Part shown: positions 1-64,000 of the stretch, in pieces
How positions within the stretch are numbered: position 1 is the stretch's first letter
Layout: every line of letters begins with the position of its first letter
Assembly (NCBI RefSeq): GCF_900113955.1
Contig: NZ_FORH01000009.1
Location: forward strand, 1-64,000
Direction of reading: 5' to 3'
Length of the DNA stretch: 64,000 bases
From: Celeribacter neptunius
Lineage (GTDB): Bacteria; Pseudomonadota; Alphaproteobacteria; Rhodobacterales; Rhodobacteraceae
Notes under the pieces: generated by a model
Told to the model about the DNA's origin: nothing
The model's input: only the letters and a program-made list of their open reading frames with translations
The model's database searches: none
Position numbers and translations under genes: made by a program

Positions 1-1034
1 TCGATCTCGATCTTGCCGTCCATGTACCATTCGACGAATTTCGGCACATCGGTGCGGCCCTTGGCGCCGCCAAACGCCGTGCCTTTCCAGACCCGGCCGG
101 TCACCAGCTGGAACGGACGGGTCGAGATCTCGGCCCCCGAAGGTGCCACGCCGATCACGACGGAAACGCCCCAGCCGCGGTGGCTGCATTCGAGCGCATC
201 GCGCATCACCTTGACGTTGCCGGTGGCATCAAAGCTGTAATCCACGCCGCCGATCTGATCGGCGCCACGCTTGGTCAGGTTGACGATCTCCTCGACCACG
301 GTGCCCTCGATCTTCGTCGGGTTGATGAAATGGGTCAGGCCGAATTTGCGGGCCATTTCCTCTTTGTCATCGTTGAGATCGACGCCGATGATCATGTCGG
401 CCCCGGCCATGCGCAACCCCTGGATCACGTTCAGCCCGATGCCACCGAGACCGAAGACGGCCGCCGTCGCGCCGATCTCGACACCGGCGGTGTTGATCAC
501 CGCGCCGATGCCGGTGGTCACGCCGCAACCGATGTAGCAGATCTTGTCGAACGGCGCGTCCTCGCGGACTTTCGCCAGGGCAATCTCCGGCATCACCGTG
601 TGGTTGGCGAAGGTCGAGCAGCCCATGTAATGGTAGATCGGCGTGCCATCGAGCATCGAGAACCGCGTGGTGCCATCGGGCATCAGGCCCTGGCCCTGGG
701 TGTTGCGAATGGCGGTGCAGAGGTTGGTCTTGCCCGACAGGCAGGACGGGCATTCGCGGCACTCGGGCGTATAGAGCGGGATCACGTGATCGCCGGGTTT
801 CAGCGTGGTCACGCCTTCGCCCACCTCGAGCACCACACCGGCGCCCTCATGGCCGAGGATACAGGGAAAGATCCCCTCCGGATCGGCGCCAGAGCGGGTG
901 AATTCGTCGGTGTGACACAGCCCGGTGGCCTTCACCTCGATCAGAACTTCGCCCTTCTTCGGACCTTCGAGCTCGACTTCCATAATCTCGAGCGGCTTCC
1001 CGGCCTCAAGGGCAACGGCGGCTTTGGTTCTCAT
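1..1034 (-). CDS. frmA: S-(hydroxymethyl)glutathione dehydrogenase / class III alcohol dehydrogenase (partial, runs off left edge)
   Basis: Zinc- and NAD-dependent cytosolic enzyme oxidising S-hydroxymethylglutathione in formaldehyde detoxification. The first 344 codons are present; the C-terminal end lies beyond position 1. Visible are the catalytic-zinc region GLCHTDEF (Cys40, His41), GHEGAG (His62, Glu63), the structural-zinc cysteines C92, C95, C98 and C106, the CGVTTGIG segment and the Rossmann motif GLGGIG. The start ATG follows a GGAAGGAAAG ribosome site. It is the last gene of the leftward group, downstream of serA's terminator and so probably transcribed separately. An S-formylglutathione hydrolase gene often follows in relatives, but that would lie outside the window. 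The family call is secure; the symbol (frmA, adhI or flhA) depends on naming convention. Confidence 0.93.
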
Positions 1035-1111
1035 GGGCTCTTTCCTTCCAGTTGGGGCCCTCGCCCCGTTGTGTGTTGACGCATGGTAACGTCCTGACGC
1101 TGCGTTAGGCC

Positions 1112-1149
1112 ACAAAAAGACGAAGGGCCGCTGATTTGTCCAGCGGCCC
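1112..1149 (-). terminator. Rho-independent terminator of serA
   Basis: Inverted repeat GGGCCGCTG / CAGCGGCCC (1125-1133 and 1141-1149) with a 7-nt loop. Read leftward it is followed by TTCGTCTTTTT. It sits 33 bases past the serA stop. Confidence 0.8.
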
Positions 1150-1181
1150 TCCTGATAGATTTTAAAAAGGTGCCTGTGCGA

Positions 1182-2774
1182 TCAGGCCTTGAAATGCAGC
1201 GGGATCACACGCTGGAACAGGCCGGAATCTTTCAACGCCTTGACCGTTTCCGGTTTGATCGGCGTGTCGAGGAAGGTCATCGCGATCGCGTCGCCACCGG
1301 CCTTGGCGCGGCCGAGGGTGAAGTTGGCGATGTTCTCGTCATGCTCGGCCAGAAGCGTGCCGAGTTTGCCGATGATGCCGGGCGTATCCTGGTTGGTGGT
1401 GTAGAGCATGTGCTCACCCACTTCGGAATCGATGGTGATCCCTTTGATCTGGATGAAGCGCGGCTTGCCATCGGAGAAGACCGTGCCGGCGATGGTGCGG
1501 TATTTCTCGACGGTCTGGATATCGAGCTTGATGTACCCCTCGAAGGTGCCGGAAGCATCCTGGGTGGTTTTCGAGATCTGGATGCCGCGCTCCTTGGCGA
1601 TCAGCGGGGCCGAGACCATGTTCACATCCGGGTTCACCGCCTGCATGATGCCGGCGACCACGGCGGCTTCCAGCGCCTTGAGGTTCATTTCGGACGCGAC
1701 ACCATCATAGGTGATGTTGATGGTCTCGATGGCTTCCTCGGTGACCTGCCCGATGAAGGAGCCGAGGCTTTCGGCCAGTTTCACCCAGGGGCCCATGACC
1801 TTGGCTTCTTCGGCGGTCATCGAGGGCATGTTGAGCGCATTTTCGACGGCGCCGTCCAAGAGGTAGTTGGACATCTGCTCCGCCACTTGCAGCGCCACGT
1901 TTTCCTGGGCTTCCGTGGTGGAGGCGCCGAGGTGCGGGGTGCAGACCACGTTCGGAAGGCCGAACAACACGTTCTCGGTGGCGGGCTCTTCTGCAAACAC
2001 GTCGAAAGCGGCGCCGGCGACATGACCGGATTTCAACAGCTCGGCCAGAGCCACCTCATCGACCAGACCACCACGGGCACAGTTGATGATGCGCACGCCT
2101 TTCTTGGTCTTCTCGAGATTTTCTTTCGAGAGGATGTTGCGGGTGCTGTCGGTCAGCGGCACATGCAGCGTGATGAAATCGGCGCGTTTCAGAAGCTCGT
2201 CGAGCTCGACTTTCTCGACGCCCATCTCGGCGGCGCGTTCTTCCGAGAGGAAGGGATCATAGGCGATCACTTTCATCTTGAGACCCAGCGCACGGTTGCA
2301 GACGATACCACCGATGTTGCCGGCGCCGATGACGCCGAGCGTCTTGGCGGTCAGCTCGGTGCCCATGAATTTCGACTTTTCCCATTTGCCGGCATGGGTC
2401 GAGGCGGAGGCTTCCGGGATCTGACGGGCCACGGCGAACATCATCGCGATGGCGTGTTCGGCGGTGGTGATCATGTTGCCGAACGGCGTGTTCATCACGA
2501 TCACGCCTTTCTTCGAGGCGGCTTCCTTGTCGACGTTGTCGGTGCCGATGCCGGCACGGCCGACGACTTTCAGATTGTCGGCATGCTCGAGAAGCGACGG
2601 GGTCACCTTGGTGGCGGAGCGGATCGCCAGACCGTCATATTTGCCGATCACCTCGGCGAGTTTTTCTTTGTCTTTGCCGAGTTCCGGCATGAAATCGACG
2701 TCGATGCCGCGATCGCGAAAGATCTGAACGGCGGTTTCCGAGAGTTTGTCGGAGACGAGAACTTTGGGGGCCAT
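1182..2774 (-). CDS. serA: D-3-phosphoglycerate dehydrogenase
   Basis: First step of the phosphorylated serine pathway: 3-phosphoglycerate plus NAD+ to 3-phosphohydroxypyruvate. The protein has 530 residues, the long form with an intervening domain and a C-terminal ACT domain (about 456-526, where serine feedback usually acts). Visible are the NAD motif GAGNIGG (150-156), the catalytic Arg in NCARGG (R234), the Glu in FAEEP (about 262) and His281 in TPHLGAS. A GTG lies 9 bases upstream of the chosen ATG, but the ribosome site GAGGAG would overlap that GTG and is well spaced for the ATG, so the ATG is preferred. It lies about 125 bases downstream of serC on the same strand and is probably cotranscribed with it. 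Confidence 0.95.
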   Translation of the reverse strand: MAPKVLVSDKLSETAVQIFRDRGIDVDFMPELGKDKEKLAEVIGKYDGLAIRSATKVTPSLLEHADNLKVVGRAGIGTDNVDKEAASKKGVIVMNTPFGNMITTAEHAIAMMFAVARQIPEASASTHAGKWEKSKFMGTELTAKTLGVIGAGNIGGIVCNRALGLKMKVIAYDPFLSEERAAEMGVEKVELDELLKRADFITLHVPLTDSTRNILSKENLEKTKKGVRIINCARGGLVDEVALAELLKSGHVAGAAFDVFAEEPATENVLFGLPNVVCTPHLGASTTEAQENVALQVAEQMSNYLLDGAVENALNMPSMTAEEAKVMGPWVKLAESLGSFIGQVTEEAIETINITYDGVASEMNLKALEAAVVAGIMQAVNPDVNMVSAPLIAKERGIQISKTTQDASGTFEGYIKLDIQTVEKYRTIAGTVFSDGKPRFIQIKGITIDSEVGEHMLYTTNQDTPGIIGKLGTLLAEHDENIANFTLGRAKAGGDAIAMTFLDTPIKPETVKALKDSGLFQRVIPLHFKA

Positions 2775-2900
2775 GTTGGGCACTCCTCAGGAATATGTTG
2801 GGATTGGGGGCCGGGCGGGGCCGCCCGGCGCTTTGATCCTATGGGGTCCGGCAAATGTCCGACGAAAGTCCGACGCTTTGCCGACCGTCACAATCAGCTC

Positions 2901-4043
2901 TTACTGATCGGCGATGCACTCTTCGAAGGCCCATTTGAGCCAGAGCGTCAGGGCTTCGATATCCGAGGATTCGACCGTCGCACCGCACCAGACGCGCAGG
3001 CCCGCGGGGGCATCACGATAGGCGCCGATGTCATAGGCGGCGTTGTAATCTTCGAGTTTCTTGGCCACGGCCTTGGCAAAGGCGGCGCCGTCTTTGATGC
3101 GTGCGTCGGTGAACTTCAGGCAGACCGAGGTGTTGGAGCGCGTTGCCTCGTCTTCGGCGAGATTGGCGATCCAGTCGTTGCGGTCGCAGAAGTCCCAGAG
3201 CACTTTCGCATTCGTGGTGGAACGCGCGATAAGGCCTTGAAGACCTCCGACTTTTTTCGCCCAATCGAGAGCCACGAGGTAATCCTCGACGGCGAGCATG
3301 GACGGCGTGTTGATCGTCGCGCCGGTGAAGATGCCGTCGATCAGCTTGCCGCCTTTGGTCAGGCGGAAGATTTTCGGCAGCGGCCAGGCCGGGGTGTAGC
3401 TTTCGAGACGTTCGACAGCGCGCGGCGAGAGGATCAGCATGCCATGGGCCGCTTCGCCGCCCATCACCTTCTGCCAGGAGAAGGTGGTGACATCGAGCTT
3501 GTCCCAGGGCAGATCCATCGCGAAAGCGGCCGAGGTCGCATCACAGATGGTCAGACCTTCACGGTCGGCCGGGATCGCATCGCCATTCGGCACGCGCACC
3601 CCCGAGGTGGTGCCGTTCCAGGTGAAGACCACATCGGTGTTGAAGTCCACATCGGCGAAATCGACGATCTGGCCGTAGTCGGCGGTTTTCACCTCGGCGT
3701 CGATCTTGAGCTGTTTCACCACGTCGGTGACCCAGCCCGCGCCAAAGCTTTCCCAGGCACACATGGTGGCCTTGCGTTCGCCCAGAAGCGACCAGAGCGC
3801 CATTTCGACGGCGCCGGTGTCGGAGGCGGGGACGATGCCGATCTTGTAATCGGCCGGGATGCCCAGGATCTCGCGGGTGGTTTCGATTGCGGCTTTCAGC
3901 TTGTCCTTGCCAACTTTGGCACGGTGCGAACGGCCCAGGGGCGCGTCAGCCAGCATATCGAGAGAATAATTGGGGATTTTGGCGCAGGGGCCAGAAGAGA
4001 AACGCGGATTCGCGGGGCGCGACTGCGGGTGCTTGGTAGCCAT
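2901..4043 (-). CDS. serC: Phosphoserine aminotransferase (alphaproteobacterial type)
   Basis: PLP-dependent class V aminotransferase converting 3-phosphohydroxypyruvate and glutamate to phosphoserine and 2-oxoglutarate. The 380-residue length fits the alphaproteobacterial SerC subfamily. The N-terminal pattern [13 protein letters not shown] and the PLP-lysine segment [10 protein letters not shown] are visible. The open frame continues far upstream on this strand, but only as an antisense shadow of serB. The true start is the ATG preceded by GGAAGGATAG. It heads a serC-serA unit transcribed away from serB, so all three steps of serine synthesis are encoded within 4 kb. A structured leader lies directly upstream. 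Confidence 0.95.
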
Positions 4044-4160
4044 ATATGCTATCCTTCCAGATAAATGCCTCTCGTTGGGGAGAGGTGTCCCGCGGATCGA
4101 ATTAGGCGGTTTCTCGACGTTCGGCAACTGAAATTCGCGTCTTCGCGTCGTATTTTTATC
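4044..4160 (-). promoter_or_regulatory. Probable serC leader RNA (structured 5' UTR)
   Basis: Directly upstream of the serC start, read leftward, is a perfect 6-bp hairpin CCTCTC-CCCAAC-GAGAGG (positions 4068-4085), followed by CATTT and the ribosome site. Further upstream are a possible CCGC/GCGG stem and a tandem GACGCGAA repeat (within 4131-4149). Alphaproteobacteria are known to carry a conserved serC leader motif at this position; the placement and hairpin agree, but the match to the published consensus is from memory. The rest of the 291-base serB-serC gap must hold the two divergent promoters; I see no convincing -35/-10 pair. Confidence 0.55.
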
Positions 4161-4334
4161 CGACATATGTCGCAGATGATCTGGATTGTTTCCGATCGGA
4201 AATTCTGCGTCCGCGCGTGGCGGTGTGCATGGTGGTGCGCATAGAGGCGTGAAAATCGCGCGCTGAAGATTGCACAAACAGTGGCTGGAACTGGCCTGTT
4301 CTATTGCGTAGACAGGCGCCAAACGGAGGCCTTC

Positions 4335-5213
4335 ATGTACAGCTGCATTCTTTTGACAAACCCCGCCGCGCCGGCGCTCAACCTGACCACTGCGGACGCG
4401 CTGCGCTCGGCCTGGGGCGGAGGCGATCTGAAATGGCTGGCGCTGGGCGAGGCCGCGGAATTCACGGTCGAAAGCGTGCCGTCGAATCAATGGGATGTCT
4501 GGCAGGGCCTTCAGACCCAAGGGATCGATTTGATTGTGACGCCCGCCGAAGGCCGGCAGAAGAAGATGCTCCTGGCCGATATGGACTCGACGATGATTCA
4601 ACAGGAATGCATCGACGAGCTGGCGGATGTCGCCGGCGTCGGCGAGCGGGTCAAGGAGATCACTGCCAAGGCGATGAATGGCGAGCTGGATTTCGAAGGC
4701 GCGCTGACCGAGCGGGTCGGGCTTTTGAAGGACCTGCCGGAAAGCGTTATCCAACAGGTCATCGACGAACGGATCAGTTTCATGCCCGGTGGCAAGGCGC
4801 TTTTGGCGACGATGAAAGACGCGGGCGCCTATTGCGCGCTGGTCTCCGGCGGTTTCACCGCTTTCACCGGGTTTGTGGCCGAGGCGTTGGGGTTCGACGA
4901 GAATCGCGCCAACAGGCTTCTGGTCGAGGATGGCAAGCTCGTGGGCAAGCCCGGTCTGCCGATTCTCGGTCGTGAGGCGAAGGTGCGGGCGCTCGAAGAG
5001 ATCACCGCACGGCTGGGTCTCGCCCATGACGAGGTGATCGCGGTCGGGGACGGTGCCAATGATCTCGGCATGTTGAAACTGGCGGGCTTCGGCGTGGCAT
5101 TGCACGCAAAACCCTCGGTCGCCGCCGAATGCGAGATTCGCATCAACCATGGCGATCTCTCCGCGCTGCTTTACGTGCAGGGCTACGCCAAATCCGAGTT
5201 CGCGGGTGTTTGA
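4335..5213 (+). CDS. serB: Phosphoserine phosphatase
   Basis: HAD-superfamily phosphatase for the last step of serine synthesis, phosphoserine to serine. The protein has 292 residues: an N-terminal ACT-like region of about 80 residues, then the HAD core. Visible are the nucleophile motif [11 protein letters not shown] (DxDxT), the VSGGFT motif II region and the Mg2+-binding [10 protein letters not shown]. An in-frame start 54 bases upstream exists, but ACGGAGG sits just before the chosen ATG and the family N-terminus begins here. It is divergent from serC-serA, and its 3' end overlaps the next gene by 8 bases. Confidence 0.95.
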
Positions 5214-5964
5214 AGTCTCATTTGACCTGTTGATGATCCTGGTCGGCGCGGCTTTCGTCGCCGGGTTTGTCGATTCGATCGCCGGCGGTGGCGGGCTGAT
5301 CACCATTCCGGTGCTGCTCTTGTCGGGCATCCCGCCGGTGCAGGCGCTGGCGACGAATAAGGTACAAGGCCTGTTCGGCGCGGGGACGGCGGCGCTGAAC
5401 TATGCGCGCGCCGGGCATGTCGATCTGCGCAAACAGATCGGTGCGGCGGGGCTGTCGTTCCTCGGCGCCGTCTGTGGCGCGCTTTTGGCGAGTTCGCTGC
5501 CCATCGATGTGATCCGTCTCGGCCTGCCGGTGTTGCTGATCGCGGTGGCGCTGTTCTTTGCCTTCCGGCCCGGTCTCAACGATATCGACCGCAGCGCAAG
5601 GATCACGCCGCTGATCTTTACGGCGACCTTCGTGCCCTTCATCGGGTTTTACGACGGCTTGCTTGGCCCCGGCACCGGTGCGTTTTTCATGCTCGGGTTC
5701 GTCAGCCTCGCGGGCTACGGCATCCTCAAGGCCACGGCGCATACCAAGCTGTTGAATTTTGCCTCCAACATCGGCGGCGTGGTCGGTTTCGTGCTGGTCG
5801 CGAAACCCCTGTGGATGCTCGGCCTCGCCATGGGCGTGGCGCAGATCGCCGGGGCTTATGTCGGCTCGACACTGGCCACCAAGGTGGGCGCCAAGCTGAT
5901 CAAACCGGTTCTGGTGATCGCCTCGACCGCGCTGGCGCTCAAACTGATTTCTGAATGGTTTTGA
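5206..5964 (+). CDS. TSUP-family (TauE/SafE) membrane transporter
   Basis: Inner-membrane protein of about 252 residues with roughly eight hydrophobic segments and two similar halves. The glycine-rich N-terminal pattern [13 protein letters not shown] and the later [11 protein letters not shown] are typical of the TauE/SafE sulfite-exporter family, which moves sulfur-containing or small organic anions. The substrate cannot be told from sequence. The likely start is a GTG overlapping the end of serB, keeping the first membrane segment; an ATG at 5233 is the alternative. The overlap suggests translational coupling with serB, which does not by itself indicate a role in serine metabolism. Confidence 0.85.
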
Positions 5965-6222
5965 GCCGGATTGAAGCCCGTATGGGGCTGATGCCGGCGG
6001 CCGGTGATCGCACAGGGGGCGGGTTGGTTTGCGGCCCTTTCACGTTTCAGCGAATTTCTGCCAAGGGCCTTTCCCAATTCGGCGGAATTACGTTACTGTG
6101 CCCGCAGTTGATGTAATTCGGCCTGACCCTGTTTCCAAACCGCAGCTATAGACAGCGGACGAATGGGTCACGAGGGCCAGAGACCGGTCGGAATGGCCGC
6201 AAATGAGAGGCAGCGAGAGAAC

Positions 6223-6780
6223 ATGAGCTTTTCCGTGAAACAGACCCTGCTTGCCGCAGCGGCGGTGATCGTCACCGGTCCCGCACTGGCACAGGAAAGC
6301 ACCAATCAGGTCGGCTCCAACACCGATTGGTACGTCTATGAAGAGAGCGAGCCGGCGAAGTCCTGCTGGGCCGTGTCGATCCCGAAAGAGACGCTCAACA
6401 CCGACAGCGCCGGGCGCCCGAAATCGGTGACGCGTTCCGAGATCATGCTGTTCGTGACCTATGCGCCGGGCAATGGCGTCAATGGTCAGGTGTCCTTCCT
6501 CGGCGGCTATCCGTTTGCCCCCGGCTCCGGTGTGACGATGGAGATCGGCGGCACCGAGTTCACGTTGTTCACCAATGCCGATCTGCCGACCAAGGAAGAG
6601 AAGGAAACCGCCTGGGCCGTGACCGCCGAGGATGATGCCAAGATCATCGCGGCGATGAAACGCGGCGCCTCGGCGACGCTGACCGGGCGCTCCGCGCGCG
6701 GCACGATCACCAAGGACACATTCTCGCTTCTGGGCTTTACCGCCTCCGTGGAAGATGCGGCCAAGCGCTGCGCCCAGTAA
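6223..6780 (+). CDS. Invasion-associated locus B (IalB) family periplasmic protein
   Basis: Secreted protein of 185 residues with a signal peptide ending near ALAQ-E (about residue 24). The body matches the IalB family common in alphaproteobacteria: DWYVYEESEPAKSCWAVS near the N-terminus and a C-terminal domain with a late cysteine (AAKRCAQ), likely disulfide-bonded to the early one. IalB was named for erythrocyte invasion in Bartonella; in free-living Rhodobacterales its function is unknown. An upstream in-frame start at 6163 would place 20 charged residues before the signal peptide and is rejected. The gene is monocistronic, with its own terminator. Confidence 0.8.
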   Translation: MSFSVKQTLLAAAAVIVTGPALAQESTNQVGSNTDWYVYEESEPAKSCWAVSIPKETLNTDSAGRPKSVTRSEIMLFVTYAPGNGVNGQVSFLGGYPFAPGSGVTMEIGGTEFTLFTNADLPTKEEKETAWAVTAEDDAKIIAAMKRGASATLTGRSARGTITKDTFSLLGFTASVEDAAKRCAQ

Positions 6781-6812
6781 CGGCCTTCGCGGCGTTCGAG
6801 ACCCGATGAATC

Positions 6813-6838
6813 GAGGCCCCGCTTTGGCGGGGTCTTTG
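6813..6838 (+). terminator. Rho-independent terminator after the IalB-like gene
   Basis: Stem CCCCGC / GCGGGG around TTTG (6817-6832), extendable through G-T and A-T pairs on both sides, followed by TCTTT. Confidence 0.7.
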
Positions 6839-6918
6839 CATATCCGGCCAAATCCCTTCCATAACGCTCGAGAATCCGTTATGAGCGCCGCTTAATCACC
6901 ATATTGAAGAGACCCGCC

Positions 6919-8103
6919 ATGGACCCCAGCGCACCGATTACGCAGGATGTGATGACTTTTCCGCGCAAGGAAACGCCCACCGACAAGATCAATCTTGTCG
7001 GGCTGACCCGTGATGCGCTGCGTCAGGTCCTGATCGAAAATGGCACGCCGGAGAAACAGGCGAAAATGCGCGCGGGCCAGATCTGGCAATGGATCTACCA
7101 ATGGGGCGTGCGCGATTTCGCCGAGATGACCAACCTCGCCAAGGCCTACCGTGCCGAACTTGCCGAAAAGTTCGAGGTGCGCGTGCCCGAGGTGGTCTCG
7201 AAACAGGTCTCCGAGGACGGCACTCGCAAATATCTCGTGCGGATCAATGGCGGTCACGAGGTCGAGGTGGTCTATATCCCGGAGGAAGGCCGCGGTACGC
7301 TCTGCGTCTCTTCGCAGGTCGGTTGTACGCTGACCTGTTCCTTCTGCCACACCGGCACGCAGAAGCTTGTGCGCAACCTCACCGCTGCCGAGATTGTCGG
7401 TCAGGTGATGATGGCGCGGGACGATCTCGATGAATGGCCGGAAAAAGGCGCGGCCAATGATGGCGGGCGCCTGCTGTCCAACATTGTTCTGATGGGCATG
7501 GGTGAACCCCTGTACAATTTCGAAAACGTCCGCGACGCGATGAAGATCGTCATGGATGGTGAAGGTATCGCGCTGGGCCGCCGCCGGATCACGCTTTCGA
7601 CCTCGGGGGTGGTGCCGGAGATCCACCGCACCGCGCAGGAGATCGGCTGTCTGCTGGCCGTGTCCTTCCACGCGACCACCGACGAGACCCGCGACGTGCT
7701 GGTGCCGATCAACAAGAAGTGGAATATCGAGAAGCTTCTGGAGGCCCTGAGCGAATATCCCAAGGCCACCAATTCGGAGCGGATCACCTTTGAATATGTC
7801 ATGCTCAAGGGCATCAATGACACGGATGAGGATGCGCGTCGTCTCGTGCAACTCCTCAAGGACTACCAGATTCCGGCAAAGATCAACCTGATCCCGTTCA
7901 ACGAATGGCCCGGCTCGCCCTATGAGCGCAGTTCGAACAACCGGATCCGTGCCTTTGCCACGATCCTGATGCAGGCAGGCTATGCCTCACCGATCCGCAC
8001 GCCGCGGGGCGAGGATATCATGGCCGCCTGTGGCCAGCTCAAATCCGCCACCGAGCGTGCGCGCAAGTCGCGCAAACAGATCGAGGCGGACGCCGGGCTC
8101 TGA
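6919..8103 (+). CDS. rlmN: 23S rRNA (adenine(2503)-C(2))-methyltransferase RlmN
   Basis: Radical-SAM enzyme that methylates C2 of A2503 in 23S rRNA, and also A37 of some tRNAs. The protein has 394 residues. The CxxxCxxC iron-sulfur motif is C136, C140, C143. Also visible are the SAM-binding [17 protein letters not shown], and the second catalytic cysteine in MAACGQL (about C371), which forms the methyl-protein intermediate. The RlmN-specific N-terminal accessory domain is intact. The ATG at 6919 is preferred over a TTG at 6904 because GAAGAG precedes it. Confidence 0.96.
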
Positions 8104-8127
8104 GCCCCGTGTTCAATCGAAATGACG

Positions 8128-8160
8128 AAGGGCCGGTCGAGGACAGACCGGCCCTTTTTG
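8128..8160 (+). terminator. Rho-independent terminator of rlmN
   Basis: Nine-base stem GGGCCGGTC / GACCGGCCC (8130-8138 and 8146-8154), 7-nt loop, then five T. Confidence 0.88.
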
Positions 8161-8182
8161 TTGCGCGGGATGTGCGCGGGTC

Positions 8183-8977
8183 TCAGCGCAGCCAACCTTC
8201 GGTTTTCATCAGCTCTTGCGCCTCATCGGTGACCAGAAAGGCCAGGAACGCCGCGGCTTCCGCATCGGCCAGCGGCGACAGGGCGACGTTGACATCGCGC
8301 CAGACGGTGCGTTCGGGCGCCAGATCGATCTGCTCGAGATCATCCTTGGTGGCGGGCCAGTTCGGCCAGGTGATCCAGGCATCGGCATCCTGTTCGCCAA
8401 AGGCGCGGTAGCTGGCGCCGGAGCCCTTGGCGAAAGCGGTGATATTCTTGCGGAACGCGGTCACATCCCCCAGATTGCCGAGACGTCCCGCGACATCTTC
8501 CCAGGCACCGGTGCCCGAGGTGTTATAGACCCCCGCGCCTTCGGTCACGACGATTTTCATGCCGGGGGCCAGAAGATCGTCAAAGCCCTTGATGCCTTTC
8601 GGATTGCCCTGTTTGACGGCGATGATGGTCGGGCGGATGTAGATCGGCTCGACCTGATCGGAGGAAAAAGTCTTATAGGTCTCGAGAAAGGCGGTCATCG
8701 ACTGTTCCGAGGTGCCCCAGAGAATGTCGGCATCGGCCTGGGCCATCGGCGACCATTTGCTTTCCGGACCGGCGATGATTTCGATCTTGTTGCCGGTTTT
8801 TTCCATCCAGACATCGGCGACCTTCTGAAACGCGGTGTGTGGCCCGCCGGCACCGTAAAGCTTCACCACGCCATCCTGCGGGGCATGTATGATCGCCGGG
8901 TCGTAGAGGCTCGAGCTCTGGGCGAAGAGAGGGGCCGCCGAGGCGAGCAAAGCGGCGGTGAGGAGTGTCATACGCAT
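8183..8977 (-). CDS. Periplasmic substrate-binding protein, AcfC-like
   Basis: Protein of 264 residues with a signal peptide (LASAAPLFAQ). The mature part resembles the AcfC branch of type II periplasmic binding proteins, related to sulfate/molybdate binders: VKLYGAGGPHTAFQKVAD near the N-terminus, ADILWGTSEQSM, and a late WITWPNWP segment. The ligand is unknown. No ABC permease or ATPase gene lies beside it, so it is an orphan binder or serves a transporter elsewhere. The ATG at 8989 lacks a ribosome site; the ATG at 8977 is preceded by GGAG with 6-base spacing. Confidence 0.7.
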   Translation of the reverse strand: MRMTLLTAALLASAAPLFAQSSSLYDPAIIHAPQDGVVKLYGAGGPHTAFQKVADVWMEKTGNKIEIIAGPESKWSPMAQADADILWGTSEQSMTAFLETYKTFSSDQVEPIYIRPTIIAVKQGNPKGIKGFDDLLAPGMKIVVTEGAGVYNTSGTGAWEDVAGRLGNLGDVTAFRKNITAFAKGSGASYRAFGEQDADAWITWPNWPATKDDLEQIDLAPERTVWRDVNVALSPLADAEAAAFLAFLVTDEAQELMKTEGWLR

Positions 8978-9188
8978 GGGGGTCTCCATTTTGCAAAATC
9001 GCGCGATCTGCGCAGGGGAGATACATCGGCAGCGGTCCGGTTATTCCCTGAAGCGGGGTCACATGGCCGTGAGACTGCCGTTCGCGTGGTGCGGGGGGCG
9101 GAAGGTTGGGGATCGATAACGCGGCTTTAACCGTGCTCAGGGCATGGTTGTGGGCATGGTTTCGGGTGATGTTTCAAAGGATGTAACG

Positions 9189-9395
9189 ATGGAAAAGCTG
9201 ACGATTCTTTTGCCGGAGAGCACGGTAGACATGCTGCATCTTCTGGCGCGTGACAGCGGCCAGACGCTTGGCAAGATCATTCAGGACATGGCGTTGGATC
9301 GCTATATGCAGGACCGGGTGGTGCGTGCGCATATGACGATCGAGGGCCATGCAGAACCTGCTTCGCCACAGGCTCCGGGACAAGCGTCGCGCTGA
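9189..9395 (+). CDS. Small ribbon-helix-helix-like protein
   Basis: Sixty-eight codons. The first 40 residues have the beta strand-helix-helix layout of Arc/CopG-type DNA-binding proteins: KLTILLPESTVDMLHLLARDSG, then a second helix around KIIQDMALDRYMQ. The C-terminal 25 residues are polar and probably disordered. AAGGA with a 7-base spacer precedes the ATG at 9189; an in-frame ATG at 9144 is less well supported. No toxin partner is visible, so it is more likely a lone regulator than an antitoxin. Moderate confidence that it is expressed. Confidence 0.5.
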   Translation: MEKLTILLPESTVDMLHLLARDSGQTLGKIIQDMALDRYMQDRVVRAHMTIEGHAEPASPQAPGQASR

Positions 9396-9498
9396 TCTGC
9401 GCGAAATCTTGCGTCGCAACCCACTGTTGCAAAAATTTTGTATGACTCATCCGCCGCGGGCGGGTATCAGGATTATGTGAACATGACGGAGGTGCACG

Positions 9499-9534
9499 AT
9501 GGATCATCACAGGGATAACCCACGCCAAGGCTAA
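9499..9534 (+). CDS. Possible 11-residue leader peptide upstream of the ABC exporter
   Basis: ATG to TAA, encoding MDHHRDNPRQG. A strong ribosome site GACGGAGGT (9485-9493) precedes it. It ends 80 bases before the ABC exporter start, and its codons form the left arm of a long inverted repeat (next entry), the arrangement expected of a translational sensor or attenuator. It could be coincidental; the strong ribosome site is the main argument. Confidence 0.45.
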   Translation: MDHHRDNPRQG

Positions 9535-9549
9535 GGCCCGGTCCCTGTG
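9508..9549 (+). promoter_or_regulatory. Leader hairpin in front of the ABC exporter
   Basis: Perfect 8-base arms CACAGGGA (9508-9515) and TCCCTGTG (9542-9549) enclose 26 nt. The left arm lies inside the 11-codon leader ORF, the right arm just past its stop. Further on, GGCCGATGGCC and ATGG-CCCG-CCAT can form competing short stems, followed by seven T and the exporter's ribosome site CGGAGGG. The class of element is not recognised. Confidence 0.4.
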
Positions 9550-9613
9550 ACGGCTGGCCGATGGCCCGCCATTCATCTTTTGCACCAATTTTTTTGCCCG
9601 GAGGGCATTCCGC

Positions 9614-11443
9614 ATGTTCCGTTTTTTCGAAAATCTCGTCGATCCCTTTACCTCGCATCGCAACACCACCCCGCCGGGCAGCTATTTCGGCTTCATGCGG
9701 GAACAGCTCCGGCCCTTTGCGCGTGTCCTGCCCTGGCTGGCGGCCAGCGGTGTTCTGGTTGCCATCATTGAGATCGGATTGATCTTTTACGGCGGTCGGT
9801 TGATCGACCTGATGACCGCCACCGGGCCGGAGGCCTTTATCGGGCGGTATGGGCTCGAGCTCATGGGCGTGGCCCTAGTGGTCCTGCTGTTGCGCCCAGC
9901 AGCCGTGCTCCTGCAGCATCTTCTGCTGGAGCAGACACTGGCCGGCAATATGCAAGAACAGGTCCGTTGGCGCGCGCATCACTGGCTTCTGGGCCAGTCC
10001 TCGACCTTCTTTCAGAATGATTTTGCCGGGCGTCTGTCGAACCGGGTGATGCAACTCGGCGGTGCGACCGAGGACAGCGTCTATATGTTCTTCGAGGCGA
10101 TCGTCTATGCCGTGGCCTATGTCGCGGCGGCGGTGGTGATGCTCTCCGATCTCGATCCACGCCTGGCCATTCCGCTCTTGCTCTGGGCCTTTGCCTACGG
10201 GCTCTATGTCCGGTCACTGGCGCGCCGGGTTGGCGCCGCCTCGGAAAAGCATTCCGATGCCCGGTCGCGCACCGCGGGCCGGATCGTCGATGCCTATGCC
10301 AATGTCGAATCGGTGAAACTCTTTGCCCATGGCGGGCGCGAGGCACAATTTGCCCTGTCGTCGCTGAAACGGCTCCGGCTCAATTTTCAACGCTTCCTGC
10401 GGCTGATGACCGAGCTGTCCTTTGGCCTCAACCTGCTCAATGGTATCATGATGGTGATGCTGATCGGGCCTGCGATCTGGCTCTGGCTGCACGACGACAT
10501 GACCGTGGGGGCGATTGCCGTGGCGCTGACGCTGGTCAACCGTTTGAGCGGCATGTCCGGCTGGATTTCCTGGATCGTCATTCGCCTGTTCGAGCAATCC
10601 GGTGTGATCCGCGAGGGTCTGCGTTCGATCTCGGTCGCGCATTCGGTGGTGGATGCGCCAGAGGCGCCGGCGCTTGGCCTGACAAAGGGGGAGATCCGGA
10701 TCGAGGATCTGAGCCACCATTATGGCAAGGGCACCGGTGGTTTGGATCATGTCAGCCTGACCATCCCGGCGGGGCAGAAGATTGGTCTGGTGGGGCGTTC
10801 GGGCGCCGGCAAGTCGAGCTTCGTCAATCTGCTGTTGCGGATGCGCGACGCCGAAGCGGGGCGCATCCTGATCGACGGCCAGAATGTCAGTGACGTGACA
10901 CAGGACAGCCTGCGTCAGGCCATCGGCATGGTGACCCAGGACAGTTCGCTCATGCACCGTTCGGTGCGGGCCAATCTGCTCTACGGGCGTCCCGAGGCCA
11001 GCGAAGAGATGATGATCGCCGCTGCCAAACGGGCCGAGGCGCATAAGTTCATCATGGGATTGCAGGACCGCGAGGGCCGCACCGGCTATGACGCCTATGT
11101 CGGCGAACGCGGGGTAAAACTCTCGGGCGGGCAACGCCAGAGGATCGCCATCGCGCGGGTCATTCTGAAAGATGCGCCGATCCTGATTCTCGACGAGGCG
11201 ACCTCGGCTCTGGACAGTGAGGTGGAGGCGGCCATTCAGGATACGCTTTACGGTGTGATGGAGGGCAAGACGGTGATCGCCATCGCTCACCGCCTGTCCA
11301 CGATTGCCCGGATGGACCGGATCGTGGTGCTCGATCATGGCCGTGTGGTCGAGAACGGCTCGCATGAGGCGCTGGTCGCCAAAGGCGGGCTTTATGCCGA
11401 TCTTTGGGCGCGCCAGTCCGGCGGCTTTCTGGCCAAGGATTGA
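9614..11443 (+). CDS. ABC exporter, fused permease and ATPase
   Basis: Inner-membrane half-transporter of 609 residues that would work as a homodimer. The N-terminal half (about 30-320) is an ABC type 1 exporter membrane domain with six hydrophobic segments. The C-terminal ATPase domain shows Walker A GRSGAGKSS (about 395-403), the signature LSGGQRQR and Walker B ILILDEATSALD. This subfamily is widespread in Rhodobacterales; the substrate (lipid, drug or peptide) is unknown. No partner half-transporter is nearby, which supports homodimer function. Control may come from the leader peptide/hairpin just upstream. Confidence 0.9.
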   Translation: MFRFFENLVDPFTSHRNTTPPGSYFGFMREQLRPFARVLPWLAASGVLVAIIEIGLIFYGGRLIDLMTATGPEAFIGRYGLELMGVALVVLLLRPAAVLLQHLLLEQTLAGNMQEQVRWRAHHWLLGQSSTFFQNDFAGRLSNRVMQLGGATEDSVYMFFEAIVYAVAYVAAAVVMLSDLDPRLAIPLLLWAFAYGLYVRSLARRVGAASEKHSDARSRTAGRIVDAYANVESVKLFAHGGREAQFALSSLKRLRLNFQRFLRLMTELSFGLNLLNGIMMVMLIGPAIWLWLHDDMTVGAIAVALTLVNRLSGMSGWISWIVIRLFEQSGVIREGLRSISVAHSVVDAPEAPALGLTKGEIRIEDLSHHYGKGTGGLDHVSLTIPAGQKIGLVGRSGAGKSSFVNLLLRMRDAEAGRILIDGQNVSDVTQDSLRQAIGMVTQDSSLMHRSVRANLLYGRPEASEEMMIAAAKRAEAHKFIMGLQDREGRTGYDAYVGERGVKLSGGQRQRIAIARVILKDAPILILDEATSALDSEVEAAIQDTLYGVMEGKTVIAIAHRLSTIARMDRIVVLDHGRVVENGSHEALVAKGGLYADLWARQSGGFLAKD

Positions 11444-11448
11444 TGAAT

Positions 11449-11471
11449 CCGGGGCGTGTTCAGCGCCCCGG
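11449..11471. terminator. Hairpin between convergent genes (weak terminator candidate)
   Basis: Eight-base stem CCGGGGCG / CGCCCCGG with a 7-nt loop between the ABC exporter stop and the LOG stop, which it overlaps. Neither side has a clear T-tract. Confidence 0.35.
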
Positions 11472-12317
11472 GATATTCGCCCGGCGTTCTTCCTGTGCGG
11501 TCCAACTGTCGATCGCCGCCACCGCCTCTTCCGCGGTTTCGACGAATTTGAACAGATCGAGATCGTCGCGTGAAATCGTTCCGGCGTCGGCCAGCGCCTC
11601 CCAATTGATGATCTTTTCCCAGAAACTCTTGCCGAACAGCAGGAAAGGCACCTGATTCATCCGCCCGGTCTGGATCAGCGTCAGGCTCTCGAACATTTCG
11701 TCCAGCGTGCCGAAGCCGCCGGGGAACACGACGATGGCCTTGGCGCGCATCAGGAAATGCATCTTGCGCACGGCGAAATAGTGGAAGTTGAAACAGAGTT
11801 CCGGGGTGACATATTCATTCGGCGCCTGCTCATGCGGCAGCACGATATTGAGCCCCATGGAAAGCCCGCCGGCGTCCTTTGCGCCACGGTTGCCAGCTTC
11901 CATCACGCCGGGACCGCCGCCGGTGACGATGACGTTTTCCTTGTGACCGTTGTTCTTGGCGCGTTCGGTCATGATCCGGGCAAAGTCGCGCGCCTCGTCA
12001 TAAAAACTCGACAGCTCGGCCAGCGTCTCGGTCTTGGCGGTGTGCCTTTGGTCGGGGGCCGGGATGCGGGCGCCGCCGAACATGACGATGGTGCTTTCGA
12101 CCCCGAATTCCTCCATCATGATCTCAGGTTTCAGCAGTTCCAATTGCAGCCGCACCGGGCGCAGTTGATCGCGCAGCATGAATTCGGGATCGTTGAAGGC
12201 CAGCGGATAGGAGGGCGAGCGGGTCTGTGGCGTGTCGGGGATCTGGCGCGCCGTGTCCTGATCGATACGGCTGTCGCGCAACGGATGGCGACGGGTGATG
12301 TGCGGTTGCTCGGTCAT
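11460..12317 (-). CDS. LOG-family protein (TIGR00730-like nucleotide phosphoribohydrolase)
   Basis: Cytosolic protein of 285 residues with the Rossmann-like LOG fold. Visible are [13 protein letters not shown], the active-site region PGGFGTLDE (PGGxGTxxE) and the [16 protein letters not shown] helix. LOG proteins release the base from nucleotide 5'-monophosphates, including cytokinin ribosides. It is longer than minimal LOG proteins, with about 75 extra N-terminal residues, as in a larger bacterial subgroup whose substrate may be purine or pyrimidine monophosphates. It is divergent from dapD across 120 bases and convergent with the ABC exporter. Confidence 0.85.
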
Positions 12318-12437
12318 TGTCTTTGCCTCTTAGGTCGTTTTGTCTCGTCCCCTGTGCGCGCTCATCGATTGCGCGACGGGTTCGGAGCGACTATAGCCTG
12401 CGGGAACGAAACTTCCACGACGACCTCGGAGACCCTC

Positions 12438-13265
12438 ATGTCGAATGCACAGCTCGAAGCCGCCATTGAAGCCGCGTGGGACGCGCGCGATACCATCACC
12501 CCCTCCACGGGTGGCGAGACCCGCGAAGCCATCGAGGATACGCTCAATGCGCTCGACAGTGGCAAGCTGCGGGTGGCCGAGAAACTCGATAGCGGTGATT
12601 GGCATGTGAACCAGTGGGCCAAGAAGGCCGTGCTTCTGGGGTTCCGCATCAAAGATATGGAAATGCATGACAACGGTCCGCAAGGCGGCAGCTGGTGGGA
12701 CAAGGTCGACAGCAAGTTCAAGGGCTGGGGTGACAATGCCTGGCAGGCCGCCGGCTTCCGTGCCGTGCCCAATGCGGTGGTGCGCAAATCCGCCTATATC
12801 GCCCCGGGCGTGGTGCTGATGCCGTCTTTCGTGAACCTCGGCGCTTACGTCGATGAGGGCACCATGGTCGACACATGGGCCACCGTCGGCTCCTGTGCCC
12901 AGATCGGCAAGAACGTCCACCTCTCCGGCGGTGTCGGCATCGGCGGCGTGCTGGAACCGATGCAGGCCGGCCCGACCATCATCGAGGACAACTGTTTCAT
13001 CGGTGCGCGCTCCGAAGTCGTCGAGGGCTGTATCGTCCGCGAAGGCTCCGTGCTCGGCATGGGCGTGTTCATCGGCAAATCCACCAAGATCGTCGATCGC
13101 GAGACCGGCGAAGTGATGTATGGCGAAGTGCCGCCCTATTCGGTGGTCGTCGCCGGCTCCATGCCGTCGAAGAACAACGTCAGCCTCTATTGCGCGGTGA
13201 TCGTGAAACGCGTCGATGCGCAGACCCGTTCCAAAACCGGCATCAACGAGTTGCTTCGCGACTGA
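12438..13265 (+). CDS. dapD: 2,3,4,5-tetrahydropyridine-2,6-dicarboxylate N-succinyltransferase
   Basis: Fourth step of the succinylase route to meso-diaminopimelate and lysine, using succinyl-CoA. The protein has 275 residues: an N-terminal helical domain, then a left-handed beta-helix of hexapeptide repeats from about 105 ([44 protein letters not shown]). The frame is open far upstream only as antisense of the LOG gene; the start is fixed by the DapD N-terminus and the preceding CGGAGACCC. The desuccinylase dapE is also in this window, 3.7 kb away and not in an operon with it. Confidence 0.95.
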
Positions 13266-13289
13266 TCGTGCTTACATCAAGACCATGAG

Positions 13290-13330
13290 GCGGGCGCGCA
13301 GAGGGCAACCTTTGCGCGCCCGCTCGTTTT
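13290..13330 (+). terminator. Rho-independent terminator of dapD
   Basis: Eleven-base stem GCGGGCGCGCA / TGCGCGCCCGC (13290-13300 and 13313-13323), 12-nt loop, then TCGTTTT. Confidence 0.85.
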
Positions 13331-13356
13331 GGTGATGTCGCAGAGAGGAGAGATTT

Positions 13357-13599
13357 ATGGGACTTGGGCTGATCGCTTCGATCATTGTTGGTGGCTTCGC
13401 GGGCTGGATCGCCAGCCGTTTGATGGAGGCCAGAACCGGGCTGTTCGCGAACATCCTTTTGGGCATCATCGGGGCTTTTGTCCTGAACCTGATCCTCTCC
13501 ACGCTCGGGATCTATGCCCAGAACAGCTGGCTGCCGCAGCTGGTGGTCGGGGTCTTTGGCGCGATCCTATTGATCTGGGTGGGACGCCGCTTTCGTTGA
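13357..13599 (+). CDS. GlsB/YeaQ/YmgE-family small membrane protein
   Basis: Eighty residues forming three hydrophobic segments. The glycine-rich pattern LIASIIVGGFAGWIASRLM and the LFANILLGIIGAFVLN segment are typical of the transglycosylase-associated GlsB/YmgE family of stress-induced inner-membrane proteins, whose molecular role is unknown. AGGAGAG precedes the ATG. Its last 33 bases overlap the 3' end of the convergent DUF6525 gene. Confidence 0.88.
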   Translation: MGLGLIASIIVGGFAGWIASRLMEARTGLFANILLGIIGAFVLNLILSTLGIYAQNSWLPQLVVGVFGAILLIWVGRRFR

Positions 13600-13869
13600 G
13601 CCGGGTTCGAGACTGAAAATGTCCGTCGCGAGCCGTCTGGCCTCGACCGAGGAGAGATGTGCCAGAGCGCGTTTTTCGCACCCATCGTGATCCTTGAGCG
13701 CAGACAGCCAGAGCCGCCGCGCCGAGCGCGGCGACCAGGGCAGGGCGGCCTGTGACAGCCAGCGCCGCAGAGGGCGGGGCAAGCAGTCGAACTCCCGCAT
13801 CGGATCGCCCGCGCGCCTGCGGCGCTTCAAACTGCTGCTCAGATTTCTCACGCAGATGCTCGTGTCCAT
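13567..13869 (-). CDS. DUF6525-family small protein
   Basis: About 100 residues, basic N-terminus ([10 protein letters not shown]) followed by [20 protein letters not shown] and a [10 protein letters not shown] segment, the pattern I associate with the Rhodobacterales DUF6525 family. The function is unknown; the many Arg and Trp residues suggest nucleic-acid or protein binding, which is inference only. It overlaps the end of the COG0523 gene by 22 bases on the same strand, implying cotranscription and hence possible zinc control. It also overlaps GlsB antisense at its end. Confidence 0.65.
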
Positions 13870-15053
13870 TGCGGGAAGGGATCGGCGAGGCTTTGGGCCA
13901 GGTTTGGGTCGAAATGATCCTCTGGTCCGATCAGTGCGGCATCGAGTTTGGCGCGGATCTGTGTCTCATTCATGCCGGAGCCGATGAACACGAGCTCCTG
14001 ACGCCGGTCACCGAACCCGTCGACCCAGACCTCGGCAATCTGGGCCTGACCTTCCGGATGGGCGGGCCAATAGTGTTCCGGCACGGCGGCCCACCATTGG
14101 CCCAGCGGCTTGATCGTGCTGAGCGCGCCGGCCATGGAGAATTCCACCGCCCAATCGGGCCGTGTGGCGAGCCAGAGATGGCCTTTCGCACGGATCACCC
14201 CGGGCAGATCGCCATTCAGCACCCGTTCGATCTCGGTCGGATCGAAAGGACGCCGGGCGCGGTAGACAAAGCTGCTGACATCGTATTCATCGGTTTCGGG
14301 CACGTGATTGGCAAAGCCATAAAGCTCTTTCGCCCAGAGCGGATGTTCATGCGCGCGGTCAAAGTCGAAGCGGCCGGTGCCGAGAACCTCGTCGCTCGCC
14401 ACCTCGGAGAAATCGCTTTCGATCACCTTGGCATCGGGGTTGAGCGCGGCGATGATCTTGCGCGCGGCGAGGACCTTCTCCGCTCCGGCGTCGCTCACCT
14501 TGTTCAGGATGATGACATCGGCGAATTCGATCTGATCGACCAGCAGGTCGACGATGCGACGCATATCGCCTTCGCCCGCCACCTCGCCACGGTCCTCCAA
14601 GAAATCATGGCTGGAATAGTCATTCAGCATATTGGCGGCATCGACCACGGTGACCATGGTGTCGAGTCGAGCGACGTCGTCGAGACTTTCGCCGGCCTCA
14701 TCCCGAAACGCGAATGTGGCGGCGACCGGCAGCGGTTCGGCAATGCCGGTGGATTCGATCAAGAGATAGTCATACTGACCGGCCTCCGCGAGGCGGCGCA
14801 CCTCGGTCAAAAGATCGTCGCGGAGCGTGCAGCAAATGCAGCCGTTGCTCATCTCGACTAGTTTTTCCTCGGTACGCGACAGGTCTGCACCAGCCTGACG
14901 CACCAGGTCGGCGTCGATATTCACCTCGGACATGTCATTGACGATGACCGCAACCTTGAGCCCGGCGCGGTTGTTCAACAGGCGATTGAGCAGAGTGGTC
15001 TTGCCGGAGCCGAGAAAGCCGGAGAGGACGGTGACGGGGAGACGTTCAGCCAT
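13848..15053 (-). CDS. COG0523 (CobW/ZigA-type) metallochaperone GTPase
   Basis: Cytosolic P-loop GTPase of 401 residues in the G3E family. Walker [10 protein letters not shown] (12-20), the metal-binding GCICC (71-75), ESTGIAEP and the guanine-specificity ILNKVSDA are all present, with a CobW C-terminal domain and a His-containing tail. COG0523 members insert or allocate metals, most often zinc under starvation, and many are Zur-regulated. A close Zur-box match lies about 50 bases upstream, favouring a zinc role over cobalamin. The start at 15053 is preceded by AAAGGA. Confidence 0.88.
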
Positions 15054-15104
15054 GGGGCGATCCTTTATGGAGAGATAGAGTGTGTGAAACAGGGCGAGAG
15101 AATA

Positions 15105-15122
15105 GATATGTAATAACATAAC
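15105..15122. promoter_or_regulatory. Probable Zur (zinc uptake regulator) operator
   Basis: GATATGTAATAACATAAC, containing the perfect palindrome TATGT-AATA-ACATA (15107-15120). It closely resembles the alphaproteobacterial Zur box (AT-rich palindrome of the form ATGTTATAACAT). It is 52 bases upstream of the COG0523 start, in the gap before a rightward gene of unknown function. Confidence 0.6.
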
Positions 15123-15216
15123 GTCAAGCTGCCTTGCGAGAGCGATGATCTATCGACCGGGCGGGGCAGGCGAGAGCCGGCTTGACTTTCCGGGGCCATC
15201 TCCGCAAAGGAGAGTC

Positions 15217-15567
15217 ATGTCTAAATCATCCAAACCCTCCCGCCAAAAAGTCTACACGCTCCTGGTCGAAGTTGGCCGCAAGGAGGGCGACGGCCTGCCG
15301 AAAGAGGCGACGGGTGGGGCGCTGATGATTTTTGCTTCCGGCGTCGACGAGGCGGAAGCGGTGCGCGAAACGGTCGCGATCCTGAAACAGGCCGATCTTG
15401 CGCCCTTGGATGTCACCGGCTATGGCACGCTCAACGAGCGTGAAGAGATGGGGCATGAGATCGGTGAGGACGAGCGCGCCCTCATGCAACGCGCACTGGA
15501 CGAAAACTCGGTCGTCGTGGCGCAGATGACGCCGTTTTACGAAGGCGACGACGGCAAGCGGCACTGA
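15217..15567 (+). CDS. Conserved-looking protein of unknown function
   Basis: Protein of 116 residues preceded by a strong AAAGGAGAG ribosome site. It starts basic (SKPSRQKVYTLLVEV), has an alternating strand/helix composition and an acidic C-terminal half (EREEMGHEIGEDERALMQRAL, VVVAQMTPFYEGDDG). There is no signal peptide, membrane segment or recognised catalytic motif. Its size and layout fit a small alpha/beta ferredoxin-like or ACT-like domain, which is inference. Its promoter region is shared with the divergent Zur-box gene, so zinc-dependent control is possible. Confidence 0.6.
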   Translation: MSKSSKPSRQKVYTLLVEVGRKEGDGLPKEATGGALMIFASGVDEAEAVRETVAILKQADLAPLDVTGYGTLNEREEMGHEIGEDERALMQRALDENSVVVAQMTPFYEGDDGKRH

Positions 15568-15617
15568 CGCCTCTCTGGCGCAGCATATCCGTCTCCCCGG
15601 GGCTGCACCGGACAGGC

Positions 15618-16670
15618 TTATTTGGCACCGAACCACTTGCGGTAGATCGTGTCATACGTACCGTCTTCGCGCAGCTTCAACAGGCTGTGGTTGATCTGAT
15701 CGGCATAGGGCGAGCTGGTCGGAAGTGCGATCCCGTAGTTTTCCGGCAAAAAGATCTGACCGACGAGGCGGGCCTGTTTGCGGCCTTCGTGAGTCACGTA
15801 ATAGGCGAGGATCGGCGCATCGAAGACGACCGCATCAATCTCACCCTGCTCAAAGGCGTCGATCAGCTCGGCCGGATTGGCATAGGCATCGAACCTGAGA
15901 TCGCGGCGTTCGAGAAAATCGGCCGCTGTCGAGGCCTGAACCGTGCCGATGGGTTTGCCGTAGAGATCGCTGATCCCGGTCACATTGGACTGGATCGCGT
16001 CGATGGTGAGAACCGCGGTGATCCGGGCGACGAAAATCGACACCAGAAACAGCGATGAGATCACCAGAAAGACGCCGAACACCCGGCCGAGAGGGGAGCG
16101 GGGCTGACGTTCTTCGAAGCCTCCGTTGACGACCAGGTTGAGGGCCCACCAGAAGGCGGGAAACATCGCCTTTTTGGCCGGCATGGCAAAATAGTCCTGA
16201 TGGTGCTTTTCGAAATACCACATCAGCATGCCGCCGCCGAACAGCAGTGCGAAGGCCCCGGCGATGGCCAGCAACATGTCCTTCGACATGATCGCCGTCC
16301 AGATCGAGACGGAACCGCCATCGGCATGGGTCATGATCTGGAGGCCCGCTTCGAAAATCGGTTGTGAGAAATCCATCACCAATTCACGGTTCGCGGTGAT
16401 CGAGATATTTGCGACCGCCGCGTCTGCGCTGCCGTCCTCGATCGCGCCGAGCATGTCGGCGAAACTGTCGACCCGGGAAATCGTGTACTCCCAGCCCAGA
16501 TCTTCCGCCAGCGCCTGCCAGAGCTCCATGGCAAAACCGGTCTGTTCACCGTCGACTTCCATGGAAAACGGCATGCGCGTCACGGTCTTGATCGTCAGGT
16601 CCTGCGCCCATACGGAGATCGGACCGAGCCACAGCAAAAGCGCCGCAGCCAAGCGAAACGTGTATATCAT
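15618..16670 (-). CDS. Ionotropic-glutamate-receptor-like channel protein (substrate-binding domain with inserted pore)
   Basis: Protein of 350 residues with a signal peptide (about 1-22). Lobe 1 of a type 3 periplasmic binding fold (24-115) contains ANRELVMDFSQP, whose Arg95 corresponds to the amino-acid carboxylate-binding Arg. Then come a membrane segment (about 133-151), a re-entrant pore-like region (170-184, FWWALNLVVNGGF), a second membrane segment (196-222), and lobe 2 (230-350) with VVFDAPILAYY. This order is that of prokaryotic GluR0-type ligand-gated channels. The filter region is NGG, not the potassium TVGYG. The ligand and ion are unknown. GAGGG precedes the start. Confidence 0.8.
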   Translation of the reverse strand: MIYTFRLAAALLLWLGPISVWAQDLTIKTVTRMPFSMEVDGEQTGFAMELWQALAEDLGWEYTISRVDSFADMLGAIEDGSADAAVANISITANRELVMDFSQPIFEAGLQIMTHADGGSVSIWTAIMSKDMLLAIAGAFALLFGGGMLMWYFEKHHQDYFAMPAKKAMFPAFWWALNLVVNGGFEERQPRSPLGRVFGVFLVISSLFLVSIFVARITAVLTIDAIQSNVTGISDLYGKPIGTVQASTAADFLERRDLRFDAYANPAELIDAFEQGEIDAVVFDAPILAYYVTHEGRKQARLVGQIFLPENYGIALPTSSPYADQINHSLLKLREDGTYDTIYRKWFGAK

Positions 16671-16980
16671 GTTATTCCCTCATCTGATCCCGCTATGGCA
16701 CAACCCGAGCTACGCTTTCAATCTTCGATCCGAGATAAGGTTGAGACAGATGGCAGATAACGCTCAGACAAGAGAACGATTGCCTCATGAGGCATCAAAG
16801 TCCCGGCAATGCCTTTTGGCCTTGGGGTTGCTTTGGCGCAGAGAGGCGACAGGCCGGCACAGTGATCGCGGCAAAGCGGCTGTGACCATCAGGTTCCAAC
16901 CAACGGATTGCTCCCTGCCGGATGGGCAGGTAATGCTGATCCGGTCCTCGCCGTTGATCCCTGCCGAAAAGGAACCCTGA
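16671..16980. other. 310-base gap between divergent channel gene and dapE
   Basis: It must hold the divergent promoters of the channel gene and dapE. A 76-codon frame (16750-16980) runs up to dapE's ATG but resembles nothing and has a weak ribosome site. AAAGGAAC before dapE is its ribosome site. I see no RNA gene or repeat. Confidence 0.5.
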
Positions 16981-18126
16981 ATGACCTGCGATCCTGTCGA
17001 ACTGACCGCCGCTCTGATTCGTTGTCAAAGCGTAACGCCGCAGGAGGCGGGAGCCTTGTCGCTGCTTGAATCCGTGCTTTCGGAGGCAAATTTCACCTGC
17101 GTCCGGGTCGATCGCAATGGCACACCGAACCTGTTTGCGCGCTGGGGCGCAAAGGGGGCGGCGCGCACGCTTGGTTTCAATGGCCATACGGATGTCGTGC
17201 CGGTCGGTGATCTGGACGCCTGGACCCGCGATCCGTTTGGCGGGGAGATTTCCGAAGGTATTGTTTGGGGTCGGGGCGCGACCGATATGAAATCCGGTGT
17301 CGCGGCCTTTGTCGCCGCCGCTTGCGATTATGCGAACCAAACCGAGCCGACGGATACCGCGATCCTCATCACCATCACCGGTGATGAAGAGGGCGACGCG
17401 ACCGACGGCACCATCGCGCTGCTCGACTACATGGTCGAGCAAGGCGAGGCGATGAGCGATTGCCTCGTTGGCGAACCCACTTGCCCCGAGACCATGGGCG
17501 AGATGATGAAAATCGGCCGCCGCGGATCGATCACAGGCTATTTCACCGCCCGAGGCGTTCAGGGCCATGTCGCCTATCCGCAGCGCACTCATAACCCGGT
17601 GCCGGTGCTGGCCCGTTTGATGGCGGAGCTCTCGGAGCATGTGCTCGATCAGGGCACCGAACATTTCGATGCGAGCAATCTGGAAGTGACCACATTCGAT
17701 GTCGGCAACCCTGCCACCAATGTGGTCCCGGCCCAGGCCGCGGCCACGGTGAATATCCGTTTCAACGATGCCCATAGCGGGGCGTCGCTGAGCGAGTGGA
17801 TGACGGCCAAGGCGAGAAAGATGACGGAGGAGACCGGGATCGACATCGATGTGCGGTTCCAGATCTCCGGGGAAAGCTTTCTCACCCCGCCGGGGCGGTT
17901 TGTCGATCTGGTGGCCGATTCCGTTGAGACCGTAACCGGCCAGCGTCCCGAGCTCTCGACCTCGGGCGGCACCTCGGATGCGCGGTTTATCAAAGACCAC
18001 TGCCCGGTGGTCGAATTCGGTCTTGTCGGAAAAACCATGCACAAGGTCGATGAACATGTGGGCGTGGCCGATATTGAAATGCTCAAAACCATCTATTCCC
18101 GCCTGATTGGAGACTATTTCGCATGA
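16981..18126 (+). CDS. dapE: Succinyl-diaminopimelate desuccinylase
   Basis: M20-family dizinc peptidase removing succinate from N-succinyl-LL-diaminopimelate in lysine and peptidoglycan-precursor synthesis. The protein has 381 residues. Metal ligands are visible in GHTDVVP (His), GATDMKSG (Asp), GDEEGD (catalytic and ligand Glu), GEPT and the final MHKVDEHV (His). A dimerisation domain sits between about 180 and 290. The stop overlaps the next gene's start (ATGA), so it is translationally coupled to the GNAT gene. Confidence 0.95.
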
Positions 18127-18548
18127 GCGTGACGATTACTGTGACCGAGGATGTCAAAGCCTGTCTCGCCCTGCGGCTCGAGGTCTTCGTCGAAGAACAG
18201 AACGTGCCGCTCGAGGAGGAAATCGACGACCTCGACGATGTGGCGACGCATTTTCTGGCGATGGATACGGCGGGGGCCGCGGTCGGCACCGCCCGCATTT
18301 ACGAACAGGGGGAGATCGGCAAGATCGGCCGGGTTTGTGTCGCGAAATCGCATCGTGGCACCGGGCTCGGGGCGCGTCTGATCGAGGTCTGTTTGCAGGA
18401 GTTGCGGCAACGTTCGCATCTCAAACAGGCCAAGCTCGGCGCCCAGACGCATGCGATCGGCTTTTACGAACGCTTCGGCTTTCACGTGATCGGAGACGAG
18501 TACATGGACGGCGGCATCCCGCATCAGGACATGGTCCTCACCTTTTGA
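18123..18548 (+). CDS. GNAT-family N-acetyltransferase (ElaA-like)
   Basis: Protein of 141 residues. The acetyl-CoA-binding motif is in [21 protein letters not shown] (the R-G-x-G-x-G/A loop), and the C-terminal [26 protein letters not shown] is typical of the ElaA/YjcF branch. The substrate is unknown. It is coupled by start/stop overlaps to dapE upstream and to the glycosyltransferase gene downstream. This may be only operon packing rather than a shared pathway. Confidence 0.85.
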
Positions 18549-19183
18549 CCGGCGGCCTGAAACCCAGATTGATCGTCATGGTCAAAGAGCCGCGTGCCGG
18601 GCGCGTGAAGACGCGACTTGCGCGGGATTTGGGTCTCATTCAGGCAACCCGATGGTATCGGCACGAGGCTCTGAGAACCCTGCGTCGGCTTGCCGACCCG
18701 CGCTGGCAGATCGTCCTGGCCGTCACCCCGGATGCCGCCGTTTCCACGAGTCGCTTCTGGCCGGCGGAGCTGCCGCGGATCCCGCAAGGCGGCGGGGATC
18801 TCGGGCAACGCATGGCGCGCGCGCTGCGCGCCTGTGCCCCCCATCCGACATGTCTCATCGGGTCCGACATTCCGGGGATCGAAAAACGCCATATTGCGGC
18901 GGGTTTCGCTGCTTTGGGCTCGCATTCTGCCTGTCTCGGTCCGGCCACGGATGGGGGGTATTGGCTGATCGGGCTGCGGCATCCGGCGCGCCAACCGAGC
19001 GGCTTCTTGCGGAATGTCCGATGGTCCACGCGCTGGGCGCGGCAAGATACGATTGCTTCTGCGAAATCCCTGAATTGGGCCGGATTGGAGACACTGTCTG
19101 ACATCGACAGCGGTGCGGATTTCAGCGCTTTCTACGTGGATCGGGGGTGCTCCGGGACCCTTGCGGGCGGTGATCGTTCGTAG
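18545..19183 (+). CDS. TIGR04282-family glycosyltransferase (DUF2064)
   Basis: GT-A-fold protein of about 212 residues. Visible are the N-terminal RLIVMVKEPRAGRVKTRLA, GSDIPG (metal/nucleotide-sugar aspartate) and PATDGGYWLIGL, all hallmarks of the TIGR04282 family linked in some bacteria to arsenosugar synthesis. No arsenic genes are nearby, so the acceptor is unknown. An ATG at 18578 would cut the first beta strand, so the likely start is the TTG at 18545 overlapping the preceding stop (TTGA). Confidence 0.75.
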   Translation: MTGGLKPRLIVMVKEPRAGRVKTRLARDLGLIQATRWYRHEALRTLRRLADPRWQIVLAVTPDAAVSTSRFWPAELPRIPQGGGDLGQRMARALRACAPHPTCLIGSDIPGIEKRHIAAGFAALGSHSACLGPATDGGYWLIGLRHPARQPSGFLRNVRWSTRWARQDTIASAKSLNWAGLETLSDIDSGADFSAFYVDRGCSGTLAGGDRS

Positions 19184-19263
19184 TCTCGTTCGCGATCATG
19201 AATTCCGCGCGACAAAGTGCTTTGCCCATGGTGGGGGCACAGCACCCGTGATAGATTCATCCT

Positions 19264-21522
19264 ATGAGCAGGATCCCGACCAAGGACGAAATTCTTCAGT
19301 GGATTTCGGACCACCCGACCCAGACCGCGAAACGCGACATCGCCAAGGCCTTTGGCATCAAGGGCGCCGCCCGTATCGATTTGAAACGGGTGCTCAAGGA
19401 GCTTGAAGACGAGGGGCATCTGCGCAAGCGCGGCAAGACCTATCGCGACCCCGACAAGCTGCCGCCGGTGTCCGTACTTTCTGTTCTGGCCCCTGACAAG
19501 GATGGCGATCTTTTCGCCCGACCGCTCGAATGGGCGGGCGAGGGGCCGGAGCCCCGCGTGCTGATGTCGCTGCGGGAAAGCGACCCGGCCCTGGGCGAAG
19601 GCGAACGCATCCTCGCCAAGCTGCAAGAGGTGAAGGGGGAAGATCATCAGTATCTCGCCCGGCTCATTCGCAAAATCGGCTCCAACCCGCGCAAGATCCT
19701 CGGGGTCTACCGCAAGGGCGCCGAGGGCGGGCGCGTGGTCCCGATCGACAAGGGCAATGACAAGGATTACCTCGTGCGCGCCGGCAATGAGCATGGCGCG
19801 CAGGATGGTGAATTGGTCGAGGCGGAACAATCCGGGCCGAAGAACCGCATGGGCCTGCCTCAGGCCCGGATCGTCACGCGTCTGGGGGACCCAAGCGCGC
19901 CCAAAGCCGTCTCGCTCATCGCCATTCACCAACATGGTATCCCGGATGATTTTCCGGATGCGGTGATCGAGGAGGCGGACAAGGCAAAACCCGCCGGTCT
20001 CAAGGGCCGCGAAGACCTGCGCGATTTGCCTTTGGTGACGATCGACCCGGCGGATGCGCGCGACCATGATGACGCGGTTTGGGCCGAGTTGGACCCTGAT
20101 CCGAAGAATGAAGGTGGCTTCATCCTCTGGGTGGCGATTGCCGATGTGGCGCATTACGTGACGCCCGGCTCGGCTCTGGATCGCGAAGCCTGGAAGCGCG
20201 GCAATTCGACCTATTTCCCGGATCGCGTGGTGCCGATGTTGCCGGATCGCCTCTCGGGCGATCTCTGTTCCCTGCACGAAGGCGTGCCGCGGGCTTGCCT
20301 TGCCGTGCGCATGGTCATCGATTCGGAGGGCAAGAAGCTCTCGCATCGCTTCATGCGCGGGCTGATGAAATCCGCCGCCTCGCTGAATTATGCGGAGGTG
20401 CAGGCGGCGCGGGATGGTCAGGTGAACGAGGCCTGCGGCCCGCTGATGGAGACGGTGATCACCCCGCTCTATGGCGCCTACGAGGCGCTGACCCGGGCCC
20501 GCAAACATCGTCAACCGCTCGATTTGGATCTGCCCGAACGCAAGATCGTCTTGGGTGAGGACGGCCGGGTGAAATCCGTGGCCGTGGCCGAGCGGTTCGA
20601 CGCGCATCGGCTGATCGAGGAATTCATGGTGCTGGCCAATGTCGCCGCCGCCGAAGAGCTGTTCCATCGCAACCGGCCACTTTTGTACCGTGTGCACGAA
20701 GAGCCGTCGCAGGAGAAGATGGATGCGCTCCGGGAAGTGGCGCAGGCCTCGGGTTTCACGCTGGCCAAGGGGCAGGTGATCCACACCTCGCATCTCAACA
20801 AGCTGCTGGCCCAGGCCGAGGGCAGCGATCACGACGAGCTGATCAATATCTCCACTCTGCGCTCGATGACCCAGGCCTATTATCACCCGGAGAATTACGG
20901 TCACTTCGGACTCGCCCTGCGGTCTTACGCGCATTTCACCTCGCCCATTCGCCGCTATGCCGATCTGATCGTGCACCGGGCGCTGATCGCGGCGCATGGC
21001 TGGGGCAAGGACGGTCTGTCGCCCGAGGAAATCGAACGTCTGGAAGAGACCGCCAAGCATATTTCCGAGACCGAGCGTCGCTCGATGACCGCCGAGCGCG
21101 ACACCAATGATCGCTATCTGGCCTCCTATCTGAGCGAGCGTGTCGGCAATGAGATGACCGGGCATATCTCCGGCATTCAGAAATTCGGCGCTTTCGTCAA
21201 GCTCGACGAGACCGGCGCCGACGGGCTGGTGCCGGTGCGGAGCCTTGGTGCCGAGTTCTTTCACTATGACCCGGATGAGCAGACGCTCATGGGATCGGAC
21301 ACCGGCATGGTGATCTCGATCGGCCAGAAGGTGGTGGTGCGCATCGCCGAGGCGGTGCCGGTGACCGGCGGGCTGGAGTTGGAACTTCTGTCGGTCGATG
21401 GGGCTTCGCTGCCGCGCGGACCGCGCCGGGCCAAGGGCCGACCGGTGTCGCGCAAATATAACAAGGGCAAGGTCAAGCGGGCCAAGATCAAGAAGAAGGT
21501 AGAACGCAGGCGGCGGTCCTGA
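19264..21522 (+). CDS. rnr: Ribonuclease R
   Basis: Processive 3'-5' exoribonuclease of 752 residues that degrades structured RNA. Order: N-terminal winged helix-turn-helix (about 10-60), cold-shock OB folds, the RNB catalytic domain with the metal-binding aspartates in DPADARDHDDAV (about 260-272), an S1 domain (about 620-705), and a lysine/arginine-rich tail (KRAKIKKKVERRRRS) that aids unwinding of duplex RNA. All key catalytic residues are intact. The ribosome site is weak, but the family N-terminus supports this ATG. It appears monocistronic. Confidence 0.95.
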   Translation: MSRIPTKDEILQWISDHPTQTAKRDIAKAFGIKGAARIDLKRVLKELEDEGHLRKRGKTYRDPDKLPPVSVLSVLAPDKDGDLFARPLEWAGEGPEPRVLMSLRESDPALGEGERILAKLQEVKGEDHQYLARLIRKIGSNPRKILGVYRKGAEGGRVVPIDKGNDKDYLVRAGNEHGAQDGELVEAEQSGPKNRMGLPQARIVTRLGDPSAPKAVSLIAIHQHGIPDDFPDAVIEEADKAKPAGLKGREDLRDLPLVTIDPADARDHDDAVWAELDPDPKNEGGFILWVAIADVAHYVTPGSALDREAWKRGNSTYFPDRVVPMLPDRLSGDLCSLHEGVPRACLAVRMVIDSEGKKLSHRFMRGLMKSAASLNYAEVQAARDGQVNEACGPLMETVITPLYGAYEALTRARKHRQPLDLDLPERKIVLGEDGRVKSVAVAERFDAHRLIEEFMVLANVAAAEELFHRNRPLLYRVHEEPSQEKMDALREVAQASGFTLAKGQVIHTSHLNKLLAQAEGSDHDELINISTLRSMTQAYYHPENYGHFGLALRSYAHFTSPIRRYADLIVHRALIAAHGWGKDGLSPEEIERLEETAKHISETERRSMTAERDTNDRYLASYLSERVGNEMTGHISGIQKFGAFVKLDETGADGLVPVRSLGAEFFHYDPDEQTLMGSDTGMVISIGQKVVVRIAEAVPVTGGLELELLSVDGASLPRGPRRAKGRPVSRKYNKGKVKRAKIKKKVERRRRS

Positions 21523-21628
21523 GCGGACGATCACGAAGACAGCAAGATTTTGCCAGTGGTGATTTTCGAGGGTTTAAGGCCGCAGGATTCGGTTTAGGAT
21601 TCGGCCAAAACCAATAGGAGCAGTCAGA

Positions 21629-22903
21629 ATGCGTTCCCTTTCTACCTTTACCACGACCGCGGTTTTGGGTCTTGGCCTGTATATTTCACTTAGCCAGTAT
21701 ATTTCACCTGCGCAGGCAGCAGGACAAATGGCGGGGGAGCCGTCGAAACTTCCGGGGGAGAATTTGGTGCAGGACGTGGCATCTCAGGCGGGGTTCGAGG
21801 CTTGGGTCGAGACTTTCAAGACCCGCGCCCGGCGCGAAGGCATTTCCGAGACGGTGCTGACCCGCGCGTTTCGTGGCATCCAATACAATAGCGATGTGAT
21901 CGCCAAGGATCGAAAGCAATCCGAGTTCACCAAACAGATCTGGGACTATCTCGATAGTGCCGCCTCGCCGACACGCGTATCGAATGGTCAGAAAGCCATG
22001 CGGCAGCATGCGCGGGTGCTCGATGCGATCGAACGCCGCTTCGGGGTCGACAAATACGTGGTGGCCGCCGTTTGGGGGCTGGAAAGTGCTTACGGCGAAC
22101 ATCGTGGCGATATCAACGTGATCGAGGCCATGGCAACGCTCGCTTATGACGGGCGGCGCGGACGGTTTTTCGAGGGGCAACTTCTGGCGGCGCTGAAGAT
22201 TTTGCAGGCGGGGGACACCCATCCCCGCAACATGAAGGGCAGCTGGGCCGGAGCCATGGGGCACACCCAGTTCATTCCGACCTCGTTCGAGGCTTTCGCG
22301 GTCGATGGCGATGGCGATGGCAAGCGGGACATCTGGTCGGATGATCCGACCGATGCGCTGGCCTCGACGGCGGCCTATCTGGCGCGGCACGGGTGGAACA
22401 AGGGCCAACCCTGGGGCGTCGAAGTGCGACTTCCGCGTGGCTTCGACTATACGTCCGCGCGCCGCGACAACATGCGTGCCCCCGGCGATTGGGCCGCTCT
22501 GGGCGTGGTTGGGGTCGATGGCAAGCCGGTTCCGAATTATGGCCGGGCGTCGATCCTTTTGCCCGCCGGGGCTCAGGGCGCGGCCTTCATGATTTTCGAC
22601 AATTTCGCCGTGCTCGAACGCTACAACAAGGCGGATGCCTATGTGATCGGTGTCGGGCATTTGTCGGATCGTTTGAAGGGCGGACCGGCGATTCAGGCCG
22701 CCTGGCCGCGCGGATATCAGCCCCTGTCCTTCAAGGAAAAGCAGCAGATGCAGCGTATTCTCAAACGCAAGGGCTTCCTTGATGACAAGGTGGACGGGAT
22801 CATCGGCCCGAACACGATCAATGCGATCCGGGCCTTTCAGACTTCCGTGGGTGTGACCCCGGATGGCTACCCGTCGCAGGCGCTGATGGCGCTGTTGAGA
22901 TAA
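21629..22903 (+). CDS. Lytic murein transglycosylase, MltB family
   Basis: Periplasmic peptidoglycan-cleaving enzyme of 424 residues. A signal peptide is followed by an SLT_2 (MltB) domain with the catalytic Glu in VWGLESAYGEH (about residue 152), then GSWAGAMGHTQFIPTSF, and a C-terminal PG_binding_1 domain (about 360-424, KGFLDDKVDGIIGPNTINAIRAFQ). There is no lipobox, so it is a soluble member. AGGAG precedes the ATG. It faces the leftward envelope operon across 25 bases. Confidence 0.92.
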   Translation: MRSLSTFTTTAVLGLGLYISLSQYISPAQAAGQMAGEPSKLPGENLVQDVASQAGFEAWVETFKTRARREGISETVLTRAFRGIQYNSDVIAKDRKQSEFTKQIWDYLDSAASPTRVSNGQKAMRQHARVLDAIERRFGVDKYVVAAVWGLESAYGEHRGDINVIEAMATLAYDGRRGRFFEGQLLAALKILQAGDTHPRNMKGSWAGAMGHTQFIPTSFEAFAVDGDGDGKRDIWSDDPTDALASTAAYLARHGWNKGQPWGVEVRLPRGFDYTSARRDNMRAPGDWAALGVVGVDGKPVPNYGRASILLPAGAQGAAFMIFDNFAVLERYNKADAYVIGVGHLSDRLKGGPAIQAAWPRGYQPLSFKEKQQMQRILKRKGFLDDKVDGIIGPNTINAIRAFQTSVGVTPDGYPSQALMALLR

Positions 22904-22928
22904 GCGAGGGGCGCTTTCGGAGCCGGTT

Positions 22929-23408
22929 TCAGGCCAAAAGCGCCTCGAACTCCCTGACCAGTGCCATATAGATATCGCGTTTGAAGGGCACGATTTCTGC
23001 CACCAGATCATTGGCATTCGACCACTTCCAGCGGTCGAATTCCGGGTGTTCGGTCTCGATATTCACATCCTCGTCGCGGCCCTTGAAACGCAGCACGAAC
23101 CAGAGCTGTTTCTGGCCGCGGTATTTGCCTTTCCAGACCTTGCCCAAAAGGTGTTTGGGCAGGTCATAGGTCAGCCAGTTGCTGGTCTGGCCGATCACGT
23201 CGACATGGTCCGTGGTGACGCCGATCTCTTCCCAGAGCTCGCGTAGGGCCGCCTCTTGCGGTTCCTCGCCCGGATCGATCCCGCCTTGCGGCATTTGCCA
23301 GGCGTCCTTGGTGTCCTTGCGTTCGCCGACGAAGATGCGGCCGCTCTCATCGAGCAGCATGACCCCGACGCAGGGGCGGTAGGGCAGGGTGGAGAGGTCT
23401 CTGGTCAT
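22929..23408 (-). CDS. rppH: RNA pyrophosphohydrolase
   Basis: Nudix hydrolase of 159 residues that removes pyrophosphate from the 5' end of triphosphorylated mRNA, starting decay; also described as Ap4A hydrolase (invasion protein A). The Nudix box runs from [12 protein letters not shown] to ELWEEIG, complete with its catalytic glutamates. The RppH-specific [11 protein letters not shown]-terminus and WQMPQGG are present. It is the last gene of the leftward rsfS-to-rppH row, but a terminator after ctpA lies in front of it, so it may have its own promoter. Confidence 0.93.
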
Positions 23409-23433
23409 GGTATGTTCGTTCTGTCTTGCAGGT

Positions 23434-23457
23434 GAAAAGGGCGCCCGAAGGCGCCCC
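23434..23457 (-). terminator. Rho-independent terminator after ctpA
   Basis: Read leftward: GGGCGCC-TTCG-GGCGCCC followed by TTTTC. The UUCG tetraloop stem lies between ctpA and rppH. Confidence 0.85.
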
Positions 23458-23467
23458 GATCCCGGTC

Positions 23468-24796
23468 TCAATCGCCGATTTTCGACAGGCCTTTGAGAAG
23501 GTCGATCGCATAGGCCAGCTGGAAATCCTCATCGCGCAGTTTCGCGGCCTCTTCGGCGGCGGCGCGTTCCTCTTCGATCTTGGCGCGCTGGTCCTCGGTG
23601 AGGCTGTCATTGTTGAGCGCCCCGCGCAGGTCGGCCTCGGAGCGGAACCGCGGCGAGCTCTCGGCCTCAGTTGCATCCGCGGGCTGGCGCGGCGGCTGCT
23701 GGACGACGATGTCGGGGGAAATGCCGAGCGCCTGAATCGAGCGGCCCGAAGGCGTGTAATACCGCGCCGTGGTCAGGCGCATGGCGCCGTCGGAGCGCAG
23801 TGGCATCACGGTCTGCACCGAGCCTTTGCCGAAAGATTTGGTGCCGACGACCACCGCCCGGTGATGATCCTGCAGGGCACCGGAGACAATCTCGGAGGCC
23901 GAGGCCGAGCCGCCGTTGATCAGCACGACGAGGGGTTTGCCCTCGGCCAGATCGCCCGGCGTGGCATTGGCGCGGGTGCTGTCTTCCGGGGAGCGGCCAC
24001 GGGTGGAAACGATCTCGCCCTCGTCGAGGAAAGCATCCGAGACCTTGATCGCCTGATCCAGAAGGCCGCCGGGGTTGTTGCGCAGGTCGACGACGATGCC
24101 GTTCACGTTGTCGATGCCGCCCAGCTCCTCGATGCCGTCTTTCAACCCGCTTTCGAGATTCGGATAGGTCTGTTCGTTGAAGGTGGTCACCCGCAGCACG
24201 ATGGCGTTGCCTTCGACGCGGGACCGCACCGCGGTCAGCTTGATCGTGTCGCGGATGATGGAGATGTCGAAAGGCTCCTCGACCCCGTCACGCACAACGG
24301 TGATCACGATCTCGGAGCCGACCGGCCCGCGCATCAGCTCGACCGTCTGGTCGAGGGTCATGCCCATGACGCTCTGGCCATCGACAGCGGTGATGAAATC
24401 CCCGGTCTCGACACCGGCGATATCGGCCGGCGTGCCGTCCATCGGGGCGACGACCTTGACGATCCCGTCTTCCTGGGTGACTTCGATACCCAGACCGCCA
24501 AAGGAGCCGGAAGTCTGCACCCGCATATCGGCGGCGTCTTTTGGAGAGAGATAGGAGGAATGCGGATCGAGCGAGGAAAGCATGCCGTCGATCGCCGATT
24601 CGATCAGCGCCTCGGGGTCGACATCCTCGACATATTGCGCGCGGATGCGTTCGAAGACATCGCCGAACAGATCGAGCTGTTCATAGACATTGGTGTTCTT
24701 CTCGGCCTCCTGAGCCAGAAGCGGACCGGCGAATTGCGTCGAGATCAACGTGCCTGCCAAAATGCCGGCGACGCCAGCCATCAGATATTTCTTCAT
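23468..24796 (-). CDS. ctpA: S41-family carboxy-terminal processing protease
   Basis: Periplasmic serine protease of 442 residues. Order: signal peptide (to about 28), N-terminal helical region with DPHSSYL, PDZ domain (about 95-175), and the S41 catalytic domain with the Ser in NGGSASASE and the Lys in GTKSFGKGS, a Ser-Lys dyad. The C-terminal region is a charged coiled coil. Members process lipoproteins or peptidoglycan hydrolases. Its position directly after envC, which activates amidases, is conserved in alphaproteobacteria and points to cell-wall remodelling at division. Confidence 0.92.
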
Positions 24797-24841
24797 CTCT
24801 TTCCTCTCTCCGGTACGCGTGTTAGCGTGCCCTTGACCGTC

Positions 24842-25999
24842 TCAAAGCGGAGCATCGGCAAACCAGCGTTCCGGGTTCACGGGCTGCCCGCCCTCTCTTA
24901 CCTCTATATAAAGCGTCTCCGACAAAGCGGCGCCAGTGCCTTGGGTGGCATTTTTGACAAAGGCGTCGAGATCGGGGGCTGCGCCGCCCATGAGGCCGAC
25001 AGCAGTGCCTGCAGGAAGCACGGCACCGACATCACCATAGACCTCATCGAGACCAGCCAATACGAGCAATACGTCATTTCCGGGCTCAAGGATGATCACG
25101 TTTCCGTAGTCGAGAAAAGGCCCCTTGTAGCGCAGGGTCGCCGGCCAGGGTGTGGTGACCAGAGACAGCGGGCGGGTGGCCCAGAGCCAGCCGGGGCGTT
25201 TGACGCCCGCAGCATCGGCCTCGTTATAGCTCCGGAGCAACCGCCCGGGTGCGGGCATGGGCCAGGTGCCCCGGCTCGCGGCCAGGTTCGGCAGCGGTGT
25301 GATCCCATCGACCACATCCATCACCGCCAGGCCGGTGGCAAAGCTTTCGAGGCTTTCTGAGCTGTCGATCAGCACCTGCATCCGCTCCGCATCGGTGGTG
25401 AAGCGGTGCGGCAGATCGGTGCGATCGGACATGGCCTGCGACAGGTCCGTGCGGGCCTGTTGCACGTCCTGCAGCCCTTTCGACAGGGTGTCGAGCGCAT
25501 CGCTCTGCAATTCCCGCAGAATCTGCACCTCTTCGAGCCGTACCCGCATGTTCTCGACCTCGGCCTGAAGCCCGGGGGTGACGGCGGAGACCAGCATGCC
25601 GGCGCGGGCCTGCCCCAGCGGCCCGTTCGGATGTACCAGCGCCTCGGGAGAAGCATCGGGTTTCATACCGATCAACACGCCCAGAAGCTGCGAGAACCGG
25701 CCGCTTTCATCGGCAAACTGGCGCGACAGTTCCGCCTCGCGTAGCGAGACTTGCCGCAAGCCGGCGCGCATCGCCTCAAGTCCGTTTTCATAGGCCTGCA
25801 CCACACCGGTGAGCGCCTTGACCCGATCCGGGGCCGACTCGGCCTGTTCCAGCCGGGCGTGGGCGGCGTTGAATTGCGCCAGAGCATCTTCCGCCAGCGC
25901 CGCAGGGCTTGCTTCCTGTGCCAGCACCGGGCCGGACAGGGCTGCAAACAGGCCGGTAAACAGCACTGCGGCGCAGAGTGCGGAGATGCGTGACCTCAT
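24842..25999 (-). CDS. envC: EnvC-like murein hydrolase activator (degenerate LytM domain)
   Basis: Periplasmic protein of about 385 residues. A signal peptide (to about 27) is followed by a long alpha-helical coiled-coil region (about 30-230) and a C-terminal M23/LytM-like domain. I see none of the expected HxxxD or HxH zinc ligands in that domain (YGNVIILEPGNDVLLVLAGL occupies the place), so it should be non-catalytic and act as an amidase activator like EnvC. Its ATG overlaps the gpmI stop (ATGA). Upstream in-frame codons lie inside gpmI and are not used. Confidence 0.82.
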   Translation of the reverse strand: MRSRISALCAAVLFTGLFAALSGPVLAQEASPAALAEDALAQFNAAHARLEQAESAPDRVKALTGVVQAYENGLEAMRAGLRQVSLREAELSRQFADESGRFSQLLGVLIGMKPDASPEALVHPNGPLGQARAGMLVSAVTPGLQAEVENMRVRLEEVQILRELQSDALDTLSKGLQDVQQARTDLSQAMSDRTDLPHRFTTDAERMQVLIDSSESLESFATGLAVMDVVDGITPLPNLAASRGTWPMPAPGRLLRSYNEADAAGVKRPGWLWATRPLSLVTTPWPATLRYKGPFLDYGNVIILEPGNDVLLVLAGLDEVYGDVGAVLPAGTAVGLMGGAAPDLDAFVKNATQGTGAALSETLYIEVREGGQPVNPERWFADAPL

Positions 26000-27522
26000 T
26001 TGACGATCAGGCTCACGCCGGTCATCTCGGGGGGCTGCTCGAGCCCCATGAGTTCGAGGATCGTCGGTGCGACATCGGCCAAGCGACCGCCATCGCGCAG
26101 TTTCGCCCCCTCGGGGCCGCCGAACAGGATTACCGGCACCGGGTTCGTCGTATGCGCGGTGTGCGGCCCGCCGGTCTCCGGATCCACCATGGTTTCGCAA
26201 TTGCCGTGATCCGCGATCACCAGCATTGCGCCCCCGACCTTTTCCAGTTCGGCGACGACCTTGCCCAGACCATCGTCCACAGCTTCGCAAGCGGCCATGG
26301 CGGCCTCGAGAATGCCGGTATGCCCGACCATGTCCGGGTTGGCGAAATTGGTGACGATCAGGTCATAGCCCTCGTCGATCGCCCAGACGAATTTCTCCGC
26401 CACTTCCGGTTCACTCATCTCGGGTTGCAGATCGTAGGTCGCCACTTTCGGCGATTTGGGCATGAACCGGTCTTCGCCCACCTCGGGCACTTCCTTGCCG
26501 CCGTTCAGGAAGAAGGTGACATGCGGGTATTTCTCGGTCTCGGCGAGACGGAATTGCTTGAGGCCCTTCTTGGCCACCCATTCGCCCAGCGTGTTGCGGA
26601 TGTCGCGCGGCGGGTAGGCGGTCTGCATATAGGCGTTGTGATCGGTGGAATATTCCACCATGCCCAAGAGCGCCGAGAATGTCGGGCGATCCCCGATGTC
26701 GAACTCGGCAAAGTCCGGCTCACCGATGGCGCGCAGGATTTCGCGCGCCCGGTCGGCGCGGAAGTTGTTGCAGAAGAAGCCGTCGCCCTCTTTCACGCCG
26801 GTGTAGCCGTCGATCACCGTGGCCTTGATGAATTCGTCCACATCGCCACGCGCGTAAGAGGCTTTGACCGCCGTCACCGCATCCGGCGCGGTCTCGACGC
26901 CCTTACCATGGATCATCGCGTCATAGGCCTGGGACACGCGTTCCCAACGGTTGTCGCGGTCCATGGCGTAATAGCGACCGATCACCGTGCCGATGCTGGC
27001 CCCTTCGGGCAGGCGGGCGGCGAGATCGGCGAGGAACTTGTCCGAGGATTGCGGCGGTACATCGCGCCCGTCGGTGATCGCGTGGATCACCACCGGCACG
27101 CCTTGCTCGGTGACCAGTTTCGCGGCGGCCAGCGTGTGTTCGATATGACCATGCACGCCACCATCCGAGATCAACCCCATCAGATGCGCGGTGCCGCCCG
27201 CGGCTTTGACCTCTGCGGCGAATTTGAGAATGGCTTCATTTTTGAAGAACGACCCGTCTTCGATGGCGAGGTCGATCTGGCCCAGATCCATTGCCACCAC
27301 CCGGCCCGCGCCGATATTGGTGTGGCCGACCTCGGAGTTGCCCATCTGTCCGGTGGGCAGGCCGACATCGGGACCAAAGGTGATCAGCGTGTTGTTCGGG
27401 CACTCGGCCATCAGCCGGTCAAAGGTTGGCGTTTTTGCCAGAACAGGGGCGTTGGCCTCATCGGTCGGGCCAATCCCCCAACCATCGAGAATACAGAGAA
27501 CGACGGGTTTCGGTGTGGCCAT
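25996..27522 (-). CDS. gpmI: 2,3-bisphosphoglycerate-independent phosphoglycerate mutase
   Basis: Di-manganese enzyme of glycolysis and gluconeogenesis interconverting 3- and 2-phosphoglycerate; 508 residues. Visible are the metal site ILDGWGIG, the phosphoserine nucleophile in GQMGNSEVGHTN, SDGGVHGH, DGRDVPP and the late DHGNCETM. A GTG 18 bases upstream is in frame, but AAAAGGAAG sits between it and the chosen ATG. It overlaps envC by 4 bases. The link of this mutase to cell-wall genes is conserved in the group. Confidence 0.95.
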   Translation of the reverse strand: MATPKPVVLCILDGWGIGPTDEANAPVLAKTPTFDRLMAECPNNTLITFGPDVGLPTGQMGNSEVGHTNIGAGRVVAMDLGQIDLAIEDGSFFKNEAILKFAAEVKAAGGTAHLMGLISDGGVHGHIEHTLAAAKLVTEQGVPVVIHAITDGRDVPPQSSDKFLADLAARLPEGASIGTVIGRYYAMDRDNRWERVSQAYDAMIHGKGVETAPDAVTAVKASYARGDVDEFIKATVIDGYTGVKEGDGFFCNNFRADRAREILRAIGEPDFAEFDIGDRPTFSALLGMVEYSTDHNAYMQTAYPPRDIRNTLGEWVAKKGLKQFRLAETEKYPHVTFFLNGGKEVPEVGEDRFMPKSPKVATYDLQPEMSEPEVAEKFVWAIDEGYDLIVTNFANPDMVGHTGILEAAMAACEAVDDGLGKVVAELEKVGGAMLVIADHGNCETMVDPETGGPHTAHTTNPVPVILFGGPEGAKLRDGGRLADVAPTILELMGLEQPPEMTGVSLIVK

Positions 27523-27625
27523 GACGGGCTTCCTTTTCACGAGAGCAACGCAATTGCCCTCTGTCTAACGCCAGACGTCTTGCAGTTGAACCAAGAAGGT
27601 TCCTGAGCGGGTAAATTTCCTCTGA

Positions 27626-28096
27626 TCAGACGCGATGATACGGTGCGCCGGCGAGAATGGAGGCGGCGCGGTAGAGCTGTTCGGTCAGCATGGCGCGGGC
27701 CAGCATATGCGGCCAGACCATTTTGCCTAGGGAAATGGAAAAATCCGCCTGTGTCCGCAGGCTCGGGTCGATGCCGTCCGCCCCCCCGATAACAAAGGCG
27801 ACATCCGAGCGGCCGGTGTCGCGCCACTCGGCGAGTTTGTTGGCAAATTCCGGCGAGGAGATCAGCTTGCCGCGCTCGTCCATCGTCACGATCACCGCGC
27901 CCTTCGGCAGGGCTCGTTCCAAGAGCTGCGCCTCGGCTTTCATGCCGCCGCCCTTCTTGTCCTCGACTTCGGAGATGGTCAGAGGGCCGAGCCCCAGAGC
28001 GCGCCCGGTACGGTCGAACCGGGTGGTGTAATCGTCAATCAGTGCCGCCTCGGGACCGGCGCGCAGCCGGCCCACGGCACATATCTGGACCCGCAT
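27626..28096 (-). CDS. rlmH: 23S rRNA (pseudouridine(1915)-N(3))-methyltransferase RlmH
   Basis: SPOUT-fold methyltransferase of 156 residues acting on pseudouridine 1915 of helix 69 in assembled 70S ribosomes. Visible are the knot motifs FVIGGADGID and the C-terminal LTEQLYRAASILAGAPYHR, a family signature. The start (ATG) shares one base with the rsfS stop (TGATG), so the two are translationally coupled. Confidence 0.95.
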   Translation of the reverse strand: MRVQICAVGRLRAGPEAALIDDYTTRFDRTGRALGLGPLTISEVEDKKGGGMKAEAQLLERALPKGAVIVTMDERGKLISSPEFANKLAEWRDTGRSDVAFVIGGADGIDPSLRTQADFSISLGKMVWPHMLARAMLTEQLYRAASILAGAPYHRV

Positions 28097-28497
28097 CAGC
28101 TCTCGGTCGACAGGGTCGCGGATTTGCCGGCAAGCGCCTCTTTGGCCTCTTCCGGGGACATCCACATTTTTTCGAGCTGGTAGAAGTCGCGGACCTCCGG
28201 GCGGAAGATATGGACGATCACATCGCCCGCATCGATCAGCACCCAGTCACCCTGGTCCTTGCCCTCGACCCGCGAAAAGATGCCGAAGCGCTGTTTCAGC
28301 GTGTCGGAGAGTTTCTCGGCCATGGCCGAGACCTGACGGGTTGAGCGGCCCGAGCAAATGACCATGTAATCGGCGACTTCAGATTTGCCCTGAAGGTCGA
28401 TGGACACGAGGTCTTCGGCTTTGTCTTGATCGAGGGAATGGGTCACGAAGTCGAGCAATTGCTCGCCACCGATTTGTTCCGGCATGGCACTCGTCAT
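28096..28497 (-). CDS. rsfS: Ribosomal silencing factor RsfS
   Basis: RsfS/DUF143 protein of 133 residues that binds uL14 on the 50S subunit and blocks subunit joining in stationary phase. Visible are DKAEDLVSIDLQGKS, ADYMVICSGRSTRQV, and VLIDAGDVIVHIFRPEVRDFYQLEKMW. The frame is open 60 codons further upstream, but GGAG at proper spacing marks this ATG and the family N-terminus fits. It starts the rsfS-rlmH-gpmI-envC-ctpA-(rppH) row. Confidence 0.94.
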   Translation of the reverse strand: MTSAMPEQIGGEQLLDFVTHSLDQDKAEDLVSIDLQGKSEVADYMVICSGRSTRQVSAMAEKLSDTLKQRFGIFSRVEGKDQGDWVLIDAGDVIVHIFRPEVRDFYQLEKMWMSPEEAKEALAGKSATLSTES

Positions 28498-28673
28498 GAG
28501 CGTCTCCGGGGTTGCGGCATTCGTTGCCGCGCTCTGTGCGTGAGACAGGACATAGTCCTCCTTGGGATAGGCGCCGTTCCGCCCCGGCGCTGGGCATAGG
28601 TCAAATGTAGCATCGCTTCGGTCAAATCTCAATATTTGGGCCACAGTGGACCTGATCAGGGATGAATCTGCAA

Positions 28674-30014
28674 TCAATCGAGCGCTTTGGTGCTCAGGCT
28701 GGACCCTTCGAGCACACGGACTTCGCGCTGCGGGAAGGGGATCGAAATTTCATGGGCTTTGAAGGCGTCCCAGAGCGCCAGATAGACATTGCCGCGCACA
28801 TTGGTCAGCCCGCCGGTCGGGTCGGTGATCCAGAAGCGCAGGATGTAATCGACCGAGCTGTCGCCAAAACCGACGATGTGACAGACCGGCGGTTTGCTGG
28901 TGAGCACGCGATCCACGGATTTTGCCGCCTCGATGGCGATCTCGCGCACCTTATGCGGGTCGTCGCCATAGGCGGTGCCGAAATAGATGTCGAGCCGGAC
29001 AAAATCATTGGTGTGCGACCAGTTCACCACCTGGCCGGTGATCAGATCCTCATTGGGGATCAGGAATTCCTTGCCGTCCCGGGTGGTGATCGAGGCGTAG
29101 CGTGCGCCCAGCGTGTTGATCCAGCCGAAGGTCTCGCCCAGCGAAATGACATCCCCGGGCTTGATCGACTTGTCCAACAGGATGATCACGCCGGAGACCA
29201 GGTTGGAGACGACTTTCTGAAGCCCGAAGCCGAGCCCGACACCGATGGCCCCCGAGAGCACGGCAAGCCCGGTGAGATCGAAGCCCACGGCCTTGAGGCC
29301 GATAAAGAAGGCGGCGCCATAGAGAGAGACCTGCACGCCCTTGATGATCAACTCGCGCATCGAGGGGGAGATATCTTCATTGCGCCGGATTCGGGTCGAC
29401 GTCTGACCGGAGATCAACCGCGCGAAGGTGAACAGAAGCCCGGTGACCACCAGCGCCTTGAGCACGGAAAGCGCCGAGAGGCGGAAGGTGCCGAAGGAGA
29501 TCGCCAGATTGTCGAGAAAGCTCGCCGCCGAGTCGAGCCCACCGAAGAAATACAGCGTCACATAGGCCCAGAGCCCCCAGCGGCTGAGACGTCTGAGCGC
29601 CCGGTTGCGGATCAGATGGACGACGAATTCGACCCCAATCCAGGCTGAAACGACCTTGGCGAGGATGCCGATCAGATAGGATCGCGACGGCCAAGTGATC
29701 TCGTGCATCACCAGGTAGGTGGCCCAAAGGAGCAGGGCCCAGACGATCAGTGCCAGACGCTTTTCCACCGCCAACAGAGCGCGAAGCTGCCATTTCGGTC
29801 GACCTTCTAGGCTGCGCATCCAGCCCCGCATATGGGTCGAGAGCGTGCGTCCGAGGACCAGGGCGATGATCAGCGCCGCCGCCGAGATCACGATCTGGTA
29901 AAGGTTCCACCGGCGCAGCAAGCCTTGCAGGAATGACAACATATCGCCGCCGGTGTCACCGAGAATACCGGTGAGCTGGTTCGAGAGCTGGTCAGAGAGC
30001 TGTGCCGGGTCCAA
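28674..30014 (-). CDS. MscS-family mechanosensitive ion channel
   Basis: Inner-membrane channel of about 446 residues. Four to five hydrophobic segments (from about 30 to 255) precede the pore helix (LTGLAVLSGAIGVGLGFGLQKVVSNLVSG), then the beta domain (DKSIKPGDVISLGETFGWINTLGARYASI) and the cytoplasmic vestibule. It opens under membrane tension to release solutes after hypo-osmotic shock. No ATG fits well; the best start is TTG at 30014, after AAGGGAAGG. It is larger than E. coli MscS (286 residues), with extra N-terminal membrane segments. Confidence 0.88.
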   Translation of the reverse strand: MDPAQLSDQLSNQLTGILGDTGGDMLSFLQGLLRRWNLYQIVISAAALIIALVLGRTLSTHMRGWMRSLEGRPKWQLRALLAVEKRLALIVWALLLWATYLVMHEITWPSRSYLIGILAKVVSAWIGVEFVVHLIRNRALRRLSRWGLWAYVTLYFFGGLDSAASFLDNLAISFGTFRLSALSVLKALVVTGLLFTFARLISGQTSTRIRRNEDISPSMRELIIKGVQVSLYGAAFFIGLKAVGFDLTGLAVLSGAIGVGLGFGLQKVVSNLVSGVIILLDKSIKPGDVISLGETFGWINTLGARYASITTRDGKEFLIPNEDLITGQVVNWSHTNDFVRLDIYFGTAYGDDPHKVREIAIEAAKSVDRVLTSKPPVCHIVGFGDSSVDYILRFWITDPTGGLTNVRGNVYLALWDAFKAHEISIPFPQREVRVLEGSSLSTKALD

Positions 30015-30141
30015 TGCGCCTTCCCTTTTTCTCGCAGCTTGGCACGGGCGGGCCGCCCCCTGCAAGCGTGGCGCTCCGCTTGCACGGATGGCGGCAGCAT
30101 CTCCCTTGCGGGACTCATCGGCAGCCTATATGTGATCGGGC

Positions 30142-30228
30142 ATGGAACGTATGTTTGAGATCGCAGACCGTGCATGGCTGCCATGGAGATTCCACGGCGC
30201 AATGCAGTCCGTCCTAGCCCGACTTTGA
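30142..30228 (+). CDS. Possible 28-residue leader peptide in front of leuC
   Basis: ATG at 30142 (or internal ATG at 30151) to TGA at 30226-30228; ends SVLARL, using the rare Leu codon CTA and then CTT. Its last codons form the left arm of the terminator-like hairpin below, the layout of an amino-acid attenuator. The ribosome site is weak and there is no leucine run, so this is speculative. Confidence 0.3.
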   Translation: MERMFEIADRAWLPWRFHGAMQSVLARL

Positions 30229-30241
30229 AGTCGGGCCTTTT
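30217..30241 (+). terminator. Terminator-like hairpin upstream of leuC
   Basis: GCCCGACTT-TG-AAGTCGGGC (30217-30225 and 30228-30236), a 9-base stem (with a realistic loop of 4-6 nt), followed by CTTTT. No rightward gene precedes it, so it is either an attenuator of leuC-leuD or ends a short unannotated transcript. The rest of the mscS-leuC gap holds nothing else I recognise. Confidence 0.55.
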
Positions 30242-30302
30242 GGCGTGGCTGCACGCCTGTTGACGTAATTCCATATTCCAAGAACATCCACGGGAGAGCG
30301 AA

Positions 30303-31712
<1,410 letters not shown>

Positions 31713-31724
31713 GGAGCCAGCAGA

Positions 31725-32330
31725 ATGGAAAAGTTCGAAAAACTGACCGGTATCGCGGCGCCCATGCCGCTGGTGAACATCGACACGGATATGATCATCC
31801 CCAAGGTGTTCCTGAAAACCATCAAGCGCTCCGGCCTTGGTGTGAATCTCTTTGACGAGATGCGTTATGACCGTCAGGGCAATGAAAACCCCGATTTCGT
31901 CCTGAACAAACCGCAGTATCGCGACACGCAGATCCTTGTCGCCGGCGACAACTTCGGCTGTGGCTCCTCGCGCGAACACGCGCCTTGGGCGATTGCGGAT
32001 TTCGGCATCAAATGCGTGATCTCCACGTCTTTCGCCGACATTTTCTACAACAACTGCTTCAAGAACGGCATTCTGCCGATCGTGATGCCGCAAGAGGTTG
32101 TGGATGTGCTGATGAAGGATGCCGAGAAAGGCTCCAACGCCCGCATGGTGGTCGATCTCGAAGCGCAGACCGTGACCACTTCGGATGGCGAGAGCTTCCC
32201 GTTCGAGGTTGACGCGTTCAAGAAACACTGCCTGCTCGAAGGTCTCGACGACATCGGCCTGACGATGAACAACGTCAAGGATATCGATGCGTTCGAGGGC
32301 AAGATGGCACAGGAGCGTCCCTGGGTCTGA
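31725..32330 (+). CDS. leuD: 3-isopropylmalate dehydratase small subunit
   Basis: Swivel-domain subunit (201 residues) that completes the LeuCD active site. Visible are the N-terminal [13 protein letters not shown] and the substrate-binding loop [22 protein letters not shown] precedes the ATG. It is followed by a good terminator, so leuC-leuD form a two-gene unit; leuB lies about 5 kb downstream in a separate unit. Confidence 0.97.
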
Positions 32331-32385
32331 CCGGGGCGTATTTGACCTGATCGCGATCCGTTCACGCGGAGCATCAAAAGATTGA

Positions 32386-32413
32386 AACGGCGGGCCCGGG
32401 CTCGCCGTTTTTA
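32386..32413 (+). terminator. Rho-independent terminator of leuC-leuD
   Basis: Stem AACGGCG / CGCCGTT (32386-32392 and 32403-32409) with an inner GCCCGGGC, followed by TTTTATTT. Confidence 0.85.
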
Positions 32414-32467
32414 TTTGGCGCAGCCGTCATATATGAAGGTCAGAGGTTCTACGCAGAGGAGGGTCTC

Positions 32468-32986
32468 ATGACCAACTGGAAAACCTGGGTGAGCATCGGT
32501 GCCTTGAGTTTTGTCTTCGGCCTCCTAGCGCTCGGCAATACCATCGTGGCCTCGCTGGCCGTGACGATCCTTCTGGGGACTGTCTTTGCCATTGCCGGGG
32601 CGGCCAAGCTTTGGGCCGGGTTCTCCGCAGAGGCATCTCAGGAGCATCGGCTGTTCTCTCTGCTCTGGGGGCTGGTGAGCCTGATGATCGGGGTGAGTTT
32701 CATCGCCAATCCGGTCGAGGGCACCGTGTCCCTGACCATTGTGGTCACCGGGTTTCTTCTCGCCTCCGGGGTGATCCGGCTCATGATGGCGTGGCGGATG
32801 CGCGAGACCGGCTATTTCTGGATGTTGCTTTTTTCGGGGGCTGCAACGGTTCTTCTTGGCAGCTATATCGTCGCCTATTTCGCTGCGATCTCGCTCTCGC
32901 TCCTGGGGCTTCTCCTTGGCATCGATCTCTTGGTCGATGGCATGGGGCTCATCGGGTTTGGCCTGTTCCTGCGCAATCGTCGATAA
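32468..32986 (+). CDS. HdeD-family membrane protein (DUF308)
   Basis: Inner-membrane protein of 172 residues with six hydrophobic segments in three hairpins, the repeat structure of the HdeD/DUF308 family. Patterns include SIGALSFVFGLLALGNT and LWGLVSLMIGVSFIANP. HdeD is linked to acid resistance at high density in E. coli; the molecular role is unknown. GAGGAGGG precedes the ATG. It is convergent with the EF-hand gene. Confidence 0.85.
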   Translation: MTNWKTWVSIGALSFVFGLLALGNTIVASLAVTILLGTVFAIAGAAKLWAGFSAEASQEHRLFSLLWGLVSLMIGVSFIANPVEGTVSLTIVVTGFLLASGVIRLMMAWRMRETGYFWMLLFSGAATVLLGSYIVAYFAAISLSLLGLLLGIDLLVDGMGLIGFGLFLRNRR

Positions 32987-33043
32987 GCTGTTCGACAAGT
33001 TTTGGGAGAAATGGCGGCCCTTTCGAGCCGCCATGCCTTGGGA

Positions 33044-33283
33044 TTATTCCATGGTCGGGAGCAGACCGTCGGTCTGGGCCGCGGCCAGTTCCTCGATGGA
33101 GATCTCGCCGCTCTCATCCGTGTCGATCGCGGCAAAGGTCTCTTCGCTCATGTCCGGATAGGCGACGAGCATCTCCGCCATCGAATAGGTGCCGTTCTCG
33201 TCGCTGTCGACGAGTTCCGTTTGCGCAAAAGCCGGTGCGGCAGCGAGGGTCAGAGCGCCGAGGGTGAATGCAATCTTTTTCAT
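33044..33283 (-). CDS. Small secreted EF-hand protein
   Basis: Seventy-nine residues. A signal peptide ends at AFAQ (about 21). Two canonical EF-hand loops follow: residues 26-37 (D-x-D-x-N-x-T-x-S-x-x-E) and 54-65 (D-x-D-x-S-x-E-x-S-x-x-E), each with acidic or oxygen ligands at positions 1, 3, 5, 9 and 12. It is likely a periplasmic calcium-binding protein; partner and purpose are unknown. It contains only this one EF-hand pair. Confidence 0.82.
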   Translation of the reverse strand: MKKIAFTLGALTLAAAPAFAQTELVDSDENGTYSMAEMLVAYPDMSEETFAAIDTDESGEISIEELAAAQTDGLLPTME

Positions 33284-33591
33284 GTTCAGTATCCTTTCTT
33301 GGGTTGTTGCCCGCGGGTCTTCCGGCGGGCAAATCGAAACGGGTTTGAACCGCTGCCCTGAGAGATACGTGTGGCTGAGAAAGGCTCAAGTGTTGGAAAT
33401 CATTGGGAAGACTTTGCGCGTCCTATCGCCTTCCACATGCGGAAACCCGCGCGTTTTTCGGCGGGTTTCGGCAATTCGGCGGAAAGCCCCGGTGGTTTTC
33501 GGCAACAGCTTGCCAGATCGGCCAAGTGGTCTGCGCCGGGGTCTTGAAATCAAAAAGGGGGCCGAAGCCCCCCGTCGTTTGGGTTTTGCCG
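33284..33591. other. 308-base gap between the EF-hand and atoA-like genes
   Basis: It holds the leftward promoter region of the EF-hand gene and the atoA terminator (33552-33573). I see no coding region or RNA gene. Confidence 0.5.
33552..33573 (-). terminator. Rho-independent terminator of the CoA-transferase operon
   Basis: Read leftward: GGGGGC-TTCG-GCCCCC followed by five T. A UUCG-capped stem 19 bases past the atoA stop. Confidence 0.9.
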
Positions 33592-34254
33592 TTACGGACA
33601 GGCGTTCAATTGCATTTCCGGCACCTCCCCCGAGGTGATGAGGGTCGCGGCAGTCATTTCCCTGATCACCTCGACCGGGACATTCGGAGCACGCTCGAGC
33701 AGATGCAGCCCGTCCTCTTCGGGTTTCATCACCGCCAATTCGGTGACGATCAGGTCGACCTGGCGCTGCGAGGTCAGCGGCAATGTGCATTCCGGCACGA
33801 TTTTCGACTCGCCCTTGGCGGTGTGCTGCATGGCGACGATGACCTTTTTCGCGCCGGTGACCAGATCCATCGCGCCCCCCATGCCGGGGGTGTAATGACC
33901 GGGGATCGCCCAATTCGCCAGATGGCCTTTTTCATCCACCTGCAACGCACCAAGCACGGTCAGATCGAGATGGCCACCGCGAATGAGGCCGAAGGAAAAG
34001 GCACTGTCGAGCGTCGAGGCACCGGGAACGAAGGAGACGAAGCGTCCACCGGCATCGGTAAGATGCCGGTCGGTCATGCCTTCGGGCGGGCGATGGCCCA
34101 TGCCGACGGCGCCGTTTTCGGCCTGGAAGAACACGCCAAGGGATTCATCGAGATAATCGGAGACCAGGGTCGGGATGCCGATGCCGAGATTGACCAGGCT
34201 GCGCGGTGCGATTTCCTGAGCGACGCGGCGGGCAATGAGTTCTTTCGGGTTCAT
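33592..34254 (-). CDS. atoA: 3-oxoacid CoA-transferase subunit B (AtoA-like)
   Basis: Beta subunit (220 residues) of a heteromeric family I CoA-transferase. The catalytic glutamate is in QAENGAVGMG, matching the conserved ENG motif. LVNLGIGIPTLV and TDAGGRFVSFVPGAS are also typical. With AtoD it would move CoA between short-chain acids and acetoacetate, allowing acetoacetate or butyrate use. ATG at 34254 has AAGGAGG at good spacing; the ATG at 34260 is too close. It lies 12 bases after the alpha subunit. SucCoA:3-ketoacid transferase is the other possible name. Confidence 0.9.
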   Translation of the reverse strand: MNPKELIARRVAQEIAPRSLVNLGIGIPTLVSDYLDESLGVFFQAENGAVGMGHRPPEGMTDRHLTDAGGRFVSFVPGASTLDSAFSFGLIRGGHLDLTVLGALQVDEKGHLANWAIPGHYTPGMGGAMDLVTGAKKVIVAMQHTAKGESKIVPECTLPLTSQRQVDLIVTELAVMKPEEDGLHLLERAPNVPVEVIREMTAATLITSGEVPEMQLNACP

Positions 34255-34266
34255 GATCATGCCTCC

Positions 34267-34920
34267 TTATGCCGATGCTCTGATGACGTGATCGACAAGC
34301 ACGCCGGGGGTTTTGACCAGATCCGGTGGGATCATGCCGACGGGCACGATCTCTTCGGGTTCGCAAATCACCGTCTCGGCGGCGAGCGCCATGATCGGAT
34401 TGAAATTCGTCGCGGTCAGCATATAGGCGAGGTTGCCGACATAGTCACAGCTGCGCGCCGCGATCAGCGCGAAATCCGCCTTCAAGGGTTTCTCCAGCAG
34501 AAAATCCTTGCCATCGAGGGTGACGATCTCCTTGCCTTCGGCCACTTTCGTGCCGACGCCCGTGGGGGTGAGAATGCCACCAAGCCCGACGCCGGCGGCG
34601 CGGATGCGTTCGACCAGCGTGCCCTGTGGCACCAGCTCGACTTCCAGCTCACCGGAGGCGAATTGTGCCTGCACGATGGTGTTGAGCCCCATATGGCTGC
34701 AGATCAGTTTCTTGACGCAATGCGCGGCAAACAGCGGGCCGGGGCCGGTGGCATCGCGGGCCGTGTCATTGGAGATCAGCGTCAACTCCCTTTTGCCGGC
34801 GCCAGCCAGCGCATGGACGATCCCGTCGGGGACGCCGACTCCCATGAAGCCCGAGAGCATGACCGTCGCCCCGTCCGGGATGAGATCCACGGCTTCCTCT
34901 ACAGATATGGCCAGATGCAT
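34267..34920 (-). CDS. atoD: 3-oxoacid CoA-transferase subunit A (AtoD-like)
   Basis: Alpha subunit (217 residues) of the same CoA-transferase. The CoA-binding pattern VMLSGFMGVGVPDG, SNDTARDATGPGP, SHMGLN, and EVELVPQGTLVERIRAAGVGLGGILTPTGVGT match AtoD closely. GGAGGAG precedes the ATG. No thiolase or hydroxybutyrate genes are adjacent and the substrate range is open. It is the first gene of a two-gene operon. Confidence 0.9.
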   Translation of the reverse strand: MHLAISVEEAVDLIPDGATVMLSGFMGVGVPDGIVHALAGAGKRELTLISNDTARDATGPGPLFAAHCVKKLICSHMGLNTIVQAQFASGELEVELVPQGTLVERIRAAGVGLGGILTPTGVGTKVAEGKEIVTLDGKDFLLEKPLKADFALIAARSCDYVGNLAYMLTATNFNPIMALAAETVICEPEEIVPVGMIPPDLVKTPGVLVDHVIRASA

Positions 34921-35293
34921 ATTGTCTCCTCCAGTGGTTTTCCTCGCGCGGAGGATATCATGCCTAAAAAGGCAGCGATTCCATGCTCTGGGTCAAACAT
35001 GTGCGAAAATAGGTGAAAGCAGGATAAAGGAGAGAAGGGACCCGGCGCGCCGCTAGATCTGGTGTGGGCTGTTCTGCCGACCACAAGGATGGCGGACAAT
35101 GATGCAAAATCGCACCGCTTTGTCCACGAAACCGCCCAATTTCAATCGTTAACCTTAACCATTCCTTGCTGCGCAAGTCGAAAAGGGGCAAAAGTTGGGC
35201 AAGATTGAGGCAGCCTGCCATATTTGGCGGAATCAAAATGGGAAAAGAGCGCGGCTTCGTATCGCACTCGACCAGTTTGAAGGGAAGTGGACC
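34921..35293. other. 373-base gap upstream of two divergent units
   Basis: It separates leftward atoDA from a rightward membrane-protein gene and must hold both promoters. A tandem TTAACCTTAACC (35149-35160) resembles CtrA half-sites, but the spacing is wrong for a full site. I see no RNA gene. Confidence 0.4.
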
Positions 35294-36130
35294 GTGATTC
35301 AGCGGATTCTTGGAGCGCTTGTGCGTGCGGCTTTCGTGATTTTGCTGGTCACGATGCCCTCTGTGCTATTGCCCTCCGTGCCCAGCGACACGGCTCAGGT
35401 TGTTGCTCTGGTTGCCCTGTTCGGTGCGGCGCTCACCTTTTTCGAATATGTGTCCGCTTATCCCGGGTTGATCGAGTTCCGCGATGCGCCGCCGTTCAAC
35501 CGGCTGCGTTTCGGCTCTTTGTTCATCACCGTGCTGTTGCTGACGATGATCCTGCGCGGGACCACCACGCCGGGGCCGATTTCCGAATTCGTCACCGCGA
35601 TCGGAGCGCTCATTGGCTATGTGCTCGATTTTCCCTATTCGCCGGTGCGGCTGATGCTGCTGGCTCTGCCCGAGGGCAGTTCGCTCACCGATATCGAAAT
35701 GATGCGCGAGGCCGCGGGTATGAGCTATCTGATTTCGCTCATGGCCCTGTCGATCTTTCTGATCGTGCTGCGTCTCGGACATTGGCCGTCGCGCTCCGGC
35801 TCTTTCAATGTCTGGATCAACCTGCCGACGTTCGATCCGACTGTCGGCGGCGATGTGGTGGCGCGTCTGCGCCGCGATGCGCGGGTCAATGTGGTGATCG
35901 GATTTTTGCTGCCTTTCGTGATCCCGGCCGTGATAGACTCGGCCTCGGACCTGTTCGGAGGTCTGAGCGTTTTCAATGATCAATCGATGATCTGGGTCGT
36001 TGCGGCATGGGCCTTCCTGCCATCTTCTCTGTTCATGCGGGGCATCGCCATGGGGCGTGTGGCCTCGATGATCATGGAGAAACGGCGTCAGGCCTACGCC
36101 CGTGCCGATCTCGAACAGATGCCGGCCTGA
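35294..36130 (+). CDS. Membrane protein of unknown function
   Basis: About 278 residues with six or seven hydrophobic segments (roughly 5-25, 32-50, 72-90, 99-117, 146-166, 210-230, 245-262). No catalytic or transport motif is recognised. A hydrophilic loop around 165-200 and the Arg-rich RLRRDARVNV before the sixth segment probably face the cytoplasm. The GTG start is preceded by GGGAAG. The frame is open 33 codons further upstream, but those residues are charged and lack a ribosome site. The next gene begins inside or just after its stop, so they form an operon. Confidence 0.7.
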   Translation: MIQRILGALVRAAFVILLVTMPSVLLPSVPSDTAQVVALVALFGAALTFFEYVSAYPGLIEFRDAPPFNRLRFGSLFITVLLLTMILRGTTTPGPISEFVTAIGALIGYVLDFPYSPVRLMLLALPEGSSLTDIEMMREAAGMSYLISLMALSIFLIVLRLGHWPSRSGSFNVWINLPTFDPTVGGDVVARLRRDARVNVVIGFLLPFVIPAVIDSASDLFGGLSVFNDQSMIWVVAAWAFLPSSLFMRGIAMGRVASMIMEKRRQAYARADLEQMPA

Positions 36131-37173
36131 TCCGGACCCTTCTAGCACTTGTTCTTTTGTGGCTCTCTCATGCGTCTTGCGCGCAGGATGTGCTGCGCGT
36201 GGCGACCTGGCATGTCGAGCTGAGCCGCAAGGGGCCGGGGCTGCTGCTACAGGATATTCTCGAGGGCGACCCGCAGGTCGCGGCGGCGCAGGCGCATCTT
36301 CGGGAGCTGTCACCGGATGTGATCCTGCTCACCGGCTTCGACACCGATCCCGACGCGGTGGTGCTTCGGGCTTTCGCCGAAGGGCTCGATTATCCCTATC
36401 TCCTGACCCGGCTCGGCAATTCCGGGCGCCCGACGGGGCGTGATTTGGACAAGGATGGGCATCTGGGCGAGCCGGAAGATGCGCAATCCTACGGGGAGTT
36501 TACGGGGCAGGGGGGCGTGGCATTGCTGTCGCGACTGCCGGTTGACATGGCGGGGTTTCGCGATTTCTCCGAGATGCTCTGGCACGATCTGCCCGGGGCG
36601 CAATTGCCGGAGGGGTATTTCGATGAGGGAGATCTCGATGTGTTGCGGCTTTCTTCGCATGTGCATTGGGATGTGCCGCTGGTCTGGGGCGAGGCCCGGC
36701 TGCATCTGTTCGCCTATGCCGCCACCTCGCCGGTGTTCGATGGCGAGGAGGATCGCAACGGGCGGCGCAATGGTGACGAGACGCGGTTCTGGTCGCTCTA
36801 TCTCGACGGGAACCTGTCGGTGTCGGCGCCCGAAGGTCCGTTTGTCCTTCTGGGCGACAGCAATCTCGACCCGATGGATGGTGACGGGCGGCGCGACCAG
36901 ATGCAGGCATTGCTCACTGACCCGCGCTTGCAGGACCCGCGTCCCGTCGCCGATCATGGGGCAGAGATGGCCAATCCCGGCCAGCGTGGCGATCCGGCTT
37001 TGGACACGGCGGATTGGGGCGATCCGGTGCCGGGGAATCTGCGGGTCGATTATGTCCTACCCTCTGCCGATTTGACGGTTTTGGCCTCGGGTATCGCCTG
37101 GCACACGGGAAAATCGGAAAAAAACGACTTTCGGCACGGGCTCGTCTGGGTTGATATCGCTCCCATTCCTTGA
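36127..37173 (+). CDS. Endonuclease/exonuclease/phosphatase-family secreted protein
   Basis: About 348 residues with an N-terminal signal sequence (LLALVLLWLSHASCAQ). The mature part has EEP-fold signs: RVATWHVELS at the start, LSPDVILLTGFDTD, GGVALLSRLPV, FVLLGDSNLDPMDGDG (the GDFN-like metal site) and a late RVDYVLPS. The expected final His may be that in NDFRHGLVWVD. It is likely a periplasmic or extracellular phosphodiesterase of unknown substrate. No ATG, GTG or TTG lies between 36007 and 36157 in frame; the signal peptide suggests a start near the CTG at 36127, overlapping the previous stop. TTG 36157 and ATG 36007 are alternatives. Confidence 0.7.
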   Translation: MIRTLLALVLLWLSHASCAQDVLRVATWHVELSRKGPGLLLQDILEGDPQVAAAQAHLRELSPDVILLTGFDTDPDAVVLRAFAEGLDYPYLLTRLGNSGRPTGRDLDKDGHLGEPEDAQSYGEFTGQGGVALLSRLPVDMAGFRDFSEMLWHDLPGAQLPEGYFDEGDLDVLRLSSHVHWDVPLVWGEARLHLFAYAATSPVFDGEEDRNGRRNGDETRFWSLYLDGNLSVSAPEGPFVLLGDSNLDPMDGDGRRDQMQALLTDPRLQDPRPVADHGAEMANPGQRGDPALDTADWGDPVPGNLRVDYVLPSADLTVLASGIAWHTGKSEKNDFRHGLVWVDIAPIP

Positions 37174-37235
37174 CGAAGGGGCATGCAGCCGTTACGCCGA
37201 GCCGACCTTAAGAAAACCAAGGACTGGACGCGACC

Positions 37236-38339
37236 ATGAGCACGCCTTCTCTTCTCATTCTCCCCGGTGACGGCATTGGCCCCGAAGTGATGGCCGAAGT
37301 GGTCAAGATCATCGACTGGTACGGCGAAAAGCGCGACCTGAAATTCGATGTGACCATGGATCTCGTGGGCGGTGCCGCCTACGACAAGCACGGTGTGCCG
37401 CTCGCCGATGAAACCATGGCGAAAGCCCAGGAGGTGGACGCGGTGCTTCTGGGCGCCGTGGGCGGTCCGAAATACGACGTGCTCGATTTCTCCGTGAAAC
37501 CGGAACGCGGTCTGCTGCGCCTGCGCAAGGAAATGGACCTCTTCGCCAACCTGCGCCCGGCACAGTGTTTCGACGCGCTGGCCGATTTCTCGTCCCTGAA
37601 AAAAGACGTGGTCGCCGGTCTCGACATCATGATCGTGCGCGAGCTGACCTCGGGCATCTATTTCGGTGAGCCGCGTGGCATCATCACCGAGGGCAACGAG
37701 CGTGTCGGCATCAACACCCAGCGCTACACCGAGAGCGAGATCCGTCGCGTTGCCATCGCCGCCTTTGAGCTGGCGATGAAACGGGGCAAGAAACTCTGCT
37801 CGATGGAAAAGGCCAATGTGATGGAGAGCGGCATTCTCTGGCGCGAAGTCGTCGAAGAGGTGGCCAAGGATTACCCGGAAGTTGCCGTGTCGCATATGTA
37901 TGCCGACAATGGCGCGATGCAGCTGGTGCGGGCGCCGAAACAGTTCGATGTGATCGTCACCGACAACCTGTTTGGCGATATCCTTTCCGACTGTGCCGCC
38001 ATGCTCACCGGCTCCTTGGGCATGCTGCCCTCCGCCTCTCTCGGCGCGCCGATGGAAAACGGTCGCCCGAAAGCGATGTACGAGCCGGTGCACGGCTCCG
38101 CGCCCGACATTGCCGGTCAGGGCAAGGCCAACCCGATCGCCTGTATCCTCAGCTTCGCCATGGCGCTGCGCTATTCCTTCGATCAGGGCGACGAGGCGAC
38201 CCGTCTCGAGACCGCGATCGAAAAAGTGCTCGCCGATGGTGTGCGCACCGGCGATCTGCTGGCCGATGAAGGCGTCACCCCGGTGTCGACCTCCGGCATG
38301 GGCGACGCGATTATCGCGGCGCTGGACGCCTCGCTCTAA
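37236..38339 (+). CDS. leuB: 3-isopropylmalate dehydrogenase
   Basis: NAD-dependent oxidative decarboxylase giving 4-methyl-2-oxopentanoate in leucine synthesis; 367 residues. Visible are [12 protein letters not shown], the substrate-binding arginines around [21 protein letters not shown], the Tyr in TQRYTESEI, Lys in [10 protein letters not shown], the metal aspartates in [11 protein letters not shown] and the NAD site [18 protein letters not shown]. It is separated from leuCD by six unrelated genes, two of them convergent or opposite, so it needs its own promoter. Confidence 0.97.
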
Positions 38340-38361
38340 GACTGGACCAATCCAATCTGTG

Positions 38362-38386
38362 AAAGGGCGCCTTCGGGCGCCCTTTT
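38362..38386. terminator. Bidirectional terminator between leuB and putR
   Basis: GGGCGCC-TTCG-GGCGCCC (38365-38371 and 38376-38382), flanked by AAA on the left and TTTT on the right. It can serve leuB (rightward) and the leftward Lrp-type regulator. Confidence 0.85.
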
Positions 38387-38393
38387 CATGTCT

Positions 38394-38867
38394 TTAGAGA
38401 TCGGGCAACGGCGGGTTGGTCTGTTCGACCACGGCTTCCATGACCACGAAGGTCGAGGTGGCCTGTACATGCGGCAGGCTCGAGATCTTCCGTCCCATCA
38501 CCTCGCGATAGTCTTCCATCGAGGCGGTGCGCACTTTCAGCAGGTAATCGAAATTGCCGGCGATCATGTGGCATTCCGACACTTCGGGCACGGCTTTCAC
38601 CGCGTCGTTGAACTCTCTGAGTGCCGTGTCGCGGGTGTCGGTCAGCTTGACCTCGACAAAGGAAACATGGCTCAGCCCAAGCTGTTGCGTCGACAGGATC
38701 GCCCGGTAACCGGTGATGATCCCGGCGGCCTCCAACGCCTTAACGCGCAGGGTCACCGGGTTTTTTGACAAGCCGACCTTACGGCTCAGTTCGGTGATCG
38801 ACATACGGGCATCGGTGGCGAGACAGTCGAGAATCTTGCGGTCATAGGAATCGATGTCCTTTAGCAT
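38394..38867 (-). CDS. putR: Lrp/AsnC-family regulator, probable PutR
   Basis: Transcription factor of 157 residues. An N-terminal winged helix-turn-helix (DYDRKILD-like start; MSITELSRKVGLSKNPVTLRVKALEAAGII, about 22-52) is followed by a RAM/ACT-like ligand domain (about 70-140). It is divergent from putA across 120 bases; in alphaproteobacteria such Lrp-type PutR proteins activate putA in response to proline. The open frame continues over 1,100 codons upstream only as antisense of putA. Confidence 0.85.
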   Translation of the reverse strand: MLKDIDSYDRKILDCLATDARMSITELSRKVGLSKNPVTLRVKALEAAGIITGYRAILSTQQLGLSHVSFVEVKLTDTRDTALREFNDAVKAVPEVSECHMIAGNFDYLLKVRTASMEDYREVMGRKISSLPHVQATSTFVVMEAVVEQTNPPLPDL

Positions 38868-38895
38868 TGGACCAAAAATTTCCTTAATAATGGTG

Positions 38896-38920
38896 ATTAT
38901 GTCATGCCATATCACATAAT
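38896..38920. promoter_or_regulatory. Candidate PutR operator
   Basis: Perfect 7-base arms ATTATGT and ACATAAT around 11 nt, centred at 38908 in the putR-putA gap. AT-rich palindromes of this length fit Lrp-family binding. A second, shorter repeat TAGGG/CCCTA lies at 38954-38971, nearer putA. Confidence 0.45.
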
Positions 38921-38987
38921 ATGGGAAAATCACTAGGTTGAAACCGTGTATCATAGGGTAAATATCCCCTAGCTTCAGGATTTCACC

Positions 38988-41900
38988 ATGGGTTACTCTG
39001 CGTCTCTCAGCGATCTGAGCTCTGTTCTGTCCTCTGAAAAGTTCAGCGATGAGGCGGTGGTTCTGCACCGGTTGCTGACCGAAACCGCTTTGCCCCTGTC
39101 TTTGCGCAATCGCATTTCCGATCGGGCCGCCGATTATGTGCGACGCATCCGCAAGGACTCTGCGCCGACACTGATGGAATATTTCCTCGCCGAATACGGG
39201 CTGTCGACCCGCGAAGGCGTGGCGCTGATGTGTCTCGCCGAAGCGATGCTGCGGGTGCCGGATCGCGAGACCATCGATGATCTGATCGAGGACAAGGTCG
39301 CGCCTTCGGACTGGGGCCAGCACATGGGGCATTCGTCCTCGACCATGGTCAATGCTTCGACCTGGGCCTTGATGCTGACGGGCCGGGTGCTGGACGATGA
39401 GCAGCCGGGCATGGCGGGAACGCTGCGCGGGTTGGTCAAACGTCTGGGCGAGCCGGTGATCCGCGCCGCCGTGTCCCGCGCGATGAAGGAAATGGGGCAG
39501 CAATTCGTGCTCGGTCAGACGATCAAAGCGGCGATGTCCCGGGCCAAGGGCCAGGAGGCCAAGGGCTACACATATAGCTATGACATGCTGGGCGAGGCGG
39601 CGATGACCCGCAAGGATGCGGAGCATTATGCAAGGGCCTACTCTGAGGCGATGGTTGAGATCGCCAAGGGCTGCACCAAAGACTCGGTGGCCGAGAACCC
39701 GGGGATTTCCGTGAAACTCTCCGCCCTGCATCCGCGCTACGAGGTGGCGAAAGAAGCCCGTGTCATGGACGAGCTGGTGCCGGTTCTGCGCGATCTGGCG
39801 CGACAGGCGCGTGCCGCCAATATGGGCTTCAACATCGATGCCGAGGAACAGGCGCGGCTGACGCTGTCGCTCAAGGTGATCCGCGCGGTCCTGGCCGATG
39901 AGGAATTGGCTGGCTGGGACGGGTTCGGCGTGGTGGTGCAGGCCTATGGCAAACGCGCCGGTCATGTCATCGACTGGCTCTATCAAACGGCCGAGGTGCT
40001 GGACCGCCGTCTGATGGTGCGGCTGGTGAAAGGCGCCTATTGGGACACGGAAATGAAACTCGCGCAGGTCGAGGGTCATCCGGATTTTCCGCTTTTCACC
40101 TCCAAGACCGCCACCGATGTCAGCTATATCGCCAATGCGAAAAAGCTTATCCGCTACAGCGACCGGATCTATCCGCAATTCGCCACCCATAACGCCCATA
40201 CGGTTGCCGCCGTGTTGGAATTGGCCGGCGACACGCAGTTCGAGTTCCAGCGCCTGCACGGCATGGGCGAGCGTCTGCATGACATCGTCCTGAAAGAAGA
40301 GGGCAGCCGTTGCCGCATCTATGCGCCGGTGGGCGCGCATCGCGATCTTCTGGCCTATCTTGTGCGGCGCCTGTTGGAAAACGGTGCCAACTCCTCCTTC
40401 GTCAATCAGATCGTCGACGAGGAGGTCAGCCCCGAGGAAATCGCCGGCGATCCGTTCGACATGCTGCCGGGGGCCATGGCCCCTGCCGGGCTGGTGCCAC
40501 CCGCCACGCTGTTCGGAGAAAGCCGCCGCAATTCCGAAGGCTATGACCTGAGCGATGACAAGACGCTCGCCCGGATCGAGAACGGGCGCAAGAGCCTTGC
40601 ACCCCTGCAAGCCACACCGCTCACGGTGGGTGAAGCGACGGGCGGTGCCGTGGACCTGCGCAACCCCGCCACAGGTGAGGTTATCGGCTCGGTGGTTCAG
40701 GCCGATCAGGACTGTGTCGCCCGGGCGATGTCCGATGCTGCGATCTGGGACGCGCCGGTGACGGAACGCGCCGCCATTCTGCGCAAGGCCGCGGATCTCT
40801 ACGAGCGCGATTTCGGCGTGATCTTTGCGCTTCTGGCGCGCGAGGCGGGCAAGACCCAGCTCGACGCCGTCGGGGAATTGCGCGAGGCGGTGGATTTCCT
40901 GCGCTATTATGCGGGGGAGGCGGAGCGCCGTCCCGACGCCCTGCCGCTCGGGCGGGTAACGGCCATTTCGCCGTGGAATTTCCCGCTCGCCATTTTCACC
41001 GGCCAGATCGCCGCCGCGCTGGCGATGGGCAATGCGGTTCTGGCGAAACCCGCCGAACAGACTCCGCTCATTGCCGCGCATGCGGTGGCGCTCCTGCACG
41101 AGGCCGGTGTGCCGCGGAGCGCCTTGCAGCTTCTGCCCGGCGATGGCCCGACCGTAGGTGCGGCGCTCACCTCTGATCCGCGGATCGATGGCGTTGTTTT
41201 CACCGGTTCGACCGAGACGGCCAAGCGCATTCAGCGCGCCATGGCGAAAAACCTCACCCCCGGCGCGCCGCTGATCGCAGAGACCGGCGGGCTCAATGCA
41301 ATGATTGTCGACAGCACCGCCCTGCCGGAGCAAGCCGTACGTGACATTGTCGCCTCTGCTTTCCAATCGGCGGGTCAGCGCTGTTCGGCGCTGCGCTGCC
41401 TCTATGTCCAGGAAGATATCGCGCCTGCGCTGATCGAGATGATCAAGGGCGCGATGGACGAACTTGCGGTCGGTGACCCCTGGGAGCTTGCCACGGATGT
41501 CGGTCCGGTGATCGATCGGGAGGCCAAGACGCAGATTGACGCCTATGTCGCCGGGCGCAGCGCTCAGGTGCTCCACCGTCTCAAGGCGCCGAATGCTGGC
41601 ACATTCGTCGCCCCGACCCTGATCGAGGTCGCCGGGATCGAGGAGCTGGAACGCGAGATCTTCGGGCCGGTGCTGCATGTCGCCACGTACAAGGCGCGCG
41701 ATCTCGACAAGGTGATCGATGCGATTAACGCGACGGGGTATGGGCTGACCTTCGGGCTGCACACGCGGATCGATGACCGGGTGCAACAGGTCTGCGATCG
41801 GCTGCATGTCGGCAATCTCTATGTCAACCGCAACCAGATCGGCGCCATTGTCGGCTCGCAACCGTTCGGTGGTGAGGGACTCTCGGGCACTGGGCCGAAA

Positions 41901-42434
41901 GCCGGCGGGCCGTGCTATCTCGACCGGTTTGCAACGCCGCAGGGGCCGCAAGTGGCCGGAACTTGGGAGGCCCCCATGGATGCCGCAGCGATCCAGCGCG
42001 CGATCAACGCGGTGACGGTGCCGACGGAGGCCCTGTCCTCCGAACAGCTTCCCGGCCCGACCGGCGAGGCCAATACGCTTTCGACCCATGTGCGGCCGCC
42101 TTTCCTCTGTCTCGGGCCGGGGCTTGATGCCACCCGCGCGCAGGCCGAGGCGGTCGAGGCGCTGGGCGGTGTCGCGGTCCGGGCCGAGGGGCTTTTGCCG
42201 AGCCATGCGCTCAAGACCGTCACCGGATTCGGCGGTGCGATCTGGTGGGGCGGGGCGGATCATCCGAACACGCGGGCCTATGCCACGGCGCTGGCGCAGC
42301 GTCTGGGGCCGATCCTGCCGTTTCTCACGGCGCTGCCCGATGCGGCACATGTCCTGCATGAACGCCATCTCTGCGTCGATACCACCGCCGCGGGCGGCAA
42401 TGCGGCGCTTTTGTCTGGTGACGGGCCGGTCTGA
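38988..42434 (+). CDS. putA: Bifunctional proline dehydrogenase / L-glutamate-gamma-semialdehyde dehydrogenase
   Basis: Oxidises proline to glutamate in two steps on one chain; 1,148 residues. The FAD-dependent proline dehydrogenase domain (about 170-470) shows SYDMLGEAAMT, VRLVKGAYWDTEMK and PQFATHNAHT. The aldehyde dehydrogenase domain (about 540-990) shows ISPWNFPLAIF, FTGSTETAK, AETGGLN (Glu) and the catalytic Cys in SAGQRCSALR (about C800). There is no N-terminal ribbon-helix-helix domain, unlike E. coli PutA, so regulation falls to the adjacent PutR. A short C-terminal extension (about 1000-1148) resembles the substrate-channel-sealing domain of long PutAs. Confidence 0.96.
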   Translation: MGYSASLSDLSSVLSSEKFSDEAVVLHRLLTETALPLSLRNRISDRAADYVRRIRKDSAPTLMEYFLAEYGLSTREGVALMCLAEAMLRVPDRETIDDLIEDKVAPSDWGQHMGHSSSTMVNASTWALMLTGRVLDDEQPGMAGTLRGLVKRLGEPVIRAAVSRAMKEMGQQFVLGQTIKAAMSRAKGQEAKGYTYSYDMLGEAAMTRKDAEHYARAYSEAMVEIAKGCTKDSVAENPGISVKLSALHPRYEVAKEARVMDELVPVLRDLARQARAANMGFNIDAEEQARLTLSLKVIRAVLADEELAGWDGFGVVVQAYGKRAGHVIDWLYQTAEVLDRRLMVRLVKGAYWDTEMKLAQVEGHPDFPLFTSKTATDVSYIANAKKLIRYSDRIYPQFATHNAHTVAAVLELAGDTQFEFQRLHGMGERLHDIVLKEEGSRCRIYAPVGAHRDLLAYLVRRLLENGANSSFVNQIVDEEVSPEEIAGDPFDMLPGAMAPAGLVPPATLFGESRRNSEGYDLSDDKTLARIENGRKSLAPLQATPLTVGEATGGAVDLRNPATGEVIGSVVQADQDCVARAMSDAAIWDAPVTERAAILRKAADLYERDFGVIFALLAREAGKTQLDAVGELREAVDFLRYYAGEAERRPDALPLGRVTAISPWNFPLAIFTGQIAAALAMGNAVLAKPAEQTPLIAAHAVALLHEAGVPRSALQLLPGDGPTVGAALTSDPRIDGVVFTGSTETAKRIQRAMAKNLTPGAPLIAETGGLNAMIVDSTALPEQAVRDIVASAFQSAGQRCSALRCLYVQEDIAPALIEMIKGAMDELAVGDPWELATDVGPVIDREAKTQIDAYVAGRSAQVLHRLKAPNAGTFVAPTLIEVAGIEELEREIFGPVLHVATYKARDLDKVIDAINATGYGLTFGLHTRIDDRVQQVCDRLHVGNLYVNRNQIGAIVGSQPFGGEGLSGTGPKAGGPCYLDRFATPQGPQVAGTWEAPMDAAAIQRAINAVTVPTEALSSEQLPGPTGEANTLSTHVRPPFLCLGPGLDATRAQAEAVEALGGVAVRAEGLLPSHALKTVTGFGGAIWWGGADHPNTRAYATALAQRLGPILPFLTALPDAAHVLHERHLCVDTTAAGGNAALLSGDGPV

Positions 42435-42439
42435 GCCGC

Positions 42440-42479
42440 ATGCTGAGGGCAGGGGAGCGCCCCTTCCCTCAGCATTTTT
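42440..42479 (+). terminator. Rho-independent terminator of putA
   Basis: Ten-base stem ATGCTGAGGG / CCCTCAGCAT with a 16-nt loop, followed by TTTT. Confidence 0.85.
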
Positions 42480-42543
42480 GACATATTGAACACCAATAAG
42501 TGGCCCGCCAAAGGGCCCATTTCACCCAACCAGGAGAAGTCAT

Positions 42544-42978
42544 ATGACCAATACTATCGTCGTGGCCTATGACGGCAGTGACAGCGCAGTTCGGGCGCTG
42601 GAATTTGCCGTCGACCGCGCCAAACATCTCAACGGCTCCGTCGTTGTGGCCTATGTGCTGGAATGGTCCCCTTACCAGTTCCTGACCCCTGACGAGATCG
42701 AACAGCGGCACAAGCGCCGCAAGGAAGAGCTCAAACGCGCCGAAGAGGCGGTGATCAGCCCGATGATCGCGAAATACGCCGACAGCGGCGTGCCGCTCAA
42801 ACCCGTCATCACCTACGGCCATGTGGCCGAGACGCTGATCAAGATCGTCAAAAAGGAAGAGGCGGTGCAACTGGTCGTCGGCCGCACCGGTCAATCCAAC
42901 CTGTCGACCCGGCTCTTTGGCTCCGTCGCCAGTTCGCTGGCGCAATCCTGCCCGGTCGCTCTGACGATCCTGCCGTAA
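42544..42978 (+). CDS. Universal stress protein, ATP-binding type
   Basis: UspA-fold cytosolic protein of 144 residues. Start TIVVAYDGSDSAVRALEFAV; the nucleotide motif G-x2-G-x9-G-S is exact in GRTGQSNLSTRLFGS, so it belongs to the ATP-binding branch. AGGAGAAG precedes the ATG. It lies 25 bases upstream of the AGCS symporter and is probably cotranscribed with it; Usp proteins often regulate a neighbouring transporter, which is inference here. Confidence 0.92.
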   Translation: MTNTIVVAYDGSDSAVRALEFAVDRAKHLNGSVVVAYVLEWSPYQFLTPDEIEQRHKRRKEELKRAEEAVISPMIAKYADSGVPLKPVITYGHVAETLIKIVKKEEAVQLVVGRTGQSNLSTRLFGSVASSLAQSCPVALTILP

Positions 42979-43003
42979 CGCACAGACAATTTTGGGGACA
43001 CTC

Positions 43004-44545
43004 ATGAAACGCACTCTCAAACGCGCGGGTTTGATGCCATTGCTCTTTGCAGCCACGGCAACACCCGCATTCGCACAATCCATCGATGAAAAAATCAATT
43101 CGGTTTTCGCCAGCGCCACGGGCTGGTTCGTCAACCTGATCTTCAGCCCGTTTCCCGGCACCAGCTTTCCCTGGATCGTCGCCTGGCTCGTCGTCGCGGC
43201 GACGATTTTCACCCTCTATTTCGGGTTCATTCAGTTCCGCGCCTTTCCGCATTCGATCGCGCTGGTCAAAGGCGATTATTCCGATCCGGATGATGCCGGT
43301 GAGGTGAGCCATTTCCAGGCGCTCGCCACGGCTTTGTCCGGCACCGTCGGGCTCGGTAATATCGCTGGTGTCGCGGTGGCGGTCGGCATCGGTGGCCCGG
43401 GGGCGACCTTCTGGATGATCCTTGCAGGGCTGATGGGGATGGCCTCGAAATTCACCGAATGCACGCTCGCCGTGAAATACCGCAATGAGCTGGACGACGG
43501 CACCGTCTCCGGCGGGCCGATGTATTACATGACCAAGGGTTTCAAGGAACGTGGCCTGCCCGGTGGCCGGGTGCTCGCCGTGCTGTTTTCGATCTTCACC
43601 ATTCTGGGCTCTTTCGGTGGCGGCAACATGTTCCAGGCCAATCAGGCTCATGCGCAGATCTCCGGCGTGATCGGCGATTATCCGGGGGTGATCACCGGGG
43701 TGATCTTTGCCGCGCTGGTCTTTGCGGTGATCGTCGGCGGGCTGAAATCCATCGCCCAGGTGACCGAAAAGATCGTGCCGATCATGGGCGTGCTCTATGT
43801 CGGCACCGCGCTGATCATCCTCTTGATGAATTTCAACATGATCGGCTGGGCTTTCGGACAGATCTTTGCCGGCGCCTTTACCGGGCTCGGGGTCGCGGGC
43901 GGCATGGCCGGGGCGCTGATCCAGGGCTTCAAACGCGCCGCCTTTTCCAACGAGGCCGGTGTCGGTTCCGCCGCCATCGCGCATTCCGCCGTGCGCACAA
44001 AGGAGCCCTCGACCGAAGGCTTCGTGTCGCTTCTGGAACCGTTCATCGACACGGTGGTGATCTGTACCATGACCGCTCTGGTGATCATCATCACCGGTCA
44101 ACTCGTCGCCGACCCGGAAACCGGTCGCTACATCCTGACCGAGGGCGGCACGATCCAGACGCTCGATGGGTCCTCAGGTGTGGCCCTGACATCGGCGGCG
44201 TTTTCCTCGAGCTTCGGCTGGTTCAAATACATTCTGGTGATCGCCGTGGTGATGTTCGCCTTCTCGACCATGATCAGCTGGTCCTATTACGGGCTCAAGG
44301 CCTGGACCTTTCTCTTTGGTGAGAGCAAGGGCGCGGCCCTGAGCTTCAAGGTGATCTTTTGCCTCTTCGTCGTCGTCGGCGCGGCGGCGAGCCTCGGCCC
44401 GGTGATCGATTTCTCGGATGCGGCGATCTTTGCCATGGCCGTGGTCAATATCATCGCGCTCTACGCCCTGATGCCGATCGTGAAACGCGAGGTCTGGTCC
44501 TATCTCGACCGTCTGAAAACCGGCGAGATCAAGAAGTTCAACTGA
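43004..44545 (+). CDS. Alanine/glycine:cation symporter (AGCS family)
   Basis: Sodium-coupled inner-membrane symporter of 513 residues with about eleven transmembrane segments. Family signs are VSHFQALATALSGTVGLGNIAGVAVAVGIGGPGATFWM, where the GNIAG loop is the sodium/amino-acid site, and KRAAFSNEAGVGSAAIAHSA. The N-terminus looks like a signal peptide (AATATPAFAQ), seen in a subset of the family. The ATG at 43004 after TTGGGGAC is preferred over an upstream TTG. It may supply alanine or glycine; it is downstream of putA but beyond a terminator. Confidence 0.93.
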   Translation: MKRTLKRAGLMPLLFAATATPAFAQSIDEKINSVFASATGWFVNLIFSPFPGTSFPWIVAWLVVAATIFTLYFGFIQFRAFPHSIALVKGDYSDPDDAGEVSHFQALATALSGTVGLGNIAGVAVAVGIGGPGATFWMILAGLMGMASKFTECTLAVKYRNELDDGTVSGGPMYYMTKGFKERGLPGGRVLAVLFSIFTILGSFGGGNMFQANQAHAQISGVIGDYPGVITGVIFAALVFAVIVGGLKSIAQVTEKIVPIMGVLYVGTALIILLMNFNMIGWAFGQIFAGAFTGLGVAGGMAGALIQGFKRAAFSNEAGVGSAAIAHSAVRTKEPSTEGFVSLLEPFIDTVVICTMTALVIIITGQLVADPETGRYILTEGGTIQTLDGSSGVALTSAAFSSSFGWFKYILVIAVVMFAFSTMISWSYYGLKAWTFLFGESKGAALSFKVIFCLFVVVGAAASLGPVIDFSDAAIFAMAVVNIIALYALMPIVKREVWSYLDRLKTGEIKKFN

Positions 44546-44564
44546 TCTCTCACGGGGAAAGAAC

Positions 44565-44603
44565 AAGCCGTGCCGCGTCTCTGCGTGGCACGGCTTTGTT
44601 GTT
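44565..44603 (+). terminator. Rho-independent terminator of usp-AGCS
   Basis: Ten-base stem AAGCCGTGCC / GGCACGGCTT (44565-44574 and 44587-44596), 12-nt loop, then TGTTGTTT. Confidence 0.85.
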
Positions 44604-44740
44604 TGCTCTGGTTAAAAAATAGACGTTCGGCTCGAAATTAGGCCCATGCCGGGGCAACCGGTCGTTTTGCTCGTGATGCACCTTGGGTGGGCTTATAGGC
44701 TCAAAGGCAATACAGACCGGGAAAGGGCGATTTCAGGGCC

Positions 44741-47700
44741 ATGGCGATCTATGCATCCATCCATCACGTCACCCATTACAAATACGACCGCAACGTCGAC
44801 TTGGGGCCTCAAATCATCCGTCTCAGGCCCGCGCCGCATTCCCGCACACGGGTGATTTCGCATTCCTTGAAAGTCACGCCGGCAGAGCATTTCGTCAATC
44901 ATCAGCAAGACCCCTATGGCAACTGGCAATCGCGTTTCGTGTTTCCGGAACCGGTGCGCGAATTCAAGATCGAGGTCGATCTGGTCGCCGATATGACGGT
45001 CTACAACCCGTTCGATTTCTTCGTCGAAGAAAGTGCCGAACATTGGCCGTTCGACTATCCGGATGATCTCAAGGACGATCTGGTGATCTATCGGACGCCG
45101 GAACCCGAAGGCCCGCTTCTGGCGCAATTCATGGGTTCGATCGACTTTCCACAAGATGGGGAAAAGGAGCGCACGGTTGATTTTCTCGTCGGATTGAACG
45201 CGAAGATCTCCGACTATGTTGATTACACGATCCGGATGGAGCCGGGGGTTCAGACGCCGGACGAGACGCTGTCGTGCAAATCCGGGTCGTGTCGCGACTC
45301 CTCGTGGTTGCTGGTGCAGGTGCTGCGGCATCTGGGCTTTGCCGCGCGGTTCGTCTCCGGCTATCTCATTCAGCTCAAACCCGATCTCGAGGCGCTGGAC
45401 GGGCCGTCTGGCACGGATCATGATTTCACCGATCTGCACGCCTGGTGCGAGGTCTTTCTGCCCGGGGCCGGCTGGGTCGGGCTCGACCCGACCTCGGGGC
45501 TTTTGACCGGGGAGAGCCATATCCCGCTTTCCGCCACGCCGCATTACCGCAACGCCGCACCGATCGCCGGGGGCTTTGCCGCGGTCGGCACGCCCGAGGT
45601 CACGTTTGACTTTGACATGCAGGTCAAGCGCGTCGCCGAACATCCGCGGATCACCATGCCCTTCTCGGAAGAAAGCTGGGAGCGGTTGAACACTCTGGGC
45701 CACAAGGTCGATGAGGCGCTTGAAAAAGGCGATGTGCGCCTGACCATGGGCGGTGAACCGACCTTCGTGTCGATCGATGACTTCGAGAGCGACGAATGGA
45801 ACACGGCAGCGGTCGGGCCGCAAAAGCGGGCGCTGGCGGATACGCTCATTCGCCGGTTGCAGGGCCGTTTCGCCCCCGGTGGCTTCCTGCATTACGGTCA
45901 GGGGAAATGGTATCCGGGCGAGAGCTTGCCGCGCTGGACCTTCTCGCTTTACTGGCGTCGCGATGGCAAACCGGTGTGGAAGAACCCGGAGCTGATCGCC
46001 CGGGAAGACACGCCGAGCCCGGCGGGTGCCGAGGACGCGGGGGCGTTCATGACCCGCTTTGCCGCCAATCTAGGCGTCGATCCGGTCTGTGCCCAGCCGG
46101 CCTATGAGGATCCGGGCGAATGGATTTTGAAGGAATCGCTCCTGCCGGAGAATGTCAGCCCGGAAAACAGCAAGCTGAAGAACCCGGAGGATCGCGCCCG
46201 CTATGCCCGGGTGTTCGAGCGCGGGTTGACCGAACCCTCTGGCTACATCCTGCCGATCCAGCGCTGGCAGTCGAAGGCCGGGTCGACCTGGCTGTCCGAG
46301 GTTTGGAAGACCCGGCGCGGGCATCTGTTCCTCATTCCCGGAGACAGCCCGGTGGGCTTCCGTCTGCCACTGGGGGCGCTGCCGCATATTCCACCCGCCT
46401 CCTACCCCTATTCCTATCCGTCCGATCCGATGCAGGATCATGCGCCGCTGCCGGATTTCCATGCGGAGGTTTCCGAGCGTCGCAAACGGATCGAGGCCGA
46501 GATCGCCAAGCTTGCCGCAGAGGAAGAGGCCGCGGCAGCGCGGGAAGCCAAGGAGAAATCCGAGCTTCTGCCGGAAACCTCCGAAGGCCACAGCCAGCCG
46601 GTCTCTGAAGCGCAGCACGACGACACCGTGCGTCAGGCCCTGATTGCGCAGGGTGTCGATCCCGAAACCAGTCAGGTCCGGACCGCGATCGCGATCGAGC
46701 CGCGCGACGGACGCCTGTGCCTGTTCATGCCGCCATGCGAGACGCTCGAGGACTATCTCGATCTGCTGACCACGGCGGAGGAGACCGCCGCTGAGCTGGG
46801 TCTGCCGATCCATGTCGAAGGCTATTCCCCGCCCGAGGACCCGCGGCTCAATGTCATCCGTGTGGCCCCCGATCCCGGCGTGATCGAGGTGAACATCCAT
46901 CCGGCCCACAGCTGGGATGATTGCGTCGCCACCACGGAGGCGATCTATGAGGAAGCCCGCCAGTCGCGGCTCGGTGCCGATAAATTCATGATCGACGGGC
47001 GCCACACCGGCACCGGCGGTGGCAACCATGTTGTGGTCGGCGGCGCGACCCCTCCGGACAGCCCTTTCCTGCGGCGTCCGGATTTGCTCAAGTCGCTCAT
47101 TCTGATCTGGCAGCGCCATCCGTCGCTGTCCTATCTGTTCTCGGGGCTGTTCATCGGGCCGACTTCTCAGGCGCCGCGCATCGATGAGGCGCGCCATGAC
47201 ACGCTCTACGAGTTGGAAATCGCGCTGTCGCAGATCAAGCCTCCCTCGGAGGCCGCCGTGCCGCCCGCCTGGTTGGTGGACCGGCTCCTGCGCAACATGC
47301 TCACGGATGTCACCGGCAACACCCACCGGGCGGAGATCTGTATCGACAAGCTGTTTTCGCCGGACGGGCCGACCGGGCGTCTGGGTCTCGTGGAATTCCG
47401 CGGCTTCGAGATGCCGCCGGACCCGCGCATGTCTCTGGCGCAACAGCTCCTTCTGCGCGCCATCATCGCCCGCTGTTGGAATGCGCCGGTCGAGGGCAAG
47501 CCGGTGCGTTGGGGCACGGTGCTGCACGACCGGTTCATGCTGCCGCATTACCTCTGGGAAGATCTGCTGTCGCTGCTGGCCGATCTGAAACACCACGGGT
47601 TCGACATGGACCCCGAATGGTTCAAGGCGCAGGCCGAGTTCCGCTTCCCCTTCTGTGGACAGATCGAAGCGGAAGGCGTGCATCTCGAGGTGCGTCAGGC

Positions 47701-48196
47701 TCTGGAACCCTGGCATGTGCTGGGCGAGACCGGGGCGATTGGCGGCACGGTGCGCTATACGGATAGCTCGGTCGAGCGGCTTCAGGTCAAGATGACGACC
47801 CTGCATCAGGATCGCTATCGGGTCATGTGCAACCGCCGGCCGGTGCCGCTTGCGCGTACCCAGATCTCGGGCGTTTCGGTCGCTGGCGTGCGGTTCAAGG
47901 CCTGGCAGCCGCCCGAGGCGCTGCATCCGGTGCTCAAGGTCAACGCGCCGCTGCATTTCGACATCTATGACGACTGGACCGGACGGGCCATCGCGGGCTG
48001 TACCTATCATGTCGCGCATCCGGGCGGGCGCAATTACGACACTTTCCCGGTCAATGGCAACGAGGCGGAGGCGCGGCGTCTGGCGCGGTTCGAACCCTAT
48101 GGTCATACGCCGGGAAGCTATACGCCCGCGACAGAGATGCCGCATCCGGAGTTTCCCTTGACGCTTGACCTCCGGCGGCCCATTGGGCTCTTGTGA
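44741..48196 (+). CDS. Transglutaminase-like protein fused to DUF2126 putative amidoligase
   Basis: Very large cytosolic-looking protein of 1,151 residues with no signal peptide. The N-terminal part (about 1-90) is a bacterial transglutaminase N domain (HHVTHYKYDRNVDLGPQIIRLRP). The catalytic domain has the triad C184 (SGSCRDSSWL), H233 (DLHAW) and D249 (GLDPTSG). The rest (about 300-1140) is DUF2126, classed as a glutamine-synthetase-like COOH-NH2 ligase. Visible are LTMGGEPTFVSID, MIDGRHTGTGGGNHVVVGG and FRGFEMPPDPRMSLAQQLL, with Glu/His/Arg-rich patches suited to metal and ATP binding. A charged coiled coil lies near 585-615. It is first of three genes that jointly define the system; the substrate peptide is unknown. 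Confidence 0.88.
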   Translation: MAIYASIHHVTHYKYDRNVDLGPQIIRLRPAPHSRTRVISHSLKVTPAEHFVNHQQDPYGNWQSRFVFPEPVREFKIEVDLVADMTVYNPFDFFVEESAEHWPFDYPDDLKDDLVIYRTPEPEGPLLAQFMGSIDFPQDGEKERTVDFLVGLNAKISDYVDYTIRMEPGVQTPDETLSCKSGSCRDSSWLLVQVLRHLGFAARFVSGYLIQLKPDLEALDGPSGTDHDFTDLHAWCEVFLPGAGWVGLDPTSGLLTGESHIPLSATPHYRNAAPIAGGFAAVGTPEVTFDFDMQVKRVAEHPRITMPFSEESWERLNTLGHKVDEALEKGDVRLTMGGEPTFVSIDDFESDEWNTAAVGPQKRALADTLIRRLQGRFAPGGFLHYGQGKWYPGESLPRWTFSLYWRRDGKPVWKNPELIAREDTPSPAGAEDAGAFMTRFAANLGVDPVCAQPAYEDPGEWILKESLLPENVSPENSKLKNPEDRARYARVFERGLTEPSGYILPIQRWQSKAGSTWLSEVWKTRRGHLFLIPGDSPVGFRLPLGALPHIPPASYPYSYPSDPMQDHAPLPDFHAEVSERRKRIEAEIAKLAAEEEAAAAREAKEKSELLPETSEGHSQPVSEAQHDDTVRQALIAQGVDPETSQVRTAIAIEPRDGRLCLFMPPCETLEDYLDLLTTAEETAAELGLPIHVEGYSPPEDPRLNVIRVAPDPGVIEVNIHPAHSWDDCVATTEAIYEEARQSRLGADKFMIDGRHTGTGGGNHVVVGGATPPDSPFLRRPDLLKSLILIWQRHPSLSYLFSGLFIGPTSQAPRIDEARHDTLYELEIALSQIKPPSEAAVPPAWLVDRLLRNMLTDVTGNTHRAEICIDKLFSPDGPTGRLGLVEFRGFEMPPDPRMSLAQQLLLRAIIARCWNAPVEGKPVRWGTVLHDRFMLPHYLWEDLLSLLADLKHHGFDMDPEWFKAQAEFRFPFCGQIEAEGVHLEVRQALEPWHVLGETGAIGGTVRYTDSSVERLQVKMTTLHQDRYRVMCNRRPVPLARTQISGVSVAGVRFKAWQPPEALHPVLKVNAPLHFDIYDDWTGRAIAGCTYHVAHPGGRNYDTFPVNGNEAEARRLARFEPYGHTPGSYTPATEMPHPEFPLTLDLRRPIGLL

Positions 48197-48224
48197 AACA
48201 CCTGAGCAACGTAGCCGACCTGAG

Positions 48225-50648
48225 ATGACGCAAAGCCCGACAGGGGTCTCCGCACAAAGGGATCTGTTTGCCGCCTACCGGCAAACCCCCGGCGTGGCCG
48301 ATGAGCTGTTTGATGCCTCGGGCCAGATGCGGCCCGTCTGGCGCCGTTTCGTGGAACGGTTTTCCCGGCTGTCGCCCGAGGATATTCAGGCGCGGTTTGA
48401 GCGCGGCAATCAATATCTGCGCGATGCCGGTGTGTTCTACCGGCAATATTCCAATGATCCGCTGACCGAGCGCGACTGGCCGCTCTCGCATATCCCGGTG
48501 ATCCTGCACGAGGAGGAATGGGAGCACATCTGCGAAGGGCTCACACAGCGCGCGGATCTCTTGGAACGGGTGATGGCCGATCTCTACGGGCCGGGGCAAC
48601 TGGTCTCGGACGGGCATTTGCCGGCTGAACTCATTGCCCGCTCGCCGCAATGGCTCCGTCCGATGGTCGGGGTCCAGCCGCGCGGCGGCCATTATCTGCA
48701 TTTCATCGCTTTCGAGATCGGGCGCTCGCCCGACGGATCGTGGTTCGTGCTGGGCGACCGGACACAGGCGCCCTCGGGTGCAGGGTTTGCGCTGGAGAAC
48801 CGGATGGCAACCGGGCGCATTTTCCCGGAACGTTTCCCGCGGGCGCATATCCACAGGCTCGCCGGCTTCTTCAGTGCTTTTCGCGACGCGATGGAGGATC
48901 TCGCCTCTCCATCTTTCAAACACCCGCGGGTGAGCGGTATCCTGACCCCGGGCCCCTCGAATGACACCTATTACGAGCACACCTATATCGCCCGCTATCT
49001 CGGGATGATGCTGCTCGAGGGTGAGGATATCGTGGTCGAGAATGGCGAGGCCATGGTGCGCACCATCGAGGGGCTGCAGCCCTTGGGCATGCTCTGGCGG
49101 CGGATCGATGCCAGTTTCGCCGATCCGCTGGAATTCAACCCGCATTCCCAGATCGGCACACCGGGCCTGATGGAAGCGGTGCGGACCGGGCATCTGGCGA
49201 TGGCCAATGCGCTTGGGTCCGGGGTTCTGGAAATGCGGGCGATGATGGCCTTCATGCCGCGGATTAGCGAGGTGCTGACCGGGGCATCTTTGCGCCTTCC
49301 GAATATCGCCACATGGTGGTGCGGCGGTGCCGCCGAGCGCGCCTATGTGCATGACAATGCCCAGAATATGCTGATCAGCCCGGCGGATGCGGTGAACCTG
49401 CCCTTCGATCTCGGCGCGACCACGGCGCTGGGCGGAGAGTTTCGCGGCACCGCCATGGGTTCGATCGCCGATTGGCTCGATCGCGAAGGCGACCGGCTGG
49501 TCGGTCAGGAGGCGGTGACCCTCTCGACCACACCGGCGTGGCAGGAGGATGGCGCGGGCGGTGGTTCGGTCGTGCCCAAGCCGATGACGGTGCGGGTGTT
49601 CGCGGCGCGAACGTCGAGCGGATGGAAATTCATGAAAGGCGGTTACGCCCGGATCGGACGCTCGGGCGATTCAACCGCACTGGCGATGCAGCGCGGCGGG
49701 TCCGTGGCCGATGTCTGGGTGGTCTCCGACCGGCCTCTGACACGGCATGCTACCCAAAGCGACAGGGATGAATCCTATCTGCGGGTCAGCCCGGGAACCT
49801 TGCCGGCACGTGCCGCCGACAATCTGTTCTGGCTCGGGCGCTATGTCGAACGGTTCGAGGATGCGGCACGTCTGGTCCGGGCCTATCATCTGCGGCTGGC
49901 GGCGACCGACAATCGTGGCGATGCGCGGCTCAAGTCCGTGCGCGCCTATCTCGCCGGTTTCGGCATCAATCTCGAGGAGCCTCTGCCCCATGCTTTGATC
50001 GCCCGGATCGTGGCGGCGCGCGGCTGTGCCATGCGGGTGCGTGACCGGTTTTCGACCGACGGGTTGCTGGCACTGGGCGATCTGTTGAAAACCGCGCGCC
50101 GGATGACCAAGACGGTGCAGCCCGGCGACGATTGCGCCCGCGCCATGTCGGTTCTGGTGCGCAAGATCGCCGGGATCAGCGGGCTTGTGCATGAGAACAT
50201 GTACCGTTCGAGCGGCTGGCGGTTCCTGAGTTTTGGCCGGGCGCTCGAGCGCGCCGATGCGGTGGCGGCCTTCTTGGCCGAATTTGCCGATCCCGGCGCC
50301 CCGGATGGCTCGCTCGATCTGGCGGTCGAGGTCGGGGATTCGATCATCACCCATCAGCGGCGCTACCGGGTTGAGACCAGCCGCAATGCGGTGGTCGATC
50401 TTCTGGCGCTCGATGCCGACAATCCGCGCGCGCTTCTGTTCCAGATCCGGGAGCTGCGCAGACATGCCGAAGCTCTGCCGCATGCCCATGAGCATGGCCG
50501 GCCCTCGGCGCTGTTGCGGGCGATCCTGCCGCTCGAGGCGGGGCTGGCCTGTGCCGCGCCGCAGGACGTGAGCTCGCAGCGTCTGATCGAGATCCGCGCG
50601 GAACTTGCGGGGATTTCAGATCTCCTGTCCTCGATCTATCTGAGGTGA
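48225..50648 (+). CDS. Circularly permuted ATP-grasp ligase fused to alpha-E domain
   Basis: Fusion of 807 residues. The first part (about 60-470) is a circularly permuted type 2 ATP-grasp enzyme, with YLRDAGVFYRQY, LGDRTQAPSGAGFALENRM, TPGPSNDTYYEHTYIARYLG and LPNIATWWCGG. ATP-grasp enzymes form amide bonds through acyl-phosphate intermediates. The second part (about 520-805) is the all-helical alpha-E domain (DUF403), beginning ARAADNLFWLGRYVERFEDAARL and ending with SSIYLR; it is of unknown function and nearly always linked to these ATP-grasps. In many genomes the two are separate genes. It starts 28 bases after the DUF2126 gene and ends 3 bases before the second transglutaminase. Confidence 0.88.
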   Translation: MTQSPTGVSAQRDLFAAYRQTPGVADELFDASGQMRPVWRRFVERFSRLSPEDIQARFERGNQYLRDAGVFYRQYSNDPLTERDWPLSHIPVILHEEEWEHICEGLTQRADLLERVMADLYGPGQLVSDGHLPAELIARSPQWLRPMVGVQPRGGHYLHFIAFEIGRSPDGSWFVLGDRTQAPSGAGFALENRMATGRIFPERFPRAHIHRLAGFFSAFRDAMEDLASPSFKHPRVSGILTPGPSNDTYYEHTYIARYLGMMLLEGEDIVVENGEAMVRTIEGLQPLGMLWRRIDASFADPLEFNPHSQIGTPGLMEAVRTGHLAMANALGSGVLEMRAMMAFMPRISEVLTGASLRLPNIATWWCGGAAERAYVHDNAQNMLISPADAVNLPFDLGATTALGGEFRGTAMGSIADWLDREGDRLVGQEAVTLSTTPAWQEDGAGGGSVVPKPMTVRVFAARTSSGWKFMKGGYARIGRSGDSTALAMQRGGSVADVWVVSDRPLTRHATQSDRDESYLRVSPGTLPARAADNLFWLGRYVERFEDAARLVRAYHLRLAATDNRGDARLKSVRAYLAGFGINLEEPLPHALIARIVAARGCAMRVRDRFSTDGLLALGDLLKTARRMTKTVQPGDDCARAMSVLVRKIAGISGLVHENMYRSSGWRFLSFGRALERADAVAAFLAEFADPGAPDGSLDLAVEVGDSIITHQRRYRVETSRNAVVDLLALDADNPRALLFQIRELRRHAEALPHAHEHGRPSALLRAILPLEAGLACAAPQDVSSQRLIEIRAELAGISDLLSSIYLR

Positions 50649-50651
50649 GCG

Positions 50652-51557
50652 ATGCTGTATGATCTGCGCCTGACCATCGAATACCGCTATGATGCGTCGT
50701 CGGATCGGACGCGCAACATTTTGCGGCTTTTGCCCGGTGATGTCGCCGGCGTGCAGCGGTTGGTGCAGCGGCGTCTGACCATCGAACCGCAGCCGCAGGA
50801 ACGGCGCGACGGGCGGGATTTCTTCGGCAATGAGACCTGTATGGTGGCCTGGCATCGCCCCATCGATGCGCTGATGTTGCATCTTTCGGCGCGAATCGAA
50901 CGGTTCGAACCGGCGCCGCTGCTGGATCTGTCGCCGCCGCTGGAGGAGCTGCATCAGGAGTTGATTCAGATGGCCTCGATCGCGCCCGGCTCGCCGCATC
51001 ATTTTGTGGCGGCCTCGCCACGCGTCAGGCTGTCCCCGAAGATCACCGACTATGGCTGGGACTGTCTTGAAACGACGGCAGAGCCGGGTGTGACGGTGCT
51101 CAAAGCGGTCGAGACCCTGGGCCGGGCGCTTCATCGCGACATGAGCTTCGATCCGGAAGCCACCGATGTGGATACCAGCCCCGAGGAGGCGTTCGAGAAC
51201 CGCCACGGGGTCTGTCAGGATTTCGCCCATGTGATGATCGCAGCGCTCAGAGGCATCGGCATTCCGGCGGGCTATGTCTCCGGCTTTCTGCGGACCTTTC
51301 CGCCGCCGGGTCAGCCACGTCTCGAAGGGGCGGATGCGATGCATGCCTGGGTGCGTGCCTGGGCCGGCAAACAGCTGGGCTGGGTTGAGTTCGACCCGAC
51401 GAACAATCAATTCGCCGGGTCGGATTACATCACGCTCGGGCACGGGCGCGATTATGGCGATGTCGCACCGGTGCGTGGTGCGCTGCGCTCCTCGGGCGGG
51501 CAGGACAGCGAACAGGCGGTCGATGTCCTGCCGCTGGAGATCAGCGCGCCGCGCTGA
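50652..51557 (+). CDS. Transglutaminase-like cysteine protease/amidase
   Basis: Cytosolic-looking protein of 301 residues: an N-terminal beta domain (LYDLRLTIEYRYDASSDRTRNILRLLP) followed by the papain-like transglutaminase core with C188 (NRHGVCQDFAH), H231 (DAMHAW) and D248 (VEFDPTNN), a complete triad. Together with the ATP-grasp/alpha-E and DUF2126 proteins it forms a tight three-gene operon. In known genomic surveys such transglutaminases are predicted to cleave or transfer amide bonds made by the ATP-grasp, for example removing a peptide tag. GAGGTGAG precedes the ATG. Confidence 0.9.
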   Translation: MLYDLRLTIEYRYDASSDRTRNILRLLPGDVAGVQRLVQRRLTIEPQPQERRDGRDFFGNETCMVAWHRPIDALMLHLSARIERFEPAPLLDLSPPLEELHQELIQMASIAPGSPHHFVAASPRVRLSPKITDYGWDCLETTAEPGVTVLKAVETLGRALHRDMSFDPEATDVDTSPEEAFENRHGVCQDFAHVMIAALRGIGIPAGYVSGFLRTFPPPGQPRLEGADAMHAWVRAWAGKQLGWVEFDPTNNQFAGSDYITLGHGRDYGDVAPVRGALRSSGGQDSEQAVDVLPLEISAPR

Positions 51558-51580
51558 GCGGCACTGAGCCGAACCGAGGC

Positions 51581-52552
51581 TCAGGCCGACGCAAGAAGCG
51601 CCTCGATATGTTTCGGTCCGGTGGGGCGGATACGGGTCGGGTTCAGCGCTTTGATCGCGTAATAGCCGCGGGTGATATGGTCCATGTTCACCGTCTCGCG
51701 AATGCCCGGCAGGCGGTAGATCCGTTCCATATAGGCCGAGAGACGCGGGTAATCGGCGATCTGTTTGCGGTTGCATTTGAACACGCCGTGATAGGCGGCA
51801 TCAAAGCGGATGAGCGTCACGAAAGTGCGGATGTCGGTTTCTGTGAAGCGGCCGCCGAACAGATACTCGCCGGTCAGCCGGGCTTCCAGCATGTCGAGGG
51901 TTTCGAACACGCCGGCGACGGCCTCGTCATAGGCCTCCTGAGACGAGGCAAACCCGGCCTTGTAGACGCCATTGTTGAGCTTGTCATAGATCTCCGGGTT
52001 GAGCGCCTCGATTTCAGCGGCGAGATCCTCGGGGTAGAGGCGCACCTGTTTGAATTCGAGGGCGATGAGCTCGTCAAAGGCCGTGTCGAACATGCGGACG
52101 ATGTCAGCGCTTTCATTGTTGACGATGGTCTGGGTCTTGGTGTCCCAGAGCACCGGCACGGTGGCCCGGCCGGACACGTTCGGATCGGCCTGGGTGTAAA
52201 GCTCGTGCATGTAGGTGGATCCGAAGAGCGGGTCTTCATCCGCGTCGTCATAGCCACCGAATTGCCAGCCCTGATCGGTCATCACCGGGTTCACCACGGT
52301 CACCGGAATGATCTCTTCGAGCCCTTTCAGACTCCGCGCCATCAGCGTGCGCGAGGCCCAGGGACAGATATAGGCGACATAGAGCCGGTAGCGCCCGGCT
52401 TCCGCCTTGAACCCGGCCTCCCCGGTCGGCCCTTTTGTGCCGTCCGGGGTGATCCAGTTGCGAAAGCTCGAGACCTGCCGCACAAAGCGGCCCTTGGCAT
52501 CGGCCTTTTGCACCGGGTCCCATTTCTTCGTCCATTTGCCGTCTACAAGCAT
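51581..52552 (-). CDS. Glutathionyl-hydroquinone reductase (YqjG/ECM4-like GST)
   Basis: Xi-class glutathione S-transferase of 323 residues. The N-terminal thioredoxin-like domain has the nucleophilic Cys63 in YICPWASR; the C-terminal helical domain includes IRTFVTLIRFDAAYHGVFKCNRKQI. The enzyme reduces glutathionyl-hydroquinones formed from quinones. Start ATG after GAGGAG, 10 bases beyond the ygiD-like stop. It is last of a four-gene leftward set. A CTGAGCC/GGCTCAG hairpin at 51564-51584 overlaps its stop and may end it. Confidence 0.93.
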   Translation of the reverse strand: MLVDGKWTKKWDPVQKADAKGRFVRQVSSFRNWITPDGTKGPTGEAGFKAEAGRYRLYVAYICPWASRTLMARSLKGLEEIIPVTVVNPVMTDQGWQFGGYDDADEDPLFGSTYMHELYTQADPNVSGRATVPVLWDTKTQTIVNNESADIVRMFDTAFDELIALEFKQVRLYPEDLAAEIEALNPEIYDKLNNGVYKAGFASSQEAYDEAVAGVFETLDMLEARLTGEYLFGGRFTETDIRTFVTLIRFDAAYHGVFKCNRKQIADYPRLSAYMERIYRLPGIRETVNMDHITRGYYAIKALNPTRIRPTGPKHIEALLASA

Positions 52553-52562
52553 GTCAGGCTCC

Positions 52563-53381
52563 TCAGTAGTAGATGAAGCTGCGCATCGAGACAGAGGCGA
52601 TGTCGATCGTGTCATTCATGAACAACAGCTGATCTTCCTTGTCGGAGGCGCCCGCGATGGTCAGGGCCGGCAGGTAGTGATCAAGCGACGGGTGCGCCAT
52701 CTTGAGCAGATTGCCGAGGCCGGTCCGGTCGGTGAGCGTGGCATGGTCGCGCATTTGCAGCCGGTCGGCGAAGAGCGTGTCGAATTCTTCCGCCCAGTCA
52801 TAGGCTTTGCCGCCAAAGCGCATGGTGCGCAGGTTGTGGACGATATTGCCGGAGCCGAGAATGAGCACGCCGCGATTGCGCAGCTCTTTCAGGCTCTGAC
52901 CGATCTCGAGGTGATGCGGCAGGTCGGCGCTCATGTCGATCGAGAGCTGAAATACCGGCACATCGGCCTCGGGGTAGAGGAATTTCAAGACAGACCAGGC
53001 GCCATGATCCAGACCCCAGGTGTCATCGCCCTCGGCATGGTGGCTGGCCAAAAGGCTCACCACTTCCTGCGCCATCTCGGGCGCCCCGGGGGCGGGGTAT
53101 TGCTGGGCGAAAAGCTCGTCTGGAAAGCCGTAGAAATCGTGAATGGTCTTGGGCATTTTCGAGATATTGACCAGGGTCGAGCCGCGGGTCATCCAATGCG
53201 CCGAGACCACGAGGATCGCCTGCGGATGCGGCAGGGCCTCGCCGAGTTTCTTCCAGCTGCGGGAATAGTCATTGTCCTCGATGGCGTTCATCGGGCTGCC
53301 ATGGCCGAGGAAGACGACCGGCAGGCGGTCGGAGGATTTGAGGCTGTCTTTGAGACGCTGAAGCTGTTGTACGATGCTCAT
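52563..53381 (-). CDS. 4,5-DOPA dioxygenase extradiol-like protein (YgiD/LigB family)
   Basis: Non-haem iron or zinc protein of 272 residues from the LigB/DODA family. Metal ligands are expected at H27 (VVFLGHGSP), H62 (VSAHWM) and the His in GSGNIVHNL, all present. GLDHGAWSVLKFLYPEADVPVFQLS is a family signature. It opens catechol-type rings such as DOPA; some bacterial members have other activities. AAAGGAG precedes the ATG. It sits between DoxX and the quinone-reducing GST, which supports a role with aromatic or quinone compounds. Confidence 0.9.
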   Translation of the reverse strand: MSIVQQLQRLKDSLKSSDRLPVVFLGHGSPMNAIEDNDYSRSWKKLGEALPHPQAILVVSAHWMTRGSTLVNISKMPKTIHDFYGFPDELFAQQYPAPGAPEMAQEVVSLLASHHAEGDDTWGLDHGAWSVLKFLYPEADVPVFQLSIDMSADLPHHLEIGQSLKELRNRGVLILGSGNIVHNLRTMRFGGKAYDWAEEFDTLFADRLQMRDHATLTDRTGLGNLLKMAHPSLDHYLPALTIAGASDKEDQLLFMNDTIDIASVSMRSFIYY

Positions 53382-53497
53382 GGCAGGCTCCTTTCAGAGG
53401 AAGATGTGTCTAGGGTAACCGGCGCTGCCGCGTCGAGATAGACGCGGCAGCGCGCGATGATTGTGCGAATTTATGAGCGCAAATTTCTGACGCGCAT

Positions 53498-53902
53498 TTA
53501 CCGGCGCTTGAGCGGGTAGAGCGCATAGGCGCCATCCCCGATCAGCGCGAGTGCGGCCTGCACCAGCGCCCACATCGCCGGGTATTCCCAGCCGCCGCCC
53601 GGGTTGCCGAAACCGAACCCATTGCCCCAATGGGCAAAGATCACAGCGCCCAGCAGCGGGAAGATCAGAGCGGCAGAAACCAGACGCGTGGCGATGCCGA
53701 GAATGAGCGCGATGCCACCGGCAATTTCCACGATCATGGTCAGGGCCCCGAGCCAGCCGGGCAGGCCGAGGCTTTCGAAAAAGCCCATGGTGCCGGCGGG
53801 CGTGAAGACGAAAAGCTTGGTCAGCCCGTGGATGAGGAACAGGGCGCCGGTGGTGAGACGCAGCAGCAGGGCGGCGTAGGGGGCGGTTTTCAGGTCGATC
53901 AT
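53498..53902 (-). CDS. DoxX-family membrane protein
   Basis: Inner-membrane protein of 134 residues with four hydrophobic segments and the DoxX signs LLRLTTGALFLIHGLTKL and GLPGWLGALTMIVEIAGGIALILGIATR. DoxX relatives take part in membrane redox (thiosulfate:quinone oxidoreductase, redox-linked detoxification), but most have no proven role. GGAG precedes the ATG. It is third from last in the LysR-adjacent operon, with a 116-base gap before the ygiD-like gene. Confidence 0.88.
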   Translation of the reverse strand: MIDLKTAPYAALLLRLTTGALFLIHGLTKLFVFTPAGTMGFFESLGLPGWLGALTMIVEIAGGIALILGIATRLVSAALIFPLLGAVIFAHWGNGFGFGNPGGGWEYPAMWALVQAALALIGDGAYALYPLKRR

Positions 53903-53923
53903 GTCATGTCTCCGATCAAAGGG

Positions 53924-54550
53924 TTACGCGGCGAGCCAGACGGGCGCGATATTGGTGCCCTGGCCGAGCATGTAGCCGAAGCTGATGTTCATGTAGCCGA
54001 GCGGTTCGAGGTAACGGGCATTCGACAGCCCGCCGGCATCGCGGGCGTCGAAGCCAGCATCATTGGCCAGTTCGATCACTCGCGCTTTGGCCGCGGCGTC
54101 GTCGGCGGCGACAAAGGTCTGTACCTTGCGGCCTTCGAGGGTCAGATCGCCCGCGTAAAGCTCGGCAAAGACGGTGTTGAAGGCTTTCACCACCGGCGCA
54201 TCGACCAGCTTGGCGATCTCTTCGGCGGCGGAAGAGGAATGGCCCAGCTGCAGGGCAGAGAAATCCTCGGTCACCGGGTTCGACAGATCGACGACGATCT
54301 TGCCGCTGAAATCGTTGGATTTCGCGATCTCAAGGCTGGCGTTGTACGGCGTTGCGAGGATCACCACCTCGGCCTGTTTGATGGCGGTGGCGACATCGGC
54401 GGCCTGAACCGTCACGCCCAGATCTTTCAGTTTCGCGGCGGCCTCCGTGCCACCGTTCTGGTCGGAAATGACGATGCCGTTCGAGGTCTTGGCGAGGGTG
54501 CGGGCGAGGCCGGAACCGATATTGCCGCTGCCGATAATTGCGATGTTCAT
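53924..54550 (-). CDS. NAD(P)-binding protein, F420-dependent NADP reductase-like
   Basis: Rossmann protein of 208 residues: IAIIGSGNIGSGLARTLA (6-23) and later VVILATPYNASLEIA, IVVDLSNPVTEDF and VVKAFNTVFAELYAG. These are typical of the npdG-like NADP oxidoreductase family. Rhodobacterales generally lack F420, so the cofactor pair is probably NADPH with an unknown partner. AAGGA precedes the ATG at 54550. It is the first gene of the leftward redox set and is divergent from the LysR gene. Confidence 0.87.
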   Translation of the reverse strand: MNIAIIGSGNIGSGLARTLAKTSNGIVISDQNGGTEAAAKLKDLGVTVQAADVATAIKQAEVVILATPYNASLEIAKSNDFSGKIVVDLSNPVTEDFSALQLGHSSSAAEEIAKLVDAPVVKAFNTVFAELYAGDLTLEGRKVQTFVAADDAAAKARVIELANDAGFDARDAGGLSNARYLEPLGYMNISFGYMLGQGTNIAPVWLAA

Positions 54551-54670
54551 GGTCTTGATCCTTATGTGTTGCTTGCGTCCCAGCCTGTCTGCCGTTGCTG
54601 ACGCCATGTGTTCTTTCGATGGGCTCAAGATGCGCCTTGTCTCGGCGGAATAAAATGGTGAAGGTGTGGA

Positions 54671-54684
54671 ATGACTTTCGTCAT
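54671..54684. promoter_or_regulatory. Candidate LysR-family operator
   Basis: Perfect palindrome ATGAC-TTTC-GTCAT in the 155-base divergent gap, 21 bases upstream of the LysR start. It is close to, but not exactly, the T-N11-A pattern (T-N10-A here). It fits an autoregulatory site. Confidence 0.4.
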
Positions 54685-54705
54685 ATTGTTCTTAATGGAG
54701 GTCTC

Positions 54706-55596
54706 ATGGATCTGATCGACGGATTGCGCGCTTTTGTGGCGACGGCGGAGACCGGCTCTTTCACCGCCGCGGCCGAACGGCTTGGCATGTCGAACCGGCT
54801 GAGTTCGAAATATGTCGCCGAGCTGGAGGATCGTCTGGGAGTGCGGCTGTTGCAGCGCACAACGCGCAGGGTCGGACTGACCGCCGCGGGGGAGGAATTG
54901 CTGGCCCGGGCGCCTGCGCTTCTCGATGAAATGGACGAGATGCTGGGTGCGGTCACCGAGGATTCGCGCGGCTTTTCCGGCGTGTTGCGGCTTTCGGCGC
55001 CGGTGACCTTTGGCGAGATCTACGTCAAGGATCTGCTCAGCCGTTTCACCGTGCGGCATCCCGATCTCACCATTGATCTGCGCCTGAGCGACAGCTTTGT
55101 CGATCTGGCGCGCGAGGGCATCGATCTGGCCTTTCGCATCGGGCGCTCCGATCTCTCGGTGTTGAAGGCGCGGAAGCTCGGCGAAATCCGCTCGGTTCTG
55201 GTCGCCTCGCCGGAGTATCTCGCCACCCATGGCACGCCAGAGCGGCCACAGGACCTGACCGGGCACAGCTGTATCGTCGATACCAATCGTCGGCGCGCGA
55301 CTCGTTGGGAATTCGGCGCCGAAGGTCAGGAAGAGGTGGTGGATGTGCCGAGCCGGTTCATGGTCAACAGCGCACGGGTGGCGCGGGATCTTGCCGCCGA
55401 GGGCATGGGCGTGGCCTTTTGCCCGCGTTTCGTGCTTGAAAAGGCGCTTGCCAGCGGGGATCTGGTCGAACTTTTGCCCGAAGTGACCAAGCCGGCCATC
55501 CCGGTGAGCGCGGTCTATCTCGAGGGGAGACGTTTGCCGCGCAAGGTGCGGGCGCTGATCGATTTCGCGGTTCAGGACTATCGCAACACCGGGTGA
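54706..55596 (+). CDS. LysR-family transcriptional regulator
   Basis: Protein of 296 residues. An N-terminal winged helix-turn-helix (FVATAETGSFTAAAERLGMSNRLSSKYVAELEDRLG, about 8-45) is followed by a substrate-binding domain (about 90-290). It belongs to the large AaeR/DhmR-like branch (GFSGVLRLSAPVTFGEIYV). AATGGAGG marks the ATG at 54706; an earlier in-frame start has no ribosome site. Divergence from the F420-reductase-like/DoxX/YgiD/GST set suggests it controls them, probably in response to a quinone or aromatic compound. Confidence 0.9.
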   Translation: MDLIDGLRAFVATAETGSFTAAAERLGMSNRLSSKYVAELEDRLGVRLLQRTTRRVGLTAAGEELLARAPALLDEMDEMLGAVTEDSRGFSGVLRLSAPVTFGEIYVKDLLSRFTVRHPDLTIDLRLSDSFVDLAREGIDLAFRIGRSDLSVLKARKLGEIRSVLVASPEYLATHGTPERPQDLTGHSCIVDTNRRRATRWEFGAEGQEEVVDVPSRFMVNSARVARDLAAEGMGVAFCPRFVLEKALASGDLVELLPEVTKPAIPVSAVYLEGRRLPRKVRALIDFAVQDYRNTG

Positions 55597-55724
55597 AGGG
55601 CGGAGAATGGCTGAACAAAACCCGAGAAACTTGACCTGAGCCAAGGTCAGCCCCCACCATGGACGTATAGCGTAGACCCGGACAGCGCCCGTGGTGGGTG
55701 CACAATCATCGGGAGGCACTCGCC

Positions 55725-57641
55725 ATGAAGACCGTCACAATCCTTGGACCTTCGCAATCCGGCAAATCGTCATTGGCCGCGGCTCTGGCCGGGCTGGATA
55801 CGGGCAAGCCCCGCTCCCTGAGCCTGTTCGGCGAGACCGCGGTGACCATGTTCAACTATCTCGATCAGGACTGGAGCCTCCTCGATTGTCCCGGTGGCGC
55901 CGAAGGGCTGGCACAATCCGGCTCGGCGCTGGCGGTGAGCGATGCCGCTGTGCTCTGCGTACCGGCCGAGGCCGATGCCGCGGTCCTGGCCGCGCCTTAC
56001 CTGCGGCTTCTGGAAGCGTCCGGCGTGCCGACGCTTCTGTTCATCAACAAGGTGGATGCCGCCAGCGACCGCACCGCCGACATTGCCGCGGCGCTTCAGA
56101 CCTATTCTGCCCATGGCATCGTGCTCCGTGAAATTCCGATCCGCGAAAATGGCGAAATCACCGGTATGGTCGATCTGATCTCCGAACGCGCCTGGGCCTT
56201 CCATGAGGGCGAACGCTCGTCTCTGGTTGAGATGCCCGACTCTGCGCGGGCGCGTGAGGAAGAGGCGCGTGCCGAGTTGTTGGAGCATCTCGCGGATTTC
56301 GACGATCGTTTGCTCGAAGAGCTGATCGAAGATCAGAAGCCGATGAGCGACGAGCTCTATGATGTCGCCACCCGGGTGTTGCAGCATCACGATCTGATCC
56401 CGGCTTTTCTCGGCTCTGCCTCCCATGGCAACGGGCTGACCCGCCTGATGAAAAGCCTGCGTCATGAGGTGCCCGGTGTCGCGGCGCTGACCGAACGGTT
56501 CGGCGAGACCCCGGTGGCCGTGGGCATATTCGCCGATCAGGTCAAACATCTCGGCAAGACCGTGTTGATCCGCGCCGTGGGGGCCGCGCTCAAACCCGGG
56601 GCCGAGCTGATGGGCGGCGCGATCGGGTCGCTCGTCGATATCGACACCAAGACGGCCGTGACCGAACTTGCCTTGGGTGAAATTGCGCTCACTGTGAAAA
56701 CCGATCACCTTGCCTTGCGGGCCCCGATTTACGGGGCAGGGGGGGCCATCGACACGCCCGACTGGGCGGTGCCGCACAAGCCGAAGAACCGCGTTCTCGT
56801 GACGCCCGAGAGCGAACGCGATGAGGCGCGGCTTTCGGTGGCGCTGGGCAAATTGGCAGATATCGATCCGGGCCTCGCGGTCGAACAGGATCCGCAGAGC
56901 GGCAAGGCGATCCTTGCCACGCAAGGGGCGCTGCATCAGCGCCATGTGATCGAGAAGCTTGCCGATGTGTTCGGCGTCGCGGTGGAGACCCAGCATATTC
57001 CGCCGGCGCTGCGCGAGACCATCACCAAGCCGGGCGGGACGCATTACCGTCATCGCAAGCAATCCGGCGGCGCCGGGCAGTTTGCCGATGTGGTGATCGA
57101 AGTGACCCCGCTCGAGCGCGGTGCCGGTTTTGTCTTCGAGGAGATCGTCAAGGGCGGCGCGGTGCCGCGCAACTATATGTCGGCGGTCGAGGCCGGTGTG
57201 CGGGATGCGCTCGAGGCCGGACCCAATGGCCTGCCGGTGGTGGATCTCAAGGTCACGCTCACAGATGGCAAACACCACGCGGTGGACAGTTCCGACTATG
57301 CCTTCCGCGTCGCTGCGAAATCTGCCGTGCGTGAGGCTTTGAATGAGTGCAAACCGGTGGTGCTGCAGCCGATCGACAAGATCGCGGTCCATGTGCCGAG
57401 CATCTATTCCGGCGGGCTGATGCCGCTGATCACCGGGCTCAAGGGGCAGGTTCTGGGCTTCGAGGCCAATCCGGATGCCTCCGGTTGGGACGTGTTCAAC
57501 GCGCTCTTGCCGGCCACCGCCGAAGACGAGTTATTCCAGGCCTTGGGCAGCGCAACGCGCGGCACCGCCTGGTATCAGGCGGAGCTTGATCACTACGAAG
57601 AGACCTATGAACCGGTGAGCCAGCTCGCGGCTGTCGACTGA
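55725..57641 (+). CDS. EF-G-like protein with degenerate GTPase site
   Basis: Translation-factor-like protein of 638 residues, shorter than EF-G (about 700). The G domain keeps a P-loop (GPSQSGKS, 8-15) and NKVD, but G3 is DCPGG (54-58) instead of DTPGH, losing the catalytic His. The P-loop to G3 distance is about 40 residues and no RGIT-type switch I is present. Domains II, III, IV (KPGGTHYRHRKQSGGAGQFADV, DGKHHAVDSSDYAF) and V (IYSGGLMPLITGLKGQV) remain. It resembles the FusA2/EF-G-like paralogues found beside normal fusA in many bacteria; the role is uncertain. GGGAGG precedes the ATG. Confidence 0.85.
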   Translation: MKTVTILGPSQSGKSSLAAALAGLDTGKPRSLSLFGETAVTMFNYLDQDWSLLDCPGGAEGLAQSGSALAVSDAAVLCVPAEADAAVLAAPYLRLLEASGVPTLLFINKVDAASDRTADIAAALQTYSAHGIVLREIPIRENGEITGMVDLISERAWAFHEGERSSLVEMPDSARAREEEARAELLEHLADFDDRLLEELIEDQKPMSDELYDVATRVLQHHDLIPAFLGSASHGNGLTRLMKSLRHEVPGVAALTERFGETPVAVGIFADQVKHLGKTVLIRAVGAALKPGAELMGGAIGSLVDIDTKTAVTELALGEIALTVKTDHLALRAPIYGAGGAIDTPDWAVPHKPKNRVLVTPESERDEARLSVALGKLADIDPGLAVEQDPQSGKAILATQGALHQRHVIEKLADVFGVAVETQHIPPALRETITKPGGTHYRHRKQSGGAGQFADVVIEVTPLERGAGFVFEEIVKGGAVPRNYMSAVEAGVRDALEAGPNGLPVVDLKVTLTDGKHHAVDSSDYAFRVAAKSAVREALNECKPVVLQPIDKIAVHVPSIYSGGLMPLITGLKGQVLGFEANPDASGWDVFNALLPATAEDELFQALGSATRGTAWYQAELDHYEETYEPVSQLAAVD

Positions 57642-57679
57642 GCCGTGACATAATCTGGTCAGACCTACGGGGGGAGAAG

Positions 57680-57708
57680 ACCGCCGGGCCTCTGGGCTTG
57701 GCGGTTTT
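57680..57708 (+). terminator. Rho-independent terminator of the EF-G-like gene
   Basis: Stem ACCGCC / GGCGGT (57680-57685 and 57700-57705) with an additional inner GGCC/GGGC pairing, followed by TTTC. Confidence 0.6.
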
Positions 57709-57839
57709 CTCTGTCCAGGGTTGGTCTCGCACGAGAGTTTTGCGGCGACGGAATGCGTGGGCTCCCGCGTATCACCCTCATAGTCGCCGCTCTCGGATGG
57801 ACCCGACATATTGCGGACCGGGTCATTGAAAGGTCTGAT

Positions 57840-59009
57840 ATGAAACTCTTATACCGTTTTCTGATTGTCGCTTTGATCGCTGTCGCCGGCTATGTCGGCT
57901 GGGCCCAGTTTCGCGCGGATGGCGAGGCGGCCCCGCCGCAGACTGCCCAGGTGACGCGCGGCACGGTGCAGGAAACGGTTCTGGCCTCCGGTGTGATCGA
58001 AGCCTCGCAGCTCGTCAGCGTCGGCGCCCGCACCTCGGGTCAGATCGAAACCCTGGCGGTCGGGCTTGGCGACGAGGTCGCAGCCGGCGATCTCATCGCC
58101 CAGATCGACAGCGAAGATCAGAAGAACGACGTGCTGCAGGCCGAGGCCGATCTCGCCAATATCGAGGCGCAGATCGCGGCCAAGAACGCGTCTTTGAAAA
58201 AGGCGCAATTGTCGCTCGAACGTCTGACCCGGTTGAGCGCGCAAAACTACGCCTCGCAGGAAGATGTCGAAAGCGCCACCGCCGATCTTCAGGTCTATGA
58301 GGCCGAGTTGGAGGCCCTGGGGGCGCAGAAATCCTCCGCCGAAGTCACCGTCTCCACCGCCAAGATCGCGCTCGAACGCACCCGGGTGACCGCGCCGATC
58401 GATGGCACGGTTGTGGCCGTGGTGGTCGATGAGGGCCAGACGGTGAATGCCAACACCACCTCACCGACCATCGTGAAAATCGCCAATCTCGACAAGATGA
58501 TCGTGAAGGCTGAGATTTCGGAGGCCGATGTGGTGCATGTCGCTGCCGGTCAGAGCGTCAGCTTCACCATTCTGGGCGAGCCGGACAATCCGTTTTCCGC
58601 CACCGTGCGCGATGTCGAACCGGCCCCCTCGGAGATCGAGGACAGCGATACGATCAGCACGGATGCGGCGATCTATTACAATGGCCGCCTCGAGGTCGCG
58701 AACCCGGAGCACCTGTTGCGGATCGGCATGACCACACAGGTGTCTATCGTGCTGGACGAGGCGCGGGACGTGTTGACGGTGCCGTCATCGGCGCTGAGCG
58801 CGGGGTCGGACGGGCAATACATGGTCTTGCTTTATGAGGCCGATACCGGGGCGAGCCATCCGCAGCCGGTCGAGGTCGGGCTCAACAACAAGGTGACGGC
58901 CGTGATCATCTCCGGCCTGTCCGAGGGCGATCAGGTCGTGACCGGCGCCAGCCTGTCTTCTGCCTCGTCCTCGAGCAATCAACGCATGGGCCCTCCGGGG
59001 ATGTTCTAA
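57840..59009 (+). CDS. macA: MacA-type periplasmic adaptor of an ABC efflux pump
   Basis: Membrane-fusion protein of 389 residues anchored by an N-terminal transmembrane helix (about 5-22). Order: barrel-sandwich/lipoyl halves (GVIEASQLVSVGARTSGQI, about 60-90 and TVVAVVVDEGQTVNA), an alpha-helical coiled-coil hairpin (about 100-185), a beta-barrel and a membrane-proximal domain. AAAGG precedes the ATG at 57840; the longer frame from 57753 lacks one. macB follows after one base, so it supplies the adaptor for that pump; an outer-membrane TolC is needed from elsewhere. Confidence 0.92.
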   Translation: MKLLYRFLIVALIAVAGYVGWAQFRADGEAAPPQTAQVTRGTVQETVLASGVIEASQLVSVGARTSGQIETLAVGLGDEVAAGDLIAQIDSEDQKNDVLQAEADLANIEAQIAAKNASLKKAQLSLERLTRLSAQNYASQEDVESATADLQVYEAELEALGAQKSSAEVTVSTAKIALERTRVTAPIDGTVVAVVVDEGQTVNANTTSPTIVKIANLDKMIVKAEISEADVVHVAAGQSVSFTILGEPDNPFSATVRDVEPAPSEIEDSDTISTDAAIYYNGRLEVANPEHLLRIGMTTQVSIVLDEARDVLTVPSSALSAGSDGQYMVLLYEADTGASHPQPVEVGLNNKVTAVIISGLSEGDQVVTGASLSSASSSSNQRMGPPGMF

Positions 59010-59010
59010 G

Positions 59011-60957
59011 ATGACCGATCCTCTCATTTCCGCCCGCGGCATCAGCCGCAGTTTCCAAGCCGGTGACGAGACCATCACCGTGTTGCGCGATGTCGATATC
59101 GATATCTACCCCGGCGAAATGGTCGCCATCATCGGCGCCTCCGGCTCCGGCAAATCGACCCTGATGAACATTCTCGGCTGTCTCGATCGGGCCAGTTCGG
59201 GGACCTATTCCTTCGGGGCGCGCGATGTCAGCGATCTCGGACACGATGAATTGGCGCAATTGCGGCGTGAGCATTTCGGCTTCATCTTTCAGCGCTATCA
59301 GCTGCTGTCCGATCTCGATGCGGTCGGAAATGTCGAAGTGCCGGCGATCTATGCCGGGGCGGCGCGCGGCGCAAGGCGCGCCCATGCGCAGGAGCTTTTG
59401 ACCCAGCTCGGTCTCGACACCCGTTTCGATCATCGCCCCACCGAATTGTCCGGTGGTCAGCAACAGCGGGTCTCCGTCGCCCGCGCCCTGATGAATGGCG
59501 GCGAGGTCATTCTCGCCGATGAACCCACCGGTGCGCTCGACAGCAAGAGCGGCAAGGATCTCATTGCGCTGCTGCGCGATCTCAATGCCAAGGGGCACAC
59601 GATCGTCATGGTCACCCATGACCCGAATGTCGCCGAACATGCCCATCGGATCATCGAGATCAGCGACGGGCGGATCGTTTCCGACACGCGCAAGACCCCG
59701 GAAAAGGATCAATCCGTGCAACCCGAACGTCCGTTCAAGGACAGCCATGGTGCCGGCGCCATGCTGCGGCGTTTGTCCGAGGCCTTCAGCATTTCCCTCA
59801 AAGCCATGCTGGCGCATCGGACGCGGTCGTTTCTGACCATGCTCGGGATTATCATCGGCATCGCTTCCGTGGTGCTGGTGGTGGCGCTCGGCAATGGCAC
59901 CCAGGAAAAGGTGTTGGAGAATATCAGCTCGCTCGGCACCAATACGATCACCGTGCGGGCCGGGTCCGGCTTCGGATCACGCGATCAGGGGCGGATTGAA
60001 ACGCTGATGCCGTCGGATGCCGATGCGCTGGCGCTGATGGATCTGGCGGACAGTGTCTCGCCCGCCGTGTCCTCGGCAGCCTCCGTGCTCTACCGCAACA
60101 CCGAGGCCTCGGCGACGATCGGCGGGGTCTCCGGCGACTATTTTTCGGTGCATGCTTATGAGACGGTTTCCGGCACGGTGTTCACCGAGACGGATGTCGC
60201 CGATTACGCCCAGGTGGGGGTGATCGATGAGGACACGCGCGATACATTCTTTGAGGATGGCACCGATCCTCTGGGTCAGGTGCTGATCCTCGGCCATGTG
60301 CCGGTGCGGGTGATCGGTGTCGTGCGCTCTACCGGTGCCACCTTCGGGCCCTCGTCGCTCAATGTCTGGGTGCCCTATACCACCTCGATGGCGCGTATCT
60401 CCGGTCAGAACTATCTCGACAGTATCGGCGTGCGGGTCCGAGACGATTACGACATGGATCAGGCCGAGACAGAGATTTCCGCGCTCTTGACCGCACGCCA
60501 TGGCACCGAGGATTTCTTCCTGACAAATACCGATACGATCCGCGAAACCATTACCTCGACCACCGAGACGTTGACCTATCTGGTGGCGATGATCGCGGTG
60601 ATCTCGCTGGTGGTCGGTGGTATCGGCGTGATGAATATCATGCTCGTTTCGGTGACCGAGCGGACCAAGGAAATCGGGGTGCGTATCGCCATCGGGGCGC
60701 GGCGCTCCGATATCGTCAGCCAGTTCCTGATCGAGGCGGTGATGGTCTGTCTCGTCGGTGGCGTGCTGGGCATCGCGGCGGCGTTGTCGGGCGGTTTCCT
60801 GATCGAGGAATTCGCCAGCGATGTCCGGTTGAGTTTCTCGAGTACGGCGGTCGTCGTGGCCTTCCTGTCCTCGACGCTGATCGGCGTTACCTTCGGTTAC
60901 CTGCCGGCGCGCAATGCCGCCCGGCTCGATCCGGTGGTAGCGCTGAGCCGCGAGTAA
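59011..60957 (+). CDS. macB: MacB-type ABC transporter, fused ATPase and FtsX-like permease
   Basis: Mechanotransmission ABC exporter of 648 residues, active as a dimer. N-terminal ATPase: Walker A GASGSGKST (about 44-52), signature LSGGQQQRVSVARAL, Walker B VILADEPTGALD. The C-terminal half has one membrane helix (about 275-295), a large periplasmic MacB core domain (about 300-510) and three terminal helices with the FtsX pattern (VGGIGVMNIMLVSVTERTKEIGVRIAIGARR). It exports macrolides, lipopeptides or toxins in other species; the substrate here is unknown. Confidence 0.93.
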   Translation: MTDPLISARGISRSFQAGDETITVLRDVDIDIYPGEMVAIIGASGSGKSTLMNILGCLDRASSGTYSFGARDVSDLGHDELAQLRREHFGFIFQRYQLLSDLDAVGNVEVPAIYAGAARGARRAHAQELLTQLGLDTRFDHRPTELSGGQQQRVSVARALMNGGEVILADEPTGALDSKSGKDLIALLRDLNAKGHTIVMVTHDPNVAEHAHRIIEISDGRIVSDTRKTPEKDQSVQPERPFKDSHGAGAMLRRLSEAFSISLKAMLAHRTRSFLTMLGIIIGIASVVLVVALGNGTQEKVLENISSLGTNTITVRAGSGFGSRDQGRIETLMPSDADALALMDLADSVSPAVSSAASVLYRNTEASATIGGVSGDYFSVHAYETVSGTVFTETDVADYAQVGVIDEDTRDTFFEDGTDPLGQVLILGHVPVRVIGVVRSTGATFGPSSLNVWVPYTTSMARISGQNYLDSIGVRVRDDYDMDQAETEISALLTARHGTEDFFLTNTDTIRETITSTTETLTYLVAMIAVISLVVGGIGVMNIMLVSVTERTKEIGVRIAIGARRSDIVSQFLIEAVMVCLVGGVLGIAAALSGGFLIEEFASDVRLSFSSTAVVVAFLSSTLIGVTFGYLPARNAARLDPVVALSRE

Positions 60958-61105
60958 GGCCTTCGCTTCCTCACTGCGAGACGTCGATGCGTGCCAGGGG
61001 CGCAAGGGTCATGACCCGCTTATTCTTGATCGCTCACCCATGATGACCTATGCCATGCCAAAGGCCGGACGAGAGGCTTGTCTGGCACGGCAATGACACG
61101 GGACC

Positions 61106-61792
61106 ATGCTCATGGGCACTGCGCAGGTATTTTCTTCGCTTCTGGAGTTTCTGTCGAAAGGCGGGGCGTCGATCTGGGCGATTGCTGTTCTGTCCGTGCT
61201 GGCCATGGCGTTGATCCTCTGGAAGCTCTGGGACCTCTCGGCGCTTGGCGCCTGGCGCAGCATGTCCGGCGTGGAACGCGCGCTCGAGCTTTGGGCCAAG
61301 GGCGAGGTCAGTGCTGCCACGGACTTTCTGGCGTCGCGGCGCGGTCTGCGCTCGCGCTTTCTCCGGGCTGCCATGGCGGCGCATCAGTCGCAGGACTTCG
61401 ATGCTGCGGCGGCGGAGTCTGAGACCACCCGGATCGCCAAGAACCATCTGGCCCGCGCCAAAAGCGGTCTGCGGCCGCTGGAACTGATCGCGACCATCGC
61501 ACCGCTTTTGGGGCTGTTGGGCACGGTTCTGGGCATGATCGCGGCGTTTCAAACCCTGCAGACCGCCGGTGCCAAGGCCGATCCCGCGATGCTCGCCGGC
61601 GGTATCTGGGAAGCGCTTCTGACCACCGCGGCCGGCATGGCGGTGGCGATCCCCGCCTCGATCGCCTTCACCGGGTTCGAAGCGGTGGCCGACCGGTTGC
61701 GCCACGAATTCGAGGACATGGCCACCCGCGTCTTTCTGCGCCCGCGTCCCTCTGCCGAGCATGCGCCCCGGATGGCGCAGGCGGCGGAGTGA
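61106..61792 (+). CDS. exbB: ExbB/TolQ-type proton-channel protein
   Basis: Inner-membrane protein of about 228 residues with three transmembrane helices (about 20-40, 125-147, 160-185). The MotA/TolQ/ExbB pattern is clear: LRPLELIATIAPLLGLLGTVLGMIAAFQ and EALLTTAAGMAVAIPASIAF, including the Thr residues lining the pore. A second ATG 6 bases later (61112) has better spacing from a weak GGGA. With two ExbD genes and tonB downstream it energises outer-membrane transport; no TonB-dependent receptor is in the window. Confidence 0.92.
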   Translation: MLMGTAQVFSSLLEFLSKGGASIWAIAVLSVLAMALILWKLWDLSALGAWRSMSGVERALELWAKGEVSAATDFLASRRGLRSRFLRAAMAAHQSQDFDAAAAESETTRIAKNHLARAKSGLRPLELIATIAPLLGLLGTVLGMIAAFQTLQTAGAKADPAMLAGGIWEALLTTAAGMAVAIPASIAFTGFEAVADRLRHEFEDMATRVFLRPRPSAEHAPRMAQAAE

Positions 61793-61795
61793 GGT

Positions 61796-62170
61796 ATGGA
61801 GTTCGGGGAGCCGAGACGCCGGCATCGCATGTCGCTGACGCCGATGATCGATGTGGTCTTTCTGCTTCTGGTGTTCTTCATGCTGGCCTCGCGTTTTGGC
61901 GTGCCGGGACAGGTGCCGCTCAGCTTGGGCGGCGGCTCCGCCTCCTATAGCGGTCCCGCCCGGCTCATTACCGTGGAGGCCGATGGGCTGGAGTTGAACG
62001 GGGTGGGGCAAAGCCAAGAGGCGGTGCTCGCCGCCCTGCCGGGCCTCACCGCGACACAAGACGATATGATCGTGTTGCAAGCCGGGGATGGCGTCTCGCT
62101 GCAACGGCTGATGGCGGTGATGCAATGGCTCGGTACGGCGGGCTATGGCAATCTCGTGCTGGTGGAGTGA
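61796..62170 (+). CDS. exbD: ExbD/TolR-type protein, first copy (canonical membrane Asp)
   Basis: Biopolymer transport protein of 124 residues: a short cytoplasmic N-terminus, one transmembrane helix (about 17-36) and a periplasmic domain. The proton-relay aspartate is D19 in LTPMIDVVFLLLVFFML. The periplasmic part (VEADGLELNGVGQSQEAVLAAL to GYGNLVLV) has the ExbD fold. It starts 3 bases after exbB and ends 3 bases before a second, divergent exbD. Confidence 0.92.
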   Translation: MEFGEPRRRHRMSLTPMIDVVFLLLVFFMLASRFGVPGQVPLSLGGGSASYSGPARLITVEADGLELNGVGQSQEAVLAALPGLTATQDDMIVLQAGDGVSLQRLMAVMQWLGTAGYGNLVLVE

Positions 62171-62173
62171 GCG

Positions 62174-62605
62174 ATGGAGTTCTCCGAACCGCCCCGCAAA
62201 TCCCCGGTCGAAAGCGTTGTTCCGATGATCAACGTGGTGTTTCTCCTGCTGATCTTCTTCCTGATGGCGGCCCGGATCGCGCCGCCGGATGCGCTCGATG
62301 TGGATCTGCCGGAGGCGGCGGGCCTGACCGAGGTCGAGGCCGAATTGCCGCTTTACCTCGGACGCGACGGGACATTGGCCTTTCGTGATGCGCAGGGGCG
62401 CGAAGCGGCGCTCAAAGCGCTGAGCGAGGCTCGCGAGACCCTTTGTGCCACGGCGGCGGCCTGTCCGGACGAGACGGGCCCCAGAGTGGCCTTGCATGCC
62501 GATCGCGAGGTCGCGGCCAGGACGGTCGCCGCGCTTCTGCCGGAACTGGCACGGCTCGGCTTTCAACGGGTCGAGGTGATCACCCGGCAGGGAGGCGGCC
62601 AGTGA
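62174..62605 (+). CDS. ExbD/TolR-type protein, second copy (Asp-to-Asn in membrane helix)
   Basis: Biopolymer transport protein of 143 residues with the same layout as the preceding gene, but the helix reads VVPMINVVFLLLIFFLM: residue 20 is Asn (codon AAC) where the proton-carrying Asp is expected. The periplasmic part is longer and contains two Cys (CATAAC). It may form a mixed dimer with the first ExbD. It ends with the tonB start overlapping (GTGA). Confidence 0.9.
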   Translation: MEFSEPPRKSPVESVVPMINVVFLLLIFFLMAARIAPPDALDVDLPEAAGLTEVEAELPLYLGRDGTLAFRDAQGREAALKALSEARETLCATAAACPDETGPRVALHADREVAARTVAALLPELARLGFQRVEVITRQGGGQ

Positions 62606-63432
62606 CCCGTGTCCTGACAGCCGGGCTCTTCCTGTCGCTGGCATTGGGCGCGCATCTGGCGCTGGCCGCGGTCGCTTTTCGGAGCGGGGCCGATGGTGCC
62701 TCGGCGGCGGGGGAAGGTGGTGAGGCGGCGTTGTCGCTCCAAGCCAGCACTCTTGCGGTGGCGGACATGGTGGCGCAATGGCAGCGCCCGGTTGCGGCGC
62801 CGATCGAGACGCTGGCGACGCAGCGGGGTGTGCCGCAAATCCCCAAGGCCGATGTCGGGATAGACTTGCCCCAGGTCGATGTCGTGCCGGAGCTGCCCGC
62901 GCTTGCCGTTCCGATGACGTCAGAGCAATCGGCGGGCGCGGAGGTCTTTACCGCCCCGAGCGCCCCGAGCGTGCCACCGCCTGCGGCGCCAGAGCCGAAA
63001 GCACAGGCGAAGCCAGAAACCCGGACAGCGCAGACACGCCCTGCCGTTTCAGGCGCAGATCATGCCAGTCAGGACAGTCGTGCTGCCGGCGCCGGCGGGG
63101 GGCAGGCGGCAGGGCAATCCGCTGCCGCGGCCTCCGGGGGAAGCCTCTCCGGGGCAGAGCGTCAATCGGCCCTGGCGCAATGGCGCGCGCAGATCAATCG
63201 CAGCATCGCCCGCAAGACCCGCGCCGTACGGGGGCGCGGCGCGGTGCTGCTCGAGATCTCGATTGCGGAGTCCGGGAAGCTTCTGGCGGTGCGGGTCGTG
63301 CGTGGTTCCGGAAACGCGTCCCTCGATGCTGCGGCCGTCGAGGCGGTGAAACGTGTCGGGCGTTTTCCCGCCGCGCCCAAGGGGCTGAGCGGTACGCGGT
63401 TCGATTTCGGATTGCCGATGCGCTTCGAATGA
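62602..63432 (+). CDS. tonB: TonB-family energy-transducing protein
   Basis: Protein of 276 residues. A single N-terminal membrane anchor (LTAGLFLSLALGAHLALAAVAF) is followed by a long Ala/Pro/Gln-rich spacer (about 30-190), and a C-terminal TonB domain (about 195-276) with AQWRAQINRSIARKTRAVRGRG, VLLEISIAESGKLLAVRVVRGSGNASLDAAAVEAVKR and FPAAPKGLSG. The spacer is shorter in Lys-Pro repeats than enterobacterial TonB. The GTG start after GGGAGG overlaps the exbD stop by 4 bases. It completes the exbB-exbD-exbD-tonB operon. Confidence 0.92.
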   Translation: MTRVLTAGLFLSLALGAHLALAAVAFRSGADGASAAGEGGEAALSLQASTLAVADMVAQWQRPVAAPIETLATQRGVPQIPKADVGIDLPQVDVVPELPALAVPMTSEQSAGAEVFTAPSAPSVPPPAAPEPKAQAKPETRTAQTRPAVSGADHASQDSRAAGAGGGQAAGQSAAAASGGSLSGAERQSALAQWRAQINRSIARKTRAVRGRGAVLLEISIAESGKLLAVRVVRGSGNASLDAAAVEAVKRVGRFPAAPKGLSGTRFDFGLPMRFE

Positions 63433-63520
63433 GGCAGGCCGGGAACAGGTCCTATGACAGCTTGACCTTGGCCTGTGCCACAGGACATTTTGGGCCGATG
63501 CAAACGGTATGGATGTGGCG

Positions 63521-64000
63521 ATGACTGTGGGAAAGCGGCTTTTCGATATTGTTCTGGCGCTGATCCTGGCCGTGTTGCTCCTGCCTTTGATCCTGGTGCT
63601 GGCATTGATCCTCTTGCTGCGGGAGGGGCGACCGGTGCTGTTTCTGTCCGAACGGATGCGGGCGCCGGATCGCGGGTTTCAGCTGGTGAAATTTCGCACC
63701 ATGACCCCGGATGCCTCCGATGGCGGCGCCTCGGGCGGGCACAAGGCGATGCGGATCACCCGGACGGGGCATCTGTTGCGCCGCACAAGGCTCGATGAAA
63801 TGCCGCAGCTCTGGAACATCCTGATGGGAGATATGTCCTTTGTCGGGCCGCGCCCGCCGTTGCGCCGCTATGTCGAGCGATTTCCGGAGACCTATGGGGC
63901 GGTGTTGCGCAACCGGCCGGGGGTCACCGGGCTGGCGACTTTGCGGTTTCATGCGCATGAGGATCTTCTGATGTCCTCATGCCGTTCGACCGAGGAGGCG
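63521..64000 (+). CDS. Bacterial sugar transferase (undecaprenyl-phosphate phosphosugar transferase type), partial at right edge
   Basis: The first 160 codons of a small monotopic sugar-phosphate transferase. It starts [26 protein letters not shown] (one membrane-embedded helix, about 8-34), followed by [39 protein letters not shown] and [10 protein letters not shown]. These are the PF02397 motifs, with the catalytic DE pair in LDEMPQ. It begins a lipid-linked oligosaccharide for capsule, exopolysaccharide or a glycoprotein. The C-terminus is cut by the window end. Neighbouring polysaccharide genes would lie to the right. Confidence 0.88.

Follow-up and report, generated by a model that had tools for sequence, protein, structure and literature searches.

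The window, the 64,000-nucleotide stretch of Celeribacter neptunius DNA analysed here, contains an operon of three intact, co-directional open reading frames on the + strand, separated by 28 and 3 bases (Table 1). The product of gene 1 matches the Pfam families Bact_transglu_N, Transglut_core, and DUF2126 (1322 bits, cut-off 27), that of gene 2 CP_ATPgrasp_2 (426 bits), CP_ATPgrasp_1, and Alpha-E, and that of gene 3 Transglut_core and Bact_transglu_N. The scores are far beyond chance. The length of the gene 2 product is counted from an ATG; the mechanically called reading frame begins at TTG 48165. Reading frames, Pfam matches, and alignments bear out the three-gene content, the domains, both transglutaminase triads, and the gaps claimed by the initial annotation.

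The terminator-like hairpin is located between a Na+:alanine symporter gene (42992-44545) and the operon, which probably starts after it; seven such hairpins were found in the region, compared to 5.8 expected from shuffles. On the 3′ side, a GST-like gene on the opposite strand faces the operon. A bifunctional proline dehydrogenase/aldehyde dehydrogenase gene (PutA-like, 38988-42434, +), accompanied by an AsnC-type regulator on the other strand, and the adjoining sodium:alanine symporter gene make the region upstream of the operon one of amino-acid use. Elsewhere in the window, an elongation-factor-G-like protein of 647 residues (55698-57641, +; 743.6 bits to NCBIfam NF009379, cut-off 513) is encoded next to HlyD/MacB-type efflux genes at 57753-60957.

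Table 1 Features of the operon and its upstream boundary
Feature	Position	Strand	Basis
Terminator-like hairpin after symporter gene	44565..44596	+	Pattern match only
Gene 1, transglutaminase-like domain fused to DUF2126, 1151 aa	44741..48196	+	ORF, Pfam, predicted model
DUF2126, putative glutamine-synthetase-like ligase domain, residues 286-1145	45596..48175	+	Pfam, predicted fold
Gene 2, circularly permuted ATP-grasp fused to Alpha-E, 807 aa	48225..50648	+	ORF, Pfam, predicted model
ATP-grasp domain, residues 91-477, predicted non-catalytic	48495..49655	+	
Codons of G177-D178-R179, where intact ATP-grasps have E-D-N	48753..48761	+	Alignment
Alpha-E domain, residues 526-806	49800..50642	+	Pfam, 172 bits
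Gene 3, second transglutaminase-like protein, 301 aa, triad C188/H231/D248	50652..51557	+	Pfam, alignment

Active sites of the operon proteins

Both transglutaminase-like copies of the operon contain a Cys-His-Asp triad. That of gene 1, C184/H233/D249, is unchanged in all 84 transglutaminase-DUF2126 sequences, which comprise the window, 80 genome loci, and three plasmid loci. The triad of gene 3 is kept in 97 of 99 aligned free-standing transglutaminase sequences; the exceptions are L040, which is gapped where the match stops at a contig end, and L145, which has a cysteine as the third residue. In mycobacteria, we take the transglutaminase gene close to Rv2566, which encodes DUF2126, to be Rv2569c. 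The Rv2569c product was reported, in the available text of PMC11081392, as a serine protease and called a member of the YebA superfamily, and the word transglutaminase is absent from the main text.

The predicted model of the gene 1 product (pLDDT 77.4, pTM 0.73) has a glutamine-synthetase-like fold in its DUF2126 domain, in agreement with the initial annotation; in the Foldseek ranking, glutamine synthetase is matched weakly, with E values no better than 0.09. Fifteen positions of DUF2126, chosen from among the invariant ones, are identical in all 84 sequences. Because of the predicted fold and the invariant polar residues, DUF2126 is likely the ligase of the operon.

The ATP-grasp domain of the gene 2 product (model pLDDT 88.4, pTM 0.85) is predicted to fold like glutathione synthetases and the structure 3n6x. 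The latter carries an E-x-N motif, a glycine-rich GGYG loop, and the aspartate of a D-x-R motif. The window protein has G-D-R in place of E-x-N, no GGYG, and threonine at the position of the aspartate. By analogy with glutathione and glutathionylspermidine synthetases, E159, N161, K367, and GGYG are presumably metal and ATP ligands. The initial annotation counted two amide-bond-forming domains, and successive amide-bond formation by DUF2126 and the fused ATP-grasp would agree with their high scores to ligase families and with the glutathione-synthetase fold predicted for the latter. However, E159 with N161, GGYG, or D427 is present in none of 94 fused proteins, whereas every one of the 24 separate ATP-grasps checked keeps them, which makes two successive ligases improbable. 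Loss of ATP-binding residues on alignment, which the initial annotation regarded as evidence against its reading, is thus found for the fused ATP-grasp only. The active site of the fused ATP-grasp appears, from the alignments, to have been lost, and the domain is unlike a second ligase.

Migrated residues could rescue activity of the fused ATP-grasp. Its aligned sequences have an acidic residue at position 146 (92/92), R149 (90/92), and R429 (92/92), and 54 of 92 share a new motif, DRTQAPSG, at the former E-D-N site. The two arginines and the new motif speak for a rebuilt pocket in which the fused protein would bind a nucleotide or another phosphorylated ligand and catalyse a different reaction, but GGYG is missing from all 92 sequences and lysine at position 367 occurs in only ten, and we consider such an enzyme unlikely. 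We know of no activity for the fused ATP-grasp-Alpha-E protein. In its Alpha-E domain, the ER motifs are conserved among 38 sequences, with R539, R543, R672, and R676 invariant and E542 and E675 present in at least 90%.

The fusion, which was initially thought unusual, is normal in this subfamily: the fused gene lies at most 0.7 kb downstream on the same strand in 74 of 80 DUF2126 loci (the best 80 of 592). Of the six others, L083 and L084 end at or near the gene, and L043, L074, L075, and L091 have sequence there but lack a fused gene within 10 kb. L178, L196, L197, and L201 likewise have DUF2126 and no fused gene. Conversely, one genome (G048, L200 6830-10523) has the fused dead ATP-grasp-Alpha-E and the second transglutaminase and no DUF2126 match. 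Since each occurs without the other in some genomes or loci, the fused protein is not strictly tied to DUF2126.

Partner genes and a second module in the genome

Comparative genomics, suggested initially as a way to find conserved extra partners, was applied to proteins longer than 100 residues near the 80 DUF2126 loci (best 80 of 592), three plasmid loci, and the window. In a crude grouping, the three operon genes were found in 67, 59, and 50 loci. The next family, present in 25 loci, consists of ABC-transporter ATPases (three members scanned), and groups in 23 and 17 loci look, by their coordinates, like overlapping frames of the operon. Rarer neighbours, identified from one member each, are glycogen phosphorylase (14 loci), aldehyde dehydrogenase (12), branching enzyme (12), a Tad/VWA protein (12), and LysR (9). 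All are common families, and no dedicated partner is apparent among families of more than 100 residues near these best 80 of 592 loci.

The genome of the window contains one DUF2126 gene and two Alpha-E genes. A four-gene run on another contig (C17, L003:6620-10543) encodes an intact ATP-grasp, Alpha-E, a transglutaminase, and a proteasome-family protein of 243 residues, called Anbu from its family and position. This Anbu gene (L003:9812-10543) is the genome's sole match to the family, and there is none in the window operon. The initial annotation missed this intact operon, as well as the co-occurrence of the two gene sets. In a sample of 299 genomes of the phylum, Alpha-E is present in 156, Anbu in 102, and DUF2126 in 84, so the gene set is common. 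None of the 84 DUF2126 genomes lacks Alpha-E, and 76 of them have two or more, compared to 11 of 72 Alpha-E genomes without DUF2126 that have two; the counted genomes are related by kinship, so Fisher values overstate their independence. Anbu is present in 51 of the 84 and missing from 33, and is therefore optional for DUF2126. Among 61 relatives, 27 have DUF2126, including 14 of 19 other members of the genus; 23 of the 27 have two Alpha-E genes and four have one. The single Alpha-E of these four (G017, G034, G027, and G060) scores as the separate type, which the loci confirm for G017 and G034 and the score alone indicates for G027 and G060.

The two modules are partially clustered. The distance from DUF2126 to the best Alpha-E gene is at most 15 kb in 37 of the 84 genomes (the Alpha-E position is missing for two), namely in 1 of 32 from the class of the window and 36 of 52 from outside it. 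Among the best 80 of 592 loci, the core module is within 10 kb only at L037 (Pseudooceanicola pacificus), where the two are back to back. A separate ATP-grasp is beside DUF2126 in 18 of 24 loci, which were partly selected for closeness and so show order, not rate. In one species belonging to the same genus as the window (L196, 4790-13071), DUF2126 is flanked directly by Anbu on one side and, on the other, by an intact ATP-grasp/Alpha-E pair from which it diverges, and there is no fused gene. The last transglutaminase reading frame of that locus contains only the N-terminal domain in its frame. In Caballeronia (L144), a putative zinc-binding metallopeptidase gene (6814-7875, -) is located between the intact pair and DUF2126. 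The window operon seems not to stand alone, and we read it as a ligase module that supplements a core system of ATP-grasp and Alpha-E.

Nitrogen response and proposed function

A nitrogen response is published for relatives in two genera. According to the available text of PMC5491218, a Burkholderia cenocepacia H111 cluster encoding ATP-grasp (DUF404/407), Alpha-E (DUF403), a transglutaminase, and a large transglutaminase protein is a common target of NtrC and sigma54. Genes of the Pseudomonas putida Anbu operon, PP_2685-2688, rise under nitrogen limitation (PMC3325844, PMC7801951), with PP_2685 itself nearly unchanged in the first strain listed (PMC7801951), and are up on nitrate versus ammonium (PMC8050072). 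In marine metagenomes, the domains correlate with urea metabolism domains, as stated in the available part of PMC3597751. By analogy with the Burkholderia and Pseudomonas relatives, the system probably comes into use during nitrogen shortage.

The 195 bases upstream of the operon (44545-44740) contain no match to the sigma54 consensus, and the 22 matches in the whole window are not above chance (29 expected). Palindromes resembling what we take to be the NtrC consensus are likewise missing from 44545-44740; the whole window has 25, compared to 19.5 expected. At the Anbu locus of the same genome, two one-mismatch sigma54 matches are both within genes and none is upstream. A B. cenocepacia replicon (L143) has a one-mismatch sigma54-like site at 4383-4397, about 50-70 bases before the likely start of ATP-grasp (chosen by eye), which fits the published NtrC control; the two matches in L143 do not exceed chance (1.4 expected).

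We propose, with somewhat more confidence than doubt, that the operon serves as the accessory ligase module in an amide-ligation system of two parts, with DUF2126 as the sole ATP-dependent ligase of the operon and the ATP-grasp half of the fused protein as a pseudo-ligase. DUF2126, as the only predicted carboxylate-amine ligase of the operon, would activate a carboxylate with ATP and join it to an amine. The ATP-grasp half, which keeps the glutathione-synthetase-like fold and not the ATP/metal site, may form with Alpha-E a non-catalytic subunit for binding, scaffolding, or regulation. Both transglutaminase-like domains may hydrolyse or transfer the amide that has been made. The intact ATP-grasp/Alpha-E core module would act jointly with the operon by supplying or sharing its substrate, and Anbu, where present, may degrade the product or a tagged protein. 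Nitrogen shortage probably switches the system on, presumably also in this organism. The proposal builds on the observed domains, triads, residue loss, predicted folds, co-occurrence, and partial clustering. Against it speak the uncoupling of the fused protein and DUF2126 in places, the 33 of 84 genomes without Anbu, the weak Foldseek match to glutamine synthetase, and the missing sigma54-like site.

In a more tentative reading, the fused protein is a conserved pseudo-ligase, deeply paralogous to the intact ATP-grasp/Alpha-E pair, and would regulate, or carry substrate for, two live ligases, DUF2126 and the separate ATP-grasp. A single nitrogen-starvation pathway would then include, besides the two ligases and the dead paralogue, a proteasome relative and two to three transglutaminases. 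That the modules rarely lie side by side in the class of the window slightly lowers our confidence in this pathway and in the accessory-module proposal. As for the product, it is possible, though short of probable, that the system produces a free molecule, either a small peptide or an amino-acid conjugate, to store or salvage nitrogen, and tags no protein, and that the transglutaminases and Anbu recover the nitrogen. The nitrogen response in two genera, the metagenomic link to urea metabolism, and the available text of PMC2588565, which notes no Pup-like partner for the DUF2126 family, argue for such a conjugate, but the literature passages searched report no product, and Anbu is proteasome-like. 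A free conjugate is compatible with the operon being an accessory ligase module. The distinction between likely live and likely dead domains, together with the second module, indicates which proteins to purify together and which residues to test, and nitrogen limitation is the condition under which to look for the product.

Relation to known systems

Iyer, Abhiman, Burroughs, and Aravind reportedly predicted, in 2009, a peptide-ligation system of DUF2126, circularly permuted ATP-grasp, Alpha-E, transglutaminase, and Anbu. The families and clusters are the same here; the genome of the window differs in splitting the modules over two contigs and in having an ATP-grasp without catalytic residues beside DUF2126. 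No substrate is named in the literature passages searched, in line with the initial annotation, and to our knowledge none has been assigned to the DUF2126 system. The 2009 prediction is cited in the available text of PMC5666114 and PMC6376114, and the transglutaminase-ligase fusion was reported in 2008, according to the available text of PMC2588565. The operon is therefore a member of the predicted kind, and calling it undescribed was too strong. In the literature searched, we found no paper on DUF2126 by name and no prior report of the dead ATP-grasp or of the core/accessory relation, either of which the 2009 prediction paper may contain.

The Anbu operons of P. putida (PP_2685-2688) and Yersinia bercovieri, as described in the available text of PMC5666114 and PMC6376114, have the ATP-grasp, Alpha-E, and transglutaminase families in common with the window operon. 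Unlike the latter, the Anbu operon of the window genome has an intact ATP-grasp, a separate Alpha-E, and a proteasome-like peptidase, and no DUF2126. The ATP-grasp of the Y. bercovieri operon frees phosphate from ATP; for Anbu of that species, the available text of PMC6376114 reports no peptidase activity and no detected complex with operon proteins. In B. cenocepacia, the order in L143 is ATP-grasp, Alpha-E, transglutaminase, transglutaminase-DUF2126, fused ATP-grasp-Alpha-E, and transglutaminase. The core and accessory modules are contiguous there, whereas they are apart in the genome of the window; the NtrC-regulated genes I35_5080-83 of strain H111 (available text of PMC5491218) are matched to L143, from another strain, by domain order only. 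Glutathionylspermidine and glutathione synthetases and 3n6x share the ATP-grasp fold with the fused proteins; their active-site motif is missing from the fused proteins checked. The rloABC genes of Pseudomonas aeruginosa (available text of PMC12239564) likewise combine an ATP-grasp, an inactive transglutaminase, and a peptidase. The families differ, since rloABC encodes a retropepsin, a membrane-bound dead transglutaminase, and an ATP-grasp that is 24% identical to RimK.
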